Shown piece by piece: positions 1 to 64,000 of a stretch of 64,000 bases of DNA. The DNA is from Muricea muricata (taxonomy: Eukaryota; Cnidaria; Anthozoa; Malacalcyonacea; Plexauridae). Made by a program: the position numbers and the translations under genes. The stretch is from assembly GCA_963855995.1 (NCBI GenBank), contig OY979721.1:4712001-4776000 (forward strand), given 5' to 3'. The notes under the pieces were generated by a model. The model did no database searches. It saw nothing but the letters and a program-made list of their open reading frames with translations, and was not told the DNA's origin. Each line of letters starts with the position of its first letter. Position 1 is the stretch's first letter.

Positions 1-1074
1 CTTGATTCCACGCACGCTGCATATTGTACATGTTTCAGGTAAATTTTAGAAAATCAGACAAGAAATCCTACACCTCCAAACAAAATTGTCTTCGAAACGC
101 CCTAAGTATAATACACAGACCATGATTAAGGGCTCAGCGACAAAATAGAGCATCTGCAAGTCCAGCCGGTCAGCCCATTGCGTCGGGCAACGAGATGTTG
201 TGCTCGGCAGGGTTTTTTTAATGTTCAACACAACAAAACGGAAAGTTCTAGTTGATCAAGAATTAAAGTTAAAACAAGAGTAGGAAAAGACATTTCCTTC
301 ATAAACTTGGCCGTTTTTTAAAACGCATCCGACTATAAATATTCCAGCCTCAAAATTGACTATTTCAAAATGTAGTTCTGGTATCCAGATTAGTTATATT
401 ATAAGTGCATATTGCCATATTTCCTTGGCTTGTATAAGATCTATGACTCATCCATCTATGCAAGACATAGACCATTTCACGTAAAACGGTTGATACAATT
501 CACGCATCACACTATCTATCGCAAATTTCGTCCGTGTCATAAAATGCATATGTAACAGCAGGGGTCTGACAAACAATTATTATAATACGTAAACTACCCA
601 CGACTTTAAAATTACAATTGCAAAGTTCTAGATTGTCTCTACACCCCCTCAGACACGAAATATTTGCAGTGTGCAACAAAAACGTTTAGCCGAGCATTGC
701 ATAGTAGCGAAACCCATTCTGGGAAGACCAGCATGCTTTCGTCAAAATACTTGGTGAAGAGATGGCAATAATATTGGCAGTCTCGATATAATTTAATACA
801 CGATTGGCGCACAGGCTGTATTTTGCATAAACTGAGGCGAAAAAGGAATTGGGATTCATTTAAATATAATATCACTTGATATCTATACCAAGCTTCGCCG
901 ATGACGCAAATATAATTGCAACAGTTATCTATACAACACAGACAAGTTTCTCGACATGTGTTCAAGACTCACCCAAATGGACCGTCGATGAGAAATGGCG
1001 AAAAATCAGAGTAGCAATTTGTGAAGATGGGCCTGTAATAAACAAAGGGAAAAAATCGAATCATTTTGGCCATA

Positions 1075-1153
1075 ATGGGTAACAACAACATCCTCAAAGT
1101 GATGTCTATATTACTGATTGTCGTGTTACTTGGTTTTGCGACAAACACAAAAG
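1075..1153 (+). other. Exon 1 of the adhesion GPCR: signal peptide
   Basis: The ATG at 1075 opens 26 codons: a short polar start (MGNNN), then the hydrophobic run VMSILLIVVLLGFA, then TNTK. A GT donor follows at 1154 and the exon ends in phase 1. Charge and hydrophobic layout fit a cleaved signal peptide with cleavage near the Ala/Thr at 22-24 (inferred). The donor reads GTTGGT, weaker than the other donors in this gene, so the join to 5461 is the least secure of the 17 junctions. The phase match and the need for a secretory leader support it. Confidence 0.72.
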
Positions 1154-4100
1154 GTTGGTTTGTATAATGATTTAAAAAAATATCAGAGTGTAGCAAATGT
1201 TGTCGTTCCTTAAATAAACTAGTCATTTAAAAGGATTTCTTTTCAAAGACCGGATGTTAATAAAATCAATTGAATACACGTATTTCTATAGCGTGATATT
1301 CTTTTGAAAGATGTCAAGTTAGGGTTGATAAGTTGTCAACGTTGCGTGTGTATATTCCTTTACCTGAACATTCACAGCTTGTTGCACGTTTACACCATCA
1401 CAGCAACATCCCAGCACGATTTCCAAGTATTCCACCACGCAAATGGCCCTGCAGAGAATTTATATCAGCGAGATTTATTTAGTCGTTGTTTAGCTTCGTT
1501 TGAAAGGCCGAGACCACCAAAACAGTTTGAAAACAATTACTGTGGACCCCAGCCAATGATGTTATACTCAAACTTCATTAAATTAAACATCCTTACAACT
1601 TCCTTAAACCGAGATCAATTCAGAGCCGCACAAGTGGAAAGCCAAAATTGAGCCGAAACCGACCCGAGATAGACAAAACTAGATCACCTCAAAATGACTC
1701 GGATCGGATTCAAATTTTGGATCGATCTACTTTTTTGTTTTTCTCGTTAATTTGAGGTAGATTCACCGAAGTTTTTGTGCAAATGTGTACAAGGCTAGAT
1801 ATAGCGCTACAATTTAATAAGCGCAAAACCTCGAATACTGAGATGTGCTAAAGACCGCACATGTAATGTAATTTGACCACATTTTGCCACCACATAATGA
1901 AGCAAACAGCTATGTCGCCCATGCAGACTTGGGAGCAAACTAGGGACCGTTTTCTCAGATCCTGTGACCAGGATCGATCGTCGCTCGTTCCTGCAGGGAT
2001 TCTATGAGAAATATATTTCTAGAGTCGGAAGTTTTGACTTGTGTCATAGCCGAGCAGAAGGCGAATGATTGCATTTTCAATACAACAAGAGCGCTCACAG
2101 CTTGTTTTATAGCCTTGCAAGGAAACATGCATGGTATAAGGAAATACACAAGACACTGAACCAGCAAGATCTTTTTTTTAAGATCCTCAGTTATCAAACA
2201 TGAATTCCATGTCCATGAAAGATCTTTCTCTCAACACCTCGTAAAGAAAACTCTCAAATTTTGCGGATAGGAGAAATGATAGATGAGGCAAATCAACTAC
2301 CACAAGAAATATCATACATGCCAGATAGATCCTGAAATCGCGCTGATAATCTCAAGCAACGTTGCTAGTGTAGATAGTGCAGTGGAAAGCAGGGATTATT
2401 CTAAGCTACCACTTTTTTGAATGGGAAATATATATTTTAGTTTCGACTTTAATGTATAATCTTAACTTAATTAACATGAAGGTCCTGTTATATTAAAAAT
2501 GCAATCGCTAGCCTTGTGCTCGGCTATATTCAATACAACAAAGTCAACTTTATTGTGAACATTACATAAATATAGAAATATATTTCGCATTAAAAAATGG
2601 TAGAAACTCCAGGTTAGAACCCCTTTTCAAAAACACGCGAAAATATAGGATCTTCATTACCTCAAACGATGTATTAAACAGAATTCGACGTTTTGAACAA
2701 AAACCCCCAGTGGAAAAGTTAGCACTTCCCAGACGTTATAAATGTCATTATGACCAGATTCACCAGAAAAAAGCCAGTAGTTCCAAGCTAACGTACGTTG
2801 TAAGTGTTGCGGTTGGACATGCAATTAAAAGCACACGAAAATGTGAGATCTTATTTTCCCTACCTGAGACAATATAAACAGAATTTGACGTTTGGAACAA
2901 GGACGGTAGGTCACTATACTAACTTCTGGCTGGAATCCTGACCCCTTGCTCAAAACGTCTAAGGTGTGTATATCGTTTCAGGTGGTGAAAGATCTTATAT
3001 TTTAGCAATATAGCACTCGTTAAGATCCTAAATTGAAGTTTCTGGCAATGCTCGAAGGTGAATATTTTTTAATTCTTCAATATCGAAGAGAAAAAAACCA
3101 CACTTACGGCGAGGGATGCGGAGAATTATAATATATTAAGGATTGTACACTTGAAATATTGGGCCTTTGCGTCGGAGGCAAAGAGAGAGCTTTTGTGATA
3201 CTTGTGTAAAGTTGCGACGCTCCACGCAAAGTATGAGTGTTTATATCCATACTGATATACATGCCTGACCACGGTGAGAATCGATTAACCTACGAGCTCG
3301 ATGCTATTTCATTACAATTGTCAGCCAGTCAATTGCATTTTCTGGCCAATAAGAACGCTGAACTGGCTGGTGGCAGCCAGTAAACTGCATAATGATAGGG
3401 CGCCGTGTTTCACAGCTTAGCGGCCCTACTGTCTATTCCCTGTACTGTGATTCCAAAGGTCGTAAGTTCGATTCCCACCGTCGTCAGGCATACTTTAGCA
3501 TGCCTGCATGATGTATATATAAACTCAGAGTAACACCAGAGACCTCATTACACCTTGGCCGCCATCTTTGGAAATAAATTAATAACCAGGATCCACAAAA
3601 TTCATCTATTTTCAAACGCCGTTTTCAACCTTTGAATTAATCTTGTTTTTAGCCCTTTTTTAACCGTCCCAACTTAAACACACTGACGAGCTGAGCGATC
3701 AAATAGATCGTTCATAGCTAGTTAAGAAGATATTTAGCATACTAAATTGCTCTAGTGTACGATAAGAATAATACCGTAATCAGTAACATGTGGGTCTAGT
3801 GTACGTAGACGTAGCATATTACACATACATTAAGATATCGTGGTTTGTGTCTGAACTGCCTGAAAAAGATATGTTAAACGTGCTGGCCCTGTGTAGGTAG
3901 TATTCTACAATGAACAGTCGCTGTTGAATTATTTCTGAAAATATTATCAAACACCTCATTGGAAATCTAAAAATCCTTCGCCTAGTTAAAACACGGAAGT
4001 TTATCTTAATTATTTGGGTGTGTCTGTGTGTGTGTGTGTTTGTTGCGAGCTCAAGTGCTTATCAAAGATCGGAAGATTAAGCCCAATATCAATAATATAT

Positions 4101-7100
4101 GTAGCTAACGCAAATGTGAACAAAATCACAAAAATCACGTTCCATCACTCTCTCACACTCAATAGAAAGTATTCGACCTCTAGAGAGTTTTTAGAATTAA
4201 TGCAAACTACTTGTGAGATGGCTTCGGTTGACCTCCAGCGAAACCACTCGAGAACTGATAGAGCTATCTAGCATGAACATAAACGCAAGTTCAGTTTTAG
4301 GTTCCCTCCAGTTGTAACATTAAGAGATGATCCTTACTGGACCTCTCCGAGTGGACCTCTAGGAAGAACAGTTTAGAGCTGATAGAGCCATGCTAAACAT
4401 GTGGCCCACAATCCACAGCCCTCTCTTGAAAAGTAAAATTATTGCGACTGACGTATTCACCTACGACAGGTGGTTATATCGTTATGAATGTCTATCATGT
4501 TAAATGTAAATAGGTCGATATCAACTGGTCAATAATATCTTCAACGAGTTTTATGGATGACTTAGGCCAGGTACACACAGTGTCGTTTCCGAGCGGTTTT
4601 TCAACAGCAAAAATGAAAGCGCTATAAAAATGTGCATTGCATGAGGATATTAGTTTCTGTCCGGAAACGAGCTTTATGTTAGTTTTCGTTGAAACATGCC
4701 AAAAAGTTGGGAACTTATTGAAATACTTTAAAATTAACAATGCTTGAAAACGACCTTATGTGCACAATAGCCTTAAATGAATGCCAATGCAAAACATTCA
4801 CCAAAAGTAACGAAGAAAAGATGAAACAACTTTTACAGTCATTTTTAGTTAACATTTACTATAAGATAAGATTTAGATGTTACATTAGTTGCCAACTTCG
4901 ATCCCAGGGTCTCTTTGTGGTGAAGTGTGTAGTGGACAGAGACCCTGGAAATAACCAAATTTTCCAATATAGTTAGAAATTATCGGGTTCTCAACGTCTG
5001 TAAAAAAGTTCTAAAGGCCTTCCACCTCATGCTACACCATGGCAAAGAGCATATAGAGGTTAAAGTTCTCATTAATTATGCGTACCCCTGGCTTAGTCAG
5101 TGCGCTAGAAAGAGGATTTCTCTCCCTGAAAATACTCATCATGTCTATTAAAAATGACCAGGGGGAGAAGGCCTCTCCTTAGCGCACTGACTAAGCTAAG
5201 AGAAGTTTAACCTCTGTATGTTCTGTGACCATGGAGGCCCTGGGTGACGAAGTGCGTTTGTTTCAGCCATTTTGTTGCTCCCCAGCAATAGCACTAGGGG
5301 CAACAACACTCCACTCTCCTCCCCCCCACCTTGGTTGTTCCGAAAGCGTTATAAAATTTTCGCTGAACAAACATGCCTTGATCTTTTAGGTCGCATGGAT
5401 GATACATTTAACGGGGAGGGGTTTGTGCATATTTCTAAAGCATGTGTAATGTGTTTTCAGGAGACACAGACGAGTCTGGAGATAAAGAACAAGTGGGGAC
5501 TAGTACTGATAGCGGTAGTGGAATGTCAGCAGACGTCAGTGGAGAGGAACCGGAGAACGAAAACACGACAGCAGTGGATAGCGGAGAAAATGAAAAGAAA
5601 GAATACGAAGAGGAAGATAAAAGACAACTGATGGACGATGATGTAAATACGAATAGTAGTGAGACGAAGATGACAGAAAATGAACAGGATGGCATTAATG
5701 CAACTGTTAGTGGTGGTGAAAATAAAAGAAACTCAACAGATGAGAGCTCTGGTGATGGAGAAACGGATGGAGGAGTAAATCAGGAGGATGTCTGGTCAGA
5801 CGGAAACACAAATATAACTGTAGTAACTAGTGAGGATTCTGAGGACGAGCCGAAGGAAAACGAAAAAAGTGAAATGCGCATGCAAGGTTCGAATAACCCA
5901 CAAAGTTGCAGAATTAATCCACAAGGCAAAACCATTCCAAATCGACGCTGTAAAGGATCAACACCAACTCCGACAACAACACCGATATTAACAGATGACA
6001 GGTTAACATCAACATCAACATCAACATCAAGACATGACATATCAACACCAACACTACCACTAACATCAAGATCAACAGGCAAGGGTCCAACACAAACAGA
6101 TGATCGATCAAAATCATCGCTACTCCCAACCCCAACACCAACACGAACTGCTACTCCAACACCAATCCCAACATCAAGATCAATAGGCGAGGGATCACTA
6201 CCAACAGATGATGGTTCAACACTGACAGATGATGGATCAACAGCAATACTCGAGGGATCAACACCGACAGATGTAGGATCAACACTGACACCAACACAAA
6301 TTGATGATGGATCAACAGCAACAGATGAGGGAGCAACAGCAAAAACAACATCAACTTATGATGGAACAACACCAACGCCAACATCAATACAAACTGATGA
6401 TGGATCAACACCGGCAGATGAGGGGTCTACATCAACAGATGAGGGTTCAACACCCATACCAACACAAGCATATGATGGATCAACATCTACAGATGATGGA
6501 TCTACACCGATACAAACACAAACTGATGATGCATCAACACCTACAGATGAGGGGTCTACATCAGCAGATGATGGATCAACAGCAATACTCGAGAGATCAA
6601 CACCGACAGATGATGGATCAACACTGACACCAACACAAACTGATGAGGGATCAACAGCAACAGATGAGGGAGCAACAGCGAAAACAACATCAACTTATGA
6701 TGGAACAACACCAACGCCAACATCAACACAAACTGATGATGGATCAACACCGACAGATGAGGGGTCTACATCAACAGATGAGGGTTCAACACCCATACCA
6801 ACACAAACATATGATGGATCAACACCGACAGATGATGGATCGACACCGATACAAATACAAACTGATGATGCATCAACACCTACAGATGATGGGTCTACAT
6901 CAGCAGATGATGGATCAACAGCAGTACTCGAGGGATCAACACCGACAGATGATGGATCAACACTGACACCAACACAAACTGATGATGGATCAACAGCAAC
7001 AGATGAGGGTTCAACACCCATACCAACACAAGCATATGATGGATCAACACCGACAGATGATGGATCGACACCGATACAAACACAAACTGATGATGCATCA

Positions 7101-10100
7101 ACACCTACAGATGATGGGTCTACATCAACAGATGAGAGTTCAACACTCATACCAACACAAGCATATGATGGATCAACACCAACAGATGCTGGATCGACAC
7201 CGATACAAACACAAACTGATGATGTATCAACACCAACAGATGTTGGAATAATACCGAAAACAGCACCAACGCCAACACGAACATCAACACCAGCATCAAC
7301 GCCAATACCAACATCCATACCATATGATGATGATGGCGCAGAACCAACAGATAAAAGCTCAAACCAAAAGAATAAGGAAAAAAAGAGACGTAAGTATAAC
7401 GCCGAATTCTGTTTATATCAAAACAGAACTATTGAACCTAATTTATCAAATTTCAATAAAGCCTATGACTCTCGTCAACTCTGTTCCAGCACTAAATTTT
7501 GATATTTTGCTAAGAAAACACGCAATAAAAAATGCATATTTTCGTATGCATATTTGTATATTAATAACGACCAGAAGGCCTTTTTTTCCTAACCAATTTT
7601 ATTAAATGATTGTAGCAACGGAGTTTCCGAGTTTACTCCATCATCAGGTTTCATACATACGCACTTCTTTAAACAGCCTTCGGGTCTTTGTTGATATACA
7701 AATACAAGAAAGTTGCGAAAACACGCACGTATTCTCAAAACACAATCCAACTGGGCAACTGGCAAAACAAAAAAACCTCATAAACACAACAATATACATG
7801 GATATAAGCAAACACTTGAAAAACATTTACAAATATAGCGAAAAATACAGCAAATTAAAAACATTAACGAATGTTCAAAACCCGATCAGACTGATCAAAA
7901 TACAAACAAAAAGAGACTTGTGCCCAGGGATCACAATACAGGGTCGAGAAAACCGACTTCGACGCTTCTTTGACATTCTTGTCATTAGCTTGCGCTAATG
8001 TAAATAAATACAATCATATTATGTATTGTGATAATTGTGAAGTTCTAGTTGTAGAACATTTCAACTTTTGCCCTGGATGTATGTGGTGAGGCAATTCGTG
8101 CTGGTTTTTCAAGCATTGAACCATGTATTAGACAAGGTATTAGTAACAATTTGACTTAAGAACTGACCTGATTCTACTTTGAATGAGATTTCCAGCACAT
8201 TTCAATTTTTTATCTAAGTTTCACGCTATTGAAGCAAGGTGAGGCTACCCCCGGGTCAATATCGCGAAGTAGTCTCTAAACTGGAGCTATTAAAACATGG
8301 TCTGTGGCAAATGTTTAGAACTTTTGTGCTTCGCTGTGATTGGTCAATTTTACGAATTCTGGAATCGGCAAAGAAACATGAACGACAAAGTGAACGTTAA
8401 CACTTGTGTCTATTTATAACAATATTTTTCGACTCTACCACAATTAATACATTGTTTATTAAGCTTATCTGGGGAAAAGATCTTCAAAGTTACACCCATA
8501 TCGATTTAAGCGAAATACGTACGTTATCTAATGCATAAAATGTCGATATTGAAGCAGCAATTTGTAATTCTTCGTGGCGCCACTGACATCAGTTGGCAAC
8601 AAGAAGTTGTGTATTACACTACTTTTTTCATCTTAGACGTCGTTTTTATGTCTGAATTTCTATCCTATTCGGTGGATACCTTTTTGAAGACTATTGACTG
8701 TTAACTATATGGACTACAGTGGCTGGAGTTGAACAAAATAGGTACAAAACGAACAATGACCGCTTTTGCCACAGACCGGTAAAGCATTAATATGTGTGAT
8801 ATTTAGTACGAATAGTTTGCCACATCATTCTGTACCTAACGGGGTTCCAGCTCCGTTCATCTCGTTTTCATTGCGCCTTCTTACTTCCATTTCATCATTT
8901 CGATTTCTTCTCCTAAAGCCGTATTCATTTAGTCGATTAAGAAGCCTCCGGTACGAAACGTCAGCGTGAAACTAAGATAAAAAATTTGAATTGTACTGGA
9001 AACCTCATTTAAAACAGAATCAGATCGCTTCTTCTTTGGTCAAATTCATCTAATATACATGGTGCAATGCTGTAAAAACCAGCACTAATTGCCTCACCAC
9101 ATCCAGAGGAAAAATTGAACTAGAACTTCATAATTATTACAATACATAACATGATTGTATTTATTTACAGTAATATTTGCACTACAACAGCGTTTAATGT
9201 CATGTAAGCTCTTTAACACAGACTCCGTGTTTTCCATATGACTCTATATTTTTGTCATGTAAGCTCTTTAAATGTCATGTAAGCTCTTTAAACAGACTCC
9301 GTGTTTTCCATATGACTCTATATTTTTGATATTTTCCACTCCATGTTCTCCATATTTTGGTAGCCCCGTGTTTTCCAAATGACTCTCTGTTTTTCATATT
9401 TTCCACTCTGTGTTTTCATATTTTGCACTCCATGTTTTCATATTTTCCACTCCGTGTTTTCCATATGACTACGTCTTTTCGCTACTTTACACTTCATGTT
9501 TTTCATATCACTTCGTGTTTTCCATATTTTAACACCCCGTGTTTTCCATATTCATGACGTGAGACTCTGGGACTCCGACTCCCCCACTCCAGTTCCAGCA
9601 CTCCGACCCCGTGTTTTCCACGATTCTCTCAAAATGACGTGTTAACCAATCAGCGTAGCGCAAAAACAATTTCAATTTCACAATAAGCATACTAGTAATA
9701 AGTGTATTAAGTATAATCATACACTGATACACGGCCTGTACTTTACCCAGCATGCTTCCATATCTAAACCTCGCAATGAACAAATGCGGAGGACTATGCG
9801 CGAGTGTTGTCAACCCCACTTATAGTAGACGCATTGTAAACATTTGTTGAACTAAAATCACAAATCGCATTTCATTAAGTTTACTATAGTTGTTCTAGCA
9901 CTTAACATAGGGATTAATTTCTTAACATTTTTCAGAGGAGGCAATAGAGTATTTAAAGGAGAAAGCCAAAGACATTGTTGCAAATAACAAGACACAAGTA
10001 CAGGTGAGTTTAAGGCGATGTCGTGCTCATCAATATTCGCTACCTTAAAGGCTAATGGCAACAAAAAATTCTTTCTTTACATGTAAGAGCTTTTGAACTA

Positions 10101-13100
10101 ACAAAGCCTGTTACAGCATTATCATATCTTGCTCGATTCTTGATATATTTGGATAAAACACGTGAGCTGTCCGCCATCTTGGAAAAATTTTCGACGTTAC
10201 AAGTGGAACAGGCCTAAAGCATTTGCTCGTAATGAAGTGCAAGTAACAAACAATATAGTTGGCCAAAACGCTTTTACTCAATGAGTGACACTCAACAGCA
10301 AGTAAAAACGAGATTCTGGTTCGTTTTGGTAATTACTTGTCAATAATGAAATGTATCGTAATCCCACTAGTGACGTAACTTGTATATCTTTGAAAATCCA
10401 AAATGGCGAACAACTCAAGGAATCAAGCTACATATGAAAACATGTAACAAGCTTTGTTAGTTATTTCAGACACCACGTAAATTTGTTATCGCAGAGTTTT
10501 CGATCTGTATAGCCTGGATCTTCATCAGTGCTAATAATGCACTGATGACGATCCAAGCTTACATACAGATCGAAAGCTTTGCCATGATAAATTTACGTGG
10601 TGTTTCTACAAAATCATACTTTGATATATTTATAATCATCATGCAAAAACATACAATGAACTTAATTCAAAAGCTCTTTCAAAGAAGCAAAGATTAATTT
10701 TTGTTACTATTATCTTTAATATAAAATTGTCATTTTATGATTCGATTTATCTGGGTGTCTGTCTTATGTACTCACGCGAAGACGTTGTTTGTGGTGTTAC
10801 TCTGAGTTTAGTTTTATATCCACACGACCACACCGAGCAAGCAGAAAAAATGCCTGCATGACCACGGCGAGAATCGAACCTACGAATGCCAGCCCAAAGT
10901 CAGGCATTTTTGGGCAAAACTATTGAGGCAAAACGCATTGGCAAAACGTCATGAACCTTATAGATCGGGGAGAGCATAGGGCCCAAACTACCACACCTCC
11001 ACAGTAAAGGGAATAGGGAGTGTGGCCACTCAGCAGTGCAACGTGGTGCTATATGTTTACGCAGTTTACTGGCTGCCACCCGGACTAATCACCGACAATG
11101 GTCGAGGCCGATGTAGCTGTACATCGGCGATTAATCGGCTTCATTTGGAATATTATAGTAATCATTCTTACCTTAATTTTAAGTCCTTCGAATTTTTAGA
11201 ACGTCATGAAATCATTTACAGAAATCCTTTCAGGCGATGATGAGGCTACAGAATCTGCCAAGGTAACAAAAAGACACAAAATATAAAAACGTACAAACAG
11301 TTGAATTAAACTAAAATACAAGTCTATCTATTTTTAAGTTGGAAAATGATATCATAGCAGTACAGCTACTTGAAAAAGTTGGCGCTGTGATGGCATCGCA
11401 ACTAATGCCAAATCAATCAAATCCTGCCAGTGTAGGGCAGATAAACAACGAACAAGGTAATGACCTGAAAAAACATATCCCAAATTTGGTGTGCAGTGCA
11501 GTGTAGGTAGTAGTAATCCACAATAAGCCGTCGTCATTTGTGTCTAAACTCTGAACTACCCGAAAGTATTTTTCAAACTTGGTGGTCCAGTACAATGTAG
11601 GTAGCATTCCACAATAAGCTGTCGTAGTTTGTCTCTAAACTATATCCGGACAAGACACCTCAAACTTGATGGTTCAGCAGAGGTAGTATTCTAAAATAAG
11701 CTGCTTTGTTTTGTGTCAAAAATATATAAAAAGAGGTTATTTAGACTGAAACAACACTTGTTTGTGTCGAATATTACCACAATGGACTATGTAAAGTATT
11801 CAGGGTAGTTTAGAAAAAAGCCTTTGTTCTCACTTCTGATTGTAGACTTTTTTCTTCTAGTGTTCGGTGTAGTGAGGATGCAGGGTGCAAATAAATCCGA
11901 TTTCGCCTTTCCTGACATGATACAGGGTTTGGAAAATGTATCATCATTTCCTGCCAGAGTGCAGTTACCATCTGCAGTCCTCAACAACGATGCAGGTAAT
12001 GGAAAGATGTAAAGATATGAACATTAAAAGATAATTATATCTGAATTTCTGGGAAGAAGAGCTTAGAACAAATAGAGCTATCTAGGATGAAGATAGTATA
12101 GCTTAGGTTTCTTTCTCAAGTACCACTGGGTTAATAAGAGATGATCCTTAGTTGATCTGCGTATAGGAAGAACACTTCAGCACTAACAGAGCTATGCAGT
12201 GCAGCATGAATAAAGTTAGTTTAGTTTAGTTTAGGCTCCTTCTGTAGTGGCACTAGTGACACTGGATGAATAGAAAATGGTTCTACTGCACTTCTAGGAA
12301 GAATTGTATCGAACTGGTGAAGCTATTCAGTATAAATAAAGTTAGTCCAGGTTATTTCACCGGTATCCTTCTAGACCTCTTAGAAAAATAGTTTAAAACT
12401 AGTAGATCTATCCATTCTAAACAAAGTCACTAGTTTTGGTTTCCTCCTGTCATAACACTGGATCAATACGAGACCATGTGCCCCTCTTGGACGGAACACT
12501 TTAGAACTGATATAGTTATCCAACATAAATAATGTTAAAAAATATCATACTTTAACTCCAGGTGGTAATTTAAGTTGCGTATTCATGATCTACACGGCAT
12601 CCTCAAAGATGAGAATGGAAACAGGAGATAAAAATATTAACGTTACTGGAAAGGTTCTCCTTGTCTCACTATTTCCAAAACCCACAAATTCATTCAAGAA
12701 ACCCGTGATGATTACCATAAAGAATACGGTAAGAATCAGATATCAATTATCTGATATTACCCAATTAATTATCTGGCATTAACCAACCAATTCTCTGATA
12801 TTACCCAATCAATTATCTGATATTATTCAAACAATTATCCGATATTACTCAATCTATTATCTGATATTACCCAATCAATTATCTGATATTACCCAATCAA
12901 TTATTATGTTGTCGCTCTTCACTCGATGTTAAATACTTTGTAAAGGGTCTTAATTCGAATGGAGATCACACACATATTGAGATTCAAGCCGAAATTCAAA
13001 TTTCGACATGTGCATGACTTCCACTTGAAATAAGACACGTTAAAGCCTGGTTCACACTTGTCGCAAAAATCGGGATGACTTCTTCTGGTCGATGTGATTG

Positions 13101-16100
13101 AGTCGATTTCCTGGTCGCTTATAAAACGGCAGAAACCATTTTTCTGTAATACATTTATATTGAAATTCGAACAAATGTACTTGCCAGAAATGCGCGTGGA
13201 TATGACGTAATCCGTGAGACAGCGAAATCATAGGCAAAGTATCCCCAGTTGCTCATCTATGTATCCTTCCATTATCCGATCAATGCATTAATCGACAGGC
13301 ATGTTTAACTAATCTATTTTATTTTACATATCTATCCTATTTTAAGTTCTTATTAAAGAATTACTCCAATGGTACATTCCAACCGATTTGTGTGTTCCTA
13401 ATGGAAAACGCTTCAATGTAAGTGAAACCAAAACGTATCGATTAAAAACATATAATATAATACCCTCGTTAAATTAAGATCATTTGATTGGTTGATTATG
13501 TTCGTTGCTTGTTTACATGACTAAAATAAATCTGAGTATAATTTTGTGGAAACAACACGTAAATTTACTATGACTAAATTCAAAAATCATCATAACTAAT
13601 TCAAAATTATCATTATTATACATAATTATTATTAATCGTGTATGTTTAATTTATCATCCGAGCTTACGGATCGAAAGCTATTTGATAATATTTTCACGTG
13701 GTTGGTTATGATTTATGGTCACATAATATTGAATAGAAAGTCCTGTTTGCCAAGAGTGCTATTTTCATTCGGTGAATGATGCAATGTTTCATCCCCTCGT
13801 TGAATGGATCGTTCCATCTTTCACCTCATGAAAATACTCCAAAATTTCACTCATAAACATTCACTATTTGTATGTGATATCCTCCCTTTCATATATAAAA
13901 TCTCTGTGCGTGTTCTAACTATTCTTCTAGCCGAAACAGCAGACAGCAGTTTGGGGCGTGGTCAAACCAAGGATGCATTGTGTCGTATAGTAATGCGTCA
14001 CACACAATATGTCACTGTGATCATCTCACAAACTTCGCAATACTGACTCGCTTCTCTCCAGGAAAGGTATAAAAAAACTAAACTAAAGCAAACGAGTTCA
14101 AAAGTTAAAGGGATTTAATGAACGTTTCACCCGTGATATCCTTCTTTCATTCGACGTTAACTTGATTTTCATTCATGAACTCTTTTTCATCGTTTAACCA
14201 CGACATACGTGTTGGGAAAACTCTCATACAAACTCGCTTCCCAACTCTCATCAACTCTCATGCAACTGCAGTTCTCGCTCAATACGGGCATCAGAGTTGA
14301 GGAAACGCTCATGTTAACCCCCCCTTGTCAACTCTTATCAGCTCTCTTATTGTCTCATTTTATTCCGACGCATGACATCTGAAACACAAACGCAAATTTT
14401 CACTCGCCGTCTCCTTAAGAAGTCTATTAAAAATTTGAGATGTGAGATTTGAGATGCAAGAGTACAGAGGCAATCCGTGTCGATGTAAATAATAATGAGC
14501 CTTGGATATACTTCCTTAACAGATCCAACCTGAACATGAACTAGCTTTGAGTATAATAACATACATTGGTCTATCATTGTCAATATTTGGATGTTTGGCG
14601 ACATTGGTCGTGCATCTAGTGCTACCGTGAGTAATGATATGTTAAATATTGATCTTTTCATCTGTAGCAACGCGATCTTAAATCGCGATGCCTTATGGTC
14701 TAGCCTGGGTAAAAACGCCATTTAAAAGCCGATATTTTTGAGGAAATTAGTTATTCTAATAGGGCTTAGTTATTCTAAAAAAATTATGATCATTCACCCT
14801 GCATTTATATTATTTATGGTTTTGCAGTAAACTTTGGACGGACAGAGGTTTTATTCACATGAACTTGGTGGTTGCTCTGGGAATTGCAAATCTGGTTTTC
14901 CTCTTTCAAAAACTGCCGGACATTGGCTCGGTAAGTGTTAAATTACTATAAGTAATGCGCATATTAGGTAATAGCTTCGCATTGGGGTTGATTAGTGATT
15001 CAATGTACCCGAAAACCAAAGGATGAAGTAAACCTCCAGAGGCTAGAGGGACATTTAATCCCCAATGCCATGCTTTTAGTTTGCAATATCATGGTAACGC
15101 TTATCGAAACAAGGAACGCTTCTAGGGGACATGAATAACAAGCGCAGATATTCTACCTAAACATTAGATATGATTAGCTAGTAATCGCAGTAAATGCATA
15201 ATGATCAGGAAGAAAGGGAAGGGATAAGAAAAAGGAACGAAGAAAGGCACAAAAGGTGATAAGGAAGGAAGAAAAGTGATGGAAGAGAGAGAGCCAATCA
15301 AGGTACAAAAGATAAGAATGAAGGAAGAGAAGGGAAAGAAGGAAGGTATATTAAAAGTAAAATGAAAGGGGAGATAAAGGAAGAGAGAATTAGTATGTTC
15401 CTGTAAACAAAATAGTAATAAGTTCCTTGTATTGTATTTTTGCATGGTGGATATCAAATTAAAAAATAATTGTGTGGAAACACCACGTAAATTTATTATC
15501 GCAAAGCTTTTGATCCGTAAGCTCGGATCTATCTATTATTATATTATTATTAGCATAAATTATATTTTAAACAAAACAAAAGTGTTGTTGAAACTTTAAT
15601 CTACACTGCAAATCAACATATCATTTCATGCTCTATTCATTCATTCGTTTCACTTGTTTGTGTTTGCCTTCTCATATGCGGAATCCAAGCATGTTACTTT
15701 TCCTCACCCCCTTAGCTGCAAAACCTACATGAATTTACCTCACTTAAATGGTTGACAAATTAAACTGCCCGGACACATCTTGTTTACACAGGATGGCTGT
15801 ACGGCACTGGCTCTCGTCCTGCTGTATTTCTATTTGACTGCATTTGCCTGGATGATGTTGGAGGGAATTCATATCTACCGAATGCTTGTTAAAGTATTTG
15901 AAACAGGAAAAGATCCAAGAAAAACTTACTTTATGATTGGCTGGGGTAAGCTTCGTAAAATAACCTCCGCAATTTCAACTCGAGTAAAGCCTTTCGTAAA
16001 ATTACGATACATTCTTGCGCGCAGACCAGGAAACACTTTTGTGAGAAACACTAATCTTAAGAAATTGTTATGTTGCAAAACTGCATTCTTTTTCTAGTGA

Positions 16101-18474
16101 TAGATTTATATAGTATACTAGCGAATTTTTCTAACCAACATTTTATATGAACTTTCTTTCAACTCTGGTGACTTCATCACATCTTTATTGATCTCGTACG
16201 TAAAACAAGCCGGATCACATAAAAAGGCAATAAAACTGAAACGGGGCGCTAAACATTTCTAGGTTTCAATACACTAATCAGTAATCATCTTATACTCTTT
16301 TTCCATATAGGACTACCAGTGATATTAGTTATCATAACTATTACAGTATTTCAAGATGAAGTAACCTCTGAGTACTAGTGAGTAGTTTAACTATGTTTCC
16401 ATGTTTATTCCCTCAAGAGATCAGGTAGCCAAAGTTCACGAATTAACCATAGTGTTCCACCAATTTGTGACACAATTCGTCCATTTGTTCTCTTTTCTGG
16501 TTGCCTGCGCTCTATTGTACATGTCGTATAGTAACAATTCATATTTGTTGATAATTAATCGGACGCGTAATTTATCACAGTACATCTAATCAATTAATCT
16601 TCTAATTTCTTCACGTGGCCATACAATCTCCATCTACTAACTTTTGGCTCACACCATGTGTCTGCATTTCAAATTTCCTTTCGTCTCAGAAGCTTGAATA
16701 ATTTCTGCTACAGGTACTGCCGGTTTGTTCACCTGATTTTCCCGCAACGTCCAATTTCCCTGTCCCACATCACAGACCTCACCAACATTTTGTAAATCTG
16801 CTTCTGGCATCTGTTTATCATGAATATTTAACAAAAACCCCTACTGATATGTCCTGCTTGCTGCGATGTTTCCTGTATCTCCCTAAAGAGAGCACCTAGA
16901 GCCAACCCGTTTGATCTACTCAATTGTTTTTACAATGTGTTAGGAGATATTTTCTTCCATGGAAGCAAGTTTTGTTTCAGCAAAAACGATTGCCGAGGTG
17001 GGCAAACGGCAAACATATTTTTCCGCAACAATGTTATTTAGTTTCTCCAGAGTGTTAATTCACGGTTTTTCGCTGTTTAGTTGTTGGTTGTCGGCTACCA
17101 GCGGCGCCATGTGGATGTTCGCAGGTCCAGTGTGTTTGGTTATCTTTGTAAGTTCACTTCATTTTTTCTTTTACACAGCAGAAACAACATAGAGTTGATA
17201 TCAGGTGTGGATTTACCTTCTTGATGCATGTTTGTCATCAAGTTGCACTGAACCTAACCTGTTTGCATGATAGTGCATCTAATCTGATAAAAGCCCAGAC
17301 GTGATTTAACTTCGCGTTTTGGCCTTTACCCATCCAGATTAATAGATAAAGGCCCAAAACGCGCAAGTTGGATCAAGTCTGGGTTTTTATCTAATTCCAT
17401 TTGGTACCGAAATTAATTCGCTGCTTATAATTCAGGTCAATACGTTCATGCTCTTGGTCGTCTTAAAAACCTCGTTCCATCATTCAAAACATGAAAAAAA
17501 CTTAAGAAGGTAATTATCCTATACTAAGCTACATTTTGTCTATTTTTGCTGTTGGCTTTCTTAGTACGAGGATTACTATTGTCGATTGATGCTGGTGAAT
17601 GAAGAACATCTAAAGATATTACTTTTTCAATGATAACAAATGCATTGAGGAATCAGCCATGCAACTCATGATAAATGGACATAATTTCAGGCATTTAAAC
17701 TGTTTATTTTTGTTAGGTCAATGGCAAAAACATTCTGTGTTCTGCTGCCAGTGTTAGGTCTGACATGGCTGATTGGGCTCATTACATTCAACAAAGACAT
17801 CATAGCAATGCAGTATATTTTTGCTATTCTCAATTCTCTTCAGGTAAAATGATCGGTTGCTGTACCTTGTTTCAAATACGGCATCATCATCATGATCATT
17901 ATCATAATGATGATCATCATGATCATCGTCATGGTCATCATCATCATCATCAACATCATCATCATCAACATGATCATGATCATCATCAAACATGGTTATC
18001 AAACATTTTTCCAATTTCGTGTAGGGATTCTTCATCTTTCTATTTTACGTAGTATACAGTCACGAGGTAAGACTTGTAAGACTTTAACGTCCTTATTAAT
18101 ACATGATTATACTGATGTCATTGTAATAGCAGCCCCTTCCCTGAAGACAAGAATGGTGATCACACTACCATACAGACTAGCAGTCTCCCCCTTCTCGCTT
18201 CCGCCTTACTATTTTAGGGTGATATTTCGAAAATGTTTGCAGGTTGAGATATTTGACTCGAGAGGAGAAGGTCTTGGACTACGCTAACCACCACATCAGC
18301 TCATCGTTATAACATCATCTGCTTTTTCAGGTGCGAAAAGAGATTGCACATAGAGTTGAAATTTGGAAAACCGAGAAAGAAATCAGCGAAAACCAACATG
18401 TAAGCCGTGAGTCGAAGTTGAGATACTCAGAACAGACAAGCAGTGTGCAACCCACTCCATTGAAAGCTTGGTAG
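1075..18474 (+). CDS. Adhesion G-protein-coupled receptor with mucin-like stalk (18 exons)
   Basis: Exons that I joined by GT-AG sites and phase: 1075-1153, 5461-7389, 9936-10003, 11200-11262, 11339-11456, 11861-11995, 12562-12728, 13359-13417, 13931-14066, 14523-14626, 14828-14930, 15792-15945, 16311-16377, 17081-17147, 17436-17509, 17717-17843, 18025-18066, 18331-18474 (stop TAG). The sum is 3636 nt, 1211 residues, with every junction in frame. Order: signal peptide (residues 1 to about 24), Thr/Ser/Asp-rich stalk (27-669), GAIN domain (about 670-905), GPS with Cys888/900/902 and HL|T at 904-906, seven helices (about 925-1164), 48-residue tail. Family hallmarks are LGLTWLIG in TM6 and a paired Cys at the TM3 start (DGC) and in loop 2 (CWLS). 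By family knowledge it is a plasma-membrane receptor, autocleaved at the GPS and activated by the tethered peptide starting TNFAIL. Ligand and vertebrate subfamily are not assignable. The start is the first ATG of a hydrophobic leader whose donor phase (1) matches the stalk exon. I saw no further coding exon in the 4.3-kb intron 1, but an alternative exon could be missed. Confidence 0.9.
3398..3545 (+). mobile_element. tRNA-derived SINE-like copy
   Basis: GGCGCCGTGTTTCACAGCTT with a B-box-like GTAAGTTCGATTCCC about 70 nt later, followed by a body with GCATGCCTGCATGATG and TATAAACTCAGAGTAACACC. The A-box is poor. A reversed copy of the central part lies at 3255-3297, and a longer reversed copy at 10755-11035. 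Confidence 0.45.
4262..4400 (+). repeat. 114-bp dispersed repeat, about one unit
   Basis: Carries GAGATGATCCTTACTGGACC and GGAAGAACAGTTTAGAGCTG. Same family as 12050-12555. Lies in GPCR intron 1. Confidence 0.6.
5037..5234. mobile_element. Palindromic MITE just upstream of GPCR exon 2
   Basis: The ends are CCATGGCAAAGAGCATA and its diverged complement closing with GACCATGG. Arms with GCTTAGTCAGTGCGCTA pair across a ~60-bp loop. It ends about 225 bp before the splice acceptor at 5460. Confidence 0.65.
5461..7389 (+). other. Exon 2 of the adhesion GPCR: mucin-like Thr/Ser/Asp-rich stalk
   Basis: A single exon of 1929 nt (643 codons), phase 1 at both ends, bounded by the acceptor TGTGTTTTCAG and the donor GTAAGT. 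The first ~170 residues are acidic and hydrophilic with Ser-Gly pairs beside acids (DSGSG, SGEEPEN, SSGDGETD), a context that can accept glycosaminoglycan chains (inference). The rest is repeats of DGSTPTD-type units mixed with PTPTPT tracts, which are dense candidate O-glycosylation sites. The last residues before the junction are basic (KNKEKKR). Cysteine is almost absent. Such a segment should form an extended, heavily glycosylated spacer that lifts or shields the GAIN domain. Confidence 0.9.
6183..7235 (+). repeat. Coding tandem repeat in the stalk exon: ~7-residue units in a 339-nt higher-order period
   Basis: The short unit is DGSTPTD or a variant (DEGSTST, DDASTPT, YDGSTPT). On top of it lies a longer period: the same string DGSTATDEG recurs from about 6303, 6642 and 6981, exactly 339 nt (113 codons) apart. 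The first two long units match almost throughout. The third diverges after about ten residues, having lost the block with AKTTSTYDGTTPTPTS. Both periods are multiples of three, so copy-number change keeps the frame. Reverse-strand and shifted frames here are open only because the repeat lacks stops in them. Confidence 0.88.
7997..9172. mobile_element. Foldback element, ~1.18 kb, with ~130-bp inverted ends
   Basis: The left arm (AATGTAAATAAATACAATCA, GAAGTTCTAGTT, GGTGAGGCAATTCGTGCTGG) is mirrored at the right (CCAGCACTAATTGCCTCACC, AACTAGAACTTC, TGATTGTATTTATTTACAGT). The interior shows no transposase. It sits in GPCR intron 2. Confidence 0.7.
9206..9620. repeat. Degenerate tandem repeat (CCGTGTTTTCCATATGACT units)
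   Basis: Irregular units of 20-40 bp, all variants of CTCCGTGTTTTCCATATTTT, plus a repeated GTCATGTAAGCTCTTTAA block. Confidence 0.8.
10096..10463. mobile_element. MITE with AACTAACAAAGC ends in a GPCR intron
   Basis: The left end AACTAACAAAGCCTGTTAC pairs with the right end GTAACAAGCTTTGTTAGTTA. Inner arms with CCGCCATCTTGGA and its diverged partner CAAAATGGCGAA also pair. About 368 bp, no coding capacity. Confidence 0.6.
10470..10613. mobile_element. MITE of the CACCACGTAAATTT family, full copy
   Basis: The left arm ACACCACGTAAATTTGTTAT with TTTCGATCTGTA is mirrored by the right arm TACAGATCGAAAGC with AATTTACGTGGTGTTTC. The loop carries a second small palindrome around CATCAGTGC. Related copies: 13543-13705, 15471-15536, 20157-20273 and 40129-40155. 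Confidence 0.75.
10755..11035 (-). mobile_element. tRNA-derived SINE-like copy, reversed
   Basis: On the minus strand it carries GTAGGTTCGATTCTCGCC (B-box-like) and ends ACTCAGAGTAACACC, as at 3398-3545. It contains a unique insertion around 10900-10960. It lies in GPCR intron 3. Confidence 0.45.
12050..12555 (+). repeat. Cluster of a 114-bp dispersed repeat, ending at a GPCR splice acceptor
   Basis: About four to five diverged head-to-tail units. Key pieces: GAACTGATAGAGCTATCC, AGTATAAATAAAGTTAGTTT, GGTTTCCTCCTGTAGTAACA, CTGGATCAATAAGAGATG. The last partial unit runs to within ~25 bp of the acceptor at 12561. Confidence 0.7.
12738..12905. repeat. Tandem repeat, ~23-bp unit, starting 10 bp after GPCR exon 7
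   Basis: About seven units of ATCTGATATTACCCAATCAATT with small changes. Confidence 0.88.
13543..13705. mobile_element. MITE of the CACCACGTAAATTT family, diverged copy
   Basis: The left end is TTTGTGGAAACAACACGTAA and the right part is GCTTACGGATCGAAAGC followed by TTTTCACGTGGTT. The middle is replaced by AT-rich sequence. It lies in the intron between the two GPS exons. Confidence 0.6.
15205..15390. repeat. Purine-rich tract
   Basis: About 185 bp of almost only A and G on the + strand (GGAAGAAAGGGAAGGG...), in GPCR intron 11. It could form triplex DNA (inference). Confidence 0.8.
15471..15536 (+). repeat. Half copy of the CACCACGTAAATTT MITE family
   Basis: Only the left arm is present: TGTGTGGAAACACCACGTAA, then GCTTTTGATCCGTAAGCTCG. 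Confidence 0.65.
17286..17391. mobile_element. Palindromic MITE-like hairpin in a GPCR intron
   Basis: GATAAAAGCCCAGACGTGAT with CGCGTTTTGGCCTTTA is mirrored by TAAAGGCCCAAAACGCG and AAGTCTGGGTTTTTATC, with a loop of about 14 bp. Confidence 0.65.
17881..17992. repeat. (CAT/ATG)n microsatellite in a GPCR intron
   Basis: Interrupted CAT/TCA/ATG repeats, partly self-complementary (ATGATCATCATGATCAT), 32 bp before the acceptor of exon 17. Confidence 0.9.
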
Positions 18475-18691
18475 TGACGCAGCCCAGTTTCTCGGCCTTT
18501 TCGACTCCGGGTTAGATGATCTGATACCTGCACGAGAAGGCCTGGCACTAAAGCTAACGGCATCAGTCGTGAAGGTGTCTCAAAACTCAACTTGAAAATA
18601 TTGTGTATGTATAATACTACCAGGTTCAACGTATATATGTATATGTGAATCAATATCCTGTCTATACCTAAGATGTTTATACTTCAAAAAT

Positions 18692-18697
18692 ATTAAA
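18692..18697 (+). other. Candidate poly(A) signal of the adhesion GPCR
   Basis: ATTAAA lies about 220 nt after the TAG at 18472 and is the first accepted variant of the hexamer downstream. I found no AATAAA between the stop and this point. Another ATTAAA lies near 18889. Confidence 0.35.
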
Positions 18698-18699
18698 AG

Positions 18700-20150
18700 G
18701 TTAGTGTCATACAGTGGTATAGCGGCCGATTTGTTATTGTTTTAACCATGTTTTATTTCATAACATGAGAATCGGATAAAATAAGCGATAATTCACAAAG
18801 GATTGCTTTTATATGAAAGGATTCCAAAAGCACTCGAAGCTGTCATGAAATAACTGTAGTATGTTGTGACAGTGATCTTTTTTAAGCGCCATTAAAACAG
18901 ATAAGATTTGAAAAAGACTTCAATTCAAAGAAATTCGCGTCGATAGATAATTAACATTGAGGTGTTATAGGTGAAAGAGCGATTGTGTCAGTAGGTAAAA
19001 TGTAGATTTAAATGCAAAAAATACAAAAGAAAGTATTGATAACTGATAATTATAGAACAAGGCGTAAATTTTTTTTTATTTACAACTATTAAATTTCCAC
19101 CGTTATAACACCATTATTATACTGTCTTTTGTCTCGACGTTGCATGTTGACCTGAAGATAGAGTGTTCTTTTTAAATAACATGCATTTGCCTTCGGTTAC
19201 ACTAAAGCCTGATGAAAAAAGAATGAGAGAGATAAGAGTTGGTATCGCGAGAGTTGGTATGAGAGTTTTCTCAAATCCCATGTCCTGGTCGCTGTGTGTT
19301 CATGATCATTGTTGTGTGCTAATGATTGTGTGCTAACTAGCAATCGTTTCTTGTGTCTTGTTTAATTAACATAAATGAAAGACAAGCTATTAAGTCTTTG
19401 ATGATCAAACACTAGTGTTTAATGCAGTGTATTACCGTTTTTGAAAGCCCATTCACATAACAGAATGAGATGATCTTATTAGCCAAGATGCTAATTAAAT
19501 GCTATTATTTGAGAAAGAGATTTCTCAACTCTCGTAGGTAGACAATATGTTAAATGTTTTATTGCTCTTCAAAATTTCAAGAAATTTGATTGAGTTTAAG
19601 CCATTTAAAACGTCGTGCGAGTGTATATTTTTCTCAATAAGAATCTTTTTCTGAAGAAGTGTTCCAATTTTAATTAAATGCCCTTGGGAGTTGTATGCAA
19701 CTTAAGTAAATACATAAATTAAACATGCACAAAGCTAATTTTGCTAAAAATATGGAAGTTTGCGCGACGTTTTGAACCGTTTAGACTGGAGCAAATTTTC
19801 TGAAATTTTGTACAGTAATACAACACCCGACAAATTTTGCATCTAGCAAGTCAAAATTACTTTTAAGCTCTTACGTTTTGCGCGCAAGGCATATTGACAC
19901 GCACAAGACACACCCCCCCCCCCCGGGTATTGAAGTTTTAAATTTCTCATTTTTCCGATTTATTCTAGATTATAAGTACCAAAACAATCTTTTTTAAAAT
20001 ACAAAACAATGTACATTGAGGTGCTTCGCGAAACAGAGAGCGATTTCATATTTGTCTACTTTTTTTTATATACTCTATATATCAGTTAGTATAAAAGCCA
20101 AATTTACATACAAGTACAACAGCTTTTATCTACATCTAGCTTTTATAAAA
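18700..20150. other. Intergenic, no gene seen
   Basis: AT-rich. It contains a C-run (about 19913-19923) and sequence related to the GAGAGTTTTCTC-type repeat (19200-19290). No supported coding region. Confidence 0.5.
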
Positions 20151-20156
20151 ATTTAC

Positions 20157-20273
20157 TTAAATTTATTATTGTTAAGGTTTCGATCCGTAAATTTAGATCT
20201 TCATCAGTGACAAGTTATGAGCTTACAGATCGAAGGATTTAAGATAACAAATTTACGCGGTGTTTCCACAAAA
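20157..20273. mobile_element. MITE of the CACCACGTAAATTT family, next to the coiled-coil gene
   Basis: A left arm with GGTTTCGATCCGTAAATTTA pairs with a right arm GCTTACAGATCGAAGG ending ACGCGGTGTTTCCACAAAA. It ends about 75 bp 3' of the stop codon of the minus-strand coiled-coil gene. Confidence 0.7.
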
Positions 20274-20348
20274 TTATAGTGATATTGATATTTCACCATG
20301 CAAATATACAATAAACTTATTTCTAGCTTCTGTTTTTACTTTTGTCAT

Positions 20349-20693
20349 TCACTTTAATTTCGGCATGGAGTTCGACCTCTTTCGACACAATGCGAGGTGT
20401 TTTCCACTTCCTGTTGAACTTTTTGCGGACCTTTCATCTTGCCAGCTATTGCGGTGTTCTTTTAAATAAGCGATAAATCTATCTTGTCTTTTCATGTATT
20501 TCTTAAGGACCTCATTCGTCTCACGTTCCTTTTTCAGTTCCTGTTTAAGAGCATCGTTTTCAATCAGCAACTGACGGATACGTGCTCGGCTATCGTGGTC
20601 ATCATGTTGTAAAACTCTCAGGGCTTTTTCCAAGTTTTTATTTTCTTCTCGCAACAGCATTAGCGCCATGTCTTGATTTGATAAACCATTCAT
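20349..20693 (-). CDS. Small coiled-coil protein, unknown family (paralogue of the one at 46201)
   Basis: One uninterrupted frame, 114 residues, reading down from the ATG at 20691-20693. Residues ~7-82 are almost all charged or aliphatic with a heptad feel (LLREENKNLEKALRVLQ, then LIENDALKQELKKERETNEV), so a long coiled coil is likely. The tail is basic and Ser-rich (KSSTGSG, RKRSNSMPKLK). There is no signal peptide, membrane segment or known motif. Its first coiled-coil stretch matches residues of the protein at 46201-46596: both read [DE]MA-x(2)-LL-x(2)-EN-x-NLEK-x(4)-LQ. CGTAG just before the ATG could be a splice acceptor, so a non-coding 5' exon is possible. It lies in repeat-rich DNA with a MITE just 3' of the stop. 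The function is not known to me. Confidence 0.62.
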   Translation of the reverse strand: MNGLSNQDMALMLLREENKNLEKALRVLQHDDHDSRARIRQLLIENDALKQELKKERETNEVLKKYMKRQDRFIAYLKEHRNSWQDERSAKSSTGSGKHLALCRKRSNSMPKLK

Positions 20694-20759
20694 GACTACG
20701 GTTGAATCCAGAGTAAAAATTAAATACTAGATCTTCGAATATTTCGCTTTTATTCACAG

Positions 20760-23700
20760 ATCAATCCAAGGCAACACCTTAAAACTGTATTTCTCTTTTT
20801 CCCACCAATAAACACCAATGTTTTAAAATCTTGTTTTTGCTACTCAAACGAAAGAAGACCCACGAAAATGACTGCAAATGTGAGTGATATTTCAGAATGT
20901 AGAGGTATTTGAATGTTTCAGTTGTAATCCGCAATTTTACAGTGAGCTTTGCAACGCAACCGACGGAGAGAGTTTAATATGTCATATATCTTCTTCTGAC
21001 AAAACGAAATTAGTGGTAGAACCTACTATTATTAGTCAGTGTTAATACACAAGGTCAAGGACAGTCTCTTCTGAAATACAGCTTTTTGCCCACGTTTTCA
21101 GAGCACGTAATTATGTAAACAGTCTTTCCGTTGCTAACCGAGTCCGAGGCTATTGCACTCTCTCGCAGCTACAAGGAATCGACTGTCAGTAAATTCTTTA
21201 AATTCTTCGTTCATGTATGTCTAGCACAAAATTGTTTCCTGGTGTTGAAATCTAAAACCAAAGCAGACTAGCCGTTTAGTTTGAATCGTCTTTCAACCAC
21301 ACGAAGATGTACCTCCTCTCTCTCAGATATACAGCCAAGCTGTTGACATGAAGCTTTTAAAGTTCTTCAAGTGAAACAGTGATACTTCAAGATAATTTCC
21401 CTTCCCTTATCTTACAATACAGGAACTTTGATGAAAATCCTTTGTGCCCTTGAGGAGTTAGATGTATAAGTCCTTCTCTCTCAGATCCTGGCAAACAGCA
21501 CGTTGGTTAATGTTTCTTTGACAAATGTACTTGATAACGCACTAACACGTTCGACACCTACGCATTTTTAAACTATTAGTAGCTTGTGTTCGAGTGTTTA
21601 CCTAGGAAATGACACAGCATGCCTCAGTTAGGTTTGATATCTCGATCTTTGTTAATCCGCCGTATCATATTAAATTCTCAACACGATCACGTTGAACTCA
21701 CAGCGCGACTTTTCCCACCACAAGCCTTCGCAAATACAAATAGTCAAATGTTATTCTCAAATCAAAACAGCATCCTTTACATCTCGATTTCTACTGCTCA
21801 GTTCATCATACATTCTGTTGAAATCATAATTAAAAAAAGCGGACATTCTTCGTTAATCTTTTAAGATCAAGCTATCAATGCGGAATAATATTTATAAACC
21901 ACTTATGCTTTGGCATTCCTGTAAATGCCTAGTCCGCAACCCACATATTGTACATATCTTCCTTTTTTGAGTTTCGCACTACCCGCTTTCTGACACAAAG
22001 TGTTTTCTTGTTAAATACAAGTTGAAAAGTCGATTTTGAGAGAGTTTATATGGCGAAATAGTCACATTGTGCGGCTTCCTGAACTCCCGTCGCGACCTTT
22101 CACCAACTAGGCGGAGAAAAGTGTTCAAATAATTAAAGATAATAATACGTTTTGTTTAATATATTTTGTTCAATAGTTCTTGTGATCTTTGTGAGAGAAT
22201 TTTGTACTGTATAATCTTGCTATATTCATGTAATCTTACAGTGCGACTCCAGTTGAACAAGTGCGATTAAATACAGGTAACCGTTAGGTTTGCTCCGTTG
22301 CTCGATGCATATTTTTAAGCAATTAAGATTTAAATAAAACAATTTGTGTACGCAATTAGATTATAAGGTGGGGGTAGTATTTTCGTGATTGATTGCTATC
22401 TGTCCGTGTGAAATGGTTGTTTTGATGCAGTGGAAAATGGTTTGCCTGTAAGATGTTCAATTAACAATAAAAATGAGAATAAAAATGTTCCTTGAAATGA
22501 GAATTCAATAATAGATGTCATTTTCGTGAACAGTCACTCGATTGTTTAAAATCAAATACAGATTAAGAATCTGTATGATTAAAAATATCTTCACTGAGAG
22601 GCCCTTCAGAGGTTGATACATATTGGATGATTATGCATATTAAAAGACTGGAAAACGATCTCTATCTAAAGGGATATGACATAGATCTGTTATCTATAAA
22701 CAAACTGCGATGAAGATAAAACGTGAAGCTGCTTTTGCAAAACACGTAATTGGCACCCACCCTCATATCTCCCCCCCCCCACCACCCTTCATCACTGTCT
22801 AAGGTGGTCTGTGTGCAGCATACATTGAATGAAACTTTACACAATATAGTAATACACTCCAAAACAGTTAATATTGAATTTAAGCCCAGTCTGAAAAAAG
22901 GATAAACGAGAGTTCGCGTTTGACTCTTTCATTGACCGATATATCAATTCACATCACGTCTTGTCGTAGTTTGACCAAAGCTTTCATTTAATCCCTCGCT
23001 TGACCACGACACGAGAGAAAACTCTCATACAAACTGCAGCTTTTGAACTTTTATCAACTCTCATGCAACTCTTACTCTCATTTGACGAGGACCTGGTTGA
23101 TAGGACAGGTCATCAAAAATTCATAAACAATCACGAGGAGTTTTTTGCAAAAGCCATAATTAGCATATCAAAGCAATCAGAGTAAGCCATTTCAACTTTG
23201 TGCCATTATATGTTCAGACAAGCAGTTTTTGATTGTTATTTGTAAAGGTGCATTAATTGTTTGTCGATGTTAAAATTTCCTTGGAATACCATCAATACAA
23301 GTATATACTACAGTAACTAAAGATGTTAGGTAGTATTCCAGTTTCCTAAGCAGTACTTCCTTCAGTTCCTTGGTTAAAATGAGTAAAAATTAAATAAGAT
23401 GAAGCAAAGTACGTCTAAGTAAGTTGGGAATTTTTTTAAATCAGTTTCAGTTCAATTCTTATTGCTTTAGAAACCAAACAATAAAAGAGTTTGTTGTCAA
23501 GTAATAGTTTTTTAGGTTGTGGTTGAGTAAATTTACAACTTTTGGAAATTAATATCATTAGTTGTAAATATGAGATATGTTTAGAGTGGTTTGCATCATA
23601 TTTTAGCAGTATCCAACAACTACATAATGTGAAATTTTGAAATAATAAAATGATATGGTATATAATAAAAATATTTGGCCTAAAACCTATTTTTACTAGG

Positions 23701-24210
23701 AGTGCAATACCACATGGCAAATAAATTTTCCAGGTCATTGATAGTAGGTTTTGGTACCATACCATAGATTAATCCATAATGCCATGAAATACCATCAGAA
23801 GAAACATCCAAGCATTTTTATCAAGCATTTTGCAAGAACTGAGTTCAATAATTTTTTATCATTCTTTATAACCAGGAACAACAAGCTTTTCATGCAAACC
23901 TGTTGAATTTTCAGCAAAGTAAGAGGCTATTGTTTTCAACTATTGAAAGCAAAGCATGCACATGCTCAGGGTATTAATTGTAGCTCAGCAATGTTTTTAA
24001 TAAATGTACACGCTGAAACAACTCTTTACAGGCAGTTATTTGTAGGTACTGTAAAATGACCAATCAGAATTAAGAATGCATACAAAGAGAACGATAATGT
24101 TAATTGTACATGCAATTACCCAGCCTACACATGTGATGTTCTGGTATTGGTATTGGTATAATAATTAATTCTGGCTTCTCATTGGTTGAGAACTGTGATC
24201 TATTACATGA
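20760..24210. other. Intergenic, no gene seen
   Basis: Short spurious frames only. 22980-23080 carries the repeat with AAACTCTCATACAAACT also seen at 14210-14260, and a (C)n-rich stretch near 22770. Confidence 0.5.
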
Positions 24211-24218
24211 TACGTAGA

Positions 24219-24421
24219 CAGTGGTGGATCTAGCGTAGATCAAAATAAATTACTACAGCTAATTCTTGGATATATTTACATTTTAAAACACCTTCAAAGC
24301 AATTTCATTGGTAAGATTTTATTCTTTGGAAATTCATAACCAATGACATTGTTATAAAGTTATTTTGAAATTAAAATTGAGCTGCTATAATTTATTTTGA
24401 CGTATGCTGGATCCGCCACTG
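24219..24421. mobile_element. hAT-type MITE, 203 bp
   Basis: The ends are CAGTGGTGGATC and GGATCCGCCACTG, flanked by the perfect 8-bp duplication TACGTAGA (24211-24218 and 24422-24429). The interior is AT-rich with no coding capacity. Confidence 0.85.
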
Positions 24422-25392
24422 TACGTAGATGCTATCTCCTAAGGACAAGATAACCACAAGCTTTTGAAAATTTTCAGAAGCCAATGGCATTCTTTGTTTT
24501 GTACTGATCATGATCACATCAAATGGCATGCAAAAACTCCATCACCACCCCACCCCCACCCCTTCCCCCCACTACACCAAATTCACAGTAAACAAATAGA
24601 TAACATTTTTCTGTTGTCTGTTCAGTTATAGCAACACGGTAGATGCCATAACATGGTTAGAATATCATGCAGTGACCATATTTTTCCTACTGTAGCACAA
24701 ATGCAATGGTTAAATGCTACCTATTTGTTAATTGGAAATACTGAGTAAATATAAAGGTCTTATATTTGAAATAGGGTGACGTACAACACACTTATTACAA
24801 CACGATTAAGTGTTTGTCATTGCGGCATTTCAAGGTGCCATGGAATAAACTTTTGATTCCACAGTTGCAGTAAGTCTTCCCAAATATACACCCGGCCATA
24901 TTTAAACCCACAAAGAACGAACGAATACATAAATTTATTGCTTTAATATTTCACTTTGTCTTTATATATTCGCTGGTTTGCGGTCTTTATATGGCTATAG
25001 TGCAAAAGTGACCAAATTTTACGTCCAAATCTACGCTTCTAAATATCAAGGCTGGCAATTCGTTTGTCGGTTTTCAATTCAAAGTCTCTACACAACTGGT
25101 TAAGCTTCGTCCTTATACGTAACGAAATTTTATTATGGTATCTATTTAATGAACGGAACGTTCTTCTGAAGTAACAAATTTTCTCAAACATACCCGAAAT
25201 TTAAGACGTTAAAAGCGCTCCAAATTCCACTTTGTCTTCATAAAATCTTCTTCTCCTTAACTGAACACATCCCGCGTACAAGGTATCGTTATTTTCCACC
25301 AAATGTGAAGCAAAATCACATAAAAATTGCTCGGCCATGTTGTCTTCATGCTCCATGGTCGTCATTTAAATTTCGTGCGAATTAATTTCACC

Positions 25393-27963
25393 CATTGATC
25401 TGAAAATAGATAACCTGGATAGAGTTTCTATACCTACAAAAATCGTGGCCACTTTTGATTTCGCACACCCGATTCTTGGGACCACTTATGGCGTCTGAAC
25501 AAGGAGTGCAATAGTGTATTCGAAGCTGAATCTGAGCAATTTGCACAGTGTTGGGCTAGTTAACTACCAAATTTAAGCAGTAAACGTGTAGAGCAGTGAA
25601 TATTTTGTCAATATTTACCGATTTGGGTTCATCTTGGCCTTTTCTTGGCGAAAAAACCGTCCGCGTGTGGTATGTTGTTGACAGCAGTGACTATTATTTT
25701 CGAGCGAGAATCTTGAAATTTATCACCTCACACTACCTCTCTACGTTACATGTCAAATAAATCACATGAAATATGACAGCACGGCGTGTGGAAGTAATAA
25801 AGAACAGAGTAACGATAATAAATAGAACTGAAACGGGCTTATATGGCCATTAAAATCGCTGAACTTTTGGTGTAAAGGGTGTTTAATTTATAAAATATGA
25901 TTGTCAATAAACAAGGAAATATATAATGATAAAAGATAAGACTTATTTTACAGAAATGAACTAGTAAATGGTAGTAAATACGTCAATAGCAATGGGTATA
26001 ATATTAAGGAATGTTTAAATAAAGGATTTTAAGGCATTTAAAAATTTTAGAATTGTTGTTGCAATATTAAATGAACATATAGTTGTAATGTCCGTATATT
26101 ACTTTTATCCATATGATTGTTTACAGACTGTATCAATTTAGCTGGTTTCGTGCAGTCACAATCATGTAATGTGCACAATATATTCTTATAAAGCTGATGT
26201 GAACGTAATTGTTTTGATAATATCTATTAAACTGATTACTATGATTATTTAGCATTCCACGTAAACATTCTGGATTTTTTTGCGCGCGAAATTGAAATTA
26301 GAACTAAGTTTAGAACACAGAACGTTTGACAAACTTGAATTCTTGCAGCGAAATGAATTTCTTGCAAAAAATTATACACTATTGTTGTACAAATGTTTAT
26401 TTCAGCAAAAAATAATATCAACATAAACAAGGACAAGACCTATACAAATACCATCAAAACATATACAAAACCTATATTTCCTTAACACACCATTACATTT
26501 AAAACATTCATCAAGTGAACATCTATCTGTCATTGTATTTCATTTGCAAAGATTTCCAACCAATCCAGAAAAAAAGGCTAAATGGCCACAAAACATGCAT
26601 AGAGAGGATTGGATGCCCAGCAGTCACTCACGACTTTGTTCAGATCATTTTCAAGACAAGCACATAAACTAGATTCAACAAGATTTAAGAAATTCCCAGA
26701 GCATCTAAAAAAGGTAACAGGGTTACTACAAAGGAACCAAGCCTCTACACCCAACCTAGAACCAGATCTGTTTGGCTGATCCTAACACAAAATAAAATAC
26801 ACTTTCTGTAATGCATCTTTTTTATCACTATTGCATAACCACAGATGTATGAGGGGGTGGTGCTGGGGGGGGGGGGCTATTCTGGTTATCCAGGCAATGT
26901 GTACCTTATTTTTGGGGCAACAAGTATATTATTTGGGCAATTAGTGGGTGATGCCATGGACCTTTGCGGTCATAATTCGGACAATAATTATATGATATTT
27001 CAAAGGTTTTATTGGGGTATTTCGAAGATTTTGTTGTGGTCTACCCACACAAAATTTTGATACTGGGGGGGGAGATCCCCAAAAATTTCTGGGCATAACA
27101 ATGCACACACTGCTCAGGCAAAATAAGTGCACGTCCCCAAAACATTAGTGCAGTTGTGCCTGTATGCCTATGCCCGTAACCAAAAACTGCACTACATAAA
27201 ACTATCCAACAGCAATGTGCGAAAATAACTATCCAAACTGGTTCTATTTAACCACCAACAGTAGTCAAACTATGGAAAAAATAGCTGTGTCCAATCAAAA
27301 TAAGGTTAGTTTATTTTATAGTACATGTCATGATGAATTAGATTTAATTTAACTCACTTCTGATCCAAGATCGTGCGAGTTCACTATCCATGCAACGCCA
27401 AGTCACCGATAGTATTTTCTTTATCATATATTCGTCTTAAGTTAACGACAAGTCACAACAACAAACGTGATGACAATCGTGAACACCCAAAGTTCAGCGA
27501 TTTCAATGGCCATAAAAACCCGTTTCAGTTCTATTTATTATCGTTACTCTGTTCTTTATTACTTCCACACGCCGTGCTGTCATATTTCATGTGATTTATT
27601 TGACATGTAACGTAGAGAGGTAGTGTGAGGTGAAAAATTTCAAGATTCTCGCTCGAAAATAATAGTCACTGCTGTCAACATCATACCACACGCGGACGGT
27701 TTTTTCGCCAAGAAAAGGCCAAGATGAACCCAAATCGGTAAATATTGACAAAATATCCATTGCTCTACACGTTTACTGCTTAAATTTGATAGTTAACTAG
27801 CTCAACACAGTGCAAATTGCTCAGATTCAGCTTCGAATGCACTATTGCACTCCTTGTTCAGACGCCATAAGTGGTCCCAAGAATCGGGTGTGCGAAATCA
27901 AAAGTGGCCACGATTTTTGTAGGTATAGAAACTCTATCCAGGTTATCTATTTTCAGATCAATG
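25393..27963. mobile_element. P-element-like DNA transposon with 472-bp terminal inverted repeats
   Basis: The left arm 25393-25864 (CATTGATCTG...) and right arm 27492-27963 (...CAGATCAATG) are reverse complements of equal length, 472 bp, at about 95% by eye. The 8-bp direct repeat ATTTCACC flanks both ends exactly (25385-25392 and 27964-27971). The 1.6-kb interior contains a broken THAP zinc-finger sequence. An 8-bp target duplication together with a THAP domain is the combination known for the P superfamily. hAT also makes 8-bp duplications but lacks THAP. Most of a transposase is missing, so this is a non-autonomous relic. Confidence 0.8.
26532..26672 (+). pseudogene. THAP zinc-finger remnant inside the P-like element
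   Basis: Reading from about 26535, the frame gives VFHLQRFPTNPEKKAKWPQ, a Trp (DWMPS), then LCSDHF, then a stop at 26670. THAP signatures present are FHxxxFP, the KW pair, the second Trp and the C-x2-H pair (CSDHF). The first C-x(2-4)-C pair is not visible upstream in this frame. After the stop, DSTRFKKFPEHLKK is still readable, ending at a possible donor (AAG|GTAAC). This is a DNA-binding domain of a transposase or a THAP gene, now broken. Confidence 0.65.
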
Positions 27964-28129
27964 ATTTCACCACTAATGGCAAACGCGCGGGAAAAAAATT
28001 TTCATTAAAGGTAGCTCACTGGTGTTTTTGCCAAGGTCTGTGAATAACTGCCTTTCCCCAATCATCGATCATATATAAAATGGCCTAGAATTGCTGAAAG
28101 ATTTCAGGCACCTTGCGACCTGTTAACGA

Positions 28130-28990
28130 ACGGAATTTCTGCTTCCTTGGAAAGACTGACGTGATAAATTGCCGGAAATTGCTAAAACTGGTCAGCAAAG
28201 GCGTAAGATATTCTGTTATCGTATCTGAAAAATTGACTTAAAATGGCCGAAACAGATCTAGAAAGTGTCAGATAGATATTTTCTACCTTCTTACACATGA
28301 TCTAATGAATTGCATTAATCTTGCTAAAACTGATCTGGGAGGTGTCAGAAATTGCTGTATTAATTGAAAAATGATATATAACTAATCTCAAGGTTATCAG
28401 AATTTCAACCACCTTAAAAAGGCTGTTGTGACAAATTGACTTAAAATTATTGAAACAGACCCGGAAGGTATCAGAAACTCTGGCACCTACCTGTAGGTGA
28501 TGTGATGAATTAACTAGAGAAACTTCTAACGGAGCTATGCGAATTTCGGGTACCTTTTCAACGATGATCTGAAAAATTGACCATTTTTGTAACTTCTCAT
28601 AACGGCATCAAATATTCTACTACCTAACTTATGTAGAGTTGACTGAAAAATTGACTTAAAATTGGTTTCTGAAATCCACAAAGTATGATAAATTGCTTTA
28701 ATATTGTTAAAAATAGTCTGAATGGTATCAAACGTTACGGTAGAAATTGATGAATTGACTTTAAATTGTTGAAACGTCTCTAGAAGTCTAGAAGGTACCA
28801 GATACTCTACTACTCCAATAAATGATTGAACTGAAAATTGACTTAAATTTGGTGAAACGGATTTCCAATGTGTCAGAAATGAAGTTGACTTCACCAGTTT
28901 TAAGCCAATTTTCAAGTCAATCATTTATGAAAAAATATTGCTGAAAAAATATTGCTGAAAAAATATTGCTAAAAATATCCTTGGGAACGA
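28130..28990. repeat. Degenerate ~100-bp tandem repeat
   Basis: About eight diverged units sharing GAATTGACTTAAAATTG, TGAAACAGATCTGGAAGGTG and TCAGAAATTCTACTACCTT. It begins ~170 bp right of the P-like element. No gene is seen. Confidence 0.65.
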
Positions 28991-30060
28991 GCTGTCTGAT
29001 GAATGTACCTAAATGGCTGAAAAATTTCTCATGCATTCAAAATTCCTGAAACTGGTCTCAAATGTATCATAACCGCCCTGCAAAATATGGACTAATTTTA
29101 TAATTGTTACATTCCGCATTTCTGGTTAAGTCATGTAGCTATTCGAATCTGATGTTCAGGCGTGTTAAATTAACTCGAGTCGAAAATAAATCATGCACAT
29201 GTTACTTAATATGATTGTTACAGCGAAAATAGTGCAGAAACTGCTTTTTAATAATAATAATACATTAACTCAGTAAAAATTCTAATAGTGCCGGTGAAAT
29301 CATTTCAACCATAATATTAGGTTATGTAAGGTGCTTTATACCCGATAGAATGCTATTTAGGTGACGCATTATATAATAGTCACGTTCATAGGGCCATAAT
29401 GTACTTGAAGTCATTTGATATACTTGAACTCGCATTTTATCCGTGGAAGACGTCCGTGTATGCACATTCAGAATCAGGGTCTTTTTAATCAACAATAACT
29501 AAAATTTACACACTTGAAATTATGATGACATAATTAGCGTTAATTAGACTAACGAGAATTTATAAAATCAGCGTTAATGAAGTACATCGTTAATTTCCTA
29601 CTTGTCCACTCGCAAATCATTATTTACAGTCTCGGCACAGCATAATTATCTCGGCTTAAAGCTCATGCACTTTTTATATTTTCAGAAAATCAGCAAAATA
29701 GGCATGTCATGCTGGTTTTTTTACGGTCGCATTTAGTTAAAAAGCAAACTAACCTATCGTAGAGATATCATGAAACTGCAAATCAATGTTATTGTGTGTC
29801 GGTGACGAATGATAAATTGCGTGCAAAGATAAAGAGGCTCGTCATATTTTGTTGATGATTATCACGTCTACGCCCCTCCCCACCCCCATTATCAAGATCA
29901 AAAATATAAAATGTTAAAAAATATTATGAGATAACCCTTTGCCTCGAAATCATTTTAACAACATTGACTGAGGGGGGAGGAGGGGGGCAAGAATCACATG
30001 TTATGGGAGGGAGGGGCAATAAACTGCTTGTCTCAATAAAGAGACCAGTGCTGAATTAAG
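28990..30060. other. Intergenic, no gene seen
   Basis: AT-rich with purine- or G-rich patches at 29970-30020. Nothing else supported. Confidence 0.5.
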
Positions 30061-30480
30061 TGTACATGTTGAAATGTTGTTCTCTTCTAGCAACACTAGC
30101 CTGGTTCATGATGAATGACAACCGACTGCGTAAGAAACCCAGGCAGGAAAATATAAATAAAATTAGTTTGCTTTAGATTTCCTCTTGTGGTAAGGAATGA
30201 CGTCAATGACTGCGTGCTAGTTGACCTATTTGGGAACAGTTTTAGGACCAATAGATATATGCAGTGTAGACATAAACTCAAGAGTAAACTGCAAACTCCA
30301 CAAGCGGAGTTAATTTACTTTAGGTTTCCTCTTCTAGTAACACTGGGTAAAAAAAGTGATCCTTACTGGATCCCTAGGAAGGACTAATATAGCCATGCAT
30401 CCAGTATAAATAAAGCTAGTTTAATATAGTTTAGACCGTTTCCTTTTGTAGTAATAACACTAGGTCAGCAACAGATTATT
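30060..30480 (+). repeat. 114-bp dispersed repeat cluster
   Basis: Three to four diverged units with AGTATAAATAAAGCTAGTTT and GTTTCCTCTTCTAGTAACAC. Confidence 0.6.
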
Positions 30481-30521
30481 CATCATCCTCTGGGTCAGAA
30501 CTGACAGAAATATCAAAAGTG

Positions 30522-30707
30522 CAGGGACGTAACTATAGAACATTAATTGGGGGAGGGGTGTATATTCATATATTCATGTTCTGCCGGACGAGTTTCTTTT
30601 CAAATCAAATTCAAATTTCTCAATTTGAAAAGAAATCTGTCGGGCAAAACATGAATATATGAATATACACGCACCCCCCTCTCATTAACGTTCTAGTTAC
30701 GTCCTTG
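30522..30707. mobile_element. hAT-like MITE, 186 bp, near-perfect foldback
   Basis: The ends are CAGGGACGTAACTA and TAGTTACGTCCTTG, with arms of about 80 bp nearly meeting in the middle. The flanks CAAAAGTG and CAAAAGTA agree in 7 of 8 bases, fitting an 8-bp target duplication. The TA microsatellite begins about 20 bp to its right. Confidence 0.75.
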
Positions 30708-30725
30708 CAAAAGTATCAGGCATAT

Positions 30726-34360
<3,635 letters not shown>

Positions 34361-34369
34361 AATCGAACA

Positions 34370-34876
34370 GGGGCCGGTTGTATCAAAGGCGTTTAGCTTA
34401 AACGGTGGATAAGTGAAATTTAAAAATCACTTTTACACCAAGTACGGAACCGAAATTATGAGTTTAGTAGACTTAATATTTAATTTTATATATAATTGTT
34501 CTTCTCAGGCCAAATAACTTTAGCTAGTTTGTTTTTACAACATGCAAACTTGTTTTATATTTTTGACTTATCCAGCGTTTAAGCTAAGCTAAGGTCATGG
34601 CTAAAGGGGATGAACGAGAGGTAGGTTTTCAAGATGGCGGCTGTTTTTCAAGATTCTTAAAACGAGAAAGAATCAACAACCAGACATTTATAGCATTCCT
34701 AAATTGTGATTAGGTTTAGGGTTAGGGTAAGCTTTAGGAATGCTATCAAGTTCTGGTTGTTGATTCGTTCTCGTTTTAAGAATCTTGAAAAAAAGCCGCC
34801 ATCTTGAAAACCTACCTCTCGTGCATCCCCTTTAGCCACGACCTTTAAGCCAAACGCCTTTGATACAACCGGCCCC
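34370..34876. mobile_element. Foldback MITE, 507 bp (GGGGCCGGTTGTATCAAAGG ends)
   Basis: The terminal ~35 bp are inverted (GGGGCCGGTTGTATCAAAGG and complement). Inside is a second, longer palindrome (about 34604-34700 against 34735-34850) whose arms both carry CAAGATGGCGGC. The centre has a short TTAGGG-like stretch (GGTTTAGGGTTAGGGTAAGC). I see no target duplication. Relatives: 46021-46158 and the fragment at 52237-52290. Confidence 0.75.
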
Positions 34877-35291
34877 GATGCTTTAACATTTGAAATGAGG
34901 TCACGTTCGTTGGAATCACATTACAACTGCGTGGGTTTGGCCCTTCCCAAGTCTCCCATGCTTTCCGGGTATAAAATCAAGCCAGCTTTGTTCTAAAGAT
35001 TTCAGAAGCAGTGAATAAAAATCCAACGATTAGTCATTTTTTGTGGTGTTGATGTGGGCGATGATTTTAAGGGTTAATTAACTACCTTTGTTGTAAACAT
35101 CGCTTTTTCGTAGTTCCGCTATGAACAACGACAATTTCCAGCATACAAAAAAGACATTGTGGCGGAGTCCAACATCTCTAAAAAACATTATTACGTCAAA
35201 TTGTAGTTAAATATCCAGTCTAATAAATTATTTCGACAAGGCCGATGTTGTTTTCTCCAAGGACTAACAACTAATAACACTGTTAATTTCA

Positions 35292-35575
35292 GGGAGTAAT
35301 TTTAACTCCACGTGGGGAGTCAAAATAACTCCTTATAGGAGAGCAAAACTAGTGAAGTTAAATTTACTCCAAAAATTGAGTTAAAACTACTCTAGAATCC
35401 AAACTTTATTCCACCTAGAGTAAATTTAACTCCACTAAAGGAGTAAAAATAACTATAACTAATGGAGTAGAAATACCAGAGTAATTTTTACTCCAAAAAA
35501 ATTACTATCGGAGTTATTTTCACTCCACTATCAATTGTAGTGAAAGGAGTAAATTTACAGAATACTCTGTGTAGA
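35292..35575. repeat. Left subterminal GGAGT/ACTCC array
   Basis: Roughly a dozen units of 17-25 bp, each typically GGAGTNAAANTNACTCC, so the array is a string of small palindromes separated by a few bases. It is mirrored by the right array at 38200-38455. Confidence 0.75.
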
Positions 35576-38199
35576 GATCTACAGACATGTATTCATTTAA
35601 AATTATGATAAATGCATCATATCTATGTCACAAAGACGACTCAAAATATCGGGCATAGATTTGTTTTCGCAAGATTGCGTTATTTGTGCAGCCAAAATGT
35701 GATTGAATCTCTTGTAAGTTCGTGTTGAAATGAATATATGTCGTCCGTTTGTCCAATAGCAGTATGATATGACTATTGCTGATTAAAAAATATAAACTAT
35801 TTTGATTACGCTGACAAGTAGCTTTTTGTCCAGTTACTTACACAGATCAGTGGCAGTGCTACGCGCGCAAAGCTCGGCGGGATAGCGTCACTTCGAAGCG
35901 ACGCCATATTTATATTTTCCACAATTAAAAGGTTTTATACAGCGAAGAAAGATACCATTTTAACCAAGATGAACGATGAAATAACTCCGTATACATCACG
36001 AAGGACGGCGTGAAACTCAGGTAAGCAAATTCTTGTGGTTTTTGTATAGATAAAACAATTTAAATGTTTAATATTTACTGCCTTCCACGAGTGCATCCAA
36101 ACACGTGTTCCATATTATAAATTTGAATTTCGCGCGATAGTATTTCGATTTAAAAGGAATTTATCAGTGGAATTTATACGTTGAAATAAATAAATGCCTT
36201 TTACTTTCCTTGATGCATGGAATTCGGCTCAATATTATTAGGATCAGTACTGTTAGAACATTATCTTGTATTCCTAACTGTTAGAACCTTATATTGACAC
36301 AATGACTGAGTGCCAATCTAATGGGGAAGCCGGCGATAATATGTGCATTATTTCGTGAGTGCGTTGTTGCGTGTCATGGAAGTATAGCCAAAATTTGTTA
36401 GCTACCTGGCTTAAGGTAATGTATTGTAGCAGGGAAATTTGTGTGTTGCTAATTTGCTATGATGACTCAGCTTTAATGTGCTCAACCATTTCCTTCTCAG
36501 CAAAACACTAGAATACTATCTTTATATATCTTGTTATACGGTGTATTTTGTATTTTTGATTGCCAAGGCTCTCCTCTTGATGAGCAAAATTCTCTGCTAT
36601 AAAAGATACAGCAAAATATAATAACAATCAAAACTATTTATACTGTTAATTATCCTATTAGCATTGCTGCTGATATTACTGATATTATTAAATAGGAGAA
36701 AAGTAAGACTTGCATAACAAGAAAAGAGATATAAGTAATATATTTACCCAAGGAGCTGCAACCTCCAAGAAGTGATATTAAATCACCAAGTTTAAAAGTA
36801 ACAAAATACTAATTGCCCTATTGTAAACATCTTATTACTGAATAGTCCTTAATGCGATCCATGTTTTACACCACACTACTTGTATTCGGGTCATTCCAAT
36901 AAAGATTTTCAGGCCCTCTGGTAAAATTTGCTGCCCTTTAGGGAGGAAAGGAATAACATTGACTCATGGTAATAATGAAAGACAGTGGAACATGTAATTC
37001 ACCATTAATTAGTCTCACTGCACTTTTAGAAGTACCAGTAGTGCATCTTGTGTGTGACAATATAAACCTTTATGCCATACAGTATTTTTTTCACTCTCGG
37101 TCTCATATACTGGATTTGTTATAGGGCCAATTTGTCTTACACCATACTATTCTACTAATCAATTAAAGTGCTACTTTTTAAACTTTTAACCAAGCAGTCT
37201 GTTAATGTAAACGTTGCTATTTTATTCTATTTAATATCAAATAATTGTACTAGGAAAAGTGCTGACACACTAGAACATTTTGCATAGAAAAATTTATGAT
37301 TGCCTCATGTATTATTGCATTAAAAGGTAATTCCAGAAAAGATCTATACCCCTCAGAGGAAATTTCTACCATTCAAGGAGTAGGATGTCTTCAGATGCCC
37401 AAAGGGAAGGGGAGGCATGTATAAGTTTGCCCAAGGGGTTACACTTTGTAAAAAGCCATTGTATTTATCAAGCAAAATGTTTGTAAATTTAAACGAAGAA
37501 TAAATTGAATCATAGATGACGATGATGCCCTGGAAGGGGGAAGGTTGAATACCTGTGTGATATCCGAAGAGGCTGGGGGTATTTTTAATTTCCTCTGTGC
37601 AGGATCTTTTCTGGAATGATCCAATGCTCAAAATATATCCTGTCATGTATGGTAGATAGCTATTTGATCATCTTGACTTACGACTTTACTGATCTTATTG
37701 CAGCCTTGCAAAGTTTTGATTACATACAACTGCCTGGAAACTCCATTGGTTGAAAGGAGTCAAAGCTAATGATGCAAGGCGAGGACAGCAGTTTCACAGT
37801 ATTCGAACAGCTACTTGGAATGTATGAGACAATAAAATATTTCGAAATCTACAATAGTTAGCTACAATAGTTTACATAATAATATTGTTATAATTACCTA
37901 TTCACAGTTAACTGATAAACCTAGCCATTCAACAGTATAATATACACGCACGGAGACAACCAGTTTTATCAAAGAATATTATGTTGATCAAATTGTCTAT
38001 AAATTAATTGGTTTAAAACAGCCCAAAACATTTTATGTGTTGGATGATTATGTTTAGAACTGTATTTTATAGTTCTGTAGAATAGCATAAAGTGACTTAA
38101 TTAAGTGTATATAAAAACTCAATTCTTTCTTTTTTAAATAAATGTTTTAACTTCACAATATTTCATCTGATTTTATAAGTATTGAAATTATTGCAATTT

Positions 38200-38455
38200 T
38201 TACTCCACATACTATTTTAAGAGTAATTTCTGGAGTCAATATTACTCCACTTATGAGTGTAAAATTCACTCTCCCAAGGGGAGTACATTTTTAATAGGAG
38301 TAATAATGACTCCTATCAGTAGTAAAATTCACTCTACTTTTGAAGTAAAAATTACTCTGAACACATAGTTAAAATACCGGAGTAAAAAGTACTCTCAAAT
38401 TGGAGTGAACTGGGACCTTTTTTTTACTCCACTTTTGGAGTCAAATCTACTCCTT
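38200..38455. repeat. Right subterminal GGAGT/ACTCC array
   Basis: The same palindromic units as at 35292-35575 (for example GGAGTAATAATGACTCC and GGAGTCAAATCTACTCC), ending 13 bp before the terminal CAGTG. Confidence 0.75.
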
Positions 38456-38479
38456 GAAAATAACAGTGAAGTTATTTGG

Positions 38480-39150
38480 TCAGTCTAGTTTGGATAGGGT
38501 AATATCAATCAATAGAAGATGATCCTCACTGCCAACTGGACCTCTAGAGAGAACAATTAGAACTGACAGAGCTATAAGAGACGATCGTTCCAGGACCTCT
38601 AGGAAGAATAGTTTGGAAACCGAAAAGAGAGTTGAAATACATTTATTCAATATGACTGTCATCCAAAATAATCCAACATACCACGACGAAGACCAGTTCA
38701 GATCTTGGAGAGCTATCTTCAGCATCCAGCAAAAATTAGTTGCGTTTAGGTCTCTCCTGTAGCAATGCTGGACAAATAAGAGAATCCTTACGGGACTTCC
38801 AGGAAATACAGTTTACATTTGAGAGAGCTATCCACAGTACCCAGGATAAATACGGTTAGTTTAACTTAGGTTTCCTCCTGCAGTAACACTGGATCAACAG
38901 GAGATGTTCCTTCATGCATAGACCTCTAAGACGAACAGTTTAATCTCACAGAGCGCATTCCAGTATAAATAAAGTTGGTTTGGAGTAGGTTTCTCCTTCT
39001 ATAATTCCAGAAATAGCAATTTCGAATTGATTTAAATCTCATAGAGAGCCATGCAGTATAAATAAAGTTTGTTCAGTTTAGGTATCCTCTTCTATGATTC
39101 CAGAAATAGCAATTTCGAACTGATATAGAGCTGATGCCAGTAAGATTAGT
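38480..39150 (+). repeat. 114-bp dispersed repeat cluster next to the CACTG element
   Basis: About six units, beginning some 10-40 bp after the right end of the CACTG element. They include GACCTCTAGGAAGAATAG and CCAGTATAAATAAAGTTG. A related piece lies at 41590-41800. Confidence 0.6.
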
Positions 39151-40128
39151 TCCAAGTGCAACATCTTCGCTTTTCTTTTTTGCATTCCTAACCTGAGATA
39201 AACGCATGCAGGAATAACACGATAACGTGCATATTGAAAATAACATTCCAGAGTCACAAAGGCCGTGACCTAACTATACCAATTTCTTTTAATATAACTG
39301 TACCAATTTCTTTGAATATAAACAATTCTTGCCATTCTACTGCATTCCAAAGTAACATCAATTAAATTTCTTTTTTGTCATTGCTCGTAGATATCACTGT
39401 CCTTAGTAGTTTATAAATAGAGCTAATCGTGTGTGATACGTCTGGAATCTGATCCCGGCATGGACGGTTGGCTCCATATGCTTATGCTTACATGCTTTAT
39501 TTCTATTTTTTAATATAAACCTTACTACAATATCTATCAGTTCCAATTATTATTCGAAGGATCATCTTCTATTGTCCATACAGTGTCACTCTAATCCTAC
39601 ACTAAACTGACTGAAAAGCTTATCAGTTTTTAGTCCTTAGAAGTCCCAAAGCAACATCAACCTTGCCGAAATAATTTATTAGATTGGATTTGGGACAGAT
39701 TTACGACTCCGCCAGAAGGTCTTTTCTATTCTGTAAACTTTCATTGTACTACCGAAAAAGCGGTGTTTACAACAAAAGAAGTTAATTGACTTATCAAGAA
39801 GGCTCACAAGAGGTATTTTTTTTTAAAGAGAGAAAGTGTTTACCAGTATACAAACATGAAAAGACATTCGCTACAAAAAACATGTAGTCACAAAGACAGT
39901 TGAAGAATAAACCTGGAGATTAATTGACAAGCAAGCATCCAAAACAAAACGTTGAACAATATCAAGTAGCTCTAAATATTCTTTATAACTGAACTGATTT
40001 AATGCTTTTAACATAAACTTCTGACTTTCTTATTGATATTTGTTAGCTATTCTTGTCACAAGCTTGTGCAGCAGTCATGTAAGACGATTTGAACGCTGAG
40101 CAGCAAAACGAGGACATATTAGTGAATC

Positions 40129-40155
40129 ATAAATTTACGTGGTATTTCCACAAAA
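40129..40155 (-). repeat. Terminal fragment of the CACCACGTAAATTT MITE family
   Basis: ATAAATTTACGTGGTATTTC followed by CACAAAA matches only the outer end of the family. Confidence 0.55.
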
Positions 40156-42175
40156 CAGAACTTGTATTTATTCTATGACTATGGGTAGGCCTTCTGTATA
40201 AGGCGTATATAAAAGTGGGTTGATTACAGGTTCATGCATGAGCATACTTGCTCTGAAAGGTTTTGACTTATAGGAAACCTTATATTTGCTGTTTTTAATG
40301 AGCAGTTTTGAAATGGTTTCCTACTGAAAATCAAGTAAACATTTGATTAAAAACTAGCCATAATGTTTGACGAAGTACTAGTCAATATTGCGGATATATA
40401 TATACTTCGATAAACCTTTTATATACTTCGATAAAAAACATGTTTACTTGTTCGCAAACAATGATATATCAGTCCTTAGATATTGTCCGACGATACATGT
40501 TTAACTGTCAGTGTCTATAACCTTTCAGTTTAGCTTTATAAAAAACAGAGATTTTTCCGGAGATAAAGGATTCAACAAATTAGTTGATTTTTTCAACAAA
40601 ACAATTTGGTTTTCCATAACGAGTTTCTGAAAATTTCGCAACCCAATAACTTTCTAACAATATGCTAACTAGATGTATGTTGTATAATGTTGTGTACAGA
40701 TAGCTTTTGCTGTCTTTCTGTGAAGAAGCAAGTATACAAGTCTTTAAGCACTGCATTCTTGATTTAAACTATTCATGTATGGAGACATACATTATCTTAA
40801 GTATGCATGTTAGAGTCTGAGAGATTGAGAGCGAGCTCTTGAGACAAGTCTGTCGTCTGTGTTCTTCCATAAAATGTCTATCATGTTTTCAACGTAAAAA
40901 TAGACGCACGATGAATAGGAATACTTATTTTGGTCGAAACCCCAAGGTCAACGGAGAACAGTTGATGCTGGATGTCCTACCGTGACGTTCTACTAATATT
41001 TGTTTGCTTTTGTATAGAATAACAAACGCTAATTTGAATACAGGCGGTTAATGTTTAAGGCAGAAACATTAAATAAGCCGCGGACGTGAAAGAGAGCAGA
41101 CATCACCAAGTATACAAAGAAAGGTTAAAACAAAGACAAAACTCGAACATTTCAAGATTGAAAGCATAATTTCAGGAAGAAGGTGATTTCGTTTGGAGAT
41201 ATTAACCAGCTTTTAAAAGGTATATATAAAATTAAGATAGTTTTGTATATTATTCTTCAGTGTATGGAGCTGATTTGAGAACATTTACAATTATATATAG
41301 CCACACTGAAACCGTGTCTACTTTGAGTACAGGTGGCATTTCCTTTTGAACGATGTGAACTAGGCGATGATTTGTATGCGTTTAAATGAGGAAACATAAA
41401 CGCAGAGCATTACATCCACCATCACATCCACCAAAAGAGGGAACATCAGACCAGAAATCACGGACGAAATTGTAAGTCTAAGTGGGCTATTTCAGTTATC
41501 ATGTCACTTAAAATCAATGATTTCACTATGGTTCAATAGCAACTCTACCCCTCTTCTCGTCTTCACGTGAATTACGATTGCACCACAGTCTGGGCAACAG
41601 TTTAGGACTGACAGAGCTGTCCAATCTAAATATATAGTTCAATGCATCTCCTGTAGTTCAACTGAATCATTAAATATAATGACACTTATACTCTGGACGT
41701 CCAGGAAGAACTCATCTAGTGTATATATAAATTTGATAAAGTTAGAATCAACAAGCAAGCGATTACTCTTTCTGGACAGGTCAATAATTGAGAACTGAAC
41801 AGAGCTACCCAATTCACATGACTTTAGCCTGGTCTTCGCTCAGGTCAACTATACGTAATGCGGTCTGTTTATATGATCTGCATTGTGGGAGAAATATTTT
41901 CATGTGTTCAAATGGCGATTTTCTTCTCGCCTGCGGAGATGTTAATACGACACAGGTTTATAATTAGCACTAGCTGTCTTGTCCTAGCGACATGAGCATA
42001 AGAAACACAGCAAAGGTAACTTTTCCTCAGAGGTTTACGAAAACGAAAGAATTTGCTTTTGTTCTACCATAGCTTTTACTTGGCTTGGGCTTATATGTCG
42101 ATGCTTACGTCGCACACTTCACTGCATTCTTTTTTCCCTTTTGTTTTAGCTTGTGCTTATGTCGCTACTGAGAAC

Positions 42176-42276
42176 ATAGGCGGCCCAATTCACTGTGTAG
42201 TTTCATATAGAGATCAGTACGCACACTTCATAATATATTATATATGAAACTACACACTGAATTGGGCCGCCTATGG
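42176..42276. mobile_element. Palindromic MITE, 101 bp (AGGCGGCCCAATTCACTG ends)
   Basis: A near-perfect foldback, ATAGGCGGCCCAATTCACTG to CAATTGGGCCGCC-type ends, flanked by the direct repeat TGAGAAC (42169-42175 and 42277-42283). Confidence 0.8.
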
Positions 42277-43112
42277 TGAGAACCAAGCATTAAATCACAT
42301 TTACAGACTTACTATGTACATTGACATAATATGTAAATTCAAACAAATAAAATAAATATGGTAATACATTGGTAAGATATTAGCAATATTCGTAAACCAG
42401 AATGTACATATCGTTTACAAAATCTAGTTAGTCAATTTTTCCAGTGAAATTTACTTTCTTACATGCTATGTAAGTTTGTGGTTTACAAATTACCAACAAA
42501 TTATTACATACTATGTCAACACAAATGTCATTTACAGTCTACTTTAGTCTTTACAGATAAAGTAAATCTTATTTACATACACTTGTACGGTACAACTGAT
42601 AAAAATACTCCGAAGAAATACATCTTGAAAACAAGACGCAAATCAAACTGTAATATTTCGATTTTATTTTAAAACCAGCATTTCTGTCCGATGATACCAG
42701 AAGGTTCATATACATGTATTTATTTCGATCAGGGGTTTGAATAATATTCATCATAGCAGCTAGCTGCACCTCGAAAACAGACGGTTATGCCGAAAACGGT
42801 TTAAATAGTTAAAATAATTGTTGTTTAGGAAAAAATAACCGTCTGTCAGATTTCGATGAATGTCTCTTACTGGTCATTGGAACACTGTTGTATTGTGCCA
42901 GACAAGTATAGTGCCCCCTTTTTTAACCGTTGAAAACCGAGCGTGGCGGATTTTGGACTTGGGCAGAAAAGCTTGATTGTATCTTCTGCTTTCACTGAAA
43001 TGTACACAACTGAACCACGAGGAACTGACCGTCTATATTTGTGCCAAATTGTAGCAAAAATATGAGAGTATTTGAGCTAGAAAATAAAGTTTTTCATAAA
43101 AAATTCGATAGG

Positions 43113-43206
43113 ATTGTTCACAGCTGTCAACAACACAGTAACATTGTTAAATCTGAATCAGCTCTAATATTTTAGAAATAAAATATTGTTGACAACTGTG
43201 AACAAT
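43113..43206. repeat. Inverted repeat hairpin
   Basis: ATTGTTCACAGCTGTCAACA is mirrored by TTGTTGACAACTGTGAACAA around a ~50-bp AT-rich loop. Confidence 0.55.
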
Positions 43207-44777
43207 GTGGGCTGCAAATGTTCATCAACATTGCAACATGTTGTTCATAGTTATGGTTTCTGCTGGACTAGTAACTTGGTTTTCAATATAATTCTTTTGG
43301 GGAAAATGTTTCTCAAACTTCAATTTCCGTCATCTTCGCTTCGCCAAAACTGGCGAAACATGGGTGTATCCAGTATTTATATAGAGTTCACGCGGCCTCA
43401 GATAAATGTACAGTGCTCACTGCATTATACTGCTGCACGTGTAGAAGATCAAGACAACAATCAAGTGTAGGTCATAGAGGTGAAATGCTTATGAATGTGC
43501 TGTGAAAAGATAACTTTGAGCTCATTAGCTCATTACGACAATTATTATAACTCTGTCAAAATTTTTGCTCCTACGTGATCAACAACACGCCAACTCAGTT
43601 TAATGTTTTGTTTTTGTAGCCAAACTTTAATGGCGCAAAACGAATAAAAATATTTGCGTTCGTCTTTGACCACCCAAGTAATTTCATTTGACAACAATTA
43701 TCCGGGCTAACTGTTTCAAGATGTCGATGCTTGGTGGCTAACTATGCTTTTGATTGGCTTAGGAGTTGTTTACATGCATGAAACTGATTTTTAAACTGCT
43801 GCAGAAAGGAATTAAAATCCACGACAACTTCCATATTGAACTCACAAGAGATAAAAAGTGACTCTAACTCGAAAATGTTGAATTTTAACATAGATTTTAC
43901 CAGCTACTGAACATGTTTAGAGCGTTTGAGAAAGCAGGATAACCCTATCCACGAAAGGTGGATAATGCAATCCACCACATGGTAACTTTTCAGCTGTGGC
44001 AGAAAGGCATAAAAAGCAATGGCACGATGGGATGGATACCGAAACCGCTAGAGATAAAAAGTGACTTTAACTCCAAAATACCGAACTTCAACCACGTTCT
44101 CTTTGGTAAAAGGAATCCAGGCTCTGGCTATGAAATTGCGTACAACTGGTCCAAGTTTCGCATAACCGAGCCAAGAACATATAGTGCACGTAGAATATCA
44201 GTGAGCTACATGCAGTACGTAGTTATGGTCAGTGAGCTCTATGTATATCCGCATGGTGTGAGAAATTTAGTGTTCAAGCGTTGAGCTCCATTTGCTGGGC
44301 TAATATGGGCTGAAACGGCCTGGAACGAACAGAAATCCATTTCCCTGCTTTTCATCACTGATATCTTTAATTTTCTATCATGAAACTTGTTTTTGAAACT
44401 TTGTGAAACAAAATAAGTTATATCTCATGAGGACCTGAATAGTCTAAAACATGGATTTTTATTTGACTGGTGGCAGTAACTAGTATCTGTAGTAAACAAA
44501 ACTTTAAACATCAATTTTGACAGATTGCATTGTTATGCACGCAATGTGCAGTGATTAGGTATGCGACATGAAACTATGAAGAATTTGAAACTTGAAAAAG
44601 CTTTATCGCTACAGAAAAGGGTTATCATTATGCATGGAATAAACTGGGGATTAGTCTGGTAAACAGAAAATCATACTCGACTGGAGAAGCTTTCAGGCCT
44701 GACAACGACATCCGATATACTAATCTATTTTCTAGATAACATATCGCTTGCAAGGACGCAGTGTTTTTTCTCTTGCT

Positions 44778-44924
44778 CAGTGGCAAAGCCAGCCCGACAT
44801 TTGGTCCTGCAATTTTTTTTGTGTTTATAGACCGTATAAGGAATCAATTTCTAAAGAAATGAATGATAATGATCAGTTTAAATTTGCACAACATGACCAG
44901 ATTGTCGGGCTGGCTTCGCCACTG
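44778..44924. mobile_element. hAT-type MITE, 147 bp (CAGTGGCRAAGCCAGCCCG ends)
   Basis: The ends are CAGTGGCAAAGCCAGCCCGAC and its complement. The perfect 8-bp duplication CTCTTGCT lies at 44770-44777 and 44925-44932. Same family as 46862-47141, in the opposite orientation. Confidence 0.88.
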
Positions 44925-46020
44925 CTCTTGCTCTGCATTTACATGCTGTATATGAAAAATGTCACTTTGAAATGAAGTCGAAAAAGTTTTAACGGCCTTT
45001 TTGTTTGTCAACCCAATGATAATAAGACTCAATTCTGGAGTGGTCGAGAGCAGTGCGTTATTATAGTACACATGCATCGATGACGTCATCCGACAGCGTG
45101 ATGTTTCGCCTCGTATATTTAAGTTTTTTTATAAAATAAACCAAACAGATTTCTTTTTTGTGCTTTGTACGGTAGTATATATCACAAGACGTCATTACGT
45201 GCAAAAATAACCTTATGGTACTCAGGTACGTCTCGTTCCGTACTTCTTCGCACGCCATAGCGCACGCTATGGCGTCATCTGTGATCTATTACAGTACAGA
45301 CGCACGCAAAAAAGGAAATATATTTGCCAACTAACAATATCCTTACAGCCATGCGCTTAATACCAGTTTTTCCACATGTTTCCAGCGAATGTTTTCCCCA
45401 TTATAGACAAGTGCAAGTGATGTTTTTAACATATGCGACTAATGCGAGCAAATATTTCTCACGAAAATGTTTTCAAGTTTGCCCATACTGAGAAATGACA
45501 GAACATTGACAGGAACAAAAATGTTTTCTAGTTAACCCACACTGGAAAGTACCACAAAATAATTAATAGGAAACAACACTTTCGCAACCATATTTATCGT
45601 ATGCATGTGTGACCTCGTTCCCAGGGCCTCTGCAGTGGAACGTGGGGAAGGTACTGGCAAGGGCTGGTTTTCCCTTTTTTCCAAATTTTCCAATATAGTT
45701 GAAAATTTTCATGCCAACTTTTCATGTACTTAATTTCTGTAATAAACTTTTCCAAATACTTTGGAAAGTTTGGTCATATCACAAATTTGGTCCCAGGGCC
45801 GCTGTCCACCACATGTTTCACCACAAAGAGGCCTTGGGATCGGGGCTGATGATGCATGTGCACTCAAAACTAATTCAGTTCATGTGATTATTATGCGTTT
45901 TGGTTTTATTGTACTCAGGCGAAAATGGTTGGGGAGTCGCTTCGAGGTTTTATCCTGCACACTGGGCAAGCTGAAAAAAGTAGGGCATACATGTATATAG
46001 GAGCAACGCCGCTAACATAG

Positions 46021-46158
46021 GGGCCGGTTGTAAAAACTCTTTGTAATCACTGTTTGTAGTTAAATATAGTGACTGAGTACAAAATACGTTGTTCTGATTG
46101 GTCGACGTTTCCACTAATCATAGTCAACGTAATCACTTTTTTTATGGAACTGGCCCCT
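46021..46158. mobile_element. Short MITE of the GGGGCCGGTTG family upstream of the coiled-coil gene
   Basis: Begins GGGGCCGGTTGTAAAAAC and ends GGAACTGGCCCC, an imperfect inverted pair. It lies 42 bp before the ATG at 46201 and may have supplied 5' sequence to that gene. Confidence 0.55.
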
Positions 46159-46200
46159 GATTCAGTTATTTTATTTCTTCAACAGAGAGATACGACCAAA

Positions 46201-46596
46201 ATGGACTCACTTGCGAAAACGATAGAAAGCGTGGAAGCTCTGTTTCAAAACTCAAACACGAAACCAGAGATGGCCATTAAACTGTTGAAACTAGAGAACG
46301 CGAACTTGGAAAAAACGATAGTTTGTTTGCAAGCACGAAACACGCACGTAGAGGCGGAAAACGAAACGCTACGTAACGAAAGCAGATCGCTAAGAGAGGA
46401 ACTGAGCGAAAGTAAAACTGTTCTAGCTAGCCTTTTGAAACAAATCAAGCGATACGAAAATGCTTTGAAAAAGGAACTGTGCATCAACACATCGTCCGCA
46501 TATTATGAACAGAACGGAGAATTGCTGAAAAAGGACACATCTAGCTCCAGAAAGAGTAGCAGTACAAGCTCAGCTAGCGCAAACGGGTTTGAATGA
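46201..46596 (+). CDS. Small coiled-coil protein, unknown family (paralogue of the one at 20349)
   Basis: 131 residues from the ATG at 46201, in good context (ACCAAAATGG), to TGA at 46594. The frame is open further upstream, to an ATG at 46069, but that extension runs through a MITE (46021-46158). A polypyrimidine-type acceptor, TTTATTTCTTCAACAG, sits 14 nt before the chosen ATG, so I place the start here, probably after a non-coding exon. Residues ~20-95 form a coiled coil (MAIKLLKLENANLEK, AENETLRNESRSLREEL). The last ~25 residues are Ser-rich (SSSRKSSSTSSASA). It has no membrane segment or catalytic motif. It shares about 12 of 22 residues with the paralogue over the first heptads and continues without gaps. 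A role as an oligomerising adaptor is a guess. Confidence 0.62.
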   Translation: MDSLAKTIESVEALFQNSNTKPEMAIKLLKLENANLEKTIVCLQARNTHVEAENETLRNESRSLREELSESKTVLASLLKQIKRYENALKKELCINTSSAYYEQNGELLKKDTSSSRKSSSTSSASANGFE

Positions 46597-46861
46597 GGCT
46601 CCGGTTAATGTTAATGAGAATTCTCTCTCATTTGACTGCCGACTTTGATCACGTGCAATTTAATCAACTCTTTGTTGTAAATTCGAGAGTCGTTTTTGAC
46701 CCCACGGGCCGGTTGTTCAAGGTTAATCCAGGGTTGCCATAAAATTTGAACCTTACAGCTTGCTTGCTTCACAGAAGCTTGTTTATACGCCAGGCGAGCA
46801 ACGGTAATTTTGCTATCTCAAATTTCGAAATAATACAGAAAGTAAAACAGCGGGTTAAAAT

Positions 46862-47141
46862 CAGTAGCGAAGCCAGCCCGACAATTTGGTCATGCTATGC
46901 AAATTGAAATCATTATCATTATTCATTTGTTTAGAAATTGATCCTTATACGGTCTGTAAACACATAGACGGCCCAATTCACTGTGTAGTTTCATATAGAA
47001 ATCAGTGCGCACATAAACATACTATAGTAATGTTGTGATGAAACTACACAGTGAATAGTCACTTATCTCTATATGAAACTACACAGTGAATTGGGCCGCC
47101 TATGGTACCTATGACCAAATGACGGGCTGGCTTCGCCACTG
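46862..47141. mobile_element. hAT-type MITE interrupted by a second MITE
   Basis: A second copy of the 44778 family, flanked by the perfect 8-bp duplication GTTAAAAT (46854-46861 and 47142-47149). Where the 147-bp copy is continuous, this one carries an extra ~140 bp (46964-47105), which is itself a palindromic element. Confidence 0.85.
46964..47105. mobile_element. Palindromic MITE nested inside the hAT MITE
   Basis: The arms start ATAGACGGCCCAATTCACTG and end with the complement GAATTGGGCCGCCTATGG. The internal stretch GAAACTACACAGTGAAT is present twice. Same family as 42176-42276. Confidence 0.8.
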
Positions 47142-47149
47142 GTTAAAAT

Positions 47150-48385
47150 TTAAGCCAAGGCAGCGCCAACTAAAACCTCCTGAGAAGTCATTTTTAAAAA
47201 TATCATTTTACACCATATGGTCGCTCCGAAGAGTTAAAATTCAATTCAAAATTCGTTCGTTTTGACACCCATCATTTCGCTTGACTAATGCAATTTGACT
47301 CCATTCAAGTGAATTCACTCCTTTTTTCTTTTTATAGTGGCGCAAATAAACGGTCCAGTTTCTCTGAGAGTTCATTAACTGTAGCAAATTGTACAGTGAT
47401 TTCATGAACGAAAGGTTATATTACTCCTGATTGGCTCTTTTCAGGAGATTTATGACTCTACAAAGATTCTTTTGTCAAAATGACTCTTCAGCAAAGTAAA
47501 AATGCCCCTTCGAGCAAAGAAGCTGAATTGATTACTCTGGGTCAAAACGACTCTCTTGAATTTGCAGTGTAAGCTAGCGTTAGTGAGTGTTTTTGCTCGT
47601 TTTAACAGTCACAAGTTGAATTTGTAGTTAGTTATAAAGCGGTCAGATTAAAAAAGATATTGTATCGATTTAATTTTATTAAAATATTGGTAACCTCGAG
47701 CAGACTTCAACTGAATTTCAACCCGCTCTCATTCTCGTTTGACCAAGGCATGATGAGAGTTGAGAAAACTATCTTTCATGCAAAATGACTTCAGCTAGTT
47801 TCTGTATTCAATTCATGTAAAATATTATCAAGTAGCAGTGTGCGTTTTCTCGTGCAGTTTGCAAAATACACACTAAAATACAACCTTCGAAGAAGGTTTC
47901 CACATTCCATTCGAAACTATACTATTACCTATATATGAATCTGCCCGACTGATCAACCTGAATATTTTGCAAAGCTTTCAACACAGGATACGTACTTGCA
48001 ACGGTTTTCTCAAAACTTTGTTCATAGTATATCATTTCTTATATCAATGTCCTTTATATTATTATACATCTCGCCCTTACTACCTGCTGAATATGTACTG
48101 AGTTCTGCATATGTACTGAGCCTCGTACTACTTTAACCTCGTGGACAGACAATAAAACCTGGTTACGAGGCTGGGCCATCTTTGGCCTTACCTTTTTGAA
48201 CAGTACAAATACGAAGATCATCTATTATACACCACAGATTACCAATTTCACAGTTGAAGCATGTCAGTTATCCCTCCAATCTCTCATCCTAGTTATACCT
48301 CAAAGTACCACAAAAAGTACATCTCATAGGTTTCTAACCTCCAATGTTTTCCAGGCAGATCCACGTGAATAGTGATTGTGATTCT
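47150..48385. other. Region 3' of the tetraspanin, no gene seen
   Basis: Presumably contains the tetraspanin 3' UTR on the minus strand. No poly(A) signal could be chosen with confidence. A CCTCGTAC-type MITE fragment lies at 48118-48178. Confidence 0.4.
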
Positions 48386-48389
48386 TGTT

Positions 48390-51300
48390 TTAAAAGTCTG
48401 TAATGGCTTCTCTCTCAAAGAGATGTGAGCGACGGTTCCCATCAACCCATTCTTTTCTCGCTCGTTTGATATGAGCAATGTAAAAGAATGTCAGACAAGC
48501 ACCCAATATCTGAAAGAAAGTCCAGTTGTTAAATGTCCAAAAAGCACAGCTACGGTTTTGTAAATTCATTTACACTGGAATCTGGATATTAACCTTATAT
48601 CGGTTTTTAACTACAGGAGGAAACCTAAACTAAACTTACTTTATTTATACTAAATAGCCCCATCGGTTTTAAACTGTTCTTCCTGAAGGTCCAGTAAGAA
48701 TCATCACTTATTGACTCAATGTTACTACAACAGCAAACCTAAAATAAACTAACTATATATCTGTTCTGCACTGTCTTTCCCAGAGGTCCAATAAAGATCA
48801 TCTCGTATTGATCCGGTGCTACCACAGGAGCTAACTAACTTTATTTATACCGGATAGTTCTATCAGTTCTAAACTTATACGTACATTATCAGGAGTATTA
48901 TTAAAACTATTTCTTTCATAATATTACCTCCGGAACAACAGAAGCAATGGCAAGCCCACAAACAAGCAACATATTATCATACAACCATAACACGAGCGCA
49001 TCGAGACACCCTCGTATGTGAATTTCATCACGATAGGCCAGCCTCTAAAACATACGAGCTACAGTTTAACCACTGAACACTGATCTAAAAACTACAACTC
49101 GTACCTTTGAGTTGAATTATCCTTTTGACTAGGTGCATGTTTACCCGAAGGCTGTTGTGCTTACTAGCAAGCCTCGCATTGACGTTTACATTAATCCTAG
49201 TTTCCATTTGGCCATAACTGTCGTGGACAAGTCATTCTCGACGTTGTGATAACTGTATCACACACAGATCGACCTATTCTTTTATGCGCTGTATTTAAAT
49301 CAGTCACATTGCATGTGGATCGGCGTGAATAATCTACCACATCAATCTCTTTAATATATTCACGAAACTCAATACTACAAGGAAACTGGGCTTAAATGCG
49401 GGGCTTGGTGGTAAGATTATATAAGGAAAACCCACATAAAGACTATTCAGTCAGCAATTATGAATTTAGTGAGCCAGAATCTTTATGCGATTCAACATTT
49501 CTGCAAGTCACACCGCGACCGAGGCGATAGGTACAAACTGGCGAAATTAGCAAGCAAATGTTTTTTTTCTATTTGACTGTAAAGACATATCTCGTCACAA
49601 CTTTTGTAAGATTTTCTGGAATGTTCAAAAATGTTGATAGTGAGGCTCATGACGGCCTTCTTGGAGTGGCCTCATAGTCATCAGTTGCTCACAGGAAAAA
49701 ATTAAAGGGACGAAACCAGTTGTGTAAACATCTCATTCAAACAGCCTGTAACTGAAAGAACCTCGTCTATTACGTCAGTAACAACACTGTACATCTGTGA
49801 TGGTGGCCCGAACATGGCCACCACTGGCTTCATTCATGTCCCGGCAGGAGCTCTATCCATTTACAGTTTCTGTCAAATCAGTGAATTACTAAAACAACAA
49901 CACGCTCTTGGGTAAACGCTTGAAAACACTTTGGAAAGAATACGTACATGTATATGCACATGCATGGTGTATCAAAAAAGGCCATCAAACTTTGAAGTGC
50001 TCTAAAGCGCTCAATATTTAATATATAGAAATTATTCTGGTGCACTTAGAAAAATAGGCTCGCTACGCGTGCGTGTATCTGCACTTTTCAATAAATTCAG
50101 CGATCTCAAAATTTTGATTTAAGCGAAGAAACGGAAAACCTATCAATACAGTTGGAAAGAGGGCATCAAAATCAGTATAGTTGTAAAATTTTATGAACTA
50201 GAAATGCTATAAAATACAAATATTATGACCATGTAGGTTTTTACAATTTATGTAGCTGCTCACGCGGCAGAAGTTATTGAACACCCACTTCCGCTGTACA
50301 TGAAATCTACAAACTTGGCATGACCATGGTATCCTGATATTATAATGTTTCTTCAAGAAACTTCAGATCAATAAAACGTATTAAAGCATGTACATGTATA
50401 CCTACACCTTTAGCTGTCACATTGATATTATAATTATATTGGTACCAATTAGAATAATTTGTTGTTATATTTGTTGTAACAAGCATTTTTTCTTAAATTC
50501 ATAAAAAATATTTAACAAACAATTAATTTTACCTTGTGATGACAACGAGTAACGTAACACAAGATATTTTTTTAAAACTTCGGCGACCGCTTTCTAGTTC
50601 ACATCTAAAACATTCATAGTAAACCTCCTTTCCTAAACATATGTGGTCGACCGTGATTCGAATTGTCAAAAGTCCAATAATCCCGTAAACTGACCAAATT
50701 GGTCAAAACTGCACTCCTTGAAATCTTCAGCAAACGATAATTTTGTAATAATTTAGCCCACTCTTTTAGTTTTATGTTCAAACTCTCCGAAAATAGTGAT
50801 CTATTCTCAAAACGTCCAGTTCAACCGTGCTTCAACGGAATGAACAGCAGTTAAATCCTCAAAAAAGCAAAAACCCCGTTATTAGTACTAATGCTGTTAG
50901 GACGCCATGTTGAATTATTCTATGTATGGTTATACAAGTCGCTGAATGGCTGCAAGTGAACAAAGATGAGTGAACGGAAATTCGTGAACAGAAATGAGTG
51001 AACAAGACGAGAGCAATATACCTCCGCTGCGCCCAGATACATAAACCAGGCTTTAGCTTTTGATCTCTGTAGATTATAACACCGCAAGTTTGATTACCTT
51101 TTTTGATACACCCTGTAGAAAATTTACAAACCTACATGTTCACTTCGTGTTTTATATCCACAATTTAAATTCACACCACTGCGTTCAAAATGTCCAACTT
51201 CTGGTTCTGTGCTGTTCTTAGAAATCTCTTGCGTTTTCATCGTGACAATCTTCAAAGAAATGTAATAATTATAGTCATCATCAATACTGGATACTGCTTT

Positions 51301-54300
51301 CAGCTCTGAACTTCTAGAAGTCCAGTGACGATCATCTCTTATTGATCTAGTGTTACTACAGGAGGACACATAATCTATAAACAAACTTTGCTTACACTGG
51401 AAAGCTCTATAGGTTCCACTGTAAACCGTTATTCTTAGAGGTCTACATTATATTTATTTATACTTGATAGCTCTGTCAACTCTAAACCGTTCTTTTTACA
51501 CCATTCTACTGGATATCTCTATCAGTTCTAAACTGTTCTTCCTAGATGTGTAGTGTCACCTCTTAAGTATTGATCCAGTGTTACTACAAGAGAAAACCTA
51601 AACTAACTTTATTTATACGGGATAGCTCTACCAGTTCTGAACTGTTCTTCCTGGAGGTCCATTAAGGATCATCTCTTATTGATCCAGTGTTACTACAGGA
51701 GCAAACCTAAACTAAATTAACTTTATTTATACTGGATAGCTCTATCAGTTCTAAACTGTTCTTCCTAGAGGTCCAGTAAGGATCATCTCTTATTGATCCA
51801 GTGTTACTACTGGAGGAAACCTAAAATAAACTTTAGTTGTATCAGTTCTAAACAGTTATTCCCAGAAGTATTGATAAAGAGTAGCCATACTTTATCTTTA
51901 ACTTTACAACATGAGACAGGTACCCCGCATTCTTCAGGAGTCTTTGCACCACAACGAAAATAGACGTTCCTATCCCAATCATCGATAGAAGTGCTGCCAC
52001 AACATTGCAACTACAAAAAAAAATAACAATTTCTAAATACATTCATTACTGTCATAAACCGTCTATACTAATTTTCAGTGACTCACATTTACTTGTACGC
52101 TATCAACAGCATTTTTCAAATCTGGATCCCTTCTGTACTTTATGATTGCTAATAGAAATGCCGTATTTACCGAATCTTTGATCTGTTGAAATGTAAAAAT
52201 AAGAATTAGTTCCTGTAACCAGACAGTAAATGAACTGGACCGGTTGTATAAAAGGCGTTTAGCTTAAACGGCGGATAAGTCGAAAATATCAAGGAAGCCT
52301 ATGCACTATTGACTGAAAGCAAACTAAACTTTTCGGTCGGAACACAACAACTACGCATAGAACTACATATTTAGTTGATAAAATTTAAGTTCAATTATTT
52401 ACAAGATTAATAATATACAAGGAAATGTTTCTGGGCTGTAATTGGTTGATTCGAGCGCAGTTAATCCTAAACAACACCCAGAACAGTGCAAAAATCTGTA
52501 ACAGTGCAAAAATCTGTAACAACAGTGCAAAAATCTGTAACAACAGTGCAAAAATCTGTAACAGCAGTGCAAAAATCTGTAACAGCAGTGCAAAAATCTG
52601 TAACAGCAGTGGAAAAATCTGTAACAACAGTGCAAAAATCTGTAACAGCAGTGCAAAAATCTGTAACAACAGTGCAAAAATCTGTAACAACAGTGAAAAA
52701 ATCTGTAACAACAGTGCAACAATCTGTAATAAGCTCTTTGAGCGATGGAATTTACTCGCAGAAAAACCAAAAATATGGCGGCCGAATTTTCACGTTTGCT
52801 TAAAGATTTCGTCAAAACTTCAATACAATTTGGGATTCTTCTCTGACAATTATGATCACAAAACAAACTCTAAAGTATGCTGGAACTTTGTACATAAAAT
52901 TTTTAGCCATGGCTTTTATAAACATGAATTTTTTAAGCGAAGAAATTCGAGAATGAGTGCACTTGCGTAATGCGAAGCTGCAAAATCCTTGCTTGAACAT
53001 TTCCTTTTTTATATCATTAATAAGTAATAGTATAATTTCTCGTGCAATTACGGAAAAAAGCACTCGTGAGTTTTTAAAAACCGCAAATAGCACTCGTCCT
53101 TTTAAATTTTTGCTCATCCAACTGACCCCTAGTTAAATTTCCCAGATGCGTTTTACTTGACCAATATCTCGCAGGTCAAAACAACAAAAAATTTGGTTAT
53201 TTCAACCAATTTTTTTACCGTGGTATTTTTTACCAAATTATATTGTCTAAATTTGTCATTTTACCAGAAATATTTTCACATTAAATGGAGTTGAATGATA
53301 CTTATTTAAAACCAAGTTAAACTGTTTGCATGAAATACTTCAAAAATTAAGGTATTTCATTGCCTCACTACGACCAAACCAAGTCTAATATTTTTAGCAG
53401 AGGTCAAGCCATTACACGAAAAGTACAGGTTCTTTCACTACTTAGAACTATAAAGCGAAAATTCAAGTAGTGAAAGAACATATAAGAACCTGTACCTTTG
53501 GTGTTAACGGCACTACCACAAAAGTCAATTACGCACTATATATAATAATGTAAGTTCCCAAAAAGGGTCTCTGCAAAATTTTAGCTACTAGCAAGATTGG
53601 TTAAGGATCGTGCAATACTACATCTGCGTTTACCTCAGTCCAAAATATAAACCCAAGAACACCGATTATGAGTTGAAATGTGAAGATTACAATGACAAAA
53701 AATAGATACTACAAAACAGATAAGTACGGTAAGTACCTGCCTTAACGACGAGCATCAGGCAAAATAAAATAAGCTATAGACTTGCTATGGTTTGTATAGA
53801 CAGCAAGCATTAAGTTTGGTAGGGAAACCGCAAATGAAGCACACTGGAGACAGAAGATGGTCTAGACCTTCCTTAACAAAACAAATTAACTTGAAATACA
53901 CCATCACTGTGTGGGTGTGGGGGGTGGTCTATATATTAATAGCACATATTATAATATTTTTCTCTTTAACCCTCCCTCTCTCTTTCTCTCTCTCTCTTTG
54001 CTGCAATTCTTTCTTCTCTCAGCCGTTTAGTGCATATGAAATGAAAATTTTCATTGCATTATGTGCAAGAACGTTTAAAACTGTAAAACGAGATCTTTAA
54101 TTTCTACTTTTGTGCTAAAGTATTTGGTTGATTAGATATTTGATTTTTTGTTTTGTTAACAAATTACATCACACTTTGCATAATTTTTGTTTTGTTCTCA
54201 ATAAATAAAACACTTGAAACATGGACACATGTGATATAAAGGTCAACGACAAAAAAAACCCATGCTATTTATTTTCCAATTCGCCCCTTGCAGTATGCAG

Positions 54301-57300
54301 TATGTTCTATGATAACTCATTATGCAAACTGTGATGTAATAAGTGGGCAAAGAAAATATCTCGTGAACAAAACGTCAGAGCGCAAAGTATAAAAGAACTT
54401 GTATTACAGTTTTAACGGTTCAGTAAAAATTTTCGTTTTATGCAAAAATATTGCACAAACACTTACCACATAAAGTAACTTGATATTATCTCTCAGAGCA
54501 CCAACCAGGCCAAACATCGACACAAAAATGATGAGACAGCCACAGGTTATCACAGCTATTGTTGGGTCACTGATGAAGTCATAGAACTCTCCATAACGTT
54601 TGTAGTATTCAGATTTCTGAACATTAGCATATATGCCGATGCCGAAAAGAAAACCACCAATGACCTAAAAATTCAAAACATACATTTCTTCAAAGATGTG
54701 ATGCTATAAAAAGTAAAATAGCGTGTAAAACTACCAGTGTAGGTAGTGCAGTCAAACATACACAAAAGACATAGGTTCTTCTACTAATTGAAACATTACT
54801 AGCTTCCCGAGGAAAAGCCTTCGTTCAAATCGTCAAATTTTAAGTCTGAGTTTGAGCGCGTTACAACAATTGACGCGGATAAATTTTCCAAAATTTGCGA
54901 ATTATTATTAAACCGCTGGAATACGCTATTGTAGTTCAGTCTCACGTTTATGATCTACATCTTCCTCCTGCAACAGAACCAGTTATTGAGAAGCGCAAGC
55001 AGAAAACACTCACTGTAGACGTTTAACCGATTAGCCCTCAACCTCGTACCTAGGCTCTCTTCTCTATGCTCCCCGAGACCCTGGTGAATGCTGGTCACTT
55101 GCTACCCACAAGTTACATTTGCACAAATTCAAATAACGTACGAATCCGCCCTAGCTACGTACTAATGGATATGTGTGTGGCTCCTAAAATCTGGGAGTAA
55201 CGTGATTAGCATTCACCAGGGTCTCTTCCTCCAGCGAGGAACGTAGAGAGTAAAGCCTTGGTACGAGGTTGATTAACCCTTGGACCACAATCACTGGTGA
55301 CTGTTGATGCAACAGAAAAACAAAGCATGGTTGCTTTTAAAAAGCATGGTTTTAAAATCGAAACACGTATAATAAGGTGATAATGCCAAAAGGCATAGTT
55401 GGATATCTTCCAACTGTAAATGATCCGGCCACTGAGATGAAAACTGTGAATGAAATTCTTAGCCAATCAGATGAAATGAGAATGATGCTGAATCTGCAAG
55501 AAATTGAAGTTGTCATGGATCAAGCTTTTTATGTTGAAGATGTACAAATCAAATGGGAACATCCAAATATCCACGACTCAATAATACTTAGACTGAGAGC
55601 ATTTCACATATCTATTATTGGAAGACGTTTTCAAGACGCTGGATTGAAGCTCGAGAGAAAGATGGACAATGGAGTCATCAGGATCCACAAGTGTGCACAC
55701 GTATATGAAGCTATGAGATTAGCATGGCCAGAATTCAATCCATTTGTTGTGAAAAAATATCCAAACATGCAAGCTCCCTGCAGTTTTTGCTTTAGAAGAA
55801 GTAGTGGTTAAAGTTGTAGATGTTATGAACAAGCGATTCCACGATGCATTACTACATGACCAACTGGTCATAATCTTGGTCATAATGAAGTCTATTGAAT
55901 GTAAAATACGTTCTTAGAGCATCTCAGGCGTACTGATGGTGTGCAGTCCAAGTTCTGAATGTCTTACATTGATATTGTTAATGATATAGGTAATAATATC
56001 ACTGATAAGATCTTCAAGGAAGGGAACTGGTTGCTACTTGCGGTGAATTCACATCAAACTTCATTCCACCATGGAGAAATGCAATTCAAGTCCCAAGGTT
56101 TACTAAAGACGCAAAAACTGTGACTGGGCTCCGAATCTCATCAATGATTGGAACAATCCACTTTCAGAAAAACAGCAGAACATTGTCAGTCTATTACTAG
56201 CCAGGGAAGCTCCTGGTGATGTAGAGCTATAAATACAACCCTCTTGCAGACGTGCAGCTCCAGTTCACGCATCAAACTGAATGACATAAAGAAAATTGCA
56301 ACCACACTTGGTGATCCCACATTCAATGCACTCGTTGGTACATGTTTTTACTGGATGCGACAGTGTAAGTGGGTTTGCAGGCAAGGGGAAAACAAAAGCT
56401 CTGAAGATATTGAAAGATGATGCTGAGGTACATTCTTTTGACTTGGTGAAGAAAGGCAACTGCCACCTTATTTCCTGGTAGATACAGAGAAATTCACCTG
56501 TGAGCTTTATTCATCTGGCACTACTGAATTTAATATTGCACGCTACAATCTTTTCTGTCCTAAGAATGTGAGACAGAATCCTTCCAACTGCCACCATGTA
56601 AAGTCTGCCTACAGAAACAACTTCTCTGGCCAAACTGTCAAGCATAAATCTGGAAGTGATGTCTTCAACAGCATCCAGTAATTTCAAGTCCTTTAGGCAT
56701 TGGATGGAAGTAGATCAGGTTGAAGGGTGTAGGTTTGAAACGCCTATTGTCAGCATTAGAATAATAGTTCATTATGTTGTTAGTTAATAGTAAGCTACTT
56801 TAATTACAACGTGACGGAAGTAGCCGCGGCATATTTCCTATTAGATTAGATAGCGTTAGTCAGTATAGTCGTGACTGTGTTAGAGAGAGGACGGTGTTAA
56901 TAAAAGAGACATTATTACATTTAAATTGTGTCTAAATTTCAAAATGTGTGAGCTTGGTTAATGGTCTCAATGTACAGTTTGAAAGAATGTGAAAACCAAG
57001 TTCAACGAGATAATGAAATAGATTTAAATTACAGCTCAGATGTTGATGATTCAGATAACATCGTCAAAGAAGACTAGGTGTAGTGCCATATGTTTTTTGA
57101 AAACAAAAAAATAATGATAAAGTAATTCTAAGCCTTTTTCTTCAGTGTGGGCAAAATGTCTGAAGAGGAACTATCTGCAATGATAAAGTCTTATACTGAA
57201 GTCTTAGACTTATTTTTAGCTCTTCAGAAAAACCTTTCTAGTGATAAACTCTAATGAAAACAATCATAAAATAGCTACTTAAGCAATTCACTTCAATTAT

Positions 57301-60300
57301 GAGTCACGTGACTGTAATATATTCATGTATGTATAATTAGGATAGGGTATAAACAGTGCATGCATGATTAAATATTGTACTTCTCCTTGTGTACTTGTTC
57401 GAGCATATACTGAGATCGGTTATACAATATAAGACAATCCGCAATCTGCAATCCTGGATTGGCATACGCGTGGACATTACAATTGGCGACGAGGAAGAAA
57501 CTTTGAAGTGTCTTGCAATCGATTTTGGTTTAAATAACCGGTTTGAATGGCCGGGAATATTGGAATAGGCGGTATACAGTCATTCGATTGTAAAGGAGAG
57601 ATTACTAGTATGTCTTCGAGATGGAAAAGATGGCGAAAATCATTCGAGTTCTTCGTCGAAGCTCAAGGAATTGAAGGGGCAAAGCAAAAGAAAGCTCTTC
57701 TGCTTCATTGTTCTGGCGTCGATGTGCAAGAAATATTTGGGGCGCTAGACAATCCCGATATCAAAGTAAGCAGCAAAGCTGACGAATACAACATTGCTCT
57801 GAAAACGTTAGACGAACATTTTTCGCCGAATGCTAATGTTCCTTATGAGAGACATGTTTTTCGTCAAATGAGGCAAGAGGACGGTGAAACTATCGACCAG
57901 CTTGTAGTCAAATTGAAAAATCAAGCTGATAATTGTCGTTTTGGGGATGACGTTACCGAGCAGACTCGAGATCAAGTGATTGATAAATGCAAGTCGTCGA
58001 GCTTGAGGAAGAGACTGTTGGAAAGGGGTCAAGAGTTGAAGCTTGAAGAAGTACAACAAATTGCTCGTGCTACGGAAGCGGTCGAAATTCAAGTTAAAAG
58101 AACGGAGTTGCCTTCTTCACATCATGTGAATTATATTCAAAAGAAGCAGAGATATGGTAGACACAAGGATGCAAATCGTAAGAAGAAAGGTTGTTTTCGG
58201 TGCGGTCGTGAGGGACACTACGCCCGTGATAAAAGTTGCTTGGCCCGATCAGCTACTTGCAGGAGGTGTCAGAATGTTGGTCATTTTGCAGTAGTGTGCA
58301 AGTCGAAGATGAACACACAGACAGGTATGAAGGGAGGAAATTTTAAAGGTAAAAATGTTGGCTTTGGAAAAGTAAGTAAAGCAATTAACTCAGTAGATTA
58401 TGATGACGAGTACGCTTTTACTGTTAGTGGAGATGAGAAATTAAACTCAAGTGGATTAATAGATATAACTGTTGCGGGAGTTGACATTCGTGATGTTATG
58501 ATAGACTCGGGATCTAGTTGCAATATTGTAGACAAGGACACTTGGGAAATTTTGAAGAGAAAGGGGGCGAGATGCAAGTCCCAGGAATTAGCTGGAAATG
58601 TATATGCATATGGGACAAAAACACCACTTAAAACTCTTGGGAAGTTCCAGACAATTATTGCATATGGTAATGCCATGATCGAGGCTGAGTTTATAGTTTT
58701 AGACGGGACTGAACGACCGTTGTTAGGCTGTTCAAGTGCAACTCAGTTGGGGGTGTTGAAGATGGGACCCGAAGTCAATACTTTAACTGAATCAGATTTA
58801 TTGCAGAAATTTCCAGAATGTTTCCGGGGTGTAGGAAAAATAAAAGATTTCCAATTAAACATTCATATTGAACCTTCTGTTAGACCAGTTGCACAGAGTC
58901 CACGAAAAATACCGTTTGGATTGAGGAAGAAAGTTGAAGATAAGTTGTCGGAATTGATGGATGCAGATATTATTGAGAAAGCCTATGGACCAACTCCCTG
59001 GGTAAGTCCAATCTGTATTGTTCCTAAACCGTCTGGTTAAATAAAGCTATGTGTTGATATGAGACGGGCTAATGAAGCGGTACAGAGGAAGAGACACCCA
59101 ATACCCACAATAGATGAAGTCCTTTTGGATATGAATCAAAGTACTATGTTTTCTAAATTGGATTTGAAATGGGGGTTTCACCAGATTGAATTGGCAGAAG
59201 AATCCAAAGGGATAACCACTTTTTCGACCCATTGCGGCTTGTACCGTTATAAGCGACTCATGTTTGGAATTACCTCTGTCCCAGAAGTTTATCAGCATTT
59301 ATCAGCATATAATTCAGCAGGTTCTACAGGGATGCGAGGGTGTTCAGGATATTGCAGATGACATAATTGTGCATGGGCCTACTGGTGAATTGCATGATCA
59401 GAGATTAACCAAAGCGCTAGAAAGATTGCAAGAGAGGGGGCTTACTCTCAATCCAGAGAAATGCGAGTTCCGTATACCCTGAATTACTTTCATGGGTCAT
59501 CATGTTTCTGAGAAGAGAACTGGTCCCACTCAAGCGAAAGTTGAAGCTGTGCTTAATGTCAGAGAGCCCCAGTCAGCAGCTGAAGTCCGGAGTTTCTTGG
59601 GTTTGGTAAATTTTTGTAGTAGATTTATACCAGACCTTGCGACTACTCCGGAGCCATTACGGAAACTTACAACACCTGTTGTTTGGGGTAAGGAGCAAGC
59701 GAGATCATTCCAAGAATTGAAAGATAAAATGCATAGTGTAGAGTCGTTAGCATATTTCGATAAGGAGGCGGAAACTGAGATTATTTCTGATGCAAGTCCA
59801 GTTGGGTTGCGTGCGGTCCTATTGCAAAAGCAACAAGGGGTAATGAAAGTCGTTACATATGCAAGTAGGTGCCTCTCCGAGGTGGAGAGAAGATGTTCGC
59901 AGACGGAAAAGGAAGCACTGAGTATTGTATGGGCTTGTGAACGGTTCCATGTCTATTTATATGGGATCCGGTTTAAGGTTCTTACTGATCATAAGCCATT
60001 AGAGGTGATTTATTCTAAAGTGCATAAGCCTTCTTCTAGAATTGAGAGGTGGGTGTTACGATTGCAGAATTATGATTTTATAGTCGAATACCTTCCAGGT
60101 CCAGAAAACATTGCGGACACGTTATCTCGTTTGATTCCAGTTGAACTTGACACTAGTATAAATGTAGCTGACCACTATATTAGATTTATTGCAGATGCTG
60201 TACAAATTCAAGAAATCGAGAGAGCGTGTGCTTGTGATGGAGAACTGTCCTTGGTAAGAAATGCTGTGCAAGGAGGAAAGTTGAAGGAACTACCAGAGCC

Positions 60301-63300
60301 GTATCGTAATGTGTGTAATGAACTAACAGTTTTGGGGAAATTGGTTCTGAGAGGACCCAGGTTAGTCATCCTAAAGTTCAACGAACTCGTATATTAGATT
60401 TAGTATACGCATGGCATCAGGGTGTCGAGAAGACAAAGCAAAGGGTACGATCGAAAGTTTGGTGGCCCGGTATCGATCGTGAAGTTGAGCAGTGATGTAA
60501 AGTGTGCCATGGCTGTCAGATAGTGTCGGGAAAACCCTGCCCTGAGCCGATGAAAAGGACGGTGTTGCCTGAGGGGCCTTGGCAAGATGTCGCCGCAGAT
60601 TTGTTAGGTCCTTTGCCCGGAGGGGAATACGTATTTGTGGTTGTTGACTACTGTAGTAGATACTTTGAAATCGAGATCTTGAAGTCTGTTTTATCTAGAG
60701 ACATTGTCGACAGTCTAGATCGTATCTTTGCAAGGCATGGCATTCAGGTATCTGTGAAGACAGACAATGGACCACAGTTTATTTCATCAGAATTCAAGAA
60801 TTATATGATGACTAATGGTGTCCAGCATGTTACGCCCACTCCTTTGTGGCCTCAAGGAAATGGTGATGTAGAGAGACAGAACCGTACCTTACTAAAGTCC
60901 AAGCGGCTGGCAAAGATTGGAAGAAAGAATTGAACAAGCTCCTAATGGCATATCGAAGTACTCCACACGCAACTACTGGTGTGAGTCCAAGTAAGTTATT
61001 ATTTGGTAGAGAAATTCGAACTAAAGTGCCTTGATTAGAGCAGGTGGCTGGAAGTAATGATGACGTGGCCGAAAAGGACACGTTAATGAAGCAGAAAGGA
61101 AAAGTTTATGCTGATTGGAAAAGATGAGCGACAGACAAGGAAATCGAGACAGGAGACGTTGTGCTTGTGAGGAATTTCAAGCCAAAGAATAAACTGTCAT
61201 CACCGTTTGAGGACGCTCTGTATAAAGTAAAAAGTAAAGACGGAAACGAAGTTACGGTTGAATCAGAAGATGGCGAAAAAAGAACCGTTACATAAGAATT
61301 ATTAGAAGTATTTTAGGACTGTTTAGAACTATTAGTTTATTAAATTTGAACTCTTAGATATAATTATTATAGTAGATTATTAACAATAACAGGAAATAAC
61401 GAACTGTGCATGATTTAATTAGTATTGTGTTACATGTTTTGGAAGAAAAGAAGGGATGTAACATATTCATGTATATATAATTAGGATAGGGTATAAATAG
61501 TGCATGCATGATTAAATATTGTACTTCTTGTGTACTTGTTCGAGCATATACTGAGATTGGTTTTACAATATAAGACAATCCGTTGCAATCCTGGGTGGCA
61601 TACGTGTGGACATTACAGTGACTGATAACATAAACTCACTATTACTGCAAATCAATAATGAGTCAAAAAAAATTTGCTCTTAATTTTGTAGTGTTGTCAA
61701 ATTTGTTGCGACAAAAGCTTTTGGCAGTGTTGATGAACATTATCTCAAATACACAGTAAGATAAAAGATGTGACTATCTTAAATTGATAAATTAAATAAT
61801 TAATTGTCATGGTTTAGGTGGGGCTTAGAAAAGTGCTCCCATACCTTATAGCTGTAGCAAACATATTGCTATCACACAAAAATAAAATTAGGAACATTAA
61901 TCTACATTTTGTTATAATATAGTAACATTACCCTTTGTCCCTGACTGGTAGAAAATAGCAAATTTTGGGACTAGCTGGACCCCAGCTCATGCACTAGGGG
62001 GGGAGTGTTTCACCAGGAGTCACATACTGTCACATAGGGAAGGGGGAAGAGAGGTGGGTATCATGTCTTTGTTATATGTCAGTATATTTCTGTTCTATGC
62101 ACAAAAATAATTATTGTTTCTAGCATATTAAAACATTGCATGTCACATTGCAGTATTTTGGTCTCATATATACATTTGTGAACCCAAATAAAGTTGAAAC
62201 AAGATGATGTATATCACAGGTAAGTTATTACTGCATAGTTGGTGTAATTAATTATAATTCTCTTTATCCATACACTTCAAGCATGCATGCTACTAACTTA
62301 CTCACTCACCATAATCGTAAATACCTATGCGGATTAACCACTAGCTTGTATTTCAACTAGCATATTTGTGTTGTGTGTGTGCTGGAGGATATGTTAGCTT
62401 AGAGTCGTATATCTTTTGAAGGGAAGTTACTGATCAAACTGTCACAAACTGTCACTGTGGGGAGGGGGAAGCCAAAAAATTGGGAAAAGGCAACACATAT
62501 TTTATGAATGGGCCCTACAACTGACTAAACATTTATTTTCTGACTAACAACTGCTTTTTGTTGCTGAATGATAACATGGCTCAATGGTCAGGTTGGACAA
62601 GGAAATTAAAAGAAAATTTGATCCCACTTGATTAAGTTACCCACCTAGCAAGATGCAAGGTCTCGCCCCAGGTTGGAAAACATGCATGTTTTCACCTACA
62701 TGTAGCTGCGAGCCGATGCTAAGCTTGATCCACGAGCTGGGAGTAGAGGCAAAAAGGTGCAAAATTGATGTGAGTATCCTCTGTGTCAGCTGCACAGTTT
62801 CAACCCTGGGTCTCCCTCAGCCTTCCTGGCTCATTTCCGATATAAACAGAGAATAATTTTTATTTATAATGACAATGGCATGTTGATTACACATTCAGGT
62901 GACTTCCCAGGTTATCCCAGAGCCTATATATCACAGGCAATATAAATGAGAGTTACAACATACTTCCCTAAGGCTAATCATTAACACGAAGTGCTATGAA
63001 TTTATGTCAAGATAAGTCAAACACTTAAGATAAGTCAATTTCTATTGAACCAATGCACCGAAACGCTATATTTCAAAATATTTGTCACACATACATTGTT
63101 AATGTGAACTAAAAATGATCAGCAAATGTTCCAGTGACAAAGTATTCTTGATATTTCGTCTCAAACCTTTCAGCTAGTGAACATTGTTTAATACATAACT
63201 AAACATCACAATAAACATGTACAGGCGAAACAAATCCGTTTAAAATTCAGTCAATTTAGTATCAATTACATTGCTGTACTGTTTATATTTACTTTGACAT

Positions 63301-63517
63301 AAATGTCATATACCGATTCGCACAAAGATATTGTTTTTATTTAAAAGCTTTTCAAAAACCATACGAATGGCATTAATAGCAGCTAAAATCTATGTCCGAC
63401 CCTTTAGAAATAAACTAAAAATATACAGAGTATATAAACATATTAAATTAACAATCTTACCAAAAAGGTAACATTAAAACCGAATAGCATAAATTTCTTG
63501 CATTTTGCTCTAGCCAT
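48390..63517 (-). CDS. Tetraspanin (7 coding exons)
   Basis: Exons in transcript order on the minus strand: 63517-63461, 54664-54467, 53708-53634, 52182-52087, 52010-51891, 49044-48928, 48509-48390 (stop TAA). Lengths are 57, 198, 75, 96, 120, 117 and 120 nt, all phase 0, giving 260 residues, a normal family size. TM1 is about residues 10-31 (LFGFNVTFLVIGGFLFG), TM2 about 57-80 (CGCLIIFVSMFGLVGAL), TM3 86-108, and TM4 about 199-230. The large loop carries CCG at 145-147, single Cys at 162 and 170, PVSCC ending at 177 and Cys195, which fits the CCG/PxSC tetraspanin pattern. Cys6 and juxtamembrane Cys are possible palmitoylation sites. By family knowledge it organises partner proteins in plasma or endosomal membranes. 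Intron 1 (8.8 kb) holds an LTR retrotransposon. I cannot name the vertebrate counterpart. Confidence 0.92.
48590..48880 (-). repeat. 114-bp dispersed repeat cluster between tetraspanin exons 6 and 7
   Basis: Two to three units, reversed relative to those at 12050, that is, sense with the tetraspanin. Confidence 0.65.
51290..51865 (-). repeat. 114-bp dispersed repeat cluster beside tetraspanin exon 5
   Basis: About five units with a clear 114-bp spacing (GATCATCTCTTATTGATCC at 51667 and 51781). It reaches to within ~25 bp of the donor of the exon at 51891-52010. Confidence 0.75.
52237..52290 (+). repeat. Fragment of the GGGGCCGGTTG MITE family
   Basis: GGACCGGTTGTATAAAAGGC followed by GTTTAGCTTAAACGG matches the left end at 34370. 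It lies in the tetraspanin intron between exons 3 and 4. I see no right end. Confidence 0.6.
52482..52730. repeat. Minisatellite, 12 units of 18/21 bp
   Basis: The unit is AACARCAGTGCAAAAATCTGT. The first two units lack three bases (18 bp) and the rest are 21 bp. Because all lengths are multiples of three, several frames stay open across it. It lies in a tetraspanin intron. Confidence 0.9.
53421..53499. repeat. Inverted repeat hairpin in the tetraspanin intron
   Basis: AAGTACAGGTTCTTTCACTA and CTT pair with AAGTAGTGAAAGAAC, a short insertion, then AAGAACCTGTACCTT. A possible MITE core. Confidence 0.55.
55031..55280. mobile_element. MITE with CAACCTCGTACC ends in tetraspanin intron 1
   Basis: The left CAACCTCGTACCTAGGCT and GAGACCCTGGTGAATGC are mirrored on the right by GCATTCACCAGGGTCTC and AGCCTTGGTACGAGGTTG. 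Arms are ~75 bp, with a ~95-bp middle. Confidence 0.65.
55377..56690 (+). pseudogene. Decayed copy of a multi-copy uncharacterised cnidarian gene family
   Basis: The frame 55377-55811 encodes 144 residues with TVNDPATEMKTVNEIL, VVMDQAFYVEDVQIKWEHP and SIIGRRFQDAGLKLE. A frame change near 55780 leads into EEVVVKVVDVMNKRFHDALL. Further on, HSLVHVFTGCDSVSGFAGKG (about 56320) and LPPCKVCLQKQLLWPNCQA (about 56595, followed by TAA) are readable in other frames. From memory these motifs, in this order, belong to long intronless proteins present in many copies in coral and Hydra genomes with no assigned function, probably tied to a mobile element. This copy carries several frameshifts and stops. It lies antisense in tetraspanin intron 1. 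Confidence 0.6.
57313..57481 (+). repeat. 5' LTR of the Ty3/gypsy element
   Basis: 169 bp, TGTAATATATTC to GTGGACATTACA. It contains a TATA-like GGGTATAAACAG near 57350. Compared with the 3' LTR it has extra bases in two places (about 57390 and 57440). Confidence 0.9.
57547..61294 (+). pseudogene. gag-pol of the Ty3/gypsy element, interrupted
   Basis: The first 497 codons (57547-59040) are open: a capsid-like region, two CCHC knuckles (CFRCGREGHYARDKSC and CRRCQNVGHFAVVC), the protease motif DVMIDSGSS and the start of reverse transcriptase. Gag and pol appear to share one frame. Lesions seen after that: in-frame TAA at 59038; a 10-bp tandem duplication (TTTATCAGCA twice, 59288-59307) that shifts the frame just before the catalytic DD; TGA at 59480; a frame change near 60373; TGA at 60493 inside the integrase zinc finger; another frame change near 60895; and further stops at about 61032 and 61124. 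RNase H and integrase core residues are still readable. It cannot make a full polyprotein as it stands. The lineage is perhaps mag-like, from memory only. Confidence 0.9.
61457..61617 (+). repeat. 3' LTR of the Ty3/gypsy element
   Basis: 161 bp, TGTAACATATTC to GTGGACATTACA, directly after a purine tract and directly before the second GTGAC target duplication. Confidence 0.9.
61623..63460. other. Tetraspanin intron 1, distal part
   Basis: AT-rich intron sequence right of the retrotransposon. I see no exon or element in it. Confidence 0.5.
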
Positions 63518-64000
63518 CTCTAGATTTCCGTCGAAGAATACTTTCAGCTTGATCGGAGAATTCGAATACGATCAATCGATTCACCGTCTTTGTGGTATTG
63601 TGTGGCAATTGAATTCGAATATTTTTCATCACAATTGCTTTTTAATGATAGAATATTCTACATTTTTCTCCGCATGCCGATATCTCTGCGATGTTACTGT
63701 AGGTGCTTCTCTCGGTAAAGGTTAATATTTAAAAGCCTTCTGAATATTTTTGGAGTTTTTTATACGGGGGATTTTACACACTCGAGGAATTGCCCCTACG
63801 ATAAATTGCCCATGGTAATTCTCCGATATGAACGCCTGCTTACAACAGGTTTAATACAATGGGTCATGGCTTTATTAGCCTGTGCACAGACCTAAATCAG
63901 AATGATTAAGGTCTGTGAATACTTGAAAGATTTCTTGTCCATGCATAAATTAAATCTCAAGTTTTCAAGATTTAATTTATGTAACATTATAATATATACA

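Follow-up and report, generated by a model that had tools for sequence, protein, structure and literature searches.

The receptor gene

The gene analysed in the window (64,000 nucleotides of contig OY979721.1 of Muricea muricata) is one ordinary animal adhesion receptor gene. It was rebuilt on the plus strand between positions 1075 and 18474 as 18 exons with a coding sequence of 3624 bp, giving a predicted protein of 1207 aa with a single terminal stop. The introns were GT-AG in 17 of 17 cases and the phases were compatible throughout, which bore out the sequence-only reading that all 18 exons join in frame. Exon 1 (1075–1153, phase 0-1) supplies the start codon and a signal-like leader, judged by eye. 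Exon 2 (5461–7389, phase 1-1) comprises 1929 bp and encodes a mucin-like repeat array preceded by an acidic segment and a pair of Cys residues; its 643 codons and Ser/Thr-rich repeats matched the 643-residue mucin-like exon reported earlier. Exons 3–7 (9936–10003, 11200–11262, 11339–11456, 11861–11995 and 12562–12728) are presumed to encode GAIN subdomain A and the start of subdomain B, followed by the end of the GAIN domain and the GPS with HL|T in exons 8–9 (13359–13417 and 13943–14066). The seven-transmembrane domain (7tm_2) is encoded by exons 10–17 (14523–18066), and the intracellular tail and stop codon by exon 18 (18331–18474).

Because exon 2 is in phase 1-1, it could be skipped without loss of frame, and it sits between introns of 4.3 kb and 2.5 kb. 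Both features would suit an optional cassette: a short receptor, with the leader running directly into GAIN-7TM, would then predominate, and the stalk would be included in certain tissues only. The splice sites of exon 2 were good, however (leave-one-out scores of 7.7 for the acceptor and 7.8 for the donor), and such an arrangement is considered unlikely.

Coding status and composition of exon 2

For the non-repeat part of exon 2 (5463–5957), none of 20000 dinucleotide shuffles was open in frame 0. The same was true of 4000 shuffles of the Ser/Thr part (5958–7388), although this is a weak null as shuffling destroys the tandem repeat; the real test of openness is therefore the non-repeat part. 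The remaining five frames of the two parts contained 1 to 58 stops. A chance open frame was ruled out by the shuffle test. Clear purifying selection was not found between repeat copies, with the best 468-bp pair giving a pN/pS of 0.89, against 0.24 and 1.25 in the wrong frames. That the array is coding is therefore argued from its open frame, its multiple-of-3 periods and the splice phases.

The segment at 5463–5957 (plus strand; aa 27–175) was acidic and non-repetitive, with 29% D+E and a net charge of −32, and was followed by Cys residues at aa 176 and 190. The nested, in-frame tandem array (6190–7260, plus strand) was composed of Thr/Ser/Pro/Asp heptads, with a 21-bp unit (STPTDDG-like) and higher-order periods of 54, 75, 129 and 339 bp. 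Over aa 191–660, S+T reached 41% and the net charge was −66. Using a threshold for mucin-like sequence (S+T ≥ 40% and P ≥ 5% per 100 aa), 276 windows of 100 aa passed, spanning aa 180–636. The stalk is strongly acidic and seems to be prone to O-glycosylation, the glycosylation being predicted from composition. Pfam found no folded module in exon 2.

GAIN, GPS and transmembrane domains

The 7TM domain was of the secretin/adhesion type that defines family B2, matching Pfam 7tm_2 at aa 922–1150 (E 1.9e-52, 178.5 bits against a cut-off of 20.6). A GPS was matched at aa 862–907 (E 1.8e-13) and carried HL|T ahead of TM1, as expected of an adhesion GPCR; the consensus is given as HL|T/S in the account of PMC8878244. 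Pfam GAIN (PF16489) was not one of the five families reported with an E of 1 or less. On the GPS side, similarity to the GAIN domains of solved chains was found (ADGRB3 1.9e-12, ADGRL3 3.6e-11), so that homology to solved chains backs the putative GAIN domain only in its C-terminal half, about aa 785 to 907. No homology was detected for exons 3–5 against the solved chains or the C15 relative, and when the putative GAIN subdomain A was compared by BLASTP with the corresponding frame of that relative, no alignment resulted. For a gene known from its DNA sequence alone, the predicted order of signal-like leader, mucin-like stalk, GAIN/GPS and 7TM was supported, with the GAIN domain only half backed by homology.

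A tethered-agonist-like segment, TNFAILT, precedes TM1. Its position 7 is Thr, compared with Met in the aligned ADGRD1 chain, and the strength of the putative agonist is uncertain for this reason.

Search for further N-terminal domains

The sequence-only reading held that the receptor has no other N-terminal domain. An N-terminus misread in this respect would gain a folded adhesion domain from extra exons in intron 1 or from an upstream start. When the splice cut-offs were loose enough to admit 15 of the 16 known internal exons, intron 1 yielded five phase 1-1 candidates (23 to 53 aa) as well as 26 two-exon chains. With stricter cut-offs, passed by 12 of the 16, no phase-compatible candidate was left in intron 1. 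Moreover, no Pfam match above cut-off was obtained for any of the stretches that are open on the plus strand for 25 aa or more (48/48 in intron 1 and 37/37 in intron 2), and an in-frame stop at 1039 is the 12th codon upstream of the exon 1 start codon. A misread N-terminus is accordingly judged improbable. The original statement stands for domains recognised by Pfam and is loosened by the five weak candidate exons in intron 1.

Two matches under their cut-offs were put aside, namely Ntox24 in the intron 1 pieces (E 0.16, taken as chance) and Zn_ribbon_15 in the intron 2 pieces (E 0.0013). The Zn_ribbon_15 region of intron 2 contains nested inverted repeats and looks like the remnant of a mobile element.

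Relatives within the genome

No close paralogue of the receptor gene was seen. A tandem duplicate within the window was ruled out, the best tblastn match outside the gene's own exons having an E of 0.98. One distant relative region showed C-type lectin frames upstream. The mucin exon was not common to the relatives examined, where no long Ser/Thr-rich frame was seen. On inspection by eye, the 7tm_2 genes L001–L008 were taken to be of a different kind, poor in introns, and were not considered further.

Proposed role of the stalk

The best reading, to which a probability of about 0.7 is given, is that the gene encodes an adhesion GPCR of family B2 whose single O-glycosylation-prone, strongly acidic stalk on GAIN/GPS acts as a glycosylated spacer or shield on a cleaved receptor. 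Cleavage at the GPS would take place in the ER, and the two fragments would remain associated. Cleavage of the GAIN domains of L1, E2 and D1 in the ER, and the addition of N-glycans and mucin-type O-glycans to aGPCR ectodomains, are both described in a 2026 review (PMC13197933). At 2.5 Å per residue, a value quoted for mucins in PMC10687090, the 470-residue Thr/Ser/Pro part of the stalk would extend for about 120 nm and all of exon 2 for about 160 nm. It may keep the receptor clear of the glycocalyx, or shield it within the glycocalyx. Signalling could begin when a binding partner of the glycans or of the acidic tip pulls off or loosens the N-terminal fragment. The spacer or shield suggested earlier fits the composition of the stalk.

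The mechanosensing role suggested with it fared less well. In this model, which follows the proposal made for ADGRG4, a receptor of the same general architecture, the stalk would relay force to the GAIN domain from an anchor some way off. Mucin chains gain stiffness from O-glycosylation, and PMC10687090 puts ADGRG4 forward as a sensor of shear. That proposal, as set out there, depends on a dimerising pentraxin-like tip, whereas Pfam recognised no anchor domain in the Muricea protein or in the intron 1 and 2 pieces. Sensing force requires something to hold the far end, and mechanosensing is unsupported because no such anchor was recognised. In addition, lengthening the ectodomain of the fly latrophilin dCIRL by about 20 nm lowered and flattened its mechanical response, by the account in PMC5548486. 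A mechanosensor is judged quite unlikely. More speculative still, and a long shot, is an anchor-free receptor in which a fast-evolving acidic mucin of variable repeat length would itself be the sensor, responding to compression of the glycocalyx, to the binding of microbial glycans or to attack by mucinases. The number of repeats would then tune the receptor differently in different individuals. The optional cassette, the misread N-terminus and the mechanosensor are compatible with one another and with the spacer or shield.

If transcripts confirm the gene model, the receptor would be a natural aGPCR whose N-terminal fragment is mucin alone apart from GAIN, and would offer a clean test of the effect of a glycosylated spacer alone on GAIN-7TM signalling. 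In the same genome, C-type lectin domains seem to take the place of the mucin in at least one distant relative. The find is a modest one and leaves the picture of the adhesion GPCR family unchanged.

Comparison with known receptors

Kinship of the 7TM domain to known receptors was read from the ranking of matches and not from a tree. Among the best 60 of 89 PDB matches, the best solved relatives were ADGRD1 (3.7e-71) and ADGRL3 (8.3e-63); these outscored the ADGRG chains, so the closest kinship was not to ADGRG (G2/G4). Human ADGRD1 (GPR133), matched over GPS and 7TM, carries an N-terminal pentraxin domain, which has no Pfam counterpart in the Muricea receptor. The ADGRE family (CD97 and the EMRs) is mucin-like in the stalk by name and description, and a paper on EMR3 is said to concern the mucin-like stalk in its title. 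ADGRE receptors bear EGF modules at the tip, whereas no EGF match was found by Pfam in the Muricea receptor.

Human ADGRG2 (GPR64/HE6; PDB match 6.9e-43) is similar in having a Ser/Thr-rich N-terminus and GAIN/GPS without a classical adhesion array, and GPS receptors with Ser/Thr-rich regions were reportedly treated by Fredriksson in 2002. Its N-terminus is shorter than that of the Muricea receptor and is not known to carry an acidic heptad array. Nothing points to orthology between the two.

Human ADGRG4 (GPR112) likewise has a very long mucin-like Ser/Thr stalk before GAIN-7TM, longer than that of the Muricea receptor, within an extracellular region of more than 2700 aa, as described in PMC10687090. 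The same account gives ADGRG4 a pentraxin-like tip, an HRM and a predicted SEA domain, none of which was recognised in the Muricea receptor. Its solved 7TM construct (3.5e-29) ranked below ADGRD1, L3, G6 and G2 among the best 60 of the 89 matches. Human receptors already show this design, and as a type of architecture it is nothing out of the ordinary.

Gene model and receptor identity

Exon boundaries of the adhesion GPCR (aGPCR) gene were placed by eye from the sequence and then checked by script. The 18 exons at 1075–18474 on the plus strand gave a spliced CDS of 3624 bp (1207 residues) with one stop, at the end; all 17 introns were GT...AG with consistent phases, in agreement with the sequence-only reading that every exon joins in frame. 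Exon 2 (5461–7389, plus strand) spans exactly 643 codons with phase 1 on either side. None of 20000 dinucleotide shuffles of its non-repeat part was open, and none of 4000 for its Ser/Thr part, where the null is weak because shuffling loses the repeat.

The protein matched the Pfam families 7tm_2 (1.9e-52, aa 922–1150) and GPS (1.8e-13, aa 862–907). Dicty_CAR, another 7TM family, was above cut-off (3.6e-5) over the same stretch as 7tm_2; the remaining families listed were ABhydrolase-like_N (0.089) and DUF418 (0.17). Among the best 60 of 89 matches to solved structures, the GAIN-7TM part was closest to ADGRD1 (3.7e-71), followed by ADGRL3 (8.3e-63), ADGRG6 (1.2e-43) and ADGRG2 (6.9e-43). The cleavage site reads HL|TNFAILTRFSP, and the aligned ADGRD1 chain has TNFAILMQVVP in place of TNFAILTRFSP.

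When the GAIN-like part (248 residues) was compared alone with solved structures, 19 of the 20 matches were aGPCR chains. These started at query residue 120 at the earliest (ADGRG2), and the three strongest at 144–160 (ADGRB3, 1.9e-12; ADGRL3, 3.6e-11 and 7.2e-11). The other match, a designed protein at query residues 1–47, was dismissed as chance level (E 0.95). The Pfam GAIN model was unmatched in the protein at E up to 1. Since the GAIN matches were confined to later query residues and the Pfam model found none, only the cleavage half of GAIN is predicted securely; the helical half presumably lies in exons 3–5. Of the GAIN/GPS and 7TM assigned in the initial reading, the GPS, the 7TM and the cleavage half of GAIN therefore stand, and the helical half of GAIN is presumptive.

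Composition of the stalk

Here, 'stalk' denotes the segment from leader to GAIN; a 2026 review discourages the word, formerly applied to the GAIN sequence (PMC13197933). Residues 27–175 are acidic (net charge −32, D+E 29%, S+T 22%), the only stalk cysteines are at aa 176 and 190, and aa 191–660 carry a net charge of −66 with 41% S+T and 11% P. Windows with S+T of at least 40% and P of at least 5% count as mucin-like; 276 such windows of 100 aa cover aa 180–636. Five of the 15 N-glycosylation sequons in the protein fall in exon 2 (aa 61, 91, 106, 117 and 144).

A tandem-repeat listing also found arrays in the repeat region of exon 2. Autocorrelation over 6190–7260 averaged 0.374 for lags that are multiples of three, against 0.237 and 0.239 for other lags, and the 25 strongest among lags 1–399 were all multiples of three (top: 339, 54, 21, 75 and 129). 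The most frequent heptad form was STPTDDG (six exact copies). In composition, the repetitive, acidic, O-glycosylation-prone stalk described initially was borne out. For the best 339-bp copy pair (468 bp, 94.2% identity), the true-frame pN/pS was 0.89, compared with 0.24 and 1.25 for the wrong frames; across seven partly overlapping copy pairs the true-frame ratio spanned 0.35–1.22. These values offer no support for the repeat being strongly constrained residue by residue; stalk composition and length are probably what is conserved.

Search for N-terminal domains

Splice-site matrices were derived from the gene's own sites, and candidate exons of at least 60 bp were sought. At stricter cut-offs, passed by the sites of 12 of the 16 known internal exons, intron 1 held two open candidates and intron 2 none, with no phase-compatible candidate in either. 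Looser cut-offs (15 of 16 passed) gave, as raw counts, 32 open candidates in intron 1, including five of phase 1-1 (23–53 aa), with 26 two-exon chains, and 23 in intron 2, with no phase 1-1 candidate or chain.

The Pfam scan was confined to open plus-strand pieces of at least 25 aa from introns 1 and 2; the 1074 bases ahead of exon 1 hold a further 16 pieces. Nothing exceeded the cut-off in any of the 48 pieces from intron 1, where exons for folded domains would have spoken against the proposed architecture, or of the 37 from intron 2; two sub-threshold matches were Ntox24 (E 0.16) and Zn_ribbon_15 (E 0.0013). The zinc-ribbon match seems to lie within 7996–9172 of intron 2. This stretch contains inverted repeats nested in three pairs, of 55, 51 and 29 nt (90–93% complementary), and looks like a mobile-element remnant. 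An in-frame stop is the 12th codon upstream of the start codon. In the 10 kb preceding the window, 30 frames stay open for 65 aa or more; two of these, both on the minus strand, matched no Pfam family.

That introns 1 and 2 hold no recognisable folded module is well supported. The claim of no other N-terminal domain accordingly holds for Pfam-recognisable modules in the introns, and the receptor gene may still start at another, distant site or include a novel exon of small size.

Other features of the window

By eye, open frames in several frames at 57547–60933 (plus strand) resemble gag, reverse transcriptase, RNase H and integrase, and read as a putative Gypsy-type retroelement. Two coiled-coil-like open frames, 20352–20726 (minus) and 46060–46593 (plus), are mutually similar by eye and gave only weak, sub-threshold Pfam matches. 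A 21-base unit is repeated 12 times in tandem at 52482–52729; several frames of this array are open, on the plus and on the minus strand alike.

Receptor relatives across the assembly

The 453 Mb assembly (74 contigs, window included) gave at least 127 exon-level or whole-domain matches to the 7tm_2 profile (150 of 182 candidates scored) and at least 79 to the GAIN-7TM protein (80 of 196 scored). Among the matches listed for the latter, those other than the gene's own exons were 23–58% identical, and so no recent paralogue was seen among them. In all eight of a set of 7tm_2 matches inspected, the whole domain lay within one open frame, which makes them intronless or intron-poor; three of these, including one with an internal TGA, lie within ~33 kb on contig C16.

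Ten 20 kb regions holding relatives were examined, seven in a cluster of aGPCR-like matches on contig C7 (9728001–10071000) and three at 1.45–1.52 Mb of contig C6 (two overlapping by 5 kb), together with 10 kb on contig C15. On the plus (gene) strand, every open frame of 110 aa or longer in the C6 and C7 regions stayed at S+T 0.27 or lower, and every one of 70 aa or longer in the C15 region at 0.23 or lower; the screen is blind to shorter Ser/Thr-rich exons and to exons further upstream. From their position, the frames upstream of the relatives are presumably parts of receptor genes. Among five upstream frames compared with Pfam, two in one C7 region matched Lectin_C above cut-off (2.6e-10 and 7.1e-7), one C6 frame was F5/8-type-C-like below cut-off (1.9e-5), the second C6 frame had no match, and a Cys-rich C15 frame matched only EBA-175_VI, below cut-off (0.037). 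A sixth, adjoining the GPS of the C15 receptor, gave sub-threshold Peptidase_C23 (0.0067) and GAIN (0.032). Further C7 upstream frames were lectin-like by eye only.

Proposed role of the stalk and comparison with known receptors

In aGPCRs studied so far, GPS cleavage gives a fragment pair held non-covalently (PMC8878244), and the tethered agonist can become exposed once the N-terminal fragment is released (PMC12716839). By analogy, cleavage here would yield such a pair, and release of the N-terminal fragment could expose the agonist.

At 2.5 Å per residue, the mucin figure quoted by the ADGRG4 authors (PMC10687090), the stalk would extend 120–160 nm, and it has no recognised anchor. In dCIRL, ~20 nm of extra ectodomain flattened the mechanical response (PMC5548486). 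Both points weigh against the stalk acting as a force sensor, which we consider improbable, and therefore argue for a spacer, a shield or a glycan-mediated contact ahead of it. We put the probability of the spacer or shield reading at roughly 70%; it and force sensing are not mutually exclusive. Of the 'mechanosensing spacer or shield' first suggested, the spacer or shield is thus retained and mechanosensing is disfavoured.

The titles and abstract openings listed, with most subscription papers outside their scope, named no mucin-stalk aGPCR outside vertebrates, and the word 'mucin' is absent from the main text of a sponge GPCR paper (PMC4302439) and of PMC12716839. The receptor type is already known, and the present gene adds to it. 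The nearest precedent for the stalk is ADGRG4, whose own stalk is termed mucin-like by its authors; in their proposal that receptor senses shear and carries a pentraxin-like tip that dimerises (PMC10687090). The receptor described here has no recognised tip domain.
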